Assembly: GCA_913062925.1 (NCBI GenBank)
Contig: CAJXWJ010000027.1
Coordinates: forward strand, 1-42,791
Source: an uncultured Pseudorhodobacter sp.
GTDB lineage: Bacteria; Pseudomonadota; Alphaproteobacteria; Rhodobacterales; Rhodobacteraceae
Reading direction: 5' to 3'
DNA length: 42,791 nt
Below, in pieces: positions 1 to 42,791 of this stretch (position 1 is the first letter of the stretch; each line of letters starts with the position of its first letter). Under the pieces are notes generated by a model, which saw only the letters and a program-made list of their open reading frames with translations, had not been told where the DNA came from and ran no database searches. The position numbers and the translations under genes were made by a program.

Positions 1-627
1 CGTGGGAGCTGCTCCAACCACATCCCTTCTCCCAAGAATGGCCGCTGGTAATGTCGATGCTTGGATTGGGGTGGGATATGAGTAATTGAGGGAGTGGAGT
101 CCAGTGCAGAGTGTGGTGTGGAGTGTGGTGGATGTAGAGATTGACCACGTTGTTTGAAGTTGTGTTATTTCCTCTTGGGTGGCGGCTGTGGAGGTACTGT
201 TCGATGACTCTGTTGGTGATGCCTTCATGGTATTGTCTTTCTTTGACTTCTTCGACGGCTTGGTAGACGATGGAGCTTGGTCACTTGACGATTTGGCCTT
301 TTCCGACGGTTTTGGCTTGTCATCAGTACTCTCCTTTTCGGCCTCCAACTTCAGCCGCTTACGCTCCTTGGCAGCCTCTTTCTTGGCCTTTCGCTTGAGC
401 TTTTGACGTCCCTTCTTGGATATTGTCGCCTCCAGTTCATTGGCAACGCTCGTGGTGGCGTGTGCAGTCGTAGGCTTGGTTTTAGAGTTGACGTTCTCCT
501 TTGTTGGCTGCTGCTTCATCTTCTTTGCTTTGGAGACTTTGTCATCAGACTTTGGCTTGGCGTCATCAGCGGCAACGCCGTCGATGTTGGTGGCAGCAGA
601 CTGAGCATCCTTGACACCAGTAAAGAG
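1..627 (-). CDS. Eukaryotic DEAD-box RNA helicase fragment, DDX24/Mak5-like (partial, foreign to the rest)
   Basis: The minus strand is open for all 209 codons from about 627 down to base 1, in the frame whose last codon is bases 3-1. The first part is rich in Lys, Ser and Thr (runs such as [14 protein letters not shown]), typical of the N-terminal tails of nucleolar proteins. Then come a Trp about 38 codons before the edge, the Q motif PTPIQ, and DVVGAAPT, which is the start of a Walker A whose GSGKT would lie just past the left edge. In DDX24/Mak5 helicases, which act in large ribosomal subunit assembly, PTPIQ and GAAxTGSGKT are spaced in the same way. Base composition is about 50% GC, unlike the bacterial DNA. 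It meets lepA in a different frame near 624-628. The match is by eye; the family is likely, the exact orthologue is not certain. Confidence 0.75.
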
Positions 628-2395
628 CCTCCTGCGGGATCTCGACCTTGCCGAACTGGCGCATGCGCTTTTTACCGGCTTTCTGCTTCTCGAGCAGTTT
701 CTTTTTGCGGGACGCGTCGCCGCCGTAGCATTTGGCGGTCACGTCTTTGCGCATGGCCGAGAGGGTCTCGCGCGCGATCACGCGGGCGCCGATGGCGGCT
801 TGGATCGGGATTTTGAACATGTGGCGCGGGATCAGGTCTTTCAGCTTCTCGACCATGGCGCGGCCGCGGGCTTCGGCGCGGTCGCGGTGCACCATCATCG
901 AGAGCGCATCGACGGGCTCTTCGTTGACGAGGATCGACATTTTCACCAAGAAATCTTCGCGATATTCCGAGATCTGGTAGTCGAAAGAGGCATAGCCCTG
1001 CGTCACCGATTTCAGCCGGTCGTAGAAGTCGAAGACCACTTCGGCCAAGGGCAGGTCATAGACCACCATGGCGCGGGCGCCGGCATAGGACAGGTCCATC
1101 TGGATGCCGCGGCGGTCTTGGCAGAGTTTCAGCACATCGCCGAGATAGGTGTCGGGCACCATGATCGTGGCTTTGATGCGTGGCTCTTCGATATGGTCGA
1201 TATAGGTCAGGTCGGGCATATCGGCGGGGTTGTGCAGGTCTTGCACGGTGCCGTCTTTCATATGCAGTTTGAACACCACCGAAGGCGCTGTGGTGATCAG
1301 GTCGATGTCATATTCGCGCTCTAGCCGGTCGCGGATGACTTCGAGGTGCAACAGGCCAAGGAAGCCGCAGCGAAAGCCAAAGCCGAGGGCGGCAGAGGTT
1401 TCCATCTCGGTCGAGAAAGAGGCGTCGTTGAGCGAGAGCTTTTCGATCGCGTCGCGCAGGGGTTCGAAATCGGCGGCATCGACGGGGAAGAGGCCGCAGA
1501 ACACCACGGGTTGCGCCGGTTTAAAGCCGGGCAGGGCGGTTTCGCAGCCCTTGCGCTCGGAGGTGATGGTGTCGCCGACGCGGGTGTCGCGCACCTGTTT
1601 GATCGAGCCGGTCCAGATGCCGATCTCGCCCGGCCCAAGTTCAGCAATATCAACCATTTGCGGTTTCAGCACTGCCAGTTTGTCGACGCCGTAGACGGCA
1701 TTGGTTTGCATCATGCGGATGCGGTCACCCTTGCGGATGACGCCGTCGATGACGCGGATCATCACGACCACGCCAAGATAGCTGTCATACCAGCTGTCGA
1801 CCAGCATCGCCTTGAGGGGGGCGTCGCGGTCGCCTTTGGGGGCGGGCAGGCGGGTGACGATGGCTTCCAGCACGTCGGGGATGCCAAGGCCGGATTTCGC
1901 CGAGATCAGGATGGCGTCAGAGGCATCAAGGCCGATCACATCTTCGATCTGTTCGCGCACGCGGTCGGGTTCGGCGGCGGGCAGATCGACCTTGTTCAGC
2001 ACGGGCACGATCTCGTGGCCGGCATCCAGCGCTTGGTAGACGTTGGCAAGGGTTTGCGCCTCGACGCCTTGGCTGGCATCGACCACCAAAAGCGAGCCTT
2101 CAACCGCGCGCATCGAGCGGGAGACCTCATAGGCAAAGTCGACGTGGCCGGGGGTGTCGATCAGGTTGAGGATATAGGTTTTGCCATCCTTGGCGGGATA
2201 TTCGATCCGCACCGTGTTGGCCTTGATCGTGATGCCGCGCTCACGTTCAATATCCATGCTGTCTAGCATCTGCGCTTTCATATCGCGCGCAGCCACTGTG
2301 CCGGTGAGCTGGATCAGCCGGTCAGCGAGGGTGGATTTACCGTGGTCGATGTGGGCCACGATGGAGAAATTGCGGATGAGATCAAGCTGGGTCAT
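566..2395 (-). CDS. lepA: Elongation factor 4 (LepA), C-terminus replaced by foreign sequence
   Basis: Translational GTPase that binds the ribosome and back-translocates or remodels stalled elongation complexes. The start [22 protein letters not shown] is the family start, with G1 at residues 14-22, then DTPGH, NKVD and SAKSG. EF-G-like domains and the LepA-specific C-terminal domain follow, including the [16 protein letters not shown] segment. Homologous sequence ends after GKVEIPQEA (residue 590); LepA proteins normally continue with about ten more residues and stop near 599. Here the frame runs on for some 19 unrelated residues, rich in Cys, His and Arg, and stops at 566. That tail is an out-of-frame reading of the eukaryotic segment, so the true gene end is absent. 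The gene is certain; the 3' end is an artefact or a rearrangement. Confidence 0.93.
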
Positions 2396-2567
2396 GCGCG
2401 CGATATAGCTGGTTCCGCGAGGGTCGGGAAGGGGCTTGTGCGACGGAATGAAAACTGGCGTGTCGCCGGTGGCGGCTGCCCTTGAAAAATCGGGCTCAAC
2501 CGGTCATATAGGGGCAAGAAATTGATCTGTGGCCACACGCAAGCCTAGACAGACGCATGAGGCAGCA

Positions 2568-2882
2568 ATGAAAAAAACCTTAGTTCTGGCGCTTTGTGCC
2601 GCGGTGGCGATACCTGCTTTTGCGGGGGCGGCAGCGGCTGGGCCGATTGAGCGCGCCTGTAACCGCTCGGATCGCGCCAGCACCAGCCGTGGCTTGTGTT
2701 CCTGCATTCAGCAGGTGGCGAATGAGACCCTGCGCCGTGGCGATCAAAGCCGTGCTGCCGGTTTCTTTAAGAACCCCGAAAAGGCCCATAAGGTCTGGAT
2801 GTCGCAATCAAGATCTGACGATGCGTTTTGGGAGCGCTATAAGGCCTTTGGTGCGCAGGCCGAGGCGCGCTGCAAGGGCTGA
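2568..2882 (+). CDS. Small secreted protein, conserved in type, function unknown
   Basis: Encodes about 104 residues. The frame opens at 2529, but the ATG at 2568 is preferred: it has GAGG a few bases upstream and begins MKKTLVLALCAAVAIPAFAGAAAAGPIE, a clean Sec signal peptide. The mature part is about 80 residues with four Cys (CNRSD, LCSCIQ, ARCKG), suggesting disulfides in the periplasm, and ends in a charged helix with DDAFWERYKAFG. Similar small proteins are widespread in Rhodobacteraceae and are sometimes labelled arginine transporter, a name nothing in this sequence supports. It is divergent from lepA. A weak promoter-like pair (TTGAAA at 2482, TATAGG at 2507) lies in the gap. A hairpin follows its stop. 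Confidence 0.8.
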   Translation: MKKTLVLALCAAVAIPAFAGAAAAGPIERACNRSDRASTSRGLCSCIQQVANETLRRGDQSRAAGFFKNPEKAHKVWMSQSRSDDAFWERYKAFGAQAEARCKG

Positions 2883-2906
2883 TCTGCTGAGGCTGGGGCA
2901 GAGGAA

Positions 2907-2926
2907 GCGGGGCTTCGCAGCCCCGC
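2907..2926. terminator. Hairpin between convergent genes, probable two-way terminator
   Basis: A perfect 8-bp stem (GCGGGGCT / AGCCCCGC) with a TCGC loop lies between the convergent stop codons at 2882 and 2934. Neither side has a strong T run, so intrinsic termination would be weak. Confidence 0.5.
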
Positions 2927-2933
2927 CTGTGTG

Positions 2934-3437
2934 TCAGTTCGAGGGCGCTGGGGCTTCGGCGCCCATTTTGCTGTGATCCATCATCCCCATCGCGCCAGGT
3001 TTGCGGGCGTTGTCGACGGGGACGTCGATTTCAACCTTGCCTGCATGTTCAAAGGTCAGTGTGATGTGGATGATATCGCCGTCTTTCAGGTCTTTTTTCA
3101 GCCCCATCAGCATGACATGATTGCCGCCGCGTTTGAGCATAAGGTCTTGCTCGGCTGCAATTTCAAAGCCTTCGGGGACATGGAGCATTTGCATCACGCC
3201 ATCGGCGCTGGCGATATGGGTGTGCAGTTGAACCTTGTCGGCGATGTCAGAGGTGGCGTCGATCAAGCGCTCGTCTACATCGGCGTGATTTTCAACCTTA
3301 AGAAAGATCGCGCCAGAAGCGCCGATGCCGCCGTTGACGCGGGCATATTGGTCCGAGATATGCACCCCGTCATGTGCAAGAGCGGGCCAAGCAATAAGGG
3401 TCGCCGCAGCGGCGAGAAGTGTTTGAAGTCGTGTCAT
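2934..3437 (-). CDS. Periplasmic copper chaperone PCu(A)C
   Basis: 167 residues. A signal peptide ends at ALA (residue 21), then HDGVHISDQYARV opens a small cupredoxin-like beta sandwich. Likely Cu(I) ligands are His72 (LHTHIA), Met82/Met84 (VMQM) and the HVM motif at His107 and Met109, close to the family's H-x10-M-x21-H-x-M pattern. A Met/His tail (MGMMDHSKMG) may add copper-binding residues. Family members deliver Cu(I) to the CuA centre of cytochrome c oxidase, often together with Sco proteins. AGGAAA lies just before the start. It sits 36 bp downstream of a small exported protein, likely in one transcript. No sco or cox gene is in the window. Confidence 0.92.
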   Translation of the reverse strand: MTRLQTLLAAAATLIAWPALAHDGVHISDQYARVNGGIGASGAIFLKVENHADVDERLIDATSDIADKVQLHTHIASADGVMQMLHVPEGFEIAAEQDLMLKRGGNHVMLMGLKKDLKDGDIIHITLTFEHAGKVEIDVPVDNARKPGAMGMMDHSKMGAEAPAPSN

Positions 3438-3473
3438 GATGTTTCCTATTGAGAGATCGGTTTGAAGCTTGGA

Positions 3474-3821
3474 TCAAAGGAAACGCGGCGGGCCTCGGGC
3501 GATTGCTGCGGGGGCTGGGCGACCGGTGCCTGCAACCGTGGTGGCCGGATAGTGGCTGCGCTGGCTGGTTTGCGGCGCCAGCACGGTGATCTGAGCTGGC
3601 AGCAGCACCGAGGACAGGGCGGCAAGACATTCGGGGCAGTTGTGATGCGCGGTTAGCGGCTTGCCTGTGGCATCCAGCTGAAGCGTGGTGACGCCCGCGC
3701 CTGCCAGATCGGCGCAAATGGTGATCTCGGTCGCGCCCTGCATTTCGGAATGCATCACGGCCGAGCTGACCGAAGTGGCCGCCAGCATAAGGGAAAGGAA
3801 AAGGCCAAGCATCACGCGCAT
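3474..3821 (-). CDS. Small exported Cys-pair protein, DUF2946-like
   Basis: 115 residues. An N-terminal hydrophobic segment (MRVMLGLFLSLMLAATS) acts as signal peptide or anchor. The motif HHNCPECLAAL follows near residues 59-69, and the protein ends in the sequence ARGPPRFL. Short proteins with a CPxC pair and an Arg-Pro-Pro ending occur next to copper genes in many proteobacteria (DUF2946). Its position 36 bp upstream of the PCu(A)C gene fits a role in copper handling, but that is inference from context. A second Cys lies in TICADLAG. No strong ribosome binding site is visible before the ATG, so the start is less certain. Confidence 0.65.
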   Translation of the reverse strand: MRVMLGLFLSLMLAATSVSSAVMHSEMQGATEITICADLAGAGVTTLQLDATGKPLTAHHNCPECLAALSSVLLPAQITVLAPQTSQRSHYPATTVAGTGRPAPAAIARGPPRFL

Positions 3822-3897
3822 GGCTGCGATTTACCGCAAGCCCTTGGCAAAGGGAAGGCGGCAGTTTGCCGCCGCATCAGAGGCGGGCAGGAACAGC

Positions 3898-3931
3898 AAA
3901 AGGCCCCGCTTGGATGCCAAGCAGGGCCTTT
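3898..3931 (-). terminator. Rho-independent terminator of rpmB
   Basis: Read on the minus strand, an imperfect but strong stem (AAAGGCCC with GCTTGG on one arm, one unpaired base, CCAAGC with GGGCCTTT on the other) is followed by a short T run. It begins 19 bp after the rpmB stop. Confidence 0.75.
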
Positions 3932-3949
3932 GGAATGCTGCAACAGCGA

Positions 3950-4237
3950 TTAGGCTGCGGCTTGTGCCTTGGCGATGTCGCGCTTGATGCGCAGAGCATC
4001 AACCGACAGTTCCGCGTCCTTGGCTTTTGCCAAGAAGGCGTCCAGACCACCGCGGTGATCGACGGTGCGCAAAGCGGCCGCCGAAATACGCAGTTGGAAA
4101 GAACGACCCAGCGTGTCCGAGATCAAGGTGACCTCGTTCAGGTTCGGAAGGAACCGGCGACGGGATTTGTTGTTGGCGTGGCTGACAGTGTTGCCAGACA
4201 TAGGGCCTTTGCCCGAGAGTTCGCAGACGCGCGACAT
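3950..4237 (-). CDS. rpmB: 50S ribosomal protein L28
   Basis: 95 residues, the usual alphaproteobacterial length. The N-terminus [29 protein letters not shown] is diagnostic: the family has a Cys-x-x-(T/S)-GK start, then the HANNKTKRRF stretch that contacts 23S rRNA. The C-terminal half contains the conserved [12 protein letters not shown] and ends in a charged helix. The start has AAGGAA upstream. A strong terminator follows, and no ribosomal partner gene (rpmG) is adjacent, so it appears to be its own transcription unit. Confidence 0.97.
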
Positions 4238-4467
4238 GGTCGTGTTCCTTGTCAGTTTAGGTCAGAAGGCTGCCCCCCAGAAACAGGCGGCACCAGAATT
4301 CGATTTCCGGCGTTTAAGGGGATTATCGGGCCGCGTCAAGGCATCAGGCGGGGCAATTGCACAGGATTCTTCGCTGTGGCGCAGGCAGGCGGGGCGATTT
4401 TCTGGCATGATGCGAGCGGGTTAGCGCCACAAAGCCGCAGCTTTGGCAAAATAATTTTGGCGGCAGG

Positions 4468-5463
4468 CTAGGGGGTGGGCAGATGATTCTCGCCGCGCCC
4501 CAGCAGGGTCAGCAGGCGGGCGGCGGCGGTCTCGGGGGTCAGCGCCCCTGCGGCGACCTCGGCCCCCAGTTGCGCCATCACGCCCATGGCCGGGTCGTGA
4601 TCAAGCACCGAGAGCAAGCCGCGCCGGACCTCTTCGCCAAACCAATGCTGGGCCTGCGCGCTGCGCCGGCCCGCCCAATGGCCATGCTGGCGTCGCCAGC
4701 TGATCAGGGTTTCGATCTGCTGCCAAGCGGTGGCAAGCCCTTCATTGGCCAGCGCCGAGACGGTCATCGCCATCGGAAAGCCGCTGGGGTCTTGCGGGCG
4801 GCGGCGCAGCAGCCGCAGCGCGCCGGCATAATCGGCACAGGTGCGCATCGCGGCCTGTTTCAGATCGCCATCGGCTTTGTTGACCAAAATGATGTCGGCC
4901 ATCTCCATGATGCCGCGCTTGACGCCTTGCAGCTCGTCGCCGCCGGCGGGGGCAAGCAGCAGAAGAAAGATGTCGCAAAGTTCCGAGACCACGGTTTCGG
5001 ATTGCCCGACGCCGACGGTTTCGATCAGCACGATGTCAAAGCCCGCAGCCTCGCAAAGCGCCACCGCCTCGCGCGAGCGGCGTGCGACCCCGCCCATATG
5101 CGCTTGTGACGGCGAGGGGCGGATGAAGGCGCGCGGGTCGCGCGAGAGCTGCTCCATCCGGGTTTTATCGCCCAGAATAGAGCCGCCCGAGCGCGCCGAA
5201 GACGGATCCACCGCCAGCACCGCCACCCGCAGGCCAAGCGCTGTCAGCATCAGCCCGAAGCTTTCGATGAAGGTGGATTTGCCGACGCCGGGGGTGCCCG
5301 AGAGGCCGATGCGCAGGGCTTGTTTGGTGGGGTCAAGCCGGCCGAGCAGGTCGAGTGCCAAGGCGCGGTGATCGGCGCGCGCGCTTTCCACCAGAGTGAT
5401 GGCGCGGGCAAGGCTGCGGCGATCTTGGGCGGCGAGGCCAGCGGCGAGGGCGGCAATATCCAT
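4468..5463 (-). CDS. meaB: MeaB/ArgK-type GTPase, methylmalonyl-CoA mutase chaperone
   Basis: 331 residues, normal for the G3E-family P-loop GTPase MeaB. It protects methylmalonyl-CoA mutase and gates loading of its adenosylcobalamin cofactor. Visible motifs are the P-loop GTPGVGKST (residues 56-64), AVDPSSARSGGSILGDKTRM, IETVGVGQSE (switch region), and NKADGD for guanine recognition. A helical dimerisation tail ends the protein. AAAGGA stands 7 bases before the ATG. No mutase gene (mcmA) or epimerase is nearby, so the link to propionate or ethylmalonyl-CoA metabolism comes from the family only. It is divergent from hrpB, with 161 bp between. Confidence 0.95.
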   Translation of the reverse strand: MDIAALAAGLAAQDRRSLARAITLVESARADHRALALDLLGRLDPTKQALRIGLSGTPGVGKSTFIESFGLMLTALGLRVAVLAVDPSSARSGGSILGDKTRMEQLSRDPRAFIRPSPSQAHMGGVARRSREAVALCEAAGFDIVLIETVGVGQSETVVSELCDIFLLLLAPAGGDELQGVKRGIMEMADIILVNKADGDLKQAAMRTCADYAGALRLLRRRPQDPSGFPMAMTVSALANEGLATAWQQIETLISWRRQHGHWAGRRSAQAQHWFGEEVRRGLLSVLDHDPAMGVMAQLGAEVAAGALTPETAAARLLTLLGRGENHLPTP

Positions 5464-5624
5464 GGCGGGTCCTTTGTTGGCTTCGTTTTGCCCGATGTGG
5501 CGGGGCTTGGCCAGAGGCTTTGGGCGCGGGGGGAAGCGGTGGAGCCTCCGGCGGGGATATTTTGGCCAAGATGAAAGCCGGGCGGCGGCTTTTCATGGGC
5601 TGCGGTTTCGGTGATAAGGGCGGG

Positions 5625-8069
5625 ATGAGCGCTTTGCCGATAGAACAGGTTTTGCCCGAGTTGCGGGCGGCATTGGCCGCGCGGGGCATGGCGGTTTTGC
5701 AAGCCCCGCCCGGGGCGGGCAAGACCACGATGGTGCCGCTGGATCTTTTGGCCTCGGGGTTGGTGCGCGGGCGGATTGTGATGTTGGAGCCGCGGCGCTT
5801 GGCGGCGCGGGCGGCGGCCGAGCGGATGGCCGAGACCCTGGGCGAGGCGGTGGGCGCGCGGGTTGGCTACCGCATCAGGGGCGAGGCCAAGGTGGGCAAG
5901 GCCACCCGCATTGAGGTGGTCACCGAGGGTATTTTGACGCGGATGATTCAGAGTGATCCTGAATTGCGCGGCGTTGGGGCTGTGATTTTCGACGAGTTTC
6001 ACGAGCGGTCTTTGAATGCCGATTTGGGCTTGGCGCTTGCTTTGGAGATCCGGGCGGCGCTGCGCGAGGATCTGATGTTGATCGTGATGTCGGCGACCTT
6101 GGATGCGGCGCCGGTGGCCGAGTTGATGGGCGCGGCGCCGGTGGTGACCTCGCAGGGGCGGGCCTTTGCGGTGGAGACGCGGTGGCTGGGGCGCAGCCCC
6201 GACGCGAGCCTGCGGTTTGAGGCTGGGGTGGCAGGGCTGGTGCGGCAGGCGGTGGCCGAGACCGAGGGCGGGGTCTTGGTGTTTTTGCCCGGCGAGGGCG
6301 AGATCCGGCGGGTTGAGGCGATGCTGGGCGGGCTTGCCGGTTGCGAGATACGGCCGTTGTTTGGCGCGATGGATTTTGCAGCACAGCGCGCGGCGCTGGC
6401 GCCTTCGCAGGCGCGCAAGATTGTGCTGGCCACCTCGATCGCCGAGACATCGCTGACCATTCCCGACATTGGCGTGGTGGTGGATGGCGGGCGGGCGCGG
6501 CGGGCGCGGTTTGACCCCAATTCCGGCATGTCGCGGCTGGTGACCGAGCGGGTGACGCGGGCGGAGGCCGAGCAGCGGCGCGGGCGGGCGGGGCGGATCG
6601 CGGCGGGGGTGTGCTATCGCTATTGGACGAAGGGCGAGGAGGGCGGCTTGGCCGCCTATCCGCCGGCAGAGATTGAGGCGGCGGATTTGACCGGGCTGGC
6701 GCTGGAGCTTGCACTTTGGGGTGGTGAGGTGGCTTTGCTGACGCCGCCGAACCCCGGGGCCATGGCCGAGGCGCGGGCGCTTTTGACGGCGCTGGGGGCC
6801 TTGGAGGCGGGGCGGATCACGCCGCATGGCCGGGCCTTGGCGGCGCTGCCCTTGCATCCGCGCTTGGCGCATATGCTGCGCCGCGCAGGGCCTGAAGCGG
6901 GGCTTTTGGCGGCGCTTTTGGCCGAGCGGGACCCGATCAAGGGCGCGCCGCCGGATTTGGCGCTGCGGATGGCGGCGCTGGCCGATCCGCGCCGGTTTGA
7001 GGCCGAGCATCCTTGGCCGGTGTTGCGGCCTGTGGTCGAGCGCATTCGGCAAGAGGCGCGGCGTCTGGAGCGGGGGGCCGGGGCGGCTGTGGCTGCGGAT
7101 GCGGGCCTGAGCCTTGGGCAGATGGCGGCGCTGGCCTATCCCGACCGCATTGGCCAGCGGCGCAAGGGCGATGCGCCGCGCTTTGTGCTGTCGGGCGGCA
7201 AGGGGGCTGTGATGGCGGTTGGCACGCCTTTGGCTTCGGCGCGGCTGCTGGTGGCCACCGATCTGGACGGCGACACCCGCGAGGCGCAGATCCGGCAAGC
7301 GGTGGCGCTGTCAGAGGCCGAGCTGCGCGCGCTTTATGCCGCGCAGATCGAGACGCTGGAGGTTTGCCTTTGGTCCAAGCGCGAAGGGCGGGTTTTGGCG
7401 CGGCGGCAAGAGCGGTTTGGCGCGCTGGTCTTGGGCGATCAGGCTTGGAGCGATGCACCGCCCGAGGCGATTGCGCGGGCGGCGCTGGAGGGGGTGCGGC
7501 TGAATGGGCTGCATTTTAGCCCTGCGGCACGGCGGTTTCGGGCGCGGGTGGCGCTTGCGCGCGGCGGTGATGCCGATAGCGATTGGCCGGATGTCAGCGA
7601 TGAGGGCCTGATGGCTGCGGCCGAGGCTTGGCTTTTGCCGCATCTGGGCAAATGCCGCAGCGAGGCCGATTTGCGCAGCCTTGATCTGCACGAGCCGTTG
7701 CGGGCCTGTCTGACCTGGGATCAGCTGCGGCGGTTGGATCAGCTGGTGCCTGCGCATTTTGAAACCCCCTTGGGCCGCAAAGTGCCGATTGATTACGACG
7801 GCGAGGCCCCCGCGATTGAGGTGCGCTTGCAAGAGATGTTTGGCGTGACCCGGCATCCGGTGGTGGGGGCAAAGCAGTTGCCGCTGCGGGTGACGCTGAC
7901 CTCGCCGGGGCATAAGACCATTCAGGTGACGATGGATATTCCGCGGTTCTGGACCAGCTCTTATGCCGATGTGCGCAAGGATATGCGCGGGCAATACCCG
8001 CGCCACCCTTGGCCGGAAGACCCGACGCAGGCAGAGCCTACGCTGCGCGCCAAGCCGCGCGGCACCTGA
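5625..8069 (+). CDS. hrpB: ATP-dependent helicase HrpB
   Basis: DEAH-family helicase of the HrpB type, 814 residues from the preferred ATG at 5625 (MSALPIEQVLPELRAAL), which has AAGGGCGGG upstream. The frame is open further left to 5520, but that stretch looks untranslated. Motif I is APPGAGKTT (residues 27-35), motif II DEFH near residue 120, motif III SATLD, and motif VI QRRGRAGR. These are followed by the HA2-like helical region and the HrpB C-terminal domain (PVVGAKQLPLRVTLTSPGH). Biological role in bacteria is poorly defined; RNA remodelling is presumed. Its stop is 2 bp from the convergent puuD stop. Several long frames on its opposite strand are shadows. Confidence 0.95.
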   Translation: MSALPIEQVLPELRAALAARGMAVLQAPPGAGKTTMVPLDLLASGLVRGRIVMLEPRRLAARAAAERMAETLGEAVGARVGYRIRGEAKVGKATRIEVVTEGILTRMIQSDPELRGVGAVIFDEFHERSLNADLGLALALEIRAALREDLMLIVMSATLDAAPVAELMGAAPVVTSQGRAFAVETRWLGRSPDASLRFEAGVAGLVRQAVAETEGGVLVFLPGEGEIRRVEAMLGGLAGCEIRPLFGAMDFAAQRAALAPSQARKIVLATSIAETSLTIPDIGVVVDGGRARRARFDPNSGMSRLVTERVTRAEAEQRRGRAGRIAAGVCYRYWTKGEEGGLAAYPPAEIEAADLTGLALELALWGGEVALLTPPNPGAMAEARALLTALGALEAGRITPHGRALAALPLHPRLAHMLRRAGPEAGLLAALLAERDPIKGAPPDLALRMAALADPRRFEAEHPWPVLRPVVERIRQEARRLERGAGAAVAADAGLSLGQMAALAYPDRIGQRRKGDAPRFVLSGGKGAVMAVGTPLASARLLVATDLDGDTREAQIRQAVALSEAELRALYAAQIETLEVCLWSKREGRVLARRQERFGALVLGDQAWSDAPPEAIARAALEGVRLNGLHFSPAARRFRARVALARGGDADSDWPDVSDEGLMAAAEAWLLPHLGKCRSEADLRSLDLHEPLRACLTWDQLRRLDQLVPAHFETPLGRKVPIDYDGEAPAIEVRLQEMFGVTRHPVVGAKQLPLRVTLTSPGHKTIQVTMDIPRFWTSSYADVRKDMRGQYPRHPWPEDPTQAEPTLRAKPRGT

Positions 8070-8071
8070 GC

Positions 8072-9307
8072 CTAGCTGTTGCTGCCGCCCTGACCTGCTG
8101 CGCGGAACCAGCGGATGATTGCCTCGCGCTCGGTGGGTTCAATATAGGACAGGTTGGCGGGGGGCATGGCATGGGTCAGGCCTGCTTGCATATAGATGCG
8201 CTCGGCCTCGGCTGCGATTTGGGCCGGGGTTTCCAGCACGACGTTTTTCGGGGCCCAATGGATGCCTTCGTAAACCGGCTCGGCGGCATGGCACATCGAA
8301 CAGCGGCCCTGCACAATGCTGACCACATCGTCAAAGCCTTGCGCCGAGGCATAGGTCAGCGCGGGGCCGGTCAGGGCGGCCTGTTCGGGGCGCTGGCGCA
8401 TCGGTGCGGTCGAGAGCCAAGCGATCAGCAAAAACAGCACCACGGTGACAAACCATGTCCAATGCGGGTTGCCTTTGCGGGCGTGTTTGGTGTTGAACCA
8501 ATGCCGCACCGTGACCCCCATCAGGAACACAAGGCTGGCGATCAGCCAGTTATACTGGGTCGCAAACACCAGCGGATAGTGGTTTGACAGCATCAAAAAC
8601 AGCACGGGCAGGGTCAGATAGTTGTTGTGGGTGCTGCGCTGCTTGGCGATTTTGCCGTATTTCGGATCGGGTTTGCGGCCTGCTTTCAGGTCGGCGACCA
8701 CGATGCGTTGATTTGGCATGATGATGGCAAAGACATTGGCCGACATGATGGTGGCGGTAAAAGCCCCCAGATGCAGCAAGGCGGCGCGGCCCGAGAAGAC
8801 TTGGGTATAGCCCCAAGCCATTGCCACAAGGATCACATAAAGCCCGATCATCAGGCGGGTGTTGTCATCGCCAAAGCGGCTTTTGCAGATCAGATCATAG
8901 ATCAGCCAGCCAAAGCCCAGACTGCCAAGCGAGATGGCGATGGCCTGCCAAGGCGCCAGATCAGCAACCTCGGGGTCGATCAGATAAAGGTTCGAGCCCA
9001 TATAATAGACCAGCACCAGCATGGTGAAGCCCGAAAGCCAGGTCGCATAGCTTTCCCATTTGAACCAGGTCAGATGCTCGGGCATCATATCGGGGGCGAC
9101 CATATATTTCTGGATGTGATAAAACCCGCCGCCGTGGACCTGCCATTCTTCGCCCGAAGCAAGCGGTGGCAGGCTGGGGGTTTTGCGCAGGCCAAGGTCC
9201 AGCGCGATGAAGTAAAACGACGACCCGATCCAAGCGATCGCAGTGGTCACATGCACCCAACGCGCAGCGATTTGCACCCATTCCCACAACACAACCCAGT
9301 CTGACAT
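8072..9307 (-). CDS. puuD: Membrane urate hydroxylase PuuD with C-terminal cytochrome c domain
   Basis: 411 residues. The start at 9307 (MSDWVVLWEWVQIAARW) is chosen because AAGGAG lies 6 bases before it; two upstream Met codons are too close to or before that site. The first 310 or so residues form a multi-helix membrane domain (Urate_ox_N), with WVHVTTAIAWIGSSFYF as first helix. The end is a class I cytochrome c domain with haem motif CSMCH and a distal Met in AMPPANL. Family members oxidise urate to 5-hydroxyisourate and pass electrons to the respiratory chain, replacing soluble uricase. No other purine-degradation gene is next to it; a LysR regulator is divergent 95 bp away. Confidence 0.9.
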   Translation of the reverse strand: MSDWVVLWEWVQIAARWVHVTTAIAWIGSSFYFIALDLGLRKTPSLPPLASGEEWQVHGGGFYHIQKYMVAPDMMPEHLTWFKWESYATWLSGFTMLVLVYYMGSNLYLIDPEVADLAPWQAIAISLGSLGFGWLIYDLICKSRFGDDNTRLMIGLYVILVAMAWGYTQVFSGRAALLHLGAFTATIMSANVFAIIMPNQRIVVADLKAGRKPDPKYGKIAKQRSTHNNYLTLPVLFLMLSNHYPLVFATQYNWLIASLVFLMGVTVRHWFNTKHARKGNPHWTWFVTVVLFLLIAWLSTAPMRQRPEQAALTGPALTYASAQGFDDVVSIVQGRCSMCHAAEPVYEGIHWAPKNVVLETPAQIAAEAERIYMQAGLTHAMPPANLSYIEPTEREAIIRWFRAAGQGGSNS

Positions 9308-9402
9308 TGGCATTCTCCTTCGGTTCAGGCTTAGGCTATACCGCAAGCCACTTCCCTGTTAATCCTGAAAACGCTGGCATCACTTTCAAGATTGAGACGA
9401 AA
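9308..9402. promoter_or_regulatory. puuD / LysR divergent control region with dyads
   Basis: 95 bp between divergent starts. It holds two inverted repeats sharing one centre: GGCTT (9328-9332) with AAGCC (9345-9349), and TTCAGG (9324-9329) with CCTGAA (9364-9369) slightly off centre. LysR regulators usually bind imperfect dyads in exactly such divergent gaps. The assignment is by position and symmetry only. Confidence 0.4.
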
Positions 9403-10320
9403 ATGGCCTATGTGAACAACATTCGGATGTTTGTGCGGGTTTACGAGTTGGGATCCATGTCTGCGGCTGCGCGCGATCAGCGCACCTCGCCTGCGGTGGC
9501 CTCGGCGCGGATCTCGGAATTGGAAAAGCATTTGGGGGTGCGTCTGTTCAGCCGCACCACGCGCAGCTTGCAGCCAACCGAGAATGGCCGGATCTTTTTT
9601 GACGGCGCAAAAAAGGTGCTAGAGGCGATTGACGAGGCCGAAGCTGCGGTGATGGATGTGACGCAAAACCCGCGCGGCACGATCTTTGTCTCGGCGCCTT
9701 TGGGCGTGGGGCGGCGGTTCATTGCGCCGCATGTGCCGGCCTTTAAGGATATTTACCCGCAGATTGATGTGCGCCTGCGGCTGTCAGATCGGGTGATTGA
9801 CGTCACGGCCGAGGGGCTGGACGTAGCGTTTCATCTGGGGATTTTGGACGATTCCACCTTGAAGGTGCGGCTGATCGCCGATTGCCCGCGCGTGCTGTGC
9901 GCCTCGCCTGCCTATGTGGCGCGGCGGGGCATGCCGCTGGATGGCGCGGCTTTGGTCAGTGACAAACACGACTGTTTGAACCTGCGCTTTCCCGGCGCCA
10001 AGGAATTTCAATGGGCGCTGCAAACTGCCGATGGGCCAAGGCGGTTTGAGATTGCCGGACCTTTCGAATCTGATGACGGCGATGTGCTGACCGGTTGGGC
10101 CTTGGATGGGCGCGGCATTGTGATGAAGCCGATGTTTGAAGTGGCCGAGCATCTGCGCGAGGGGCGGCTGATCGAGGTGGCCATGGCCACTCCGCCAGTG
10201 CCGACGCAATTGTCGATTTTAAGCCAGCATCGCCGGCTGAAAGACCCCAAAGTTAAACTGTTCACCGATTTCATGGCCGCGCATGTACGCGATGCGGTGC
10301 GCCTGGCGGGAACAGGATAA
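9403..10320 (+). CDS. LysR-family transcriptional regulator
   Basis: 305 residues from the ATG at 9403 (MAYVNNIRMFVRVYELGSMS); the frame is open back to 9307 but that part overlaps the control region. The winged helix-turn-helix lies at about residues 5-62 with AAARDQRTSPAVASARISELEKHLGVRLFSRTTR, then the linker helix, and from about residue 90 the periplasmic-binding-like effector domain (IFVSAPLGVGRRFIAPHVPAFKDIYP). Divergence from puuD suggests it controls that gene, perhaps responding to urate or a purine breakdown product; this is inference. The downstream dipeptidase starts 51 bp later in the same direction. Confidence 0.92.
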   Translation: MAYVNNIRMFVRVYELGSMSAAARDQRTSPAVASARISELEKHLGVRLFSRTTRSLQPTENGRIFFDGAKKVLEAIDEAEAAVMDVTQNPRGTIFVSAPLGVGRRFIAPHVPAFKDIYPQIDVRLRLSDRVIDVTAEGLDVAFHLGILDDSTLKVRLIADCPRVLCASPAYVARRGMPLDGAALVSDKHDCLNLRFPGAKEFQWALQTADGPRRFEIAGPFESDDGDVLTGWALDGRGIVMKPMFEVAEHLREGRLIEVAMATPPVPTQLSILSQHRRLKDPKVKLFTDFMAAHVRDAVRLAGTG

Positions 10321-10371
10321 ACGCCGCTGGTTTCAGGGCAGTAACAGAACAAATTCGTAAGGGTCGCAGAA

Positions 10372-11406
10372 ATGGAACAACAGCATATATTTGACGGGCA
10401 CAATGATGTGCTGTCTTGTTTGTGGCGCGAAGGCCAGCCTGCGGGGGATGGCTTTTTCAATGGTCGCGGCGGGCATCTGGATTTGGCAGCCTGTCGCGCC
10501 GGCGGTTTTGCGGGTGGGTTTTTCGCGGTTTGGTGCAGCACCGATCCGGCCACGGCACCCGACCCTCTGGCGCAGTTTCGCGAATTTCCCGCAATAGACC
10601 CCGCCCGTGCGCATATCGAAACCGCCGAGCAGGTGGCGGTTTTGCTGCGCATGGTGCGGGCGCGGCCAGAGGCGATCCGGCTTTGCACCTCTGCCGCGCA
10701 GATCGAGGCTGCGCGCGCCGCGGGGGCGGTGGCGGCGCTGCTGCATATCGAGGGCTGCGAAGGCATCGGCGCAGGGCTGGACGAGCTGCATCTTTACTAT
10801 GCCGCAGGCCTGCGGTCTTTGGGGCCGGTTTGGAGCCGCCCGAATATCTTTGGCCACGGCGTGCCGTTCAACTTTCCGGCCTCGCCCGATACCGGGCCGG
10901 GGCTGACCGAGGCGGGCAAGCGGCTGCTGGCGGAATGCGAAAGCCTTGGGGTGTTGTTTGACCTGAGCCATCTGAACGAGGCGGGGTTTTGGGATGTGGC
11001 GCGCGCCTCGGGGCGGCCGCTGGTGGCCACCCATTCGGGAGCGCATGCGATGACGCCTGCGACGCGCAATCTGACCGACAAGCAGCTTGACGCCGTGGCC
11101 GAAAGCGGCGGGCTGGTGGGGCTGAACTTTGGCTGCCAATTCCTGCGCCAAGACGGCCAAAAGCGCGCCGATACCGCCCCTGCCGAGATGCTGCGCCATC
11201 TGGAGCATCTGCTGGCGCGGCTGGGCGAAGGCGGCGTGGCGCTGGGGTCGGATTTTGACGGCGCGCTGATGCCCGAGTTTATCGGCAGCGCGCGCGGCTT
11301 GCCACATCTGGTAACGGCGATGCAGGATGCGGGCTATGAGGCAGAGCTAATCCGGCGGATTTGCTGGCAAAACTGGCTGGATATGCTGGCCAAGACCATC
11401 GGCTAG
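10372..11406 (+). CDS. Membrane-type dipeptidase (peptidase family M19)
   Basis: 344 residues, typical for renal-dipeptidase-like zinc enzymes (amidohydrolase TIM barrel) that cleave dipeptides, sometimes D-amino-acid containing ones. Metal ligands are all present: His10 and Asp12 (DGHND), bridging Glu127 (HIEGCEG), His200 (DLSHLNEAGFWD) and His221 (ATHSGAHA), plus the late Asp in GSDFDGA. AAGGG is 8 bases before the start. No signal peptide is visible, so it is probably cytoplasmic. It may share a transcript with the LysR gene upstream and the small ORF and GNAT gene downstream. Confidence 0.93.
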   Translation: MEQQHIFDGHNDVLSCLWREGQPAGDGFFNGRGGHLDLAACRAGGFAGGFFAVWCSTDPATAPDPLAQFREFPAIDPARAHIETAEQVAVLLRMVRARPEAIRLCTSAAQIEAARAAGAVAALLHIEGCEGIGAGLDELHLYYAAGLRSLGPVWSRPNIFGHGVPFNFPASPDTGPGLTEAGKRLLAECESLGVLFDLSHLNEAGFWDVARASGRPLVATHSGAHAMTPATRNLTDKQLDAVAESGGLVGLNFGCQFLRQDGQKRADTAPAEMLRHLEHLLARLGEGGVALGSDFDGALMPEFIGSARGLPHLVTAMQDAGYEAELIRRICWQNWLDMLAKTIG

Positions 11407-11415
11407 GGATTTATC

Positions 11416-11640
11416 ATGGCGCATACTGTTATTTTTTGTGCAGGGGCAGGGCAAGCGATGGCAAGCTTGCCGTCTGGATTTGTGGGCTGCCAAATGGCGC
11501 GAGCGACATGGACCCAACGCGTCACGGCAGATACGAAAGGCACGCCCATAATGCGCAGACGGAACAAAGGTTCGGCAACCTTTCGGCTTGGTGAGAATGC
11601 CATCAGCCCCGATGGCGCGCCGGCGATGCTGACGCTATGA
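11416..11640 (+). CDS. Possible small protein, no family recognised
   Basis: 74 codons beginning MAHTVIFCAGAGQAMASL and ending MLTL. Evidence for it: AGGGA lies 6 bases before the ATG, it starts 9 bp after the dipeptidase stop, and its TGA overlaps the ATG of the GNAT gene (ATGA), which itself lacks a visible ribosome binding site. Against it: codon third positions are less GC-biased than in neighbours, and no domain is recognisable. The stretch also contains a perfect hairpin, so it may be an untranslated structured leader instead. Confidence 0.3.
   Translation: MAHTVIFCAGAGQAMASLPSGFVGCQMARATWTQRVTADTKGTPIMRRRNKGSATFRLGENAISPDGAPAMLTL
11566..11583. other. Perfect 7-bp hairpin ahead of the GNAT gene
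   Basis: AAAGGTT, loop CGGC, AACCTTT. A further GC-rich paired stretch (GGC..TGG to CCA..GCC) follows directly. No T run follows, so it is not a terminator; a leader structure or part of a small RNA is possible. Confidence 0.4.
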
Positions 11641-12110
11641 TCCGCTATCGGCTGGCGCAGGCGGCGGATGCGGCGCTGATCCACGCGCTGCTGTTGGAGA
11701 TGGCTGCGGGCGAAGCCTTTGGCGGCAGTGTCGAAAGCCTGCTGGCGCATGGGTTTGGCAAGAGGCCACGGTTTCGGGTGGTTTTGGCCGAAGACCGCGC
11801 TGCACAGGCCTTGGGGTTTTGCCTGTTCTTGCCGGAATACAGCAGTTGGCGCGGAGCGATGGGGGTGTTTGTGCAAGACCTCTATCTGCGCCCCAGCGCG
11901 CGCGGGCTTGGTGCGGGGCGCGGGCTTTTGGCCGCCGCTTGGGCGCAGGCGCAGGATTGGCAGCCGCAGTTTGTCGCGCTGATGGTCAAGCGCAGCAATC
12001 TGCCAGCACTTGGGTTCTACCGCAGCCTTGGCTTTGATCTGCGCGAGGCTGCCGATCCGCTGATCCTGTCCGGCGCGGCGCTGGAGGCGGTGTTGGGCGC
12101 AGCAGGCTAG
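11637..12110 (+). CDS. GNAT-family N-acetyltransferase
   Basis: 157 residues forming a single acetyltransferase domain. The acetyl-CoA binding loop is VQDLYLRPSARGLGAGRGLLAA at about residues 80-100 (R-x-x-G-x-G/A type), and the conserved ending is NLPALGFYRSLGF. Such enzymes move an acetyl group from acetyl-CoA to an amine; the substrate cannot be told from sequence. The start overlaps the end of the preceding small frame by ATGA. Its TAG overlaps the stop of the convergent dimethylformamidase-like gene by 4 bp. Confidence 0.88.
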   Translation: MIRYRLAQAADAALIHALLLEMAAGEAFGGSVESLLAHGFGKRPRFRVVLAEDRAAQALGFCLFLPEYSSWRGAMGVFVQDLYLRPSARGLGAGRGLLAAAWAQAQDWQPQFVALMVKRSNLPALGFYRSLGFDLREAADPLILSGAALEAVLGAAG

Positions 12111-13687
12111 GCCCAATCGCCCAGTAGCACATTGCGGGTCACCTGTTCGACGCTGCGGTCTTGCGCGATCAGACCTGCCACCCATTCACAAGAGCCTGCG
12201 TTGAACACCGCGCCCGCGCCGCGGCGGTAGTCGGCGATGCAGCCATTGCCGCGCGTGGTGCGGCCAAGGGTTTCGGCGGTCAGCCCGCCGTAAAGCCGCA
12301 GCGCCAGATCCTCGGCATCGCCCGCGCCGATGAACAGATCGCGGTCATGCGGGCCGGTGGCATGCGACAGCGTGGTGGCAGGCGACAGCCCGACAAGGGT
12401 CAGCGCGCCTTGCAAGCCGCTGTCTGCGGCGGCAAAGGGCAGGCCTTGGGTCATGGTGTAGTCGATGCCGTCGACCTCATAGGCAAAGATCTTGGCCGCA
12501 GCGCCCAGCACATCGCCATAGCCAAGGCCGGTGTCGCGCAGCGCCCAATGCTCGGGGCGGTAGATCGCAAAGCCGCCCGAGCCATGTGCGGCGCAGCGGC
12601 TCCATCCGGCATAGACGCCTGCGGCACCGGTTAGCCCCATGGTGGCGGTGGCGGGCCGCCCGACGCGCGGGTGGTCCCAATAGCTGGTCAGGCGGTTGCT
12701 GTCTGCCTGTGGGTCTTCGGCCTCGGCGCGGGATTTGAAGCAGGTCTGGGTGCTTAGATCATCCGAGAGCCGGGTTTGCCAAAAGAAATTGCCAGCAAAA
12801 CGCGCCAGTTTGCCGCCCGCATCCAGCCATGCCTCAAGATGGTCGCGCATCTCCCATGTCCAATATTCGTCATGGCCAACGATCAGCGCGCGGTCGTAGC
12901 CTGCCAGCGCAACGGGGTCGCGGTGCAGATCGTGCTGGGTGGTATAGTCGATCGCGATGCCTTGGGCTTCGCACCAAAGCGCAAAGGGGCGCTCGAACGC
13001 GGCCCAGCCCGAAGAGGCGTATTTCTTGGAAATGCCGCGGGCGCGGGCATAGTCCATATGCGGATAGCGCGGCCGGCTGAGCAGGGGCGAGGCATGCGGG
13101 ATGCGCGGCGCGCCCTCGGGCCAGCGCACAAAGCCTTCGGCCCAAGGCCGGTGCAGGCTGACATGCGGCGCGAAATCGGCGCGCGCCGGGCCAGTGATTC
13201 CTTGGTAGTGGTTCGACCCGCCCCAATCATTATAGGCGCACCATGTGCCGGTGCAGAGCACCATCACGATGCGGGCGGCAGGCGTGCTTGCGCGCAGCAC
13301 AAACATCGCCTGCGAGGCATGGCCGTCGATGCTGAGCGAAACGGTATAGACCCCGCTGCGCCAGTCGGGCGGGATCTGCAGCGCAAAGGCCTCGGGCCAG
13401 TTGCAGCCCTGTTCCGAGCAATCTTCGGGCGTGGCGGCAAAGCGGGTGTTGATCTGGCGATCCACCACCACTTGCGGGTTAAGCCCATCGCGCGCGATCA
13501 CCAGATGTGCCTGATCGCTCGAGGCACAGACATGCAGCCGCAGTGTGTCGCCCGGCGCATAGGACAGCGCATCGCTATAGCCCCAGACTTGCGGGCAGGC
13601 AGGGTCGTTGCTGGCGGTTTGATAATAATGGCCGGTCACCGCAGAGCCGTCATCATAGGGGCCAGCGGTGAAAAACCGCGCTAACAT
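12107..13687 (-). CDS. N,N-dimethylformamidase large-subunit-like protein
   Basis: 526 residues from the ATG at 13687, which overlaps the stop of gap by 7 bases (ATGTTAG). The N-terminal third is a beta-rich domain (YAPGDTLRLHVCASSD); the remainder matches the C-terminal domain of N,N-dimethylformamidase beta subunit (DMFA2_C), including CTGTWCAYNDWGGSNHY, the HDEYWTWEMRDHLEAWLDAGGK segment, and a Tyr/Glu/His-rich core that in the known enzyme holds a mononuclear iron. That enzyme hydrolyses dimethylformamide to dimethylamine and formate with a separate small subunit, which is not present here. The substrate is therefore uncertain. Translational coupling to a glyceraldehyde-3-phosphate dehydrogenase gene is odd. 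Confidence 0.8.
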   Translation of the reverse strand: MLARFFTAGPYDDGSAVTGHYYQTASNDPACPQVWGYSDALSYAPGDTLRLHVCASSDQAHLVIARDGLNPQVVVDRQINTRFAATPEDCSEQGCNWPEAFALQIPPDWRSGVYTVSLSIDGHASQAMFVLRASTPAARIVMVLCTGTWCAYNDWGGSNHYQGITGPARADFAPHVSLHRPWAEGFVRWPEGAPRIPHASPLLSRPRYPHMDYARARGISKKYASSGWAAFERPFALWCEAQGIAIDYTTQHDLHRDPVALAGYDRALIVGHDEYWTWEMRDHLEAWLDAGGKLARFAGNFFWQTRLSDDLSTQTCFKSRAEAEDPQADSNRLTSYWDHPRVGRPATATMGLTGAAGVYAGWSRCAAHGSGGFAIYRPEHWALRDTGLGYGDVLGAAAKIFAYEVDGIDYTMTQGLPFAAADSGLQGALTLVGLSPATTLSHATGPHDRDLFIGAGDAEDLALRLYGGLTAETLGRTTRGNGCIADYRRGAGAVFNAGSCEWVAGLIAQDRSVEQVTRNVLLGDWA

Positions 13688-14655
13688 GCCGCCATCCGGC
13701 GCGCGACGTCGAGCATGCGGTTGGAAAAGCCCCATTCGTTGTCATACCAGCCAAACACCCGCAGCATGCCGCCTTTGGTGACGCGGGTTTCGGGCAGGGC
13801 CATGATCACGCTTTCGGCGCGCGCGCGCAGATCGGTCGAGACCAGCGGCTTTTGCGTGGTGCCGATCACCCCGCCTGCGGCCGCAAGGGCTGCGTTGACG
13901 GCCGCGGCGGTGGTGGGCCGTTCGGTCATCACCGCCAGATCGACGGCCGAGACCGAGGCCGTGGGCACGCGCACTGCCGAGGCTTCGATCCTGCCCGCGA
14001 TCTGTGGCAGGACCAGGTCCAGCAAGCGCTGGGCCGAGGTGGTGGTGGGCACCATCGACAGCGCCGCCGCGCGCGAGCGGGCATAGTCGGCAGCAGGGGC
14101 GTCGATGGTCGGTTGCGATCCGGTATAGCAGTGGATCGTCGTCATCGACCCCGTCACCACGCCCCAGTTTTCATCAATCAGCCGCACCAGGGGCGCCAGC
14201 GCATTGGTGGTGCAAGAGGCGTTCGAGACGATCTTTTGCCCCTGTAGCTCGGCCTCATTCGCGCCCAGAACCACGGTCAGATCGGCAGCCTTGGAAGGCC
14301 CCGAGATCAGCACTGCGCGCGCGCCAGCCCGCAGCCCACGGGTGGCCATTTCTCGGGCATCGGCGCGGCCGGTGCATTCCAGCACCACATCGACGCCTTT
14401 CAGTTCAAGCCCCGAGATATCAGGGCTGCGGTGCAAAGGAATGGCGCGCCCGTCGATCACCAGCGCGCCCTCTTGCAGCCGCACATCGCCGTGCCAGACG
14501 CCAAAGACGGAATCGAATTCAAACAGATAGGCGCACATCTCGGCTGCGGCGATGTCGTTGATCCCCGCGATTTCGATATCTGTCGCGCCACCCAGCAGGG
14601 CTGCGCGCAAAACCGATCGACCAATGCGACCAAAGCCGTTGATAAAGATGCGCAT
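13681..14655 (-). CDS. gap: Glyceraldehyde-3-phosphate dehydrogenase-like enzyme
   Basis: 324 residues from the ATG at 14655 (AGGAG 6 bases upstream); the frame opens 17 codons earlier without support. The Rossmann motif INGFGRIGRS is at residues 5-14, catalytic Cys148 in SNASCTTN, His175 in TTIHCYTGSQ, and the ending is WYDNEWGFSNRMLD. It oxidises glyceraldehyde-3-phosphate to 1,3-bisphosphoglycerate with NAD(P). It looks somewhat diverged from ordinary gap (VPTTTSAQRLLDLVLPQ in place of the usual VPTxTGAAKAVG region), and no pgk or tkt gene is adjacent. An erythrose-4-phosphate dehydrogenase role or a secondary paralogue cannot be excluded. It overlaps the next gene by 7 bp. Confidence 0.88.
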   Translation of the reverse strand: MRIFINGFGRIGRSVLRAALLGGATDIEIAGINDIAAAEMCAYLFEFDSVFGVWHGDVRLQEGALVIDGRAIPLHRSPDISGLELKGVDVVLECTGRADAREMATRGLRAGARAVLISGPSKAADLTVVLGANEAELQGQKIVSNASCTTNALAPLVRLIDENWGVVTGSMTTIHCYTGSQPTIDAPAADYARSRAAALSMVPTTTSAQRLLDLVLPQIAGRIEASAVRVPTASVSAVDLAVMTERPTTAAAVNAALAAAGGVIGTTQKPLVSTDLRARAESVIMALPETRVTKGGMLRVFGWYDNEWGFSNRMLDVARRMAAC

Positions 14656-14729
14656 GGCGGGCTCCTGTGTTGCACCATGCAAAGCACGCCAGCCGCAGCC
14701 TTTCAAGGCTTGTGCGGCGGTGGACCTAT

Positions 14730-14743
14730 CGTTTGATCAAACG
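14730..14743. promoter_or_regulatory. 14-bp perfect palindrome upstream of gap
   Basis: CGTTTGATCAAACG reads the same on both strands and lies 75 bp before the gap start, in the 100-bp gap to the DUF533 gene. A dimeric repressor or activator site is likely from symmetry and place; the protein is unknown. Confidence 0.45.
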
Positions 14744-14755
14744 TGGCGATTTGCC

Positions 14756-15445
14756 CTAGTAAGTGTTGGCATGCAGATGTGCGACAAGGCCCGCGTCCAG
14801 ATGCAGGCGCGCCGCAAGCATCGCCAGATAGCCCTTTTCGGCGGCGCCTTCTGGGTCAACCGCCAAAAGCGAGGCGGCGTAGATTTCGGCGGCCTCGGCC
14901 TCGGTGCGGGCAAGGGCTGCGATCTGGTTGAAATCTAAGGGCGCGTCCAGTTCGGCTTCGATCATCGCTTGGGCTTCGGGGCCAAAGCCCAATTGCGGCA
15001 GATGGGCGGCGATATTGGCGCGCTCGGCTGGGGTGACTTGGCCGTCGGCCTTGGTGGCGGCGATCATGGCTTGCAGCAGACGGCGCGACAGATCCTCGGC
15101 CGCGGCGGCATCAGCGGGCAGAAAGGCCGCGCTGGGCTGGGGCAGGGCGATGGGGCCATCGGGGGTGGGGCTTTGCGCGGTTTTGCCAGCCTGCCAATCT
15201 TCATAGGCTTTGAAGGCCAGCCCACCGATCAGCGCCGCCCCGCCGAGTTTGACGCCCGTGCCGACCAAGCGCCGCGCGTTGCCCGAAAGCAGCACGCCCA
15301 AAAGCCCACCGGCAATCGCACCCTTGGTCAGGCTGTCTTGTGCCTGCCAGCCGGTTTTGGCCTTGGCCGCAAGCTGCGAGGCCCCGTGCTGGGTCGTTAA
15401 AGTTTTCGCGCCAGACATCAAGGTTTCTAGAAAGGATTTTGACAT
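14756..15445 (-). CDS. DUF533 / TerB-like inner membrane protein
   Basis: 229 residues from the ATG at 15445 (MSKSFLETLMSGAKTL), with AAGGGG 7 bases before it. A glycine-rich segment, GAIAGGLLGVLLSG and LGGAALIGGLAFKAYEDW (about residues 43-85), is probably membrane-associated. A helical TerB-like domain follows at about 115-225 (LLQAMIAATKADGQVTPAERANI), where acidic residues could bind metal. This is the DUF533 arrangement; the function is unknown. It is separated from gap by 100 bp and from the yjbE-like gene by a terminator, so it is probably its own unit. Confidence 0.85.
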   Translation of the reverse strand: MSKSFLETLMSGAKTLTTQHGASQLAAKAKTGWQAQDSLTKGAIAGGLLGVLLSGNARRLVGTGVKLGGAALIGGLAFKAYEDWQAGKTAQSPTPDGPIALPQPSAAFLPADAAAAEDLSRRLLQAMIAATKADGQVTPAERANIAAHLPQLGFGPEAQAMIEAELDAPLDFNQIAALARTEAEAAEIYAASLLAVDPEGAAEKGYLAMLAARLHLDAGLVAHLHANTY

Positions 15446-15542
15446 AACGGGCCCCTTTGGCTGCATGTGCCGTCAATATGGGAAGCCTGCGCCGGCGAAC
15501 AAGGCTTTGGGCCCTTTGTCGCAGGCGGGGGCTGCGCAAATA

Positions 15543-15574
15543 AAAACGCCCCAGCACAAGCGGGGGCGTCTTTT
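15543..15574 (-). terminator. Terminator of the yjb-like operon
   Basis: Read on the minus strand, CCCC/GGGG-centred stem (ACGCCCC with GGGGCGT) is followed by TTTTTATTTG. It lies 29 bp after the yjbE-like stop. The plus strand also ends in CTTTTGG, so it may work both ways. Confidence 0.75.
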
Positions 15575-15602
15575 GGGTTTCACACGCCGAGGCGTAGCAG
15601 CC

Positions 15603-15785
15603 TTAGTTGGTGCCAGTGGTCGAGTTGGAAACAATAACACTGCCCAAAACCAGCACAAATGCGCCAATGAAGCCTGCCGCTGGGACGCCAGCAACGCTTG
15701 CCACTGGGCCAGATGGCACCTGTGCAACGGCTGCGGTCGAGGAAAGCGCCATCATGGCAGCGAGGGCTAGAGCTGTTTTTTTCAT
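15603..15785 (-). CDS. Short exported YjbE-like protein
   Basis: 60 residues. MKKTALALAAMMALSSTAAVAQ is a clear signal peptide; the mature part is about 38 residues, a Gly/Ala/Val hydrophobic stretch (AGFIGAFVLVLGSVIV) and a Ser/Thr tail. AGGAG sits 8 bases before the ATG. In E. coli the first gene of yjbEFGH encodes a comparably small, low-complexity exported protein; here the gene is the last of the operon. The family call rests on size, type and neighbours, since sequence of this kind cannot be aligned with confidence. A 77-bp AT-rich gap precedes it and could hold its own promoter. Confidence 0.65.
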   Translation of the reverse strand: MKKTALALAAMMALSSTAAVAQVPSGPVASVAGVPAAGFIGAFVLVLGSVIVSNSTTGTN

Positions 15786-15862
15786 ATCAAAACTCCTATG
15801 TTAACAATTACTGAAAACAGCCTATACCTTTAAGCAAATCAGATAAAGTATTTCCTAGGTTT

Positions 15863-16435
15863 TTAACGGATTTTCTCGGTGATTATGGTATATCCTGCGG
15901 TAGGGCCAAGCCACTGTCTCGAATTTACCACTTTGCCGCTGCGACCAAAGCTGAATTGATTGCGAATCACGCGTTGCGGGCTGGTGCAGGTCTCGTCAAC
16001 GGTCAGGGCCGGTGCTGGCGCTGCCGCAGGTTGTGCCGTGCAGGCAAAGGTCTCGGTTTGCAGGGTGTCGGTGCCATCCAGCACCGCATAGCTGCGGCTG
16101 TGATCTGTCATGCTGCGCAGGGTCGCGGCGCTTGGGGCGTGGGCGGACATCAGATCGGGGCCAAAACCACGGGTCCCAAGGATCATCCCCTCGCGCAGAA
16201 ATACTTGTGGGCCATCTGCGACAGCCCAAATCTCGACATCCTGCTGGCGCTCGACTTTTGCAATCGTCAGGATAATGTTGCGATTTTCCAAGGTCATCGC
16301 CAGTTGTGGCGCATTGGAAGGGGCTGCCAGTTGCAGCTGGCTGGGCGCCATGCCGCTTAGGTTTGCGGTGACAGCGCTACAGCCAGTCTGCATCAGCAGG
16401 GCCGCCAAAAGCGGGATAAAACGGGTTACGGTCAT
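15863..16435 (-). CDS. yjbF: YjbF/GfcB-like lipoprotein, exopolysaccharide operon
   Basis: 190 residues from the ATG at 16435, which overlaps the yjbH-like stop (ATGA); the frame opens six codons earlier. The N-terminus ends in MQTGCSA with Cys19 as lipidation site; the -3 residue Gln is unusual for a lipobox. The body matches the YjbF/GfcB type: WAVADGPQVFLREGMILGTRGFGPDL and a late SQWLGPTAGY-like ending (NSRQWLGPTAGYTI). In E. coli these lipoproteins serve an exopolysaccharide or group 4 capsule export system with YjbH and YjbG. Four Cys-containing late residues are not obviously paired. Confidence 0.82.
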   Translation of the reverse strand: MTVTRFIPLLAALLMQTGCSAVTANLSGMAPSQLQLAAPSNAPQLAMTLENRNIILTIAKVERQQDVEIWAVADGPQVFLREGMILGTRGFGPDLMSAHAPSAATLRSMTDHSRSYAVLDGTDTLQTETFACTAQPAAAPAPALTVDETCTSPQRVIRNQFSFGRSGKVVNSRQWLGPTAGYTIITEKIR

Positions 16436-18531
16436 TTCCAGAATCTTCCCCAAGCTCCATCAAGCTCGCTTTGCTGGTTGCTGCGAATGGTATCGTAGAG
16501 CCTGCCGTTGACGTTGAGCTTTGCGCCACCGTCGCGGGTGATTGGCCGCAAGACGAGGCTGCTGGTTTTCTGGGTTGGGCGGCCCAAGAACCAAGCCAAA
16601 GGCAGGTCGATGCGGATGCCTTTGTCAAACGAGCCTTCGCCGAATTCCTTGGCCGACATGCTGGTTTTGGTGACAAAAGCCCCCACCCGCATGCCATTGG
16701 CAAATTCGCGGTCCAGCGACAGCGTAGCCCCAACATCCCCCGCCAGATAGCGCCCGACATCCAGTTGCGCCTGAAAGCCATTGCGCAAATCATAATAGCC
16801 CGAGATATGGCCGTTCAGGCTGCTATAGCTTTGCAGGCCAAAGCGTTGATCGAAATCACGCTGTTTGACGTAGTTCAGCTCTAGGCCCAAGGCATAGGGT
16901 TTGTTGACCTGCTGCCATAGCACCTCGGTCGAGAGACCTGCATACATTGCTTCCAGATAGCCAGCCGTGACGCGGGTATAAAGGCTGCCAGAGGGTTTGG
17001 CGTACCAAGCCAGGGTCAGGGTTTCCAGCGCGGGGTCGCCTTGGGTGGCGTAAAGGGCGGCATCGCTGCGGACTTTGTGGCGTGCGATGGAATTGGACAA
17101 GCGTTTGCTGTCGATAGTGCCCGCCAGTTTCTTGGTGAGAGCCCCTGAAAGGAACAGGCCCGGTGCGATGTCATAGCGCGCCGAAAACCGCAGTCCAAGG
17201 TCGGCTTGCAACGGGGCATTTGGGTCAAACAGCGAGGTCGCCACATAGGGTGCAAGCCCGTAGTTCAGCTTTGGATATAGGCCTTGGCCCCGCAGCGCTT
17301 CGGCAGGCATTGGTCCAAGTGCAGGCAGAATTTGCGCGCGCGCGCGGCTTTGGGCGGCTTGGTCAGCATCAAATTGCAGGTCTTCCAGATCGCTGCGCGC
17401 GATGACGACCTTTGACAAGCCAATGCCTTGCTTGACCGGCACAATTTCAAAACTGCGCACTGAGGCTGGCATCACCGTGGCCAAGGCGCGGGCGCTGCGG
17501 CCGATGGCTTGCGGCGCGTTGTCGATTTGGCTGTTGCGGATGCGGATCTCGGCGGTGGTGGCGGTGACGGCCAAAGCCTCGATCACGATGCCGTCTTTGG
17601 CCAAAATCGCTTGGGTCTGATCGCGCAGCCGCGTCAGATCGAACGCTGTGACGACGGTCGCATCACTCCAGCCTTGGGCGGCGCTGCTGGGGCGCACGGG
17701 CAGCGGGCCGGGCCCTGCTTGGCCGCCTGTTGGGCTGCGAAAAGGATCCAGCTGAAAGCTGAGGGTAAAGCCGATTTTGTCACCGTAAAGCGAATAAAGT
17801 CCCAGTTTGGCACCGGTTTTTGTGCGGTATTCGGCACCAAAGTTGATTGGGGTTTTGCGGTCAAAGGTTTTGCGCAGACCGGATTCTACCCGATAAATAT
17901 CCGAGGAATATTCGGCCTTGAGGCTGATTTTATCGCTGACGACATATTCAATGCCGCCAAAGGGGGCGACATCGCCCTTGAACCATTCACCTGTGCGCAG
18001 ATTGCCGCCCAAGCCCACGGCGACGAGGGAGCGCGCGCCAAAGGGCGCGCCGATTGCGTTATAGCTGCCCAAGCGCCCCCAGCCGAGGCCCGCCGTTAGC
18101 TTCAGCTTTGGGCCCAAGGATTTGGTTGCAACGACATATTCGCCTGAAAACACGCCGGTGCCGATAAAATCCTGCATGCCAATGGTCAAATTCGGCAGAT
18201 AGCGCCCCTCGGTCAGCAGTTGGTAGCGCAGATCAAAGCTGCGGTCGAAAAGCGTGCTGGGGGCGGTGCTGGACCCCCAGTTTTTGATGCTGGAGTAGCG
18301 AAAGCTGCCCGAAAGCCGTGGCGTGATTTGAAAGCTAAGTGTGGTACGCGCCGTTGGTCCAAAGGCCGAGCGGGCGATGCTTAGGGTGCCATCGCTTTGC
18401 TGTTCTGCGCTGGGCATATCAATCAGGCCGCTGACGCCATTCATCGACAAAGAGGCGGGGGTCTCTGCCACGGCTGGCTGCGCGGTTATCGCGCCAAGCG
18501 CAAAACAAAAGACTGTTTTATAAAATGTCAT
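16432..18531 (-). CDS. yjbH: YjbH-like outer membrane beta-barrel protein
   Basis: 699 residues from the ATG at 18531, with AAGG 7 bases upstream (the frame opens at 18558). A signal peptide, FYKTVFCFALGAITAQPAVAE, is followed by SMNGVSGLIDMPSAEQQSDG, the signature opening of YjbH (GfcD) proteins. The rest alternates short beta strands with turns and aromatic girdle residues, including FGAEYRTKTGAKLGLYSLYGDKIGFTLSF and a C-terminal barrel (LPLAWFLGRPTQKTSSLVLRPITRDGGAKL). The family is thought to form the outer membrane pore or partner of the Yjb exopolysaccharide system. It is the first gene of an operon with the yjbF- and yjbE-like genes. Confidence 0.88.
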   Translation of the reverse strand: MTFYKTVFCFALGAITAQPAVAETPASLSMNGVSGLIDMPSAEQQSDGTLSIARSAFGPTARTTLSFQITPRLSGSFRYSSIKNWGSSTAPSTLFDRSFDLRYQLLTEGRYLPNLTIGMQDFIGTGVFSGEYVVATKSLGPKLKLTAGLGWGRLGSYNAIGAPFGARSLVAVGLGGNLRTGEWFKGDVAPFGGIEYVVSDKISLKAEYSSDIYRVESGLRKTFDRKTPINFGAEYRTKTGAKLGLYSLYGDKIGFTLSFQLDPFRSPTGGQAGPGPLPVRPSSAAQGWSDATVVTAFDLTRLRDQTQAILAKDGIVIEALAVTATTAEIRIRNSQIDNAPQAIGRSARALATVMPASVRSFEIVPVKQGIGLSKVVIARSDLEDLQFDADQAAQSRARAQILPALGPMPAEALRGQGLYPKLNYGLAPYVATSLFDPNAPLQADLGLRFSARYDIAPGLFLSGALTKKLAGTIDSKRLSNSIARHKVRSDAALYATQGDPALETLTLAWYAKPSGSLYTRVTAGYLEAMYAGLSTEVLWQQVNKPYALGLELNYVKQRDFDQRFGLQSYSSLNGHISGYYDLRNGFQAQLDVGRYLAGDVGATLSLDREFANGMRVGAFVTKTSMSAKEFGEGSFDKGIRIDLPLAWFLGRPTQKTSSLVLRPITRDGGAKLNVNGRLYDTIRSNQQSELDGAWGRFWK

Positions 18532-18761
18532 AACGCGCCTTACGATGAACCCACTCACTCACATGTGAATAAAGTCTAAACGCTCCGCGCTGCTCTGGCT
18601 ACCTATGCTTTCAAAAACCTGACCACTGTGGCGCAAAGGTTAACCCCCTAGCCGCAGCGCACGCCGATCTTAGCCTGCGTTAACGCCTTCTTTGTAGCCT
18701 TTCGGACTTGACCGCCCGCCTGTGGTGGGGGTGCGCACAAGCAAAAGGGGCATGACACGCG
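18532..18761. promoter_or_regulatory. Divergent control region, yjb operon / beta-helix protein
   Basis: 230 bp between divergent starts. It contains the palindrome TCACATGTGA (18559-18568) close to the yjb side, and two TTAAC copies in opposite settings (AGGTTAACC near 18637 and CGTTAACG near 18678). The arrangement suggests shared regulation of polysaccharide export and the facing gene. No clear sigma-70 promoter could be fixed by eye. Confidence 0.35.
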
Positions 18762-21050
18762 ATGAATAAGGCAATTACCGAAGGTTTGGTTCTGATGCCG
18801 CCGCCCTTTGTGGCGGGCTTGGATCTGTGGTCGCGTGAAGATGGCAGGTCGGGGCAGGGCAGCTATGACGATTTTGCCACGGCGGCCTTTGTGCCTGCCG
18901 ATCAGGATTTTGGCGGCTGTCTTGAGCTGATGAAGACCACCTCGGTGCAAAAGCTGCGCTGTTTTCAGCAAATTCCCTATCTGCCGGGGATGTATTTGCG
19001 CGTCACCACGCGGATCAAAGCGATCAGCGGCGCACTGCCTGCGGTGCGGATTGCGGGCTGGGCGGGCAATTCGGCGGGGGCAAATGTCGCCTCTGCGGTG
19101 CAGCAGGGGCCCAGCGTGCAACTGACCGGCTATGGCAAGCCGGTGACGATTTCGGCGATCATCGGCTCGGGCAACCGCGCAGGGGTTGATATGACTTGGG
19201 GCGTTGCGCCGGTTTATGGCCACTTTGGGATTGATCTGACCGGCGCCACGGGCGGCGTCGTGCGGATCGAAGATGTCACCATCGAGGATGTCACCTCGGT
19301 TTTCCATGACGAGATGTTCAACTGGGTCGATGTGCGCGATTATGGCGCAATTGGTGACGGGGTCAGCGACGACCGCGCCGCCTTTGAGGCCGCAGATACC
19401 GCCGCAAATGGCAAAACCGTGATCGTCTCGCCGGGCAGCTATTACATCGGCTCGCATCTGACCTTTGACAATCCGGTCAAGTTTGAAGGCGTGATCTCCA
19501 TGCCCGATGCGATGCGGCTGGCCTGCACGCGCAACTATGATCTGGACACCTATGCCGCCGCCTTTGGGTCCGAGCTGACGGGGTTCAAAAAAGCCCTGCA
19601 AGCGCTGTTTTATTTCACCGATCACAATATGCTGGATCTGGGCGGGCGGCGGATCGAGCTGACCGAGCCTTTGGATATTGCCGCCTTGGTGGGACTGAGC
19701 AGCTTTACCCAGCGCCGGGTGATGTCAAACGGCACGCTTGTGGCGCTGGCAAGTGCCGCTTGGGGGCTGACCACAGCGACGGCGACGGCCACCTATGCGC
19801 CCAGCAATGTCTATGATTTGACCGGCGTCAGCAATATCGGCACGATACCGGTGGGGGCTTTGGTGACGGGCGCTGGGGTGGGGCGCGAGGTTTATGTGCG
19901 CTCAAAAAACACCGCGACCAATACGCTGACCCTAAGCCAACCGCTGTGGGGCGGGGCGGGGACGCGCAGTTACAGCTTTACCCGCTTTAAATACATGCTG
20001 GATTTCTCGGGCTTTGACGTCATGTCTCGCTTTGAGATGCATAATATCGAATTTAGCTGCAACTCTTTGGCAAGTGCGGTGTTTCTGGGCGATCGGGGTT
20101 CGGTCATGGTGATGAATGACTGTGCCTTTAACCAGCCGAAAGACCGCGCGATTACTTCGAAAGGCACGGGCTGTCAGGATTTGCATGTTGACCGCTGCTT
20201 GTTCTACTCCAGCGAGGAGGGGCTTTTGGTGCAAGATCGCAGCAGTGTGGCGATCAACACCAATGCCAATGACGTTAAAATCCGCAACAATCGGGCCTCG
20301 CGCTTTGCCCATTTTGCGGTGGTGGCGGGGCAAAACACCGTCTTTGTCGGCAACCATTTCTTTGCAGGAGATGGCGCCGATGTCGGCCTGCGCAAAGCGG
20401 GGGTTGTGCTGACCTATCCCAATTCGAAGACCTATTTCACCGGAAATTACATCGACAATTGCTTTATTGAACTAAGCAATGAACACGATGCCTTTCCCGA
20501 CTTTTCCAGTGAATTCACCTTTGGCGCGGTGACGATCACCGGCAATATTTTTATCTGCCAGCATTGCGCGCCGTGGTTTTCCTATATTGTTGTCACCCCG
20601 CGCGGGCCGGGGCATTCGATCAGCGGGCTGAATGTCACCAGCAATGTTTTCTCGGCCCGCCAAGGCAATATTGATCGGGTGGACCGCGTCGACACCAGCT
20701 ATGCCAATCTGACTTTTACCTCATTCAAGAACATCAACTTTCAGGAAAACACCTTTAACGGCGTGGTGACGCGGTCGTTAAGTCCTTTGTATATCCAGCA
20801 TGTGCAAAGCACGGCCTCGACCATTTGGACGGTGGATACGGCGGGGCAATTGCCCTTTGCCGGACGGGCGCGCAATTTGGTCTCTGTCGTGGCAGAGGGG
20901 GCGCTGACAACCGCAACAGGGGCGGTGCAATGGGTGACGCCCTATTGCGAGGTGGAACAAAGCACCGGCGCGCAAAGCGTCAATCTGAGATGGCCGGTGG
21001 CGGTGAAGGGGCGGGTGCAGGCGACGATCCGCTGCGATAACCCGGCCTAA
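18762..21050 (+). CDS. Right-handed beta-helix protein, pectate-lyase-3 superfamily
   Basis: 762 residues. The N-terminal 185 residues form a jelly-roll-like module. Then comes the pectate_lyase_3 entry motif VDVRDYGAIGDGVSDDRAAFEAA (about residues 187-210), and a long parallel beta-helix with Asn ladders (FSCNSLASAVFLGDRGSV, VKIRNNRASRFAHFAVVAGQNTVFVGNHFF). Proteins of this group cut or bind acidic polysaccharides, or serve as phage tail spikes. There is no signal peptide and no phage gene around it. Facing a yjb-like operon, it may trim or process the exported polysaccharide; that is inference. AAGGGG precedes the ATG by 11 bases. Its stop overlaps the convergent HugZ-like gene. Confidence 0.82.
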   Translation: MNKAITEGLVLMPPPFVAGLDLWSREDGRSGQGSYDDFATAAFVPADQDFGGCLELMKTTSVQKLRCFQQIPYLPGMYLRVTTRIKAISGALPAVRIAGWAGNSAGANVASAVQQGPSVQLTGYGKPVTISAIIGSGNRAGVDMTWGVAPVYGHFGIDLTGATGGVVRIEDVTIEDVTSVFHDEMFNWVDVRDYGAIGDGVSDDRAAFEAADTAANGKTVIVSPGSYYIGSHLTFDNPVKFEGVISMPDAMRLACTRNYDLDTYAAAFGSELTGFKKALQALFYFTDHNMLDLGGRRIELTEPLDIAALVGLSSFTQRRVMSNGTLVALASAAWGLTTATATATYAPSNVYDLTGVSNIGTIPVGALVTGAGVGREVYVRSKNTATNTLTLSQPLWGGAGTRSYSFTRFKYMLDFSGFDVMSRFEMHNIEFSCNSLASAVFLGDRGSVMVMNDCAFNQPKDRAITSKGTGCQDLHVDRCLFYSSEEGLLVQDRSSVAINTNANDVKIRNNRASRFAHFAVVAGQNTVFVGNHFFAGDGADVGLRKAGVVLTYPNSKTYFTGNYIDNCFIELSNEHDAFPDFSSEFTFGAVTITGNIFICQHCAPWFSYIVVTPRGPGHSISGLNVTSNVFSARQGNIDRVDRVDTSYANLTFTSFKNINFQENTFNGVVTRSLSPLYIQHVQSTASTIWTVDTAGQLPFAGRARNLVSVVAEGALTTATGAVQWVTPYCEVEQSTGAQSVNLRWPVAVKGRVQATIRCDNPA

Positions 21051-21550
21051 AGCAGATCGGCTGCGCTAAGTTGAAAGGCGCGCGCAAAGCCCGCGTTCAA
21101 AAGTGCAGAGACAGGGTGCAGCCGCACAAAGCTGAAATCGGCGAAATCTATGTAAAGGGCTGCCTTCGGGTGGCCCTTTAGCCATTCTGCCCGCAGCGCT
21201 GGCCGGTTTGGGTCGCTGGCTGCGATAAACTCGGCGCGGGCGCGCAGCATCAGGCGCGGATGCGTCAAGGCATCGCCGCGCGCGCCCACCTCGCCCAGCA
21301 GCACCGCGCAATTGGGATGCGCGCGCAGCGCCGCCACATGCGGCGCCAGTGCCGAGATCAGCGTCAGCGGCACGCCCTCGGGCGCAAGGCCAAAGCCGAT
21401 GCGGCTGATCCCCGGGGTTAGCGTCTCTGGGTCGGTCCAAGCCAAAGCGGCATGGTTGGCGCCCGCCAGCAGCGCCCGGGCTTGGGCGCGTGCGGCGTCA
21501 TCTGCGGCGGAAACCGGGTCGGGGCGCTGTGGGGCAGAAGTTGCGGACAT
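21047..21550 (-). CDS. HugZ / pyridoxamine-phosphate-oxidase-fold protein
   Basis: 167 residues from the ATG at 21550 (MSATSAPQRPDPVSAADDA) with AAGG 7 bases before; the frame extends upstream to 21625 over the sulP start. The split-barrel fold is suggested by ALLAGANHAALAWTDPETLTPGISRIGFGLAPEGVPLTLISALAPH, LRAHPNCAVLLGEVGARGD, THPRLMLRARAEF and FADFSFVRLHPVSALLNAGFARAF. The last segment is typical of HugZ-like haem oxygenases (VxxxxLNxGFGRAxxL). It could degrade haem or bind flavin or haem; the HugZ C-terminal His-containing loop is absent or very short here, so activity is uncertain. No haem uptake genes are near. Confidence 0.78.
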   Translation of the reverse strand: MSATSAPQRPDPVSAADDAARAQARALLAGANHAALAWTDPETLTPGISRIGFGLAPEGVPLTLISALAPHVAALRAHPNCAVLLGEVGARGDALTHPRLMLRARAEFIAASDPNRPALRAEWLKGHPKAALYIDFADFSFVRLHPVSALLNAGFARAFQLSAADLL

Positions 21551-21612
21551 GATGGCCTTGCTTGACGAATGCCCCTGAGAGGCGTTTGTGTAGGCCATAT
21601 TAACAGGAACGC

Positions 21613-23262
21613 ATGATGACCCCAAGTCCCAGACAACCCGCCAGCGAATTCACCCCCAAGCTGATCACCACCTTTCGAGAGGGTTACGGGCTGGGGCAGC
21701 TGCGCGCCGATGTGGTGGCGGGGCTGACGGTTGCGATTGTGGCGCTGCCTTTGTCGATGGCGATTGCGATTGCCAGCGGGGTCGGGCCCGAGCGCGGCTT
21801 GTTCACCGCGATTGTGGGCGGCTTTATCGTGTCTTTGCTGGGCGGATCGCGGTTTCAGATCGGCGGGCCTGCGGGGGCGTTTATCGTGCTGGTGGCGGCC
21901 TGTGTGACGCAGACGGGGGCGGCGGGGCTGACGCTTGCGGTGCTGTTGTCGGGCGCGATGTTGTCAGTCTTGGCGCTGCTGCGGTTGGGCAGCTATGTGC
22001 GGTTTATTCCCTATCCGGTGACGCTTGGCTTTACTGCGGGCATTGCGGTGATCATCTTTGCCAGCCAGATCAAAGATCTGTTTGGGCTTTCGCTGCTGGG
22101 CGAGCCTGCGGCGATCTTGCCGAAACTTGCAGCGCTGTGGGAGGCGCGCGCCAGTTTGAACGCCAGTGCGGCGGCGGTGGCAATCGCCACGATTGCGCTG
22201 ATTGTCGGCATCAAGCGGATTTCGCCCGGCCTGCCCAATATGCTGATTGCGGTGGCGGTGGCGGGGCTGGCGAGTTTTGCGTTGCAGCTGCCGGTCGAGA
22301 CGATCTATTCGCGCTTTGGCGATTTGCCGCGCAGCCCGCCTGCGCCCAGTCTGCCGCCGCTGTCGATGGATCTGGTGATGGTGGCGCTGCCTTGGGCTGT
22401 CAGCTTTACCCTGCTGGGTGCGATTGAATCGCTGCTGTCGGCTGTGGTGGCCGATGGTATGTCGGGGCGCAGGCACCGGCCGAATGCCGAGTTGCTGGCG
22501 CAGGGCGTGGCCAATATCGCCTCGGCGCTGTTTGGCGGCATTTGTGTGACGGGCACGATTGCGCGCACCGCAACCAATGTGCGGGCGGGGTCGAAAGGGC
22601 CGGTCTCGGGCATGATCCACGCGGTGTTTGTGCTGCTGTTCATGCTTATTGCAGCGCCTTTGGCAGGCTATATCCCCTTGGCGGCCTTGGCGGGGCTGTT
22701 GGCGGTGGTGGCTTGGAACATGGCCGAGAAGGCCGAGTTCTGGCATTGTTTGCGCGCCAGTCGCGCCGATGCGGTGGTACTTTTGGTGACCTTTGGTCTG
22801 GTGGTGTTCCGCGATCTGTCCGAAGGCATTGTCGCAGGCTTTGCGCTGGGCGGATTGGTGTTCATTCACCGCATGTCAGAGGCGGCTTCGGTCGAGGCGC
22901 CGGTGGTGACCGAGCCTTTGTCGCAGTTCCCTGATTTGGCCGTTCACCGCCTGCACGGCCCCTATTTCTTTGGTGCGGCGGCACGGCTTGGCGCGGCTTT
23001 GGATCAACTGGCCGAGGCTCCGCGCGGGCTGGCGGTGGATTTCACCGATGTGCCGTTTATCGACAGCACCGGTGCGCATTCCTTTGCGCTTTTGGCGCAG
23101 AAAATGGCACGCAAGCACGAAATCTTGTATCTGATCGGCGCGCGCCCCGAGGTGGCAAAGGCGCTGAAACAGGCGGGGCTTGCCGCCCCCGAAGCCTGCT
23201 TTGTGGACTCTTTGGCAGAGCTGAATTCAGCTGATTCGCAACCGCGAATCACAAAGGCTTGA
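21613..23262 (+). CDS. SulP-family anion transporter with STAS domain
   Basis: 549 residues. About 10-12 membrane segments fill residues 30-420 (LRADVVAGLTVAIVALPLSMAIAIASGV opens the Sulfate_transp domain; GGPAGAFIVLVAA is a conserved pore segment). A C-terminal STAS domain follows at about 440-540, with DFTDVPFIDSTGAHSFALL, the nucleotide-binding or phosphorylation-like DST loop. SulP proteins move sulfate, bicarbonate, nitrate or dicarboxylates; the substrate is not readable here. AGGA lies before a double ATG (21613 or 21616). It is divergent from the HugZ-like gene, with 62 bp between. The family includes the BicA bicarbonate carriers as well as sulfate permeases. Confidence 0.92.
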   Translation: MMTPSPRQPASEFTPKLITTFREGYGLGQLRADVVAGLTVAIVALPLSMAIAIASGVGPERGLFTAIVGGFIVSLLGGSRFQIGGPAGAFIVLVAACVTQTGAAGLTLAVLLSGAMLSVLALLRLGSYVRFIPYPVTLGFTAGIAVIIFASQIKDLFGLSLLGEPAAILPKLAALWEARASLNASAAAVAIATIALIVGIKRISPGLPNMLIAVAVAGLASFALQLPVETIYSRFGDLPRSPPAPSLPPLSMDLVMVALPWAVSFTLLGAIESLLSAVVADGMSGRRHRPNAELLAQGVANIASALFGGICVTGTIARTATNVRAGSKGPVSGMIHAVFVLLFMLIAAPLAGYIPLAALAGLLAVVAWNMAEKAEFWHCLRASRADAVVLLVTFGLVVFRDLSEGIVAGFALGGLVFIHRMSEAASVEAPVVTEPLSQFPDLAVHRLHGPYFFGAAARLGAALDQLAEAPRGLAVDFTDVPFIDSTGAHSFALLAQKMARKHEILYLIGARPEVAKALKQAGLAAPEACFVDSLAELNSADSQPRITKA

Positions 23263-23576
23263 TCAGCGCATTGTGCGCGCCGGTTTGAGTCGCGCGCACA
23301 GGCCAAAGCCCGCTTGGGGCATAGACTTTGCCACTTTATGCGGCGACATGGTGCGGCTTTCAGCTTTGCAGGGCATAAATTCATTACCACTTTTCATAAA
23401 TTTTACAAAGTTCACCATCAGCTTTGTTAATTTATTGACAAAATAATCACGCCTGCAAAAAGAGTTATCAAAATTTTTACAATCGCGCTATCATGGTCCA
23501 AAGAAACGGGGGAGCCCTGCCACGCTGGCAGGCCGTTTGGTAAGCGCATTTGCGCGACTGGGAAAAGGAAAGTTTC
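23263..23576 (+). promoter_or_regulatory. AT-rich control region and leader of acs
   Basis: 314 bp without a gene; from 23375 on it is much richer in AT than its surroundings. It contains a long near-perfect inverted repeat (arms 23397-23410 and 23422-23434, TAAATT..ACAAAG against CTTTGT..AATTTA), a TTGACA at 23435, and a plausible sigma-70 promoter TTATCA (23465-23470), 18 bp, TATCAT (23489-23494). A leader hairpin CCTGCCA / TGGCAGG lies at 23516-23532. The best reading is a regulated promoter for the acetate genes. Confidence 0.55.
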
Positions 23577-25541
23577 ATGTCGGATCACGCTCAGGCAGAG
23601 CTGAAATACACAGCCTCAGATGATTTTATCGCCAAGGCGCATGTGAATGCAGCGCAATATGCGGCGATGTATCAGGCCTCTGTCGACGACCCGACGGCGT
23701 TCTGGGCCGAGCAAGGCCAGCGGATTGACTGGATCCAGGATTACACCAAGGTCAAAAATACCAGCTTTAAGCGCGGCGAAGTCTCGATCAAATGGTATGA
23801 AGACGGCACGCTGAACGTCTCGGCCAATTGCATTGACCGTCATATGCTGACCCGCGCCAACCAGACCGCGATCATCTGGGAGCCAGACAGCCCATCGACG
23901 CCTGCGCTGCACATTACTTATGCGCAGCTGTTGGAAAACACCTCGCGGATGGCGAATGTGCTGAAAGAGCAGGGCGTTGGTCGTGGTGATCGGGTGGTGA
24001 TCTATCTGCCGATGATCCCAGAGGCTGCCTATGCGATGCTGGCTTGTGCGCGCATCGGGGCTATTCATTCGATCGTTTTTGCGGGCTTTTCGCCGGATGC
24101 TTTGGCCAACCGGATCAATGATTCCGAAGCCAAAGTGGTGATCACCTCTGATTTCGCGCCGCGTGGTGGCAAGAAAACCGCGCTGAAAAGCAATACGGAT
24201 GCGGCGCTGTTGCATTGTGACGATCATGTCAAATGTCTGGTGGTCAAGCACACCGGCGATCAAACCTCTTGGGTCGAGGGTCGTGACATTGACGTAAAGG
24301 CCGCAATGGCTGCGGCAAAGCCCTATTGCCCCTATGTCGAGATGGGTGCCGAAGATCCGCTGTTTATCCTTTACACCTCGGGTTCGACCGGCAAGCCGAA
24401 GGGGGTTGTGCATACCTCGGGCGGCTATCTGGTTTATGCGGCGATGACGCAGCAGATGACCTTTGATTACCATGACGGCGATGTGTTCTGGTGCACTGCC
24501 GATGTGGGTTGGGTGACAGGGCACAGCTATATCATCTATGGTCCGCTGGCCAATGGGGCGACGACGGTGATGTTTGAAGGTGTGCCAACCTATCCAGACG
24601 CGGGCCGCTTCTGGGAGGTTTGCGCCAAGCATAAGGTGTCGCAGTTCTACACCGCCCCCACGGCTATTCGCAGCCTGATGGGCATGGGCGCTGAATGGCC
24701 CGCCAAGCATGACCTGTCCAGCCTCAAGCTGCTGGGGTCGGTGGGCGAGCCGATCAACCCCGAGGCTTGGAACTGGTACAACACCCATGTCGGCAAGGGC
24801 AAATGCCCGATTGTCGATACCTTCTGGCAGACCGAAACCGGCGGTCATTTGATCACGCCGCTGCCCGGCGCTGTGCCGCAAAAGCCGGGGTCGGCGACGC
24901 TGCCGTTCTTTGGCGTGCAGCCGGTGATCCTTGATCCGGCCAATGCCGTTGTGCAATCGGAAACCGTGGCTGATGGCGTGCTATGCATCGCCGACAGCTG
25001 GCCGGGGCAGATGCGCACGCTTTGGGGCGATCATGCGCGGTTTGAAGAAGCCTATTTCGCGCAATATCCCGGCTATTACTTTACCGGTGACGGCTGCCGT
25101 CGCGATAAGGATGGCTATTACTGGATCACCGGCCGCGTTGACGATGTGATCAACGTCTCGGGTCACCGCATGGGCACGGCCGAGGTCGAAAGCGCGCTGG
25201 TCGCCCACCCCAAGGTCGCGGAATCTGCTGTGGTTGGCTATCCGCATGACATCAAGGGGCAGGGGATTTACGCCTATGTCACGCTGATGGGCGGCGAAGA
25301 GCCCTCGGACGCGCTGCGCAAAGAGCTGGAAGCTTGGGTGCGCACCGAAATCGGCCCGATTGCCAAGCCAGATCTTATTCAATGGGCCCCCGGCCTGCCG
25401 AAAACCCGCTCGGGCAAGATCATGCGCCGGATTTTGCGCAAGATTGCCGAGAATGACTTTGGCGCGCTGGGCGATACCTCGACGCTGGCCGATCCTTCGG
25501 TGGTCGATGATCTGATCGCCAACCGCATGAACAAGGCCTGA
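23577..25541 (+). CDS. acs: Acetyl-CoA synthetase (AMP-forming)
   Basis: 654 residues from the ATG at 23577 with AAGGAAA upstream (the frame opens nine codons earlier). It converts acetate, ATP and CoA to acetyl-CoA, AMP and PPi through acetyl-AMP. Visible are [11 protein letters not shown] (P-loop-like), WWTxADxGW-type [26 protein letters not shown], the hinge [29 protein letters not shown], and the regulatory Lys614 in [11 protein letters not shown], whose acetylation inactivates family members. Codons and length are normal. It is followed in the same direction by adk and the acetate symporter, so the whole acetate entry path lies together. Confidence 0.97.
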
Positions 25542-25544
25542 GAC

Positions 25545-26204
25545 ATGGCTGCTGTTCTGATCCTTTTGGGCCCACCGGGGGCTGGCAAAGGCACCCAAGC
25601 GCGGATGCTGGAAGAAGACTTTGGTCTGATCCAGCTGTCGACCGGGGATATGCTGCGCGCGGCGGTGGCCTCTGGCTCGGCTGCGGGGACGCAGGCGCGC
25701 GCGGTGATGGCTGCGGGCGGTCTGGTTTCGGACGAGATCGTTTTGGCGATTTTGGCCGAGCGGATGGCACAGCCCGATGTGGCCAATGGCATCATTCTGG
25801 ACGGCTTTCCCCGCACCAGCGCGCAGGCCGCAGCGCTTGATGTGCTGCTGGCGGATGCGGGCCTGCGGGTGACGGCTGCGATCAGCCTAGAGGTCGATGA
25901 CGCCGCTATGGTCGCGCGCGTGTCGGGCCGCTATACCTGCGCCTGTGGCGAAGGCTACCATGACGAATTCAAGCGCCCCACAGCTGCGGGCGTTTGCGAT
26001 AAATGCGGCGGCACCGACTTTAAACGTCGGGCCGACGATAACGCCGAAACTGTGGGCGAGAGGCTGAAAGCCTATCATGCGCAGACGGCACCGTTGATCG
26101 CCTATTACGAAGGCAAAGGGGTTCTAGAGCGGATCGATGCGATGGGAGAGATCGCAGCTATCCGCAAGGGCCTTGGCGCAATCGTGGCAGGGGTTTCGGC
26201 GTAA
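25545..26204 (+). CDS. adk: Adenylate kinase, long form with Cys4 lid
   Basis: 219 residues. P-loop GPPGAGKGT (residues 9-17), AMP-binding LSTGDMLRAA and LDGFPRT, then a long LID with Cys132, Cys134, Cys151 and Cys154 (CACGEGY ... CDKCGG), a likely zinc site; the first pair has one residue between, where two is usual. It catalyses ATP + AMP to 2 ADP. It starts 3 bp after the acs stop, so AMP made by Acs can be recycled by a co-expressed enzyme. The main adk of Rhodobacteraceae usually lies in the ribosomal protein operon; this may be a second, acetate-linked copy, which the window alone cannot prove. Confidence 0.95.
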   Translation: MAAVLILLGPPGAGKGTQARMLEEDFGLIQLSTGDMLRAAVASGSAAGTQARAVMAAGGLVSDEIVLAILAERMAQPDVANGIILDGFPRTSAQAAALDVLLADAGLRVTAAISLEVDDAAMVARVSGRYTCACGEGYHDEFKRPTAAGVCDKCGGTDFKRRADDNAETVGERLKAYHAQTAPLIAYYEGKGVLERIDAMGEIAAIRKGLGAIVAGVSA

Positions 26205-26268
26205 CGGGAGGCCTGTCATCCAAGCAATCGGGTGGCGGGAAGGGATATAACACAGGGAGTAACATGCT

Positions 26269-26526
26269 ATGGCGGACAATACCTCGTCCAACGCCTATTG
26301 GGCAGCGAACAAGCAGATCATCAGCGTTTGTCTGGTTATCTGGTTCGTTTGTTCTTTCGGCTTTGGCATTCTGCTGCGCCCGATGCTGTCGGGTATCGCT
26401 GTCGGGGGCACTGACCTCGGCTTCTGGTTTGCTCAACAAGGCTCGATTCTGGTCTTTCTTGGTCTGATTTTCTTCTACGCGTGGAAAATGGGCAAAGTAG
26501 ACAAAGAATTCGGCGTTGAAGAATAA
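26269..26526 (+). CDS. Small subunit of acetate/solute:sodium symporter (DUF4212)
   Basis: 85 residues with two membrane helices (about 17-38, ISVCLVIWFVCSFGFGILL, and 52-70, FWFAQQGSILVFLGLIFFYAW) and a cytoplasmic charged end KMGKVDKEFGVEE. This is the DUF4212 / TIGR03647 small partner that precedes VC_2705-type sodium:solute symporters. GGGAG lies 9 bases upstream. The large subunit starts 15 bp after its stop. Codon usage here and in the next gene favours GTT, GCT and TTG more than the neighbours, as seen in highly expressed membrane transporters. Confidence 0.92.
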   Translation: MADNTSSNAYWAANKQIISVCLVIWFVCSFGFGILLRPMLSGIAVGGTDLGFWFAQQGSILVFLGLIFFYAWKMGKVDKEFGVEE

Positions 26527-26541
26527 GGGAGCGCAGAAATA

Positions 26542-28314
26542 ATGGATCAGTTTACCCTCAATCTGCTTGTTGTCGGTGCGACTTTCGCACTGTACTTCGG
26601 CATCGCGATCTGGGCCCGTGCGGGCACCACATCTGAATTCTATACCGCTGGCGGCGGGGTTCACCCCGTTCTGAACGGTATGGCAACCGGCGCTGACTGG
26701 ATGTCGGCAGCTTCCTTCATCTCGATGGCGGGTATCATTGCTGCTGGCGGCTATGACAGCTCGGCCTATCTGATGGGTTGGACCGGCGGCTACGTTCTGC
26801 TTGCGATGTTGCTTGCGCCTTACCTGCGTAAGTTCGGCAAGTTCACCGTGCCAGAATTCATCGGCGACCGTTTCTACAGCCAGTCGGCGCGTCTTGTTGC
26901 CGTGATCTGTCTGATTGTGGCCTCGGTGACCTATGTTATCGGTCAGATGACCGGCGTTGGCGTTGCTTTCTCGCGCTTCTTGGAAGTGAAAGCATCGACC
27001 GGCCTTTATATCGGCGCGGCCGTTGTGTTCTTCTATGCTGTTCTTGGCGGCATGAAGGGCATCACCTACACGCAGGTGGCACAATACGTCGTTCTGATCT
27101 TCGCATATACCATTCCTGCTGTGTTTATCTCGTTGCAGCTGACGGGCAATGCGCTGCCACCTTTGGGCCTGTTCTCGACCCACATTGAATCCGGCATGCC
27201 TTTGTTGGCAAAGCTGGACCAAGTTGTGCAAGAGCTGGGCTTTGCCAAATACACCGGCCACAGCGACACCACTTTGAACATGTTCTTGTTCACCATGTCG
27301 CTGATGATCGGTACTGCTGGCCTGCCACACGTGATCGTGCGCTTCTTCACCGTGCCAAAAGTGGCTGATGCGCGTGCATCTGCTGGCTGGGCGCTGGTGT
27401 TCATCGCATTGCTTTACACCGTGGCTCCGGCTGTGGGCGCAATGGCGCGTTTGAACCTGATCAGCAACATCTATCCAAACGGCACGCAGTCGGACCCGAT
27501 TGCTTATGAAGCCCGCCCAGATTGGATGAGGAACTGGGAGACCACGGGTCTGCTGAAGTTCGAAGACAAGAACGGCGATGGCTTGATCGAGTTCTATAAC
27601 GACAAGTCGAAGAACGAAGACTTCAACGCTGCCGCAGCTGCAAAAGGCTGGGCTGGCAACGAGCTGACCGTGAACAACGACATCATGGTTCTTGCGAACC
27701 CTGAGATCGCACAGCTTCCAGGTTGGGTTGTGGCTTTGGTTGCGGCTGGTGGCCTTGCGGCTGCTTTGTCGACCGCTGCTGGCCTGTTGTTGGCAATTTC
27801 TTCGGCAATCTCGCATGACTTGATCAAGGGTTCGCTGAACCCGAACATCTCGGAAAAAGGCGAGCTGATGGCGGCGCGTGTGTCGATGGGCGTGGCGATT
27901 GCGGTTGCAACCTATCTGGGTCTGAACCCTCCTGGGTTTGCGGCGCAGACGGTGGCTTTGGCCTTCGGTCTGGCAGCGGCTTCGATCTTCCCTGCACTGA
28001 TGATGGGCATCTTCTCGAAGCGCATCAACAACGTGGGCGCGGTTGCGGGCATGCTTTCGGGTCTGTTGGTCACCGTTGTGTATATCTTCTTGCACAAGGG
28101 CTGGTTCTTTATCCCAGATACCAACAGCTATACCGACGCGGCTCCTTTGCTGCTGTCGATCAAGTCGACCTCCTTCGGGGCTGTCGGCGCGCTGGTCAAC
28201 TTTGCTGTGGCTTTCGCTGTGTCGCGGGCAACCGCAGCACCGCCACAAGCGATCCAAGATCTGGTCGAAGGCATCCGCATTCCACGCGGTGCTGGCAAAG
28301 CTCAGTCGCACTAA
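26542..28314 (+). CDS. actP: Sodium:solute symporter, VC_2705 subfamily (acetate permease, ActP-like)
   Basis: 590 residues, SLC5/SSS family, about 13 helices. Typical family segments are GATFALYFGIAIWARAGTTSEFYTAGGGVHPVLNGMATGADWMSAASF at the start (split here in meaning: helix 1, then substrate/Na site), and AAGGLAAALSTAAGLLLAISSAISHDL near 410-440. The family imports acetate and similar short acids with Na+. An extra-membrane insertion at about 325-385 carries DKNGDGLIE (residues 342-350), an EF-hand-like calcium loop. Context, acs-adk-DUF4212 upstream, supports acetate as substrate. A UUCG hairpin follows the stop. ActP is used as name by role; E. coli ActP belongs to a sister subgroup. 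Confidence 0.92.
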   Translation: MDQFTLNLLVVGATFALYFGIAIWARAGTTSEFYTAGGGVHPVLNGMATGADWMSAASFISMAGIIAAGGYDSSAYLMGWTGGYVLLAMLLAPYLRKFGKFTVPEFIGDRFYSQSARLVAVICLIVASVTYVIGQMTGVGVAFSRFLEVKASTGLYIGAAVVFFYAVLGGMKGITYTQVAQYVVLIFAYTIPAVFISLQLTGNALPPLGLFSTHIESGMPLLAKLDQVVQELGFAKYTGHSDTTLNMFLFTMSLMIGTAGLPHVIVRFFTVPKVADARASAGWALVFIALLYTVAPAVGAMARLNLISNIYPNGTQSDPIAYEARPDWMRNWETTGLLKFEDKNGDGLIEFYNDKSKNEDFNAAAAAKGWAGNELTVNNDIMVLANPEIAQLPGWVVALVAAGGLAAALSTAAGLLLAISSAISHDLIKGSLNPNISEKGELMAARVSMGVAIAVATYLGLNPPGFAAQTVALAFGLAAASIFPALMMGIFSKRINNVGAVAGMLSGLLVTVVYIFLHKGWFFIPDTNSYTDAAPLLLSIKSTSFGAVGALVNFAVAFAVSRATAAPPQAIQDLVEGIRIPRGAGKAQSH

Positions 28315-28322
28315 AATCAATG

Positions 28323-28347
28323 GCGCGTCCCTTCGGGGGCGCGCTTT
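28323..28347 (+). terminator. UUCG-capped hairpin after the symporter gene
   Basis: GCGCGTCCC, loop TTCG, GGGGCGCGC form a 9-bp stem (one G-T pair) with a stabilising UUCG tetraloop, followed by only TTT. It would give partial termination between the abundant symporter message and the DUF294 gene, whose ribosome binding site begins a few bases later; it could equally protect the 3' end of the upstream mRNA. Confidence 0.65.
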
Positions 28348-28365
28348 CCTGTTGGGGAGGCCGCT

Positions 28366-30186
28366 TTGGAAACCAGTTCAGCGATCATCGGTTTTCTGCA
28401 AAGCGTGCATCCTTATGACAGCCTGCCGCAGGACGAGTTGGTGCGTGTCGCCCATTCCTTCCGCCGCAGTGAAGTGCAGGCAGGCGCCGAGATTTACCAT
28501 TTTGGCGCGCCGCTGGACGGGATTTATCTGATCAAAACCGGCTCGGTCGAGGTGCAGGATGCCTCGGGCGGCTTGGTGTCTTTGCTGGGGCCGCGCAACT
28601 CTTTTGGCGAGCGCGGGCTGATGCGCGACGGTCTGGCCGCGACCACGGCGCTGGCGCTTGAAGACTGCGTGCTGCTGCATCTGCCGGCGGCTGAATTTCA
28701 CGCCCTGATGCAAAGCGCGCCGCCGTTTCAGCGGTTTTTCACCCGTGGCCGCGCCGGGGATCGGCGCAACACCGATCTTGCGATGCAGACGGTGGGCGAT
28801 CTGATGACCGGCGATCCGCAAAGCTGCGGGCCCGAAGATACGGTGCAATCGGCCGCCGCCCGGATGCGCGATGGCAAGATTTCCTGTCTGGGCGTGGTCG
28901 AGGCTGGGGCCTTTATCGGGCTGGTCACCACCCGCGATCTGACTGGCAAGGTTTTGGCCGCCGGTCTGCCCGCCAGCACGCCGGTGCGCGCGGTGATGAG
29001 CGGCACGCCGATCAGCCTGCCGCCCGAGGCTTTGGGCGCGGATGTGCTGAACCTGATGCTGGAGCGTCGCATCGGCCATCTGCCGGTGGTCGAGGCGGGA
29101 CGGTTGATCGGCATGATCACCCAAACCGATATCACGCGGTTTCAGGCGACCTCTTCGGCGCAATTGGTGCGGGATCTGGCCGGAGCGCAAAGCGTGGCGC
29201 AGATGGCGGCGGTCACTGCGCGGATCCCGCAGCTTTTGGTGCAATTGGTCGGCGGCAATACCGCGCATCAGGTCACCACACGGCTGATCACTGATATTGC
29301 CGATACGGTGACGCGGCGGCTTTTGGCCTTGGCCGAGGCGAACCTTGGCCCCGCGCCCGTGCCCTATCTTTGGCTTGCCTGTGGCAGTCAGGGCCGCCAA
29401 GAGCAGACCGGCGTGTCAGATCAGGACAACTGCCTGTTCATCGACGATGCCGCCACCGAGGACGATATGGCCTATTTCGCGGCGCTGGCGATTTATGTCT
29501 GCGACGGTCTGCATGCCTGCGGCTATGTCTATTGCCCCGGCGAGATGATGGCGACCAATCCGAAATGGTGCGCGCGCATCAGCACTTGGCGCGGCTATTT
29601 CCGCCGCTGGATCGCCACACCTGACCCAATGGCGCAGATGCTGGCCTCGGTGATGTTTGATCTGCGCCCGATTGGCGGGACGGTGTCTTTGTTCAGCGAT
29701 TTGCAGGCGGAAACCTTGGCCGAGGCGGCCGAGAACTCGATCTTTGTGGCCCATATGATCGCCAATTCGCTGACCCATACCCCGCCCTTGGGCCTGCTGC
29801 GCGGCTTTGCGACCTTTCGGTCGGGCGAGCATAAAAACCAGATTGATCTGAAGCATAACGGCGTGGTGCCGCTGACCGATTTGGGGCGGGTCTATGCCTT
29901 GATCGGGCAATCGGCGGTGGCCAATACCCGCGCGCGGCTCTTGGCGGCGGGCGATGCGGGGGTGATTTCAACCTCGGGCGGGGCCGATCTGCTGGATGCT
30001 TATGATCTGATCGCACAGACCCGACTTGACCATCAGGCGCGGCTGATCCGCGCGGGCAAGATGGCGGATAACTTTATGGCGCCCTCTGATCTTTCGGATT
30101 TCGAACGCGCGCATCTGCGCGATGCTTTTGTGGTCGTGCGGACCATGCAATCAGCTGTGGGCCAAGCCCGCGGTGCAAGAACCTAA
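28366..30186 (+). CDS. cNMP-binding / tandem CBS / DUF294 nucleotidyltransferase-like regulator
   Basis: 606 residues, beginning with TTG (GGGGAGG lies 5 bases upstream). Domain order: cyclic-nucleotide-binding-like domain (about 15-125, GTEIYHFGAPLDGIYLIKTGSVEV type), CBS pair (about 145-260, VGDLMTGDPQSCGPEDTVQSAAARM and VRAVMSGTPISLPPEALGADVLNLM), DUF294 nucleotidyltransferase-like domain (about 290-435) with ACGSQGRQEQTGVSDQDNCLF, which keeps the G-S...R-x-E and D-x-D residues of GlnD-type enzymes, and the DUF294_C helical domain. CBS domains bind adenine nucleotides, so AMP/ATP sensing is plausible next to acs and adk. Genes of this type recur beside VC_2705 symporters. Substrate to be modified is unknown. 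Confidence 0.9.
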   Translation: METSSAIIGFLQSVHPYDSLPQDELVRVAHSFRRSEVQAGAEIYHFGAPLDGIYLIKTGSVEVQDASGGLVSLLGPRNSFGERGLMRDGLAATTALALEDCVLLHLPAAEFHALMQSAPPFQRFFTRGRAGDRRNTDLAMQTVGDLMTGDPQSCGPEDTVQSAAARMRDGKISCLGVVEAGAFIGLVTTRDLTGKVLAAGLPASTPVRAVMSGTPISLPPEALGADVLNLMLERRIGHLPVVEAGRLIGMITQTDITRFQATSSAQLVRDLAGAQSVAQMAAVTARIPQLLVQLVGGNTAHQVTTRLITDIADTVTRRLLALAEANLGPAPVPYLWLACGSQGRQEQTGVSDQDNCLFIDDAATEDDMAYFAALAIYVCDGLHACGYVYCPGEMMATNPKWCARISTWRGYFRRWIATPDPMAQMLASVMFDLRPIGGTVSLFSDLQAETLAEAAENSIFVAHMIANSLTHTPPLGLLRGFATFRSGEHKNQIDLKHNGVVPLTDLGRVYALIGQSAVANTRARLLAAGDAGVISTSGGADLLDAYDLIAQTRLDHQARLIRAGKMADNFMAPSDLSDFERAHLRDAFVVVRTMQSAVGQARGART

Positions 30187-30198
30187 AGGAAACGGTTT

Positions 30199-30720
30199 AT
30201 GTTTTGGGACTTTATCGGGATGATCGCCGCGGGCGCTGGGCTTGCGGGCCTTGTGCTTATGGTGCGAAAAGTCAGCCGCGGCATCTTGCCCAGCTGGACC
30301 ATTCCGGCGGCGATTGGGCTGGGGATGCTAAGCTTTACCGTTTGGAATGAATACACCTGGTATCCGCGCGCCAGCGGTGCCCTGCCGCAGGGCGTGATCA
30401 TTCTATCGGCCCCCGAGACCAAGCAGGCATGGCGGCCCTGGACCTATCTGTTCCCGATCCACCAACGCTTTGCCGCCTATGATGGTGTCAGCGCCAAGAC
30501 CTCGCTGGAAAATCCGGCGATCCGTCAGGGCGAGGTGGTGCTGGTGCAGCGCTGGCAGCCCACCCGCCGCGTGCCGATTGCGGTGGATTGCGCCAAGGGC
30601 CTGCGCGCCGATCTGATCGAAGGTGCTGTGATTGTCGCCGATGGCACCCTGACTGGGGCCGAGTGGTATCCGGCCGCCGCAGACGATGCGCTGCAGCTTG
30701 CTGCCTGTCAGGCCAAGTAG
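30199..30720 (+). CDS. Unknown membrane protein with periplasmic or cytosolic tail
   Basis: 173 residues, no family recognised. Two hydrophobic helices lie at about 3-22 (WDFIGMIAAGAGLAGLVLMV) and 32-50 (WTIPAAIGLGMLSFTVW). Conserved-looking aromatic stretch NEYTWYPRASG follows, then a soluble domain of about 110 residues with two Cys (VDCAKG, LAACQAK) rich in short beta strands (GEVVLVQRWQPTRRVPIAVD). It starts 12 bp after the DUF294 gene and ends 1 bp before the receiver gene, so it belongs to the same translation-coupled unit. A role as membrane partner in the signalling unit is inference. Confidence 0.8.
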   Translation: MFWDFIGMIAAGAGLAGLVLMVRKVSRGILPSWTIPAAIGLGMLSFTVWNEYTWYPRASGALPQGVIILSAPETKQAWRPWTYLFPIHQRFAAYDGVSAKTSLENPAIRQGEVVLVQRWQPTRRVPIAVDCAKGLRADLIEGAVIVADGTLTGAEWYPAAADDALQLAACQAK

Positions 30721-30721
30721 C

Positions 30722-31111
30722 ATGGCAAGCCCCGCGCAAAAGCCAAAGGTTCTGGTGATCGAGGACGAAGACAATATCGCCCTTGCGCTGGATTTTTTGA
30801 TGACGCGCGAGGGCTATGCGCCCGACCGGATCGCCAATGGCGGCGAGGCGATGGCGCGCATCCGCGAAACCCACCCCGATCTGGTTTTGCTGGATGTGAT
30901 GCTGCCCGAGATTTCGGGCTATGAAATCTGCCAAAGCATGCGGCTGGACCCAAATCTGTCGGATGTAAAGATCCTGATGATGACGGCGCGGGGCTCGGCG
31001 ATTGAACGGCGCAAGGGTATTGCCTTGGGGGCGGATGGCTTTATCGCCAAACCCTTCGAGCTGAAAGAGCTGCGCGACGAGGTGCGCCGCCTGCTGGGCC
31101 AAGGCGGCTAG
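30722..31111 (+). CDS. Stand-alone response-regulator receiver (CheY-like)
   Basis: 129 residues, a single receiver domain with no output domain. All active residues are present: acidic pair Glu14/Asp15, phospho-acceptor Asp58 (VLLDVML), Thr88 (MMTARG) and Lys110 (AKPF). The ATG at 30722 follows the preceding TAG by one base; the next gene's ATG directly follows this gene's TAG. It probably passes a phosphoryl signal by protein contact. The adjacent sensor-like protein has no phospho-acceptor His, so the kinase acting on it, if any, must be elsewhere. Confidence 0.92.
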   Translation: MASPAQKPKVLVIEDEDNIALALDFLMTREGYAPDRIANGGEAMARIRETHPDLVLLDVMLPEISGYEICQSMRLDPNLSDVKILMMTARGSAIERRKGIALGADGFIAKPFELKELRDEVRRLLGQGG

Positions 31112-33184
31112 ATGCGGGTCAGGCTACAGCTTTTTCTGATCTTTGTCGGGCTGGCGCTGGCGGCGCTGGCAGCGCTTTTGGCGGGGTTGTGGCTGGGCTA
31201 TCATCATCTGGCGCAGGCGGGGGCGACGCTGGCCGCTGTGGTGCGCAGCGGTGTGATGGCGGGTTTTGTGCAGGCGGGCGTGGTTTCAGGCTTTGCGCTC
31301 TTGGGGCTGATGGCAGGGGTTTGGCTGCTGCTGGACATGCGCTTTGCCAAGCCGATTGACCAATTGGCGGGCGATCTGCGCGCCCGCGTGCATGGCGATG
31401 TGACCGCCGCCTTGCCTGCGCGCCAAGCCCTGCATCTGGGCGATCTTGGCCCTGCGGCGCGGGCGGCAAGTGACAGCCTTGCGCAGACCAGATCGGCCTT
31501 GGCCGAGGCGGTGGCGCGTGAAACCGCGCGGCTGTCGGGGGAAAACGCGCGGCTTGGGGCGCTGTTGGCCGATGTGCCGGCGGGGGTTTTGCTGTGTTCG
31601 GCCGATCATCGCATCGTGTTTTACAACGGCTTGGGTGTTGGGCTGTTGCGGGCAATCGGGCCGGCGGGTTTGGGGCGCAGCCTGTTTGACTATCTGCACG
31701 CGGGGCCGTTGCAGCATGCCTATGGCAGGCTTTGCGCCACGGGCGACGCCGATGCGGCCTCGGATCTTTTGTGCAGCACGCGGGCGGGGGCACGGGTGCT
31801 TGCGGCACGAATGCGGCTGTTGCAGCCCGAGGCGGGGGCGGCTGCGGGCTATGTTTTGACGCTGCAAGATGTCACCGCCGATCTGAACGCCGCTGCCCGC
31901 CGCGAGTCTTTGCTGGTCGAGATGTTTGACCGCTTTGGCCGCCCTGCCGCCAATCTTGCCACCCTGATCGAAGCGCTGCCCAACCCCGCTTTGCCGCCTG
32001 ATTTGCGCGAGGCGCTGCAGGGCGAGGTGGCGCGGCTGGGCCAAGCGGTGACCGAGCTTTCGCAGCGTCACGACCAAAGTCGCGGCGAAGATTGGCCGCT
32101 GATGCTGACGCGGGCCTCGGATCTTTTGGACGGGGTTGCGGCGCAGGTGGCGGGCAGTGGCGTTTTGCTCAGCCAGAAAGCCGCGCCTTTGCTTTTGCAT
32201 TGCAATGGCTTTGAGGTGATTGGTTTGCTCACACTTTTGGCGCGCAATCTGCCGGCGCGCCGGTTTCACCTTAGCCTCGAGGAAGACGGCTCTGACGCGC
32301 TGCTGCGGCTGTCTTGGCAGGGCGAGGTGCTGGCGCTGGCTGATCTGGAGGCTTGGCTGGCCCAGCCGATCGACCCTGCCATGCCCGAAATCAGCGGCCG
32401 CGCGGTCTTGGCCGCCCATGCCACCGACATCTGGCCCGAAACCACGGCAGAGGGTGCCGCGCTTTGTTTGCCCTTGCGGGTGGCGCGGCGCGAAACCGCG
32501 CGGCCTGATCCGGTGCTGCGCGATGTGGTTTATGACTTTGATCTGTTGTCGGGCGCGCGCAATGCCTCTGTCGCCGAGGCGCGGCTGGATGCGCTGACCT
32601 ATGTGGTGTTTGACAGCGAAACCACCGGACTTTTGCCCGATCAGGGCGACGAGGTGGTGCAGATTGCCGCCGTGCGCATCGTCAACGGGCGCAGGCTGAA
32701 GACCGAAGTGTTTGACATGCTGGTCAATCCGCAGCGCAAAATTCCCGCCGCCTCGACCAAGGTGCATGGCATCACCGACGCGATGGTTGCCGATGCGCCG
32801 CCGATGGCCGAGGTGGCGCGCCGCTTGCATGACTTTGCCGCGGGCGCGGTGCTGATCGCGCATAACGCGCCCTTTGACATGCAGTTTCTGCGCCGGATCG
32901 AGGGGCAGATTGGCCTGCGCTTTGACAATCCGATCTTGGACACTGTGCTGTTGTCGGCGGTGATCTGGGGCCAGCACGAAACCCATACGCTGGATGCGCT
33001 GACCCATCGGCTTGGCATCACCATTCCCGAGGAGGCCCGCCACACAGCGCTGGGCGATGCAATCGCCACGGCGGATGCGTTTTTAAAGCTGTTGCCGATG
33101 CTGCAAGGCCGCGGCCTGACCCGCTTTGATGAGGTGCTGACCCAAGTGCGCCAGCACGGGCGGCTGTTGAAAGATTTGAACTGA
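31112..33184 (+). CDS. Membrane PAS / kinase-like protein fused to DEDDh 3'-5' exonuclease
   Basis: 690 residues. Two membrane helices (about 5-28 and 52-75) are followed by a HAMP-like stretch, a PAS-like domain (about 148-258, GVLLCSADHRIVFYNGLG), a helical pair in the place of a histidine kinase DHp (about 264-320, MFDRFGRPAANLATLIEAL) with no His in the H-box, and a degenerate ATPase-like part (about 325-465, with GRAVLAAHATDIWPETTAEG in the G-box place). From about 495 runs an intact DnaQ-like exonuclease: Asp501 and Glu503 (FDSETTG), Asp589 (HNAPFD), His644 and Asp649 (HTALGD). It should digest 3' ends of nucleic acids at the membrane under control of the sensor part. ATG abuts the receiver stop. 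Confidence 0.88.
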   Translation: MRVRLQLFLIFVGLALAALAALLAGLWLGYHHLAQAGATLAAVVRSGVMAGFVQAGVVSGFALLGLMAGVWLLLDMRFAKPIDQLAGDLRARVHGDVTAALPARQALHLGDLGPAARAASDSLAQTRSALAEAVARETARLSGENARLGALLADVPAGVLLCSADHRIVFYNGLGVGLLRAIGPAGLGRSLFDYLHAGPLQHAYGRLCATGDADAASDLLCSTRAGARVLAARMRLLQPEAGAAAGYVLTLQDVTADLNAAARRESLLVEMFDRFGRPAANLATLIEALPNPALPPDLREALQGEVARLGQAVTELSQRHDQSRGEDWPLMLTRASDLLDGVAAQVAGSGVLLSQKAAPLLLHCNGFEVIGLLTLLARNLPARRFHLSLEEDGSDALLRLSWQGEVLALADLEAWLAQPIDPAMPEISGRAVLAAHATDIWPETTAEGAALCLPLRVARRETARPDPVLRDVVYDFDLLSGARNASVAEARLDALTYVVFDSETTGLLPDQGDEVVQIAAVRIVNGRRLKTEVFDMLVNPQRKIPAASTKVHGITDAMVADAPPMAEVARRLHDFAAGAVLIAHNAPFDMQFLRRIEGQIGLRFDNPILDTVLLSAVIWGQHETHTLDALTHRLGITIPEEARHTALGDAIATADAFLKLLPMLQGRGLTRFDEVLTQVRQHGRLLKDLN

Positions 33185-33211
33185 AGACCCCTGCGATAAC
33201 AAAGGTATGCT

Positions 33212-33895
33212 ATGCCCGATCTTGTGATCCCCGCCCCGCGCGCGCCGCACATCCCCACCCGTGACGGCAGGGCGTTTCCGCTGCGCAGGGTCTATTGCAT
33301 TGGCCGCAATTTTGCCGCCCATGCGGTGGAAATGGGCCATGACCCCGACCGCGAGCCGCCGTTCTTTTTCCAAAAGAACCCCGATAATTTGGATGCCTCG
33401 GGTCAGTTTCCCTATCCCGCGCAAAGCCGCGATGTGCATCACGAGGTCGAACTGCTGATCGCGCTGCAATCTGGTGGGCGCAACATCGACCCAGCAAAGG
33501 CGCTGGATCACGTTTGGGGCTATGGCATCGCCTTGGACATGACGCGGCGCGATTTGCAGGGCGAGGCGAAAAAGCTGGGCAGGCCTTGGGAAATTGGCAA
33601 GGCCTTTGAACGCTCAGGCCCGGTTGGCCCGCTGTGGCCTGTGGCCGAGGTTGGGCACCTGACTGCGGGGCAGATTGCGCTGCGGGTCAATGGCACGCTG
33701 CGCCAAGACGGCGATTTGAACCAGATGATCTGGAAGGTGCCGGAAATCATCACCTATCTTTCGCACTATTTCGAATTGCAGGCGGGCGATGTGATTATGG
33801 CGGGCACCCCTGCGGGGGTGGCGGCCGTGGCCATTGGCGATGTGATGGAGGCCAGCATTGCAGGCCTTGGCACGCTGGTGGTGACGGTGGTTTAG
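33212..33895 (+). CDS. Fumarylacetoacetate hydrolase family protein
   Basis: 227 residues, a single-domain FAH fold. RRVYCIGRNFAAHAVEMG opens the domain; metal ligands are in HHEVELLIAL (Glu-x-Glu) and the Asp of ALDMTRRDLQ; the substrate-side Lys is in AKKLGRPWEIGKAFE. GDVIMAGTPAGV ends the core. Family members hydrolyse or decarboxylate C-C bonds of acylpyruvates (fumarylpyruvate, acetylpyruvate) or oxaloacetate. Length and the RPWEIGKAFE motif suit fumarylpyruvate or acylpyruvate hydrolases. AAAGG precedes the ATG. It follows the exonuclease gene by 27 bp and may be cotranscribed, but its metabolic link to acetate is unclear. Confidence 0.9.
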   Translation: MPDLVIPAPRAPHIPTRDGRAFPLRRVYCIGRNFAAHAVEMGHDPDREPPFFFQKNPDNLDASGQFPYPAQSRDVHHEVELLIALQSGGRNIDPAKALDHVWGYGIALDMTRRDLQGEAKKLGRPWEIGKAFERSGPVGPLWPVAEVGHLTAGQIALRVNGTLRQDGDLNQMIWKVPEIITYLSHYFELQAGDVIMAGTPAGVAAVAIGDVMEASIAGLGTLVVTVV

Positions 33896-34032
33896 GCGCA
33901 ATCTGCGCGCAAGACCTTTCGTCTGCGCCGCTTCTTGCGTAAACTTCACCGCAAAGGGTTGCCGCTGCTGGCAGCTGACCGATGGCCCGGCTTGGGGCCG
34001 ATTTCTCTAACCAAACAAGAACAGGTTCCGAT

Positions 34033-36255
34033 ATGACCAACCGCCCAACGCCCGACATCATTTACACCACGGTCGACGAAGCGCCGCAGCTTGCGGCGGC
34101 CTCGCTGTTGCCGATCATTCAGGCCTTTGCGGCGGCGGCGGGCGTCAGTGTCGGCACCCGCGATATCTCGCTTGCAGGCCGGATCATTGCGGCCTTCCCC
34201 GAGGGGCTTTCGCCCGAACAGCGCCAGCCCGATGATCTGGCCGATCTGGGCGCTTTGGTGACGAAGCCCAGTGCCAATGTGATCAAGCTGCCAAACGTTT
34301 CGGCCTCGGTGCCGCAGCTGGTGGCGGCGGTCAAGGAATTGCAATCGCAGGGCTATGCGCTGCCCGATTACCCCGAAGACCCGCAAAGCGAGGCCGAAAA
34401 AGAGGCGCGCCGCCGCTATGATGCGCTGAAGGGTTCGGCGGTCAATCCGGTGCTGCGCGAGGGCAACTCTGACCGCCGCGCCGCGATTGCGGTGAAAAAC
34501 TATGCGATGGCGCATCCGCATTCGATGGGCACTTGGGCGGCAGACAGCAAGACCCATGTGTCGACCATGGCGGCGGATGATTTCTTTGCCAATGAAACCT
34601 CGGCCACGCTGACGGCAGCGCAGGCGGGGCCGGTGCGCATTGAGCTTTTGGGCGAAGATGGCGCGGTTTCTGTGCTGAAAGATGGGGTGAAATTCCCTGA
34701 CGGTGCGGTCGTGGATGCAACCTTTATGTCGGCGCGCGCGCTGCGGGCGTTTTTGGATCAGCAGATTGCGGCCACCCAAGCCCAAGGCGTGCTGTTCTCG
34801 TTGCACCTGAAGGCCACGATGATGAAGGTCTCGGACCCGATCTTGTTTGGCCATGCGGTGCGCGCTTATCTGGCACCAGTGTTTGACAGCTATGGCGCGG
34901 TGTTTGATGCGGCTGGCATCAGCGCAAACGCAGGGCTTGGCGCGATGCTGGAGCGGATTGCCGAGCTGCCGCAGGCAAGCGAGATTTTGGCGGCGATTGA
35001 CGCCACGCTTGCCAGCCGCCCGCCGCTTTATATGGTGAATTCCGATAAGGGCATCACCAACCTGCATGTGCCGTCTGATGTGATCATCGACGCCTCGATG
35101 CCCGCACTGATCCGTGCAGGCGGCAAGGGCTGGGGCCCGGATGGCCGCGCGGCCGATACCAATTGCGTCATTCCTGACAGCTCTTACGCCGTGGTTTATG
35201 ACGAGGCGATCCGCTATTTCAAGGAAACCGGCGCGCTGGATCCGGCCACCGCTGGCACGGTGCAAAACGTCGGGCTGATGGCGCAAAAGGCCGAAGAATA
35301 CGGCAGCCACCCCACCACCTTTGAAGTGCCGCATGCCGGCACCGTGCGGATGGTGCTGGCCAATGGCGAGGTGCTGCACAGCCATAAGGTCGAGGCAGGC
35401 GACATCTGGCGCTCGGCCTCGGCGCGCAAAGCGCCGATCGAAGATTGGGTGCATCTGGCGATTGCCCGGCAAAAGGCGGAAAACTGTCAGGCGATTTTCT
35501 GGCTGGATGCGGCGCGCGCGCATGATGCGGAGCTGATCGCCTATGTCAAACCGCTGCTGGCGGCGGCGGGTGTGGCCGATAAGTTCCAGATCCTTGCCCC
35601 GCGCGAGGCGACACGGCTGTCGCTGGAAACCATTCGGCGGGGGGAAACCTCGATTGCTGTCACTGGCAACGTGCTGCGCGATTATCTGACCGATCTGTTC
35701 CCGATCCTAGAACTGGGCACCTCGGCCAAGATGCTGTCGATTGTCAAACTGATGCAGGGGGGTGGCATGTTTGAAACCGGAGCTGGCGGCTCTGCGCCCA
35801 AGCATGTGCAGCAATTGGTGCAGGAAAACCATCTGCGCTGGGACAGTCTGGGCGAGTTCTGCGCGCTGGGCGAAAGCCTGAAGTTTCAGGCAGAGCTTTC
35901 GGGCAATGCAAAGGCGCTGATCTTGGGCAAAGCCGTGGATGCGGCCACCCAAGCGATCTTGGACAATGACCATTCGCCCAAAGCCAAGGTCGGCCAGACC
36001 GACAATCGCACCAGCCATTTCTACTTTGCCTGGGCTTGGGCGGCGGCGATGGCTGCGCAGACCGAAGACGCGGGTCTTGCCGCGCATTTCGCGCCTATTG
36101 CTGCGGCCTTGGCGCAAAACGAGGCGAAGATCTTGGCCGAGTTGACGGCAAACGAAGGCAAGCCTGTGGATCTGGGCGGCTATTATCACGCCGACCCCGC
36201 CAAGACCGCCGCCGTGATGCGGCCTTCGCAAACCTTTGTCGGCATCATCGGATAA
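34033..36255 (+). CDS. icd: NADP-dependent isocitrate dehydrogenase, monomeric type
   Basis: 740 residues from the ATG at 34033 ([22 protein letters not shown]); this matches the roughly 740-residue monomeric IDH class, quite unlike the 400-residue dimeric enzyme. It oxidises isocitrate to 2-oxoglutarate with NADP and a divalent metal. Recognisable parts are [11 protein letters not shown] and [13 protein letters not shown] (isocitrate binding), [39 protein letters not shown], and [30 protein letters not shown]. The region is well conserved throughout. A strong terminator follows 27 bp after the stop. As the enzyme competing with the glyoxylate shunt for isocitrate, its closeness to acetate genes is notable but may be chance. 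Confidence 0.96.
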
Positions 36256-36281
36256 ATCAGCCGCTTTGCTGCCCCAAAACC

Positions 36282-36312
36282 AAGCCAACCGCCTGACCCG
36301 CGGTTGGCTTTT
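36282..36312 (+). terminator. Rho-independent terminator of icd
   Basis: A perfect 11-bp stem (AAGCCAACCGC / GCGGTTGGCTT), loop of 7, then a TTTT run ending in CC. It begins 27 bp after the icd stop and has no equivalent T run on the other strand. Confidence 0.88.
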
Positions 36313-36497
36313 CCGTCCAGCTCTCCGCGATCAGGCGGCAGAGGGGGGGGCATCCGATTGCGGATCTACAATCACGCTCGCCCAAGTATCTGCGCCCGCC
36401 TGCCTAGCCCTCATCTTCCGCGCGCGCCTCACCAAGATAGGGTTTGCAAAGGCAAGCTCGCGCTGCGCTTGGCACAGATGACCAAAAGCGAGAGGCC

Positions 36498-37232
36498 TTA
36501 GAGAAAGATCGAGGCGATCTCTTCAGCATCCAGCAGCTTCCATTGGCCGGGAGCCAGCGTCTCGGGCAGAGCAAGGCCGCCTAAGGCTTCACGGTGCAGC
36601 GAGACCACATGGTTGCCAGTGGCCGCAAACATGCGTCGCACCTGATGATAGCGCCCCTCTGTCACATGCAGCAGCGCTTCGGTGTCCGAGATCACCTCCA
36701 GCTCGGCTGGCGCCAGTGGCTTATCCTCGCCCTCCAGCAGCAGTTCCCCTGCCGCAAACAGCGCCGCCTCTTGGCCTGAAAGTGGGCGGTCCAGCTTGGC
36801 ACGATAGGTCTTTTTCACATGCCGCTTGGGGCTGATGACACGGTGCAAGAGCGCGCCGTCATCGGTCAGAAGCAAAAGCCCCGAGGTCTGCTTGTCCAAG
36901 CGGCCAATGGTCGAAATCGCCGGATCGCGCCGCCGCCAGCGGTCTGGCAGGATGTCATAGACCAATGGGCCCTGTTCTTTGTGCGAGCAGGTCATGCCCA
37001 AAGGTTTGTGCAAAAGAATTACCAGCCCCGCCACCGGATCGAGCGCTGCCCCGTCAATCTGCATCCGGCGCGGCAAATCGGGCGTGACCGCGATGCGCTG
37101 GCTGACATCGAGCAGATCTCCACCGTCCAAGCTAATGCCGCCGGCCTTTGCCATCCGCGCCATATCCTTACGCGAGCCGTAGCCCATCGAGGACAGCAGC
37201 TGGTCCACGCGTGCGGTGGCTGGCTTGGTCAT
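36498..37232 (-). CDS. rsuA: RsuA-family pseudouridine synthase
   Basis: 244 residues from the ATG at 37232, with AAGGAA 8 bases before it; the open frame continues 52 codons further up but is not supported. An S4 RNA-binding domain (about 8-55, RVDQLLSSMGYGSRKDMARM) is followed by the catalytic domain with Asp113 in GRLDKQTSGLLLLT and the ending GRYHQVRRMFAATGNHVVSLHREALG. This is the RsuA/RluB/E/F group; the lengths and LHKPLGMTCSHKE point to RsuA (16S rRNA U516), yet RluE/F-like specificity is possible. It lies downstream of the secretion operon in the same direction, with 156 bp between. Confidence 0.9.
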   Translation of the reverse strand: MTKPATARVDQLLSSMGYGSRKDMARMAKAGGISLDGGDLLDVSQRIAVTPDLPRRMQIDGAALDPVAGLVILLHKPLGMTCSHKEQGPLVYDILPDRWRRRDPAISTIGRLDKQTSGLLLLTDDGALLHRVISPKRHVKKTYRAKLDRPLSGQEAALFAAGELLLEGEDKPLAPAELEVISDTEALLHVTEGRYHQVRRMFAATGNHVVSLHREALGGLALPETLAPGQWKLLDAEEIASIFL

Positions 37233-37388
37233 ATCTGGTTCCTTCACTGTCCCAAAGCGCTGGTACAAACCAAGGCGCGCAATGCCACCCGCTATCGGCA
37301 GCGATCTTGCAACAGCTAGTCCAGTTTTTGCGCCAAGGCCAGTTCGCAGCGGCCAAATTGGCGCCCGGTCCCTGTCAGCAAAGGCCAA

Positions 37389-38705
37389 TCAGTCGCGCAA
37401 AGCCAGCTCTTTTACCTTTGCAATAGGCTGCCAGAAATATGCCAAGATCGTCCGCTTGCCTGAAAGCACATCGACCGTCGCCGTCATGCCAGGTTTTAAC
37501 ACCACCTCTGTGCCATCATTTAGCGTAATAGCACCCTGATTATCGCTCTGAATCGCGATATCAACTTGGTAATAACTAGCGCCATTCTTGTCATTTGAAC
37601 TTGCGTCGGCGCTGATACGCGACACCCGCCCCTCTACCGAACCGTAGCGCGAGGAATCATAGGCCGAAAGCCGAATGCGCACATCGTCGCCTGGTTGGAT
37701 ATTCGAGATATCTTTTGGCGCAATATCGGCTGCAATCATCAGCCCTTCGCCCGTTGGCACAAGTTCTAAAACAACGTCGCCTGTTTTGACATAACCGCCT
37801 GGGGTGCGGTAATTTAAGCGATAGATGATCCCATCCATTGGCGCACGAATAACGGTGCGGCTGACACGTTCGCGCAGCAACGGCAGGGCCTCATTAAGCT
37901 CAGAAATCGAAGAAACAACGTCGCTCAGTTCAGACATCGCTTGCAGCCTATAGGCCTGCGTCCGATTGGCGATTTCACTGTCGATGGCGGCAATACCAGC
38001 TTTCGCCTGATCAATTGCGACCGCTGCCGCTTCAAATTGCCCGCGTGAAGTTTCCAATTCGCGCTGAAGTTCCAAAAGCCGTGTTTCAGGCGCGATCTTT
38101 TGCCGAACCATTGGCTCTAAAACCGCAATCTCTTTCTCAATAAGACCCAGTTTGCGGTCGGTACTTCCGCTTTGAACCTCTGCACCTTTCAAATCTTGAA
38201 GCCGTTGATTGCGTTGTTGATCAAGAACTGCAAGCGAACCCGTCAACTCATTCCGCCGAGCCACAAACAGGCTTTGCTCCGAGGCCGCAACGCTTGGGCT
38301 ACTGGCCGCCAAATCGCTGGTCACGATAAAATCGCCGCCGTCAATTTCCGCGCGCAGACGGGCTTGCTTTAATTCAAGCGTGGCGTGGCGTTCAACAAGC
38401 CTATTCAGTTCGCTTGCGGAATCGACAGGATCAATCTCAAAAAGGATATCCCCCTTTTTGACTTCGGTATTTTCGGACACATTGCGTTTCAAGATAACGC
38501 CACCTTCACCAGCTTGCACCAACTGGTTTTGAACCGAGGAAACGATCTTTCCCTGACCACGCGTCACATTATCAAGTTCGGTAAAAGATGCCCAAGTGAT
38601 AAAGGTCACTATCAGCAATCCAACTGCAAACAGAATTGCCGAGTTGGAAAGGCTTTGAGTTCCGGACAACTCATTCGAGAGCTTTTTAAAGTTCACATTT
38701 GCCAC
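37389..38705 (-). CDS. HlyD-family type I secretion adaptor (membrane fusion protein)
   Basis: 438 residues. A short cytoplasmic N-terminus, one membrane helix (about 22-42, NSAILFAVGLLIVTFITWASF), and WASFTELDNVTRGQGKIV, the standard opening of the periplasmic part. Then a lipoyl half (VQAGEGGVILKRNVSENTEVKKGDILFEIDP), a long alpha-helical coiled-coil hairpin (about 105-275) and the second lipoyl half plus barrel (RTVIRAPMDGIIYRLNYRTPGGYVKTGDVVLELVP). It would bridge the ABC transporter and the outer membrane channel. The stop is at the end of the operon; the ABC gene ends 11 bp upstream. Codons and base composition are visibly lower in GC than in rsuA next to it. Confidence 0.93.
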   Translation of the reverse strand: MANVNFKKLSNELSGTQSLSNSAILFAVGLLIVTFITWASFTELDNVTRGQGKIVSSVQNQLVQAGEGGVILKRNVSENTEVKKGDILFEIDPVDSASELNRLVERHATLELKQARLRAEIDGGDFIVTSDLAASSPSVAASEQSLFVARRNELTGSLAVLDQQRNQRLQDLKGAEVQSGSTDRKLGLIEKEIAVLEPMVRQKIAPETRLLELQRELETSRGQFEAAAVAIDQAKAGIAAIDSEIANRTQAYRLQAMSELSDVVSSISELNEALPLLRERVSRTVIRAPMDGIIYRLNYRTPGGYVKTGDVVLELVPTGEGLMIAADIAPKDISNIQPGDDVRIRLSAYDSSRYGSVEGRVSRISADASSNDKNGASYYQVDIAIQSDNQGAITLNDGTEVVLKPGMTATVDVLSGKRTILAYFWQPIAKVKELALRD

Positions 38706-38716
38706 TGTTTTTTTCC

Positions 38717-40858
38717 TTAGTTCGACTTGAGCCGATCGGGCGTCGTGTCGGCAATGACAGTACCTTTATCAATCACCAAAACACGATCACAAAGTGCCAA
38801 AACCGTATTCCGATGCGTGACTGACAATAGCGTGCGACCGGCCAGCCAATTCCCAAGGCGGTCTAAAACCGCGCGCTCTGTCGCCGTATCCATAGCGCTC
38901 GTCGGTTCATCCAAAACAAGCACATTAGGATTATGCAAAATTGCGCGTGCTAAATTGATCGTCTGCCTCTGGCCGCCAGAAAGACCTTCACCACGCTCTC
39001 GGAGCATCAGATCATAGCCTTGTGGGTGGTTCGATGCGAAGTCATCTACCCCAGCAACTTTTGCGATATTCAAAATATGGCTGTCGTCATACTCATAATA
39101 CCCCATCTGGATATTTTCGCGAAGACTTCCAGAAAATAGCCATGTTTCCTGAAGCATGACGCCTAAATTCCGCCGCAGGTCAGACTTATCGATTTGGCGC
39201 ATATCAACCCCATCGATGGATATAGATCCTTCTGTGGGCTGTAAAAGACCAGCTACCAGTCTCGCAAGCGTTGACTTCCCGGATCCCATTTTTCCCAAGA
39301 TGGCCACATGCTGACCAGCCGGTATTTTAAGCGACAAGTTTCTAATAATCGGCGCACTTGCTCCCGGGAAGCTGTAGCTCACATTCTTTAATTCAATCTC
39401 GCCGTTAAGATGCGGGCGACTCAGACGGTTGCCTACTTCCTTCCCATCGCTGCCGCTGGTTTCTTTCATCAACGCATCAATAGCTCGGTAAGCTTGGCGA
39501 GCCCCATTTGCACGGGAAAGAGCGGATGCAAGCTGTGTGAGCGGTGCGAGGGTACGCCCACCAAGGATCGAAGCTGCGATCATGGCACCTGAGGTAATCG
39601 TGTTCGATTGTATTAGGAAAACCCCGAAAAAGATTGTTCCTATCTGAGCCAGCTGCTGAATTGACACCGCCGAGTTTACGGCGAATTGCGAAATTATCCG
39701 ATTTTTAAATCCAAGCTCTGCTTGGTTCGCAACGGCGTCCTCGAACCGTTTCCGCATCAGCCGGCCAGAGCCAGTCGCTTGCACGGTTTCCAGGCCGTTC
39801 AGCGTTTCAACTAAAACCGCCTGTTTTGACATCGACGTTTCCAAGTTGTCTGATGCCAAATTCCGCAAAACAGGCTGAATCACCAGTCCAATAAATAGCA
39901 CTAACGGGACAGCAATCAGGGGAATAAGCGCAAGCGGTCCTGCAATTAAAGAAATGACCCAAATGAATAAGAAGATAAACGGAAGGTCCACAACGGCGAC
40001 GAGCGTTGCAGATGTAAAAAACTCTCGAAGGGTGTCGAATTCCCGTACGATTGAAGCCAGCGCGCCTGATTTTTGTTGTCGCGTATCAAGGCGCATCGTC
40101 AAGATTTTGTCAAAAATCAAGTTCGACATCCTCAGATCGGCACCTTTACCCGCTCTGTCAATGAATTGCGCCCTCAGTGATTTGATAATGAAATCAAAGC
40201 CTAAGAGGATCATCATTCCAACGGTTAAAGCAATCAGAGATTCAGTAGCGTTATTGGGGACCACGCGATCATAAACAACCATCGAAAAAAGTGAAGTTGA
40301 AAGCCCCAATAGGTTTGTAATCATTGCTGCCAAAATGACCTGTATATAAAGCCACTTTCCTTCAATAATTGAGCTCCAGAACCAATTCTCACGAGTTCTA
40401 AGCTTCACGCCACTTGGTTGGGGTCTCATGATGATAGCATACGGTAATAGAAGTTCGCTCAAATCGCCCGTTATGATATCCGCATCTCGTGTGTCGGCAC
40501 CGAAAAACTGAACCTTAGCTTTACTTGCATCATTAATTTCAAGGATGGCTACAGCATTGCCGGCATGATCAAAGCTAATTAAGGGACATTGCCCCTGCGT
40601 AATATCTCTAATATCGATGTTGCCGAATGCCGCGTCATATCCTAACGTCCGCAACGCAGATACTGCTTCTGCTGGGCCAAAAAAGTCGGATGAAATTCCT
40701 GGCAGATCCCGAATGGCTGCTTCAGAGTAATTCGCGCCCTTCATCTTCAGAATATGCTGCATTGCTTTGGCAAGAGTGGCGCTCAGTTGTGGCGTTACTT
40801 CAATGTCAGGGCTGAATTCTAATGCTGGATCTGAAGCTTCTATAACAGTCTGTTTCAT
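38717..40858 (-). CDS. Type I secretion ABC transporter, LapB-like, with inactive C39-like domain
   Basis: 713 residues from the ATG at 40858 (MKQTVIEASDPALEF); a GTG at 40900 in frame is an alternative and neither has a good ribosome binding site. N-terminal 135 residues form a C39-peptidase-like domain without the catalytic Cys in its usual place, as in LapB-type transporters that bind but do not cut the substrate. Membrane domain about 160-460; ATPase domain has GKMGSGKST (Walker A), LSGGQRQ, VLVLDEPTSAMD and the THR switch. It exports an unfolded protein, often an RTX adhesin, directly across both membranes with the HlyD- and TolC-like partners on either side. No substrate gene is in the window. 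Confidence 0.92.
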   Translation of the reverse strand: MKQTVIEASDPALEFSPDIEVTPQLSATLAKAMQHILKMKGANYSEAAIRDLPGISSDFFGPAEAVSALRTLGYDAAFGNIDIRDITQGQCPLISFDHAGNAVAILEINDASKAKVQFFGADTRDADIITGDLSELLLPYAIIMRPQPSGVKLRTRENWFWSSIIEGKWLYIQVILAAMITNLLGLSTSLFSMVVYDRVVPNNATESLIALTVGMMILLGFDFIIKSLRAQFIDRAGKGADLRMSNLIFDKILTMRLDTRQQKSGALASIVREFDTLREFFTSATLVAVVDLPFIFLFIWVISLIAGPLALIPLIAVPLVLFIGLVIQPVLRNLASDNLETSMSKQAVLVETLNGLETVQATGSGRLMRKRFEDAVANQAELGFKNRIISQFAVNSAVSIQQLAQIGTIFFGVFLIQSNTITSGAMIAASILGGRTLAPLTQLASALSRANGARQAYRAIDALMKETSGSDGKEVGNRLSRPHLNGEIELKNVSYSFPGASAPIIRNLSLKIPAGQHVAILGKMGSGKSTLARLVAGLLQPTEGSISIDGVDMRQIDKSDLRRNLGVMLQETWLFSGSLRENIQMGYYEYDDSHILNIAKVAGVDDFASNHPQGYDLMLRERGEGLSGGQRQTINLARAILHNPNVLVLDEPTSAMDTATERAVLDRLGNWLAGRTLLSVTHRNTVLALCDRVLVIDKGTVIADTTPDRLKSN

Positions 40859-40918
40859 TGCCGTGCGCTCGCGATGATTGAAATGTTTATTTTTAAACAC
40901 GGCTCAATAGATGGATAT

Positions 40919-42259
40919 CTATCGAGCCACATCGATTATTTTAATCAAATCGCCGGTTCCAGCTAGAAGAGTTGCTTGAACCAATACGCGACCCGCTTCA
41001 GTCTTGAGCTGTTGCTCATATGCGCGATATTGCTTAATTTCGGCATCAATCAATTGATTAAGAGTCGCTTGACCTAGCGCGATTTGCGACTCGGCGGCGG
41101 CTGCTTCAGCAATCGCGGTGGAGAGTTTTTCTTCATTGATTTTAGCCGCCTCCGATAAGGCAGTTAGCTTTGCCAGCGTGCTATGAAGTGTTGCTTTTGC
41201 TTCTGTTTGGGCATCTGCAAGCTGAGCCTTCATCGATTCTTGATGCGCAATCGCCGCAGCCAGTTGTGATTTGCGGCGCCCCCCGTCACTAAAGGTATAA
41301 CGAAGTTGCAGCCCAATTCGGGTATCGGTACTGTCGGTTGCTTTCATCGGCGAAGTTACACCGGTGTTTAGATTGACCGATGGCTTGAGTTGCGCACGCG
41401 CCTGTGAAACGTTTGCTTCTGCGGAGACTAGATCCGCGGCTGCCCGTCGCAGGCTCGGCACCTGCGAAATATCACTGCCTGCTTTTTTAACAACCTCTTC
41501 ATCAGCTAAAAGCATCGGTTGCTTTAATCCTCTTGCAGGAATTATGTTAAAATATCTTTGGAACCGGCTTTCTGCCTCTGCTTTTGCGCTCCTCAGGTTG
41601 GTTTCTTCCATCCGGATATCTAGTAAAGTAAGGTGTGCCCCATCGCGTGTCGCTGTGTCGATCATTCCACTGCTGGTCATTTGTTCTATTTGATTGAACA
41701 GGGTTTGAATGGCATTCGATCGCGACGTAATTGCACTCAGCTGCTGTTGCGCAACCCAAACATCGCCCCATGCGCGCACGGCTTCGAGCGCCACGGCGTT
41801 GCCAGTCTCTTGGGCCGCAGCGCGGGCAGAAAGAGCGGATGCAGTGGCGCTGTCAATTGCAGCGAGAGAAGCGCCGCCATCATAGACCAGTTGCGTGATC
41901 ATGATGTCCGCGGCAACGCCATTTGTTTGTGCATTAATGGGGCTTCCTTCAAAGAGTCTGCCGCCCGTTGCATTTGATGAGATTTGTGGACGCGTGTTGC
42001 TTTTGGCGACGTCTAATTGTGCGAATGCAGCTTTTTCTGCAGCCTGCGCAGCTAAGAAGCGTTGATTTTGCAGGACTGCATTTTTTAAATTCGCTTTAAA
42101 ACTATCCTCTAAGCGGGCCGCTACACCTTGAACAGCAGGTTGCGGCTTTGTTTCGTGTAATCTTTCGGAAAGTTTTTTATCAATCAGCTCGAGGTTGTGT
42201 TGAGGCGCGCACGCACCGAGCGCAATGGTTATCGGTAGAATGAAATGCGAAAGTTGCAT
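40919..42259 (-). CDS. TolC-like outer membrane channel lipoprotein
   Basis: 446 residues from the ATG at 42259 with GAGGGA 9 bases upstream (frame opens at 42274). The signal peptide ends in a perfect lipobox LGAC, Cys17 carrying the lipid. The rest shows the two-repeat outer membrane efflux (OEP) pattern: long amphipathic helices with LKNAVLQNQRFLAAQAAEKAAFAQLDVAKSNTRPQIS and a second copy ADLVSAEANVSQARAQLKPSVNLNTGV, each followed by beta strands (LQLRYTFSDGG). Classic TolC of type I systems lacks a lipid anchor; a lipoprotein form is more common in NodT-type efflux channels. It is first of the three-gene operon. Confidence 0.9.
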   Translation of the reverse strand: MQLSHFILPITIALGACAPQHNLELIDKKLSERLHETKPQPAVQGVAARLEDSFKANLKNAVLQNQRFLAAQAAEKAAFAQLDVAKSNTRPQISSNATGGRLFEGSPINAQTNGVAADIMITQLVYDGGASLAAIDSATASALSARAAAQETGNAVALEAVRAWGDVWVAQQQLSAITSRSNAIQTLFNQIEQMTSSGMIDTATRDGAHLTLLDIRMEETNLRSAKAEAESRFQRYFNIIPARGLKQPMLLADEEVVKKAGSDISQVPSLRRAAADLVSAEANVSQARAQLKPSVNLNTGVTSPMKATDSTDTRIGLQLRYTFSDGGRRKSQLAAAIAHQESMKAQLADAQTEAKATLHSTLAKLTALSEAAKINEEKLSTAIAEAAAAESQIALGQATLNQLIDAEIKQYRAYEQQLKTEAGRVLVQATLLAGTGDLIKIIDVAR

Positions 42260-42791
42260 CTTGGATTCCCTCAAGCTGTTGAGATCGAGCTTTTATTACA
42301 ATGATGGCTTCAGTACCATGCATTTGGTTAGCGGATTAATTTTCATTTATTTATATAATTTTTTATATATAATTATTTAAAGTATACTCAAGATCGCCCT
42401 TAGGGTGTCGAAAAGAGGTTTGAATTGCTTGCTTGCGGGCGGATTAACCTCCTCGGCAACGCGAGCAAAGCATGGCGTGAACAATATTCACTGCTGATTT
42501 TTTGCTGGCTGGATCCGAAATTTCTGCTGTTGGTCAAGAAATTTTAGCCGTGCATTTTTGGGTCGCTTAAAGAGAATAAACAGGCTGATCTGCTGACCTT
42601 GGCGCGTTACGGTTCCAAGGTTGATCTCTCAGCGCAGTGTGGGTTTTCAGCGGAGCCTAATATCCGAAACTGAATTGGCATCGTTGATAAATTTCGAGTA
42701 TTTTCTATTTATATGTCGTGAGCCGCCACCGGTTGCATTTATAAATAAGGCGGAATTCATATATAAAAATTAGGTACTTTTTTTATATTTG
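42260..42791. other. AT-rich region upstream of the secretion operon, no intact gene
   Basis: 532 bases with very AT-rich stretches at 42330-42385 and 42690-42791. No convincing open frame runs through it. On the plus strand, 42548-42676 is open for 42 codons and reads ADLLTLARYGSK then VDLSAQCGFS, faintly like the C-terminal part of MetE-type methyltransferases (LSPQCGF); stop codons bound it and it is at most a decayed remnant. The region probably carries regulation for the operon and for a gene beyond the edge. Confidence 0.4.
42362..42391 (-). promoter_or_regulatory. Candidate sigma-70 promoter of the secretion operon
   Basis: On the minus strand, TTGAGT (42391-42386), 18 bp, TATAAA (42367-42362), about 95 bases before the TolC-like start. 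The neighbouring A/T runs would help open the DNA or bind nucleoid proteins such as MucR or H-NS-like silencers. Because the area is so AT-rich, chance matches are likely. Confidence 0.35.

Follow-up and report, generated by a model that had tools for sequence, protein, structure and literature searches.

The window, by which we mean the whole 42,791-nt stretch of uncultured Pseudorhodobacter sp. DNA analysed here, carries on its plus strand four closely packed genes between positions 28366 and 33184. They encode a DUF294 protein (28366..30186), a small membrane protein (30199..30720), a single-domain receiver (30722..31111) and a protein that we call X (31112..33184), and the ORF coordinates bear out the gene order and the spacings of 12, 1 and 0 bp given in an earlier note on this DNA. 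Upstream on the same strand lie, in order, acs for acetyl-CoA synthetase (23577..25541, with the ATG at 23577 chosen as the start; Pfam ACAS_N/AMP-binding), adk for adenylate kinase (25545..26204; Pfam ADK), the DUF4212 symporter small subunit (26269..26526; PF13937, TIGR03647) and a sodium/solute symporter (26542..28314), whose TIGR03648 score (826.8 bits; cut-off 320.75) places it in the VC_2705 family.

The earlier note had the four genes following directly after the symporter. The order is right, but a 51-bp gap intervenes that contains a GC-rich hairpin of 10 pairs (28322..28345, plus strand) 3' of the symporter stop, which resembles a terminator or processing element. The position of the hairpin is conserved: of 40 such 60-nt junctions 32 reach z ≤ −2, and that of the window lies at −1.8. 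Since a terminator scan of the whole region stays at background (14 found vs. 12.7 expected), our claim for the hairpin is based on this junction comparison; an Rfam search of 23000–34100 returned nothing at gathering score.

The DUF294 protein consists, by Pfam, of a cyclic-nucleotide-binding (cNMP) domain, two CBS domains, a GlnD/GlnE-like nucleotidyltransferase and DUF294_C, with PF03445, PF10335 and the GS and DxD motifs all in place. As read from the alignment, its polymerase-beta-type motif is intact, with G340, S341, R344, D352-Q-D354-N and D432 found in 100 of 100 aligned sequences. The CBS, nucleotidyltransferase, receiver and PAS parts listed earlier are thus present, while the cyclic-nucleotide-binding domain had been missed. 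The neighbouring 173-aa membrane protein has two helices and a beta-rich domain (34-row alignment; AlphaFold pLDDT 95.4), the latter probably periplasmic, with C131 and C170 invariant across the alignment. It falls into no Pfam or NCBIfam family, and by fold it has no PDB match at E ≤ 0.001.

Architecture of protein X

Profiles, alignment and a structural model divide X into a membrane-anchored PAS part, a pseudo-histidine kinase and a DEDDh exonuclease. The PAS domain covers residues 154–256 (31571..31879; AlphaFold model and a PAS_4 match with E 0.00023, slightly below Pfam's cut-off), and is followed by a pseudo-DHp at residues 255–327 (31874..32092; a helical hairpin in the model) with Asp273 at the acceptor position, an ATPase-like pseudo-CA at residues 332–460 (32105..32491) with the invariant W402, and the 3'-5' exonuclease at residues 496–666 (32597..33109), where RNase_T is matched. 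The earlier note read X as a sensor ending in an exonuclease instead of a kinase; we reject this reading, as a degenerate kinase-like transmitter lies between the PAS domain and the exonuclease.

The degeneration of this transmitter is consistent across the family. Among 66 long X proteins the phospho-acceptor position is Glu in 38, Asp in 17, another residue in 11 and His in none, and HATPase_c is recognised at E ≤ 0.01 in 0 of 66. When the alignment is read by eye, only two proteins (that of the window and L129) retain the second N-box Asn, and W402 occupies the expected site of the G1-box Asp in all 66, so that X possesses neither the acceptor His nor the HATPase_c domain with N and G boxes of a sensor histidine kinase. 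The AlphaFold model of X (pLDDT 89.9) nevertheless matches PAS histidine kinases, DivL (structure 4q20, E 6e-7) and DnaQ-type exonucleases. Alignment, model and fold search agree on a histidine kinase fold, and on this basis X is a predicted pseudo-histidine kinase joined to an exonuclease, its kinase core present but dead. The DHp profile was derived from an alignment of the window's protein with 65 of 72 long X (L097, L100, L101, L103, L106, L107 and L136 were left out), with 5 short X aligned apart; the frame-broken L052 was omitted from the X alignments, and broken or cut sequences led us to skip L110, L125 and L141.

The exonuclease, by comparison, has all of the D-E-D-H-D residues of its family, with an RNase_T match and invariant D501, E503, D589, H644 and D649 in 66 of 66 long X. 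Because this invariance extends over long X from mostly Pseudomonadota of three classes, nuclease and sensor seem to be co-selected. These residues support a nuclease as the sole obvious enzymatic output of X, in line with the earlier suggestion, the activity itself being predicted. Short forms of X, which occur in 11 of 40 host-family loci, are found without the receiver and without the kinase core, and retain the exonuclease.

Receiver, neighbouring kinase and distribution

The receiver (PF00072, Response_reg) has its phospho-acceptor D58 in 98, T/S88 in 97 and K110 in all of 100 aligned sequences and lacks an output domain, as expected of a single-domain response regulator. Its presence follows that of the DHp in X. 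Across 131 X loci both occur in 100 and neither in 22, with DHp only in 8, receiver only in 0 and one locus unscored. A Pagel-type test of this coupling gives LR 39.9 and p 4.6e-8 (fits from a single start each on a quick tree), while a sign test restricted to well-supported branches can draw on no more than 3 pairs (2.8 the same way, 0 the other way; p 0.25). Four loci (L058, L059, L089 and L093) retain the pseudo-CA with no recognised DHp and no receiver. A receiver was counted as adjacent if its same-strand ORF ends between 400 bp before and 620 bp after the start of the X frame; L118 and L154 were scored present by hand, and L087 and L088 absent, since their receiver is located 1.6–1.7 kb past the end of X, on the far side of an opposite-strand DUF294 gene and beside the kinase gene. 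The 131 loci exclude L078 and L082 (short X, no nearby receiver) and L091/L092 (no X); L136 has no DHp call, and the tree was built without L103 and L106.

Of 149 genomes of the host family, the Rhodobacteraceae, 71 contain window-type X, and the identical 71 contain DUF294; the two genes are neighbours in 70. The cut-off for window-type X (E ≤ 1e-14) was set after seeing the search results for these genomes, 81 of which have hits, the 10 outside the 71 at E 1e-9 or weaker; DUF294 was searched at E ≤ 1e-60, which leaves more distant DUF294 genes uncounted. Among these 10 weaker genomes, G023 has an X that is divergent and is accompanied by receiver and kinase (L090). We inspected the neighbourhoods of 40 of the 81 hit genomes, namely those with the best scores, G098 excepted. 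In all 40 the DUF294 protein, membrane protein and X have the same order and share a strand, and the symporter is found in 39, the contig of the remaining locus (L040) beginning at DUF294. The proposal of a conserved signalling unit tied to acs and VC_2705-type symporters therefore holds in the host family, where these three genes are anything but scattered, but the receiver is not a constant member of the set, being absent in 13 of 40 loci (all 11 with short X and 2 with long X whose DHp is unrecognised). Another family genome, G139, retains the symporter and membrane protein and has lost both DUF294 and X.

The symporter link is looser outside Rhodobacterales, where a close VC_2705-type symporter is found in 25 of 60 X loci (the symporter state of 13 loci within L074–L088 was entered by hand). 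In the wider survey 59 loci have a DUF294 match, in 55 of which it is no more than 3 kb away from X, and 19 of 80 X loci are without such a match. The X family is spread over alpha-, beta- and gammaproteobacteria, with a single MAG under each of the labels Nitrospirota, Desulfuromonadales, Deltaproteobacteria, Magnetococcales and Caldilineaceae; a larger tally of 218/398 was set aside, as many of its matches span the HAMP/PAS part only.

Kinases with a transporter-like N-terminus control acs in Pseudomonas and Vibrio. Of the 60 loci outside Rhodobacterales, 32 have an intact kinase of ~840–1060 aa on the strand of X and at most 500 bp away from it (upstream in 17, downstream in 15), while 10 lack both such a kinase and a close VC_2705-type symporter. 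HisKA and HATPase_c are present in 17 of 17 of these kinases, and the N-terminal region (4–627) matches the solved chain 10ed_A, named a histidine kinase, with E 5e-109; Pfam recognises SSF at E ≤ 0.1 in only 5 of 17, which makes the SLC5 label a weak one. By its domain order, the kinase is of the CbrA/CrbS type. At L161 the order is acs, kinase, receiver, X, DUF294, DUF4212 and SSF symporter. There is no such kinase in the window, and 133 of the 149 host-family genomes have one, with or without X; in the window's genome it adjoins another lone receiver, 44% identical to that of the window. In the window's genome the kinase at G000:C35:25571-28237 shares 43% identity with that of L075 across 2–906 and has HisKA and HATPase_c, with no SSF at E ≤ 0.001.

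Proposed pathway and its alternatives

The sequences provide a dead kinase core, intact exonuclease residues, a phosphorylatable receiver, a nucleotidyltransferase motif and the gene linkages. From these we propose, with a probability of about one half, a rewired two-component pathway whose nuclease effector is reached via the dead kinase of X. The lone receiver would be phosphorylated by a sensor histidine kinase whose N-terminus is of the SLC5 (sodium/solute-symporter-like) type, and would then dock on the dead DHp of the membrane-anchored PAS protein, much as DivK does on DivL. Docking together with a PAS signal would switch the attached exonuclease, which might trim DNA or RNA close to the transporter. 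With cyclic nucleotide and, through CBS, adenylates as its gating inputs, the DUF294 nucleotidyltransferase would belong to the same branch and perhaps nucleotidylate one of its members, and the unit as a whole would adjust acetate or short-chain-acid metabolism. Phosphotransfer, docking, nuclease switching, substrate and signal, acetate included, are steps that we infer. Counting against the scheme are the kinase's weak SLC5 label, its occurrence in the host family irrespective of X and its absence from the window, the short X that do without receiver and kinase core, the 8 X with a DHp and no adjacent receiver, the few pairs of the sign test, and the 10 of 60 loci outside Rhodobacterales that lack both kinase and symporter. 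The link to acetate and pyruvate is supported in that a Pseudomonas CBS-protein/exonuclease pair under CrbS/R control has been published. Many bacteria have, beside genes for acetate uptake, a membrane sensor of this kind with a dead-looking kinase part and an intact nuclease, accompanied by receiver and nucleotidyltransferase, an arrangement that points to possible direct control of a nuclease by a nutrient signal. If the proposal is correct, two-component signalling can directly affect the turnover of nucleic acids by way of a kinase-dead receptor. The proposal would also assign a function to a protein family that is widespread and has no name, and suggest why DUF294 and exonuclease genes recur beside acetate transporters.

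X could instead be a sink or scaffold for the receiver, its dead kinase restraining or localising signalling while the exonuclease is a constitutive passenger. The DHp-receiver coupling would fit this, as would the exonuclease retained by short X that lack both DHp and receiver; the invariance of the exonuclease residues in all 66 long X, most of them from Pseudomonadota of three classes, speaks against a passenger, and we consider the idea rather unlikely. We regard as unlikely a scheme in which DUF294 adds nucleotides to a protein or an RNA end and the exonuclease removes them, with receiver and PAS setting only the balance, a GlnD-like logic in which a DEDDh enzyme replaces the HD domain. 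In its favour are the 71 of 149 genomes shared by DUF294 and X, their proximity in 55 of 59 loci, a CBS-protein/exonuclease pair described for Pseudomonas in the extracts of the papers cited below, a stand-alone 235-aa RNase_T protein encoded after DUF294 in the genome of L166, a Pseudomonas, and the active-site motif present in 100 of 100 sequences. Gene pairing alone is no proof of a shared substrate, however, 19 of 80 X loci are without a DUF294 match, and we know of no DEDDh enzyme that acts as a de-nucleotidylase. A combination, in which the two-component pathway reaches the nuclease via the dead kinase and DUF294 writer and DEDDh eraser act on a shared target, so that a protein or RNA end would record the state of carbon uptake in the form of a nucleotide mark, is likewise unlikely.

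An absence of any functional link is highly improbable. The receiver and symporter are not constant and the hairpin may split the transcript, but the conserved order in 40 of 40 neighbourhoods, the joint presence or absence of DUF294 and X (71 of 149) and their joint loss from G139 lead us to reject chance neighbours. It is scarcely credible that X is still a kinase with an acidic residue substituting for His: such a residue is found in 55 of 66 long X, against which stand HATPase_c in 0 of 66, the second N-box Asn in 2 of 66 and Trp at the G1-box Asp in 66 of 66. An anti-phage system was also considered and is not favoured: a profile-level PADLOC search gives domain-level matches (DEDDh, PDC-S48, SduA, PD-T4-6 and PycTIR) confined to the exonuclease, receiver or cNMP regions.

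Relation to known systems

The earlier note considered the layout undescribed. We found no published description of the full X-unit layout in the literature searched, and a C. sphaeroides transposon paper held nothing relevant to these genes for the terms tried; a related Pseudomonas set has been published, in the extracts seen without receiver or sensor fusion. This is the CrbS/CrbR (MxtR/ErdR) regulon, which shares with our unit a transporter-domain kinase, a CBS-protein gene, a downstream exonuclease gene and a connection to acetate and pyruvate (extracts of PMC9927547, PMC8402216, PMC5715377). According to the same extracts, the P. fluorescens target Pflu5625 has cAMP-binding, CBS and nucleotidyltransferase domains, the CBS-protein gene PP_0354 has a promoter bound by ErdR/CrbR, and the RNase_T protein encoded downstream of it, PP_0353, is required for normal pyruvate growth, while deletions of PP_0354 and PP_0353, and likewise of pflu5625, have no acetate phenotype (PMC9927547, PMC8402216, PMC5715377). 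PP_0354 is probably a DUF294 protein, and our proposal, if true, would bear on the unexplained pyruvate phenotype of PP_0353. The missing acetate phenotype of the three mutants counts against the proposed mechanism. Unlike the window's receiver, CrbR acts as a transcription factor; for PP_0353 these extracts give solely the RNase_T match, and the stand-alone exonuclease L179, from the genome of L166, is without the membrane part, PAS, pseudo-kinase and adjacent lone receiver of X.

With a transporter-like N-terminus followed by kinase domains, the neighbouring kinases share their overall order with CbrA, which itself has a transporter-like domain, STAC, PAS and a kinase without REC (extract of PMC7918813). 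CbrA differs in signalling to the transcription factor CbrB. DUF294_C is classed with GlnD/GlnE-like enzymes (extract of PMC3710099), from which the DUF294 protein departs by its cNMP and CBS input. The exonuclease of X shares the fold and all catalytic residues of DnaQ/PolC-type DEDDh enzymes and, unlike these, is fused to a membrane sensor. For the dead kinase, the comparison is with Caulobacter DivL, whose output is the control of CckA. As in X, DivL has PAS domains and a kinase core, there turned into a sensor of the phosphorylated receiver DivK (extract of PMC4211667); unlike DivL, X carries its own nuclease and mostly has Glu or Asp at the acceptor position.

Organization and distribution of the four-gene unit

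The four forward-strand genes at 28366-33184 are separated by gaps of 12, 1 and 0 bp, and the linkage that the earlier note saw among them is borne out; the unit is real and widespread. The first gene (28366-30186) encodes a cNMP-CBS-CBS-DUF294-DUF294_C protein, the second (30199-30720) an unnamed 173-aa two-helix membrane protein without a Pfam family, the third (30722-31111) a receiver without an output domain, and the fourth (31112-33184; product hereafter X) a protein with PAS and exonuclease matches. The symporter upstream (26542-28314, forward strand) is a VC_2705-family member, far over the family cut-off. In all 100 DUF294 sequences aligned, the active-site motif shows no variation, nor does a third Asp (D432), and the accessible text of PMC3710099 places the DUF294 C-terminal domain with GlnD/GlnE-like enzymes. 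Cysteines 131 and 170 of the membrane protein are invariant and the protein probably carries a periplasmic disulphide domain; its confident structure model gave no PDB match at E <= 0.001.

Using cut-offs of E <= 1e-14 for window-type X, E <= 1e-60 for DUF294 and E <= 1e-100 for the symporter, we found X and DUF294 in exactly the same 71 of 149 family (Rhodobacteraceae) genomes (Fisher p 2.5e-44 over the 149, uncorrected for phylogeny), and the pair is adjacent in 70 of these 71, genome G118 having the two on separate contigs. The symporter occurs in 74/149 genomes; those that have it and no X are G059 (42% identity), G066, G087 (whose contig stops just past this gene) and G139. In G147 the symporter is represented by no more than a fragment, which lies at the end of a contig. 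For the membrane protein the count is 70/149. G139 is the sole genome that has it and no X; there it still lies beside the symporter, and DUF294 is missing as well. The converse, X and no membrane protein, is limited to G118 and G130. In G023, X is divergent and accompanied by a receiver and a kinase, and a window-type DUF294 is lacking.

A strong hairpin (within 28315-28374) lies directly 3' of the symporter stop codon; its position is conserved across the family and its sequences differ. Among relatives, a hairpin with z <= -2 is present in 32/40 symporter-DUF294 junctions, the corresponding values elsewhere being 1/34 for acs-adk, 12/35 for adk-DUF4212, 3/39 for DUF4212-symporter, 2/41 for DUF294-membrane protein and 4/40 for the region 3' of X. 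The four genes may therefore be expressed apart from the transporter.

Farther upstream, a SulP/STAS-type anion transporter (21613-23262) precedes acs, as it does in 7/40 family neighbourhoods, some of which stop short of that place, and a divergent pair (16435-18558 and 18762-21047) encodes a YjbH exopolysaccharide protein and a pectate-lyase-like protein.

The degenerate kinase core of X and the adjacent receiver

The nuclease had been correctly singled out as a possible output, and D501, E503, D589, H644 and D649 of the exonuclease are invariant in long X (forms with the kinase core). The accompanying claim that the sensor ends in an exonuclease instead of a kinase did not hold: alignment of family relatives reveals an extra segment between PAS and exonuclease in long X, and this segment is a degenerate kinase core. 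In 66 long X proteins (the window's and 65 from named records), the H-box histidine position is occupied by Glu (38), Asp (17) or another residue (11) and never by His, with the HELRxPL Arg retained in 60/66; at locus L166, X reads T-E-G-T-R versus T-H-E-L-R in the neighbouring true kinase. As we read the alignment, X has lost its ATP-binding boxes, and the second N-box Asn, found in 2/66 (the window and L129), is probably there by chance. On the same reading, an invariant Trp (W402) occupies the expected G1-box Asp site in all 66, so the pseudo-CA domain is kept by selection. Pfam recognizes RNase_T in 66/66, HisKA in 6/66 and HATPase_c in 0/66, and X of L161 matches the PnpS and WalK kinase models at ~1e-14, under the curated cut-offs, over the HAMP-PAS-DHp region. 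The AlphaFold model of X (mean pLDDT 89.9) comprises two long N-terminal helices, PAS, a DHp-like hairpin, a CA-like domain and the exonuclease, and resembles PAS histidine kinases, DivL and DnaQ-type exonucleases in Foldseek.

The presence of the receiver tracks the DHp part of this core. Within 40 family neighbourhoods it is present in 27/29 with long X and 0/11 with short X (without the core), and across 131 loci (family, other alphaproteobacterial and named) 100 have DHp together with a receiver, 22 have neither, 8 have DHp alone and none has the receiver alone, with 1 unscored. Loci L058/L059, L089 and L093 retain the pseudo-CA with no recognised DHp and no receiver; thus, the receiver tracks DHp, not CA. 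A dependent-evolution model beats the independent one (LR 39.9, p 4.6e-8) on a quick tree with 58/128 inner branches open, and a cautious sign test, limited to the supported branches, draws on just 3 pairs (average 2.8 the same way, 0 opposite, p 0.25). Among the adjacent receivers, the phospho-acceptor Asp is conserved in 98/100 (exceptions L135 and L148), Lys in 100/100 and Thr/Ser in 97/100; they therefore look phosphorylatable.

A candidate sensor kinase and a proposed mechanism

X itself is not expected to be the phosphoryl donor to the receiver. Many receiver-X pairs have close by a gene for a ~840-1060-aa protein that combines intact kinase domains with a transporter-like N-terminus; it is found on the same strand <500 bp from X in 32/60 non-Rhodobacterales loci (17 upstream, 15 downstream) and anywhere in the locus in 38/60. 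Of the 60 loci, 11 combine the close kinase with a VC_2705-type symporter that is also close; in 21 just the kinase is close, in 14 just the symporter and in 14 neither, and 10/60 have no such kinase anywhere in the locus and no close symporter of this type. L161 runs acs, kinase, receiver, X, DUF294, DUF4212, SSF symporter. Seventeen such kinases all match HisKA and HATPase_c (17/17), with SSF in only 5/17 at E <= 0.1, and the N-terminal positions 4-627 of the kinase profile match the solved chain 10ed_A (named histidine kinase) with an E of 5e-109. The kinase is not X-specific in the family, since it occurs in 133/149 genomes with or without X.

The window's own genome also encodes a histidine kinase with a transporter-like N-terminus, on a separate contig (C35; L194:4875-8277), beside a second lone receiver 44% identical to that of the window. 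This receiver and a regulator gene, presumably XRE-type, precede the kinase.

In the most likely mechanism, to which we assign a probability of about one half, a sensor kinase would phosphorylate the receiver, which in turn would control the exonuclease via the pseudo-kinase of X; DUF294 would be a second input or modifier, gated by nucleotides. The phosphotransfer and docking steps, the control of the nuclease, its substrate and the signal are all inferred.

Comparison with known systems

Pseudomonas genes offer a partial parallel. According to the accessible portions of PMC8402216 and PMC9927547, PP_0354, the gene for a CBS-domain protein, has a promoter bound by ErdR/CrbR, and PP_0353 downstream encodes an RNase_T protein; deletion of PP_0353, not of PP_0354, impairs growth on pyruvate, and neither deletion affects growth on acetate. 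The PP_0354 product is probably a DUF294 protein. Pflu5625, a CrbS/R target with cAMP-binding, CBS and nucleotidyltransferase domains, has a negligible deletion effect on acetate growth according to the available part of PMC5715377. The Pseudomonas genome of L166 has its own kinase-receiver-X set and a separate DUF294 gene followed by a 235-aa stand-alone exonuclease. In this genome (L175, L179) the exonuclease frame overlaps the DUF294 3' end, and these exonucleases are 27-28% identical to that of X. The Rhodobacter capsulatus genome of L098 has three DUF294 copies (L174, L178, L182; 64-66% identity), that of L178 lying behind a different SSS symporter (27% identity) with a receiver directly after it and no membrane-protein match within the 1.5-kb flanks.

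No description of the receiver and pseudo-kinase-exonuclease layout was found among the matches listed from open-licence literature (titles and abstract starts). The neighbouring kinases are likened by architecture to CbrA and MxtR/CrbS, the two studied kinases of such architecture in the accessible text of PMC7918813, where MxtR/CrbS bears a C-terminal receiver. For the pseudo-kinase, the precedent is DivL, in which, as far as the consulted part of PMC4211667 describes it, a kinase core is reused to sense a phosphorylated receiver.
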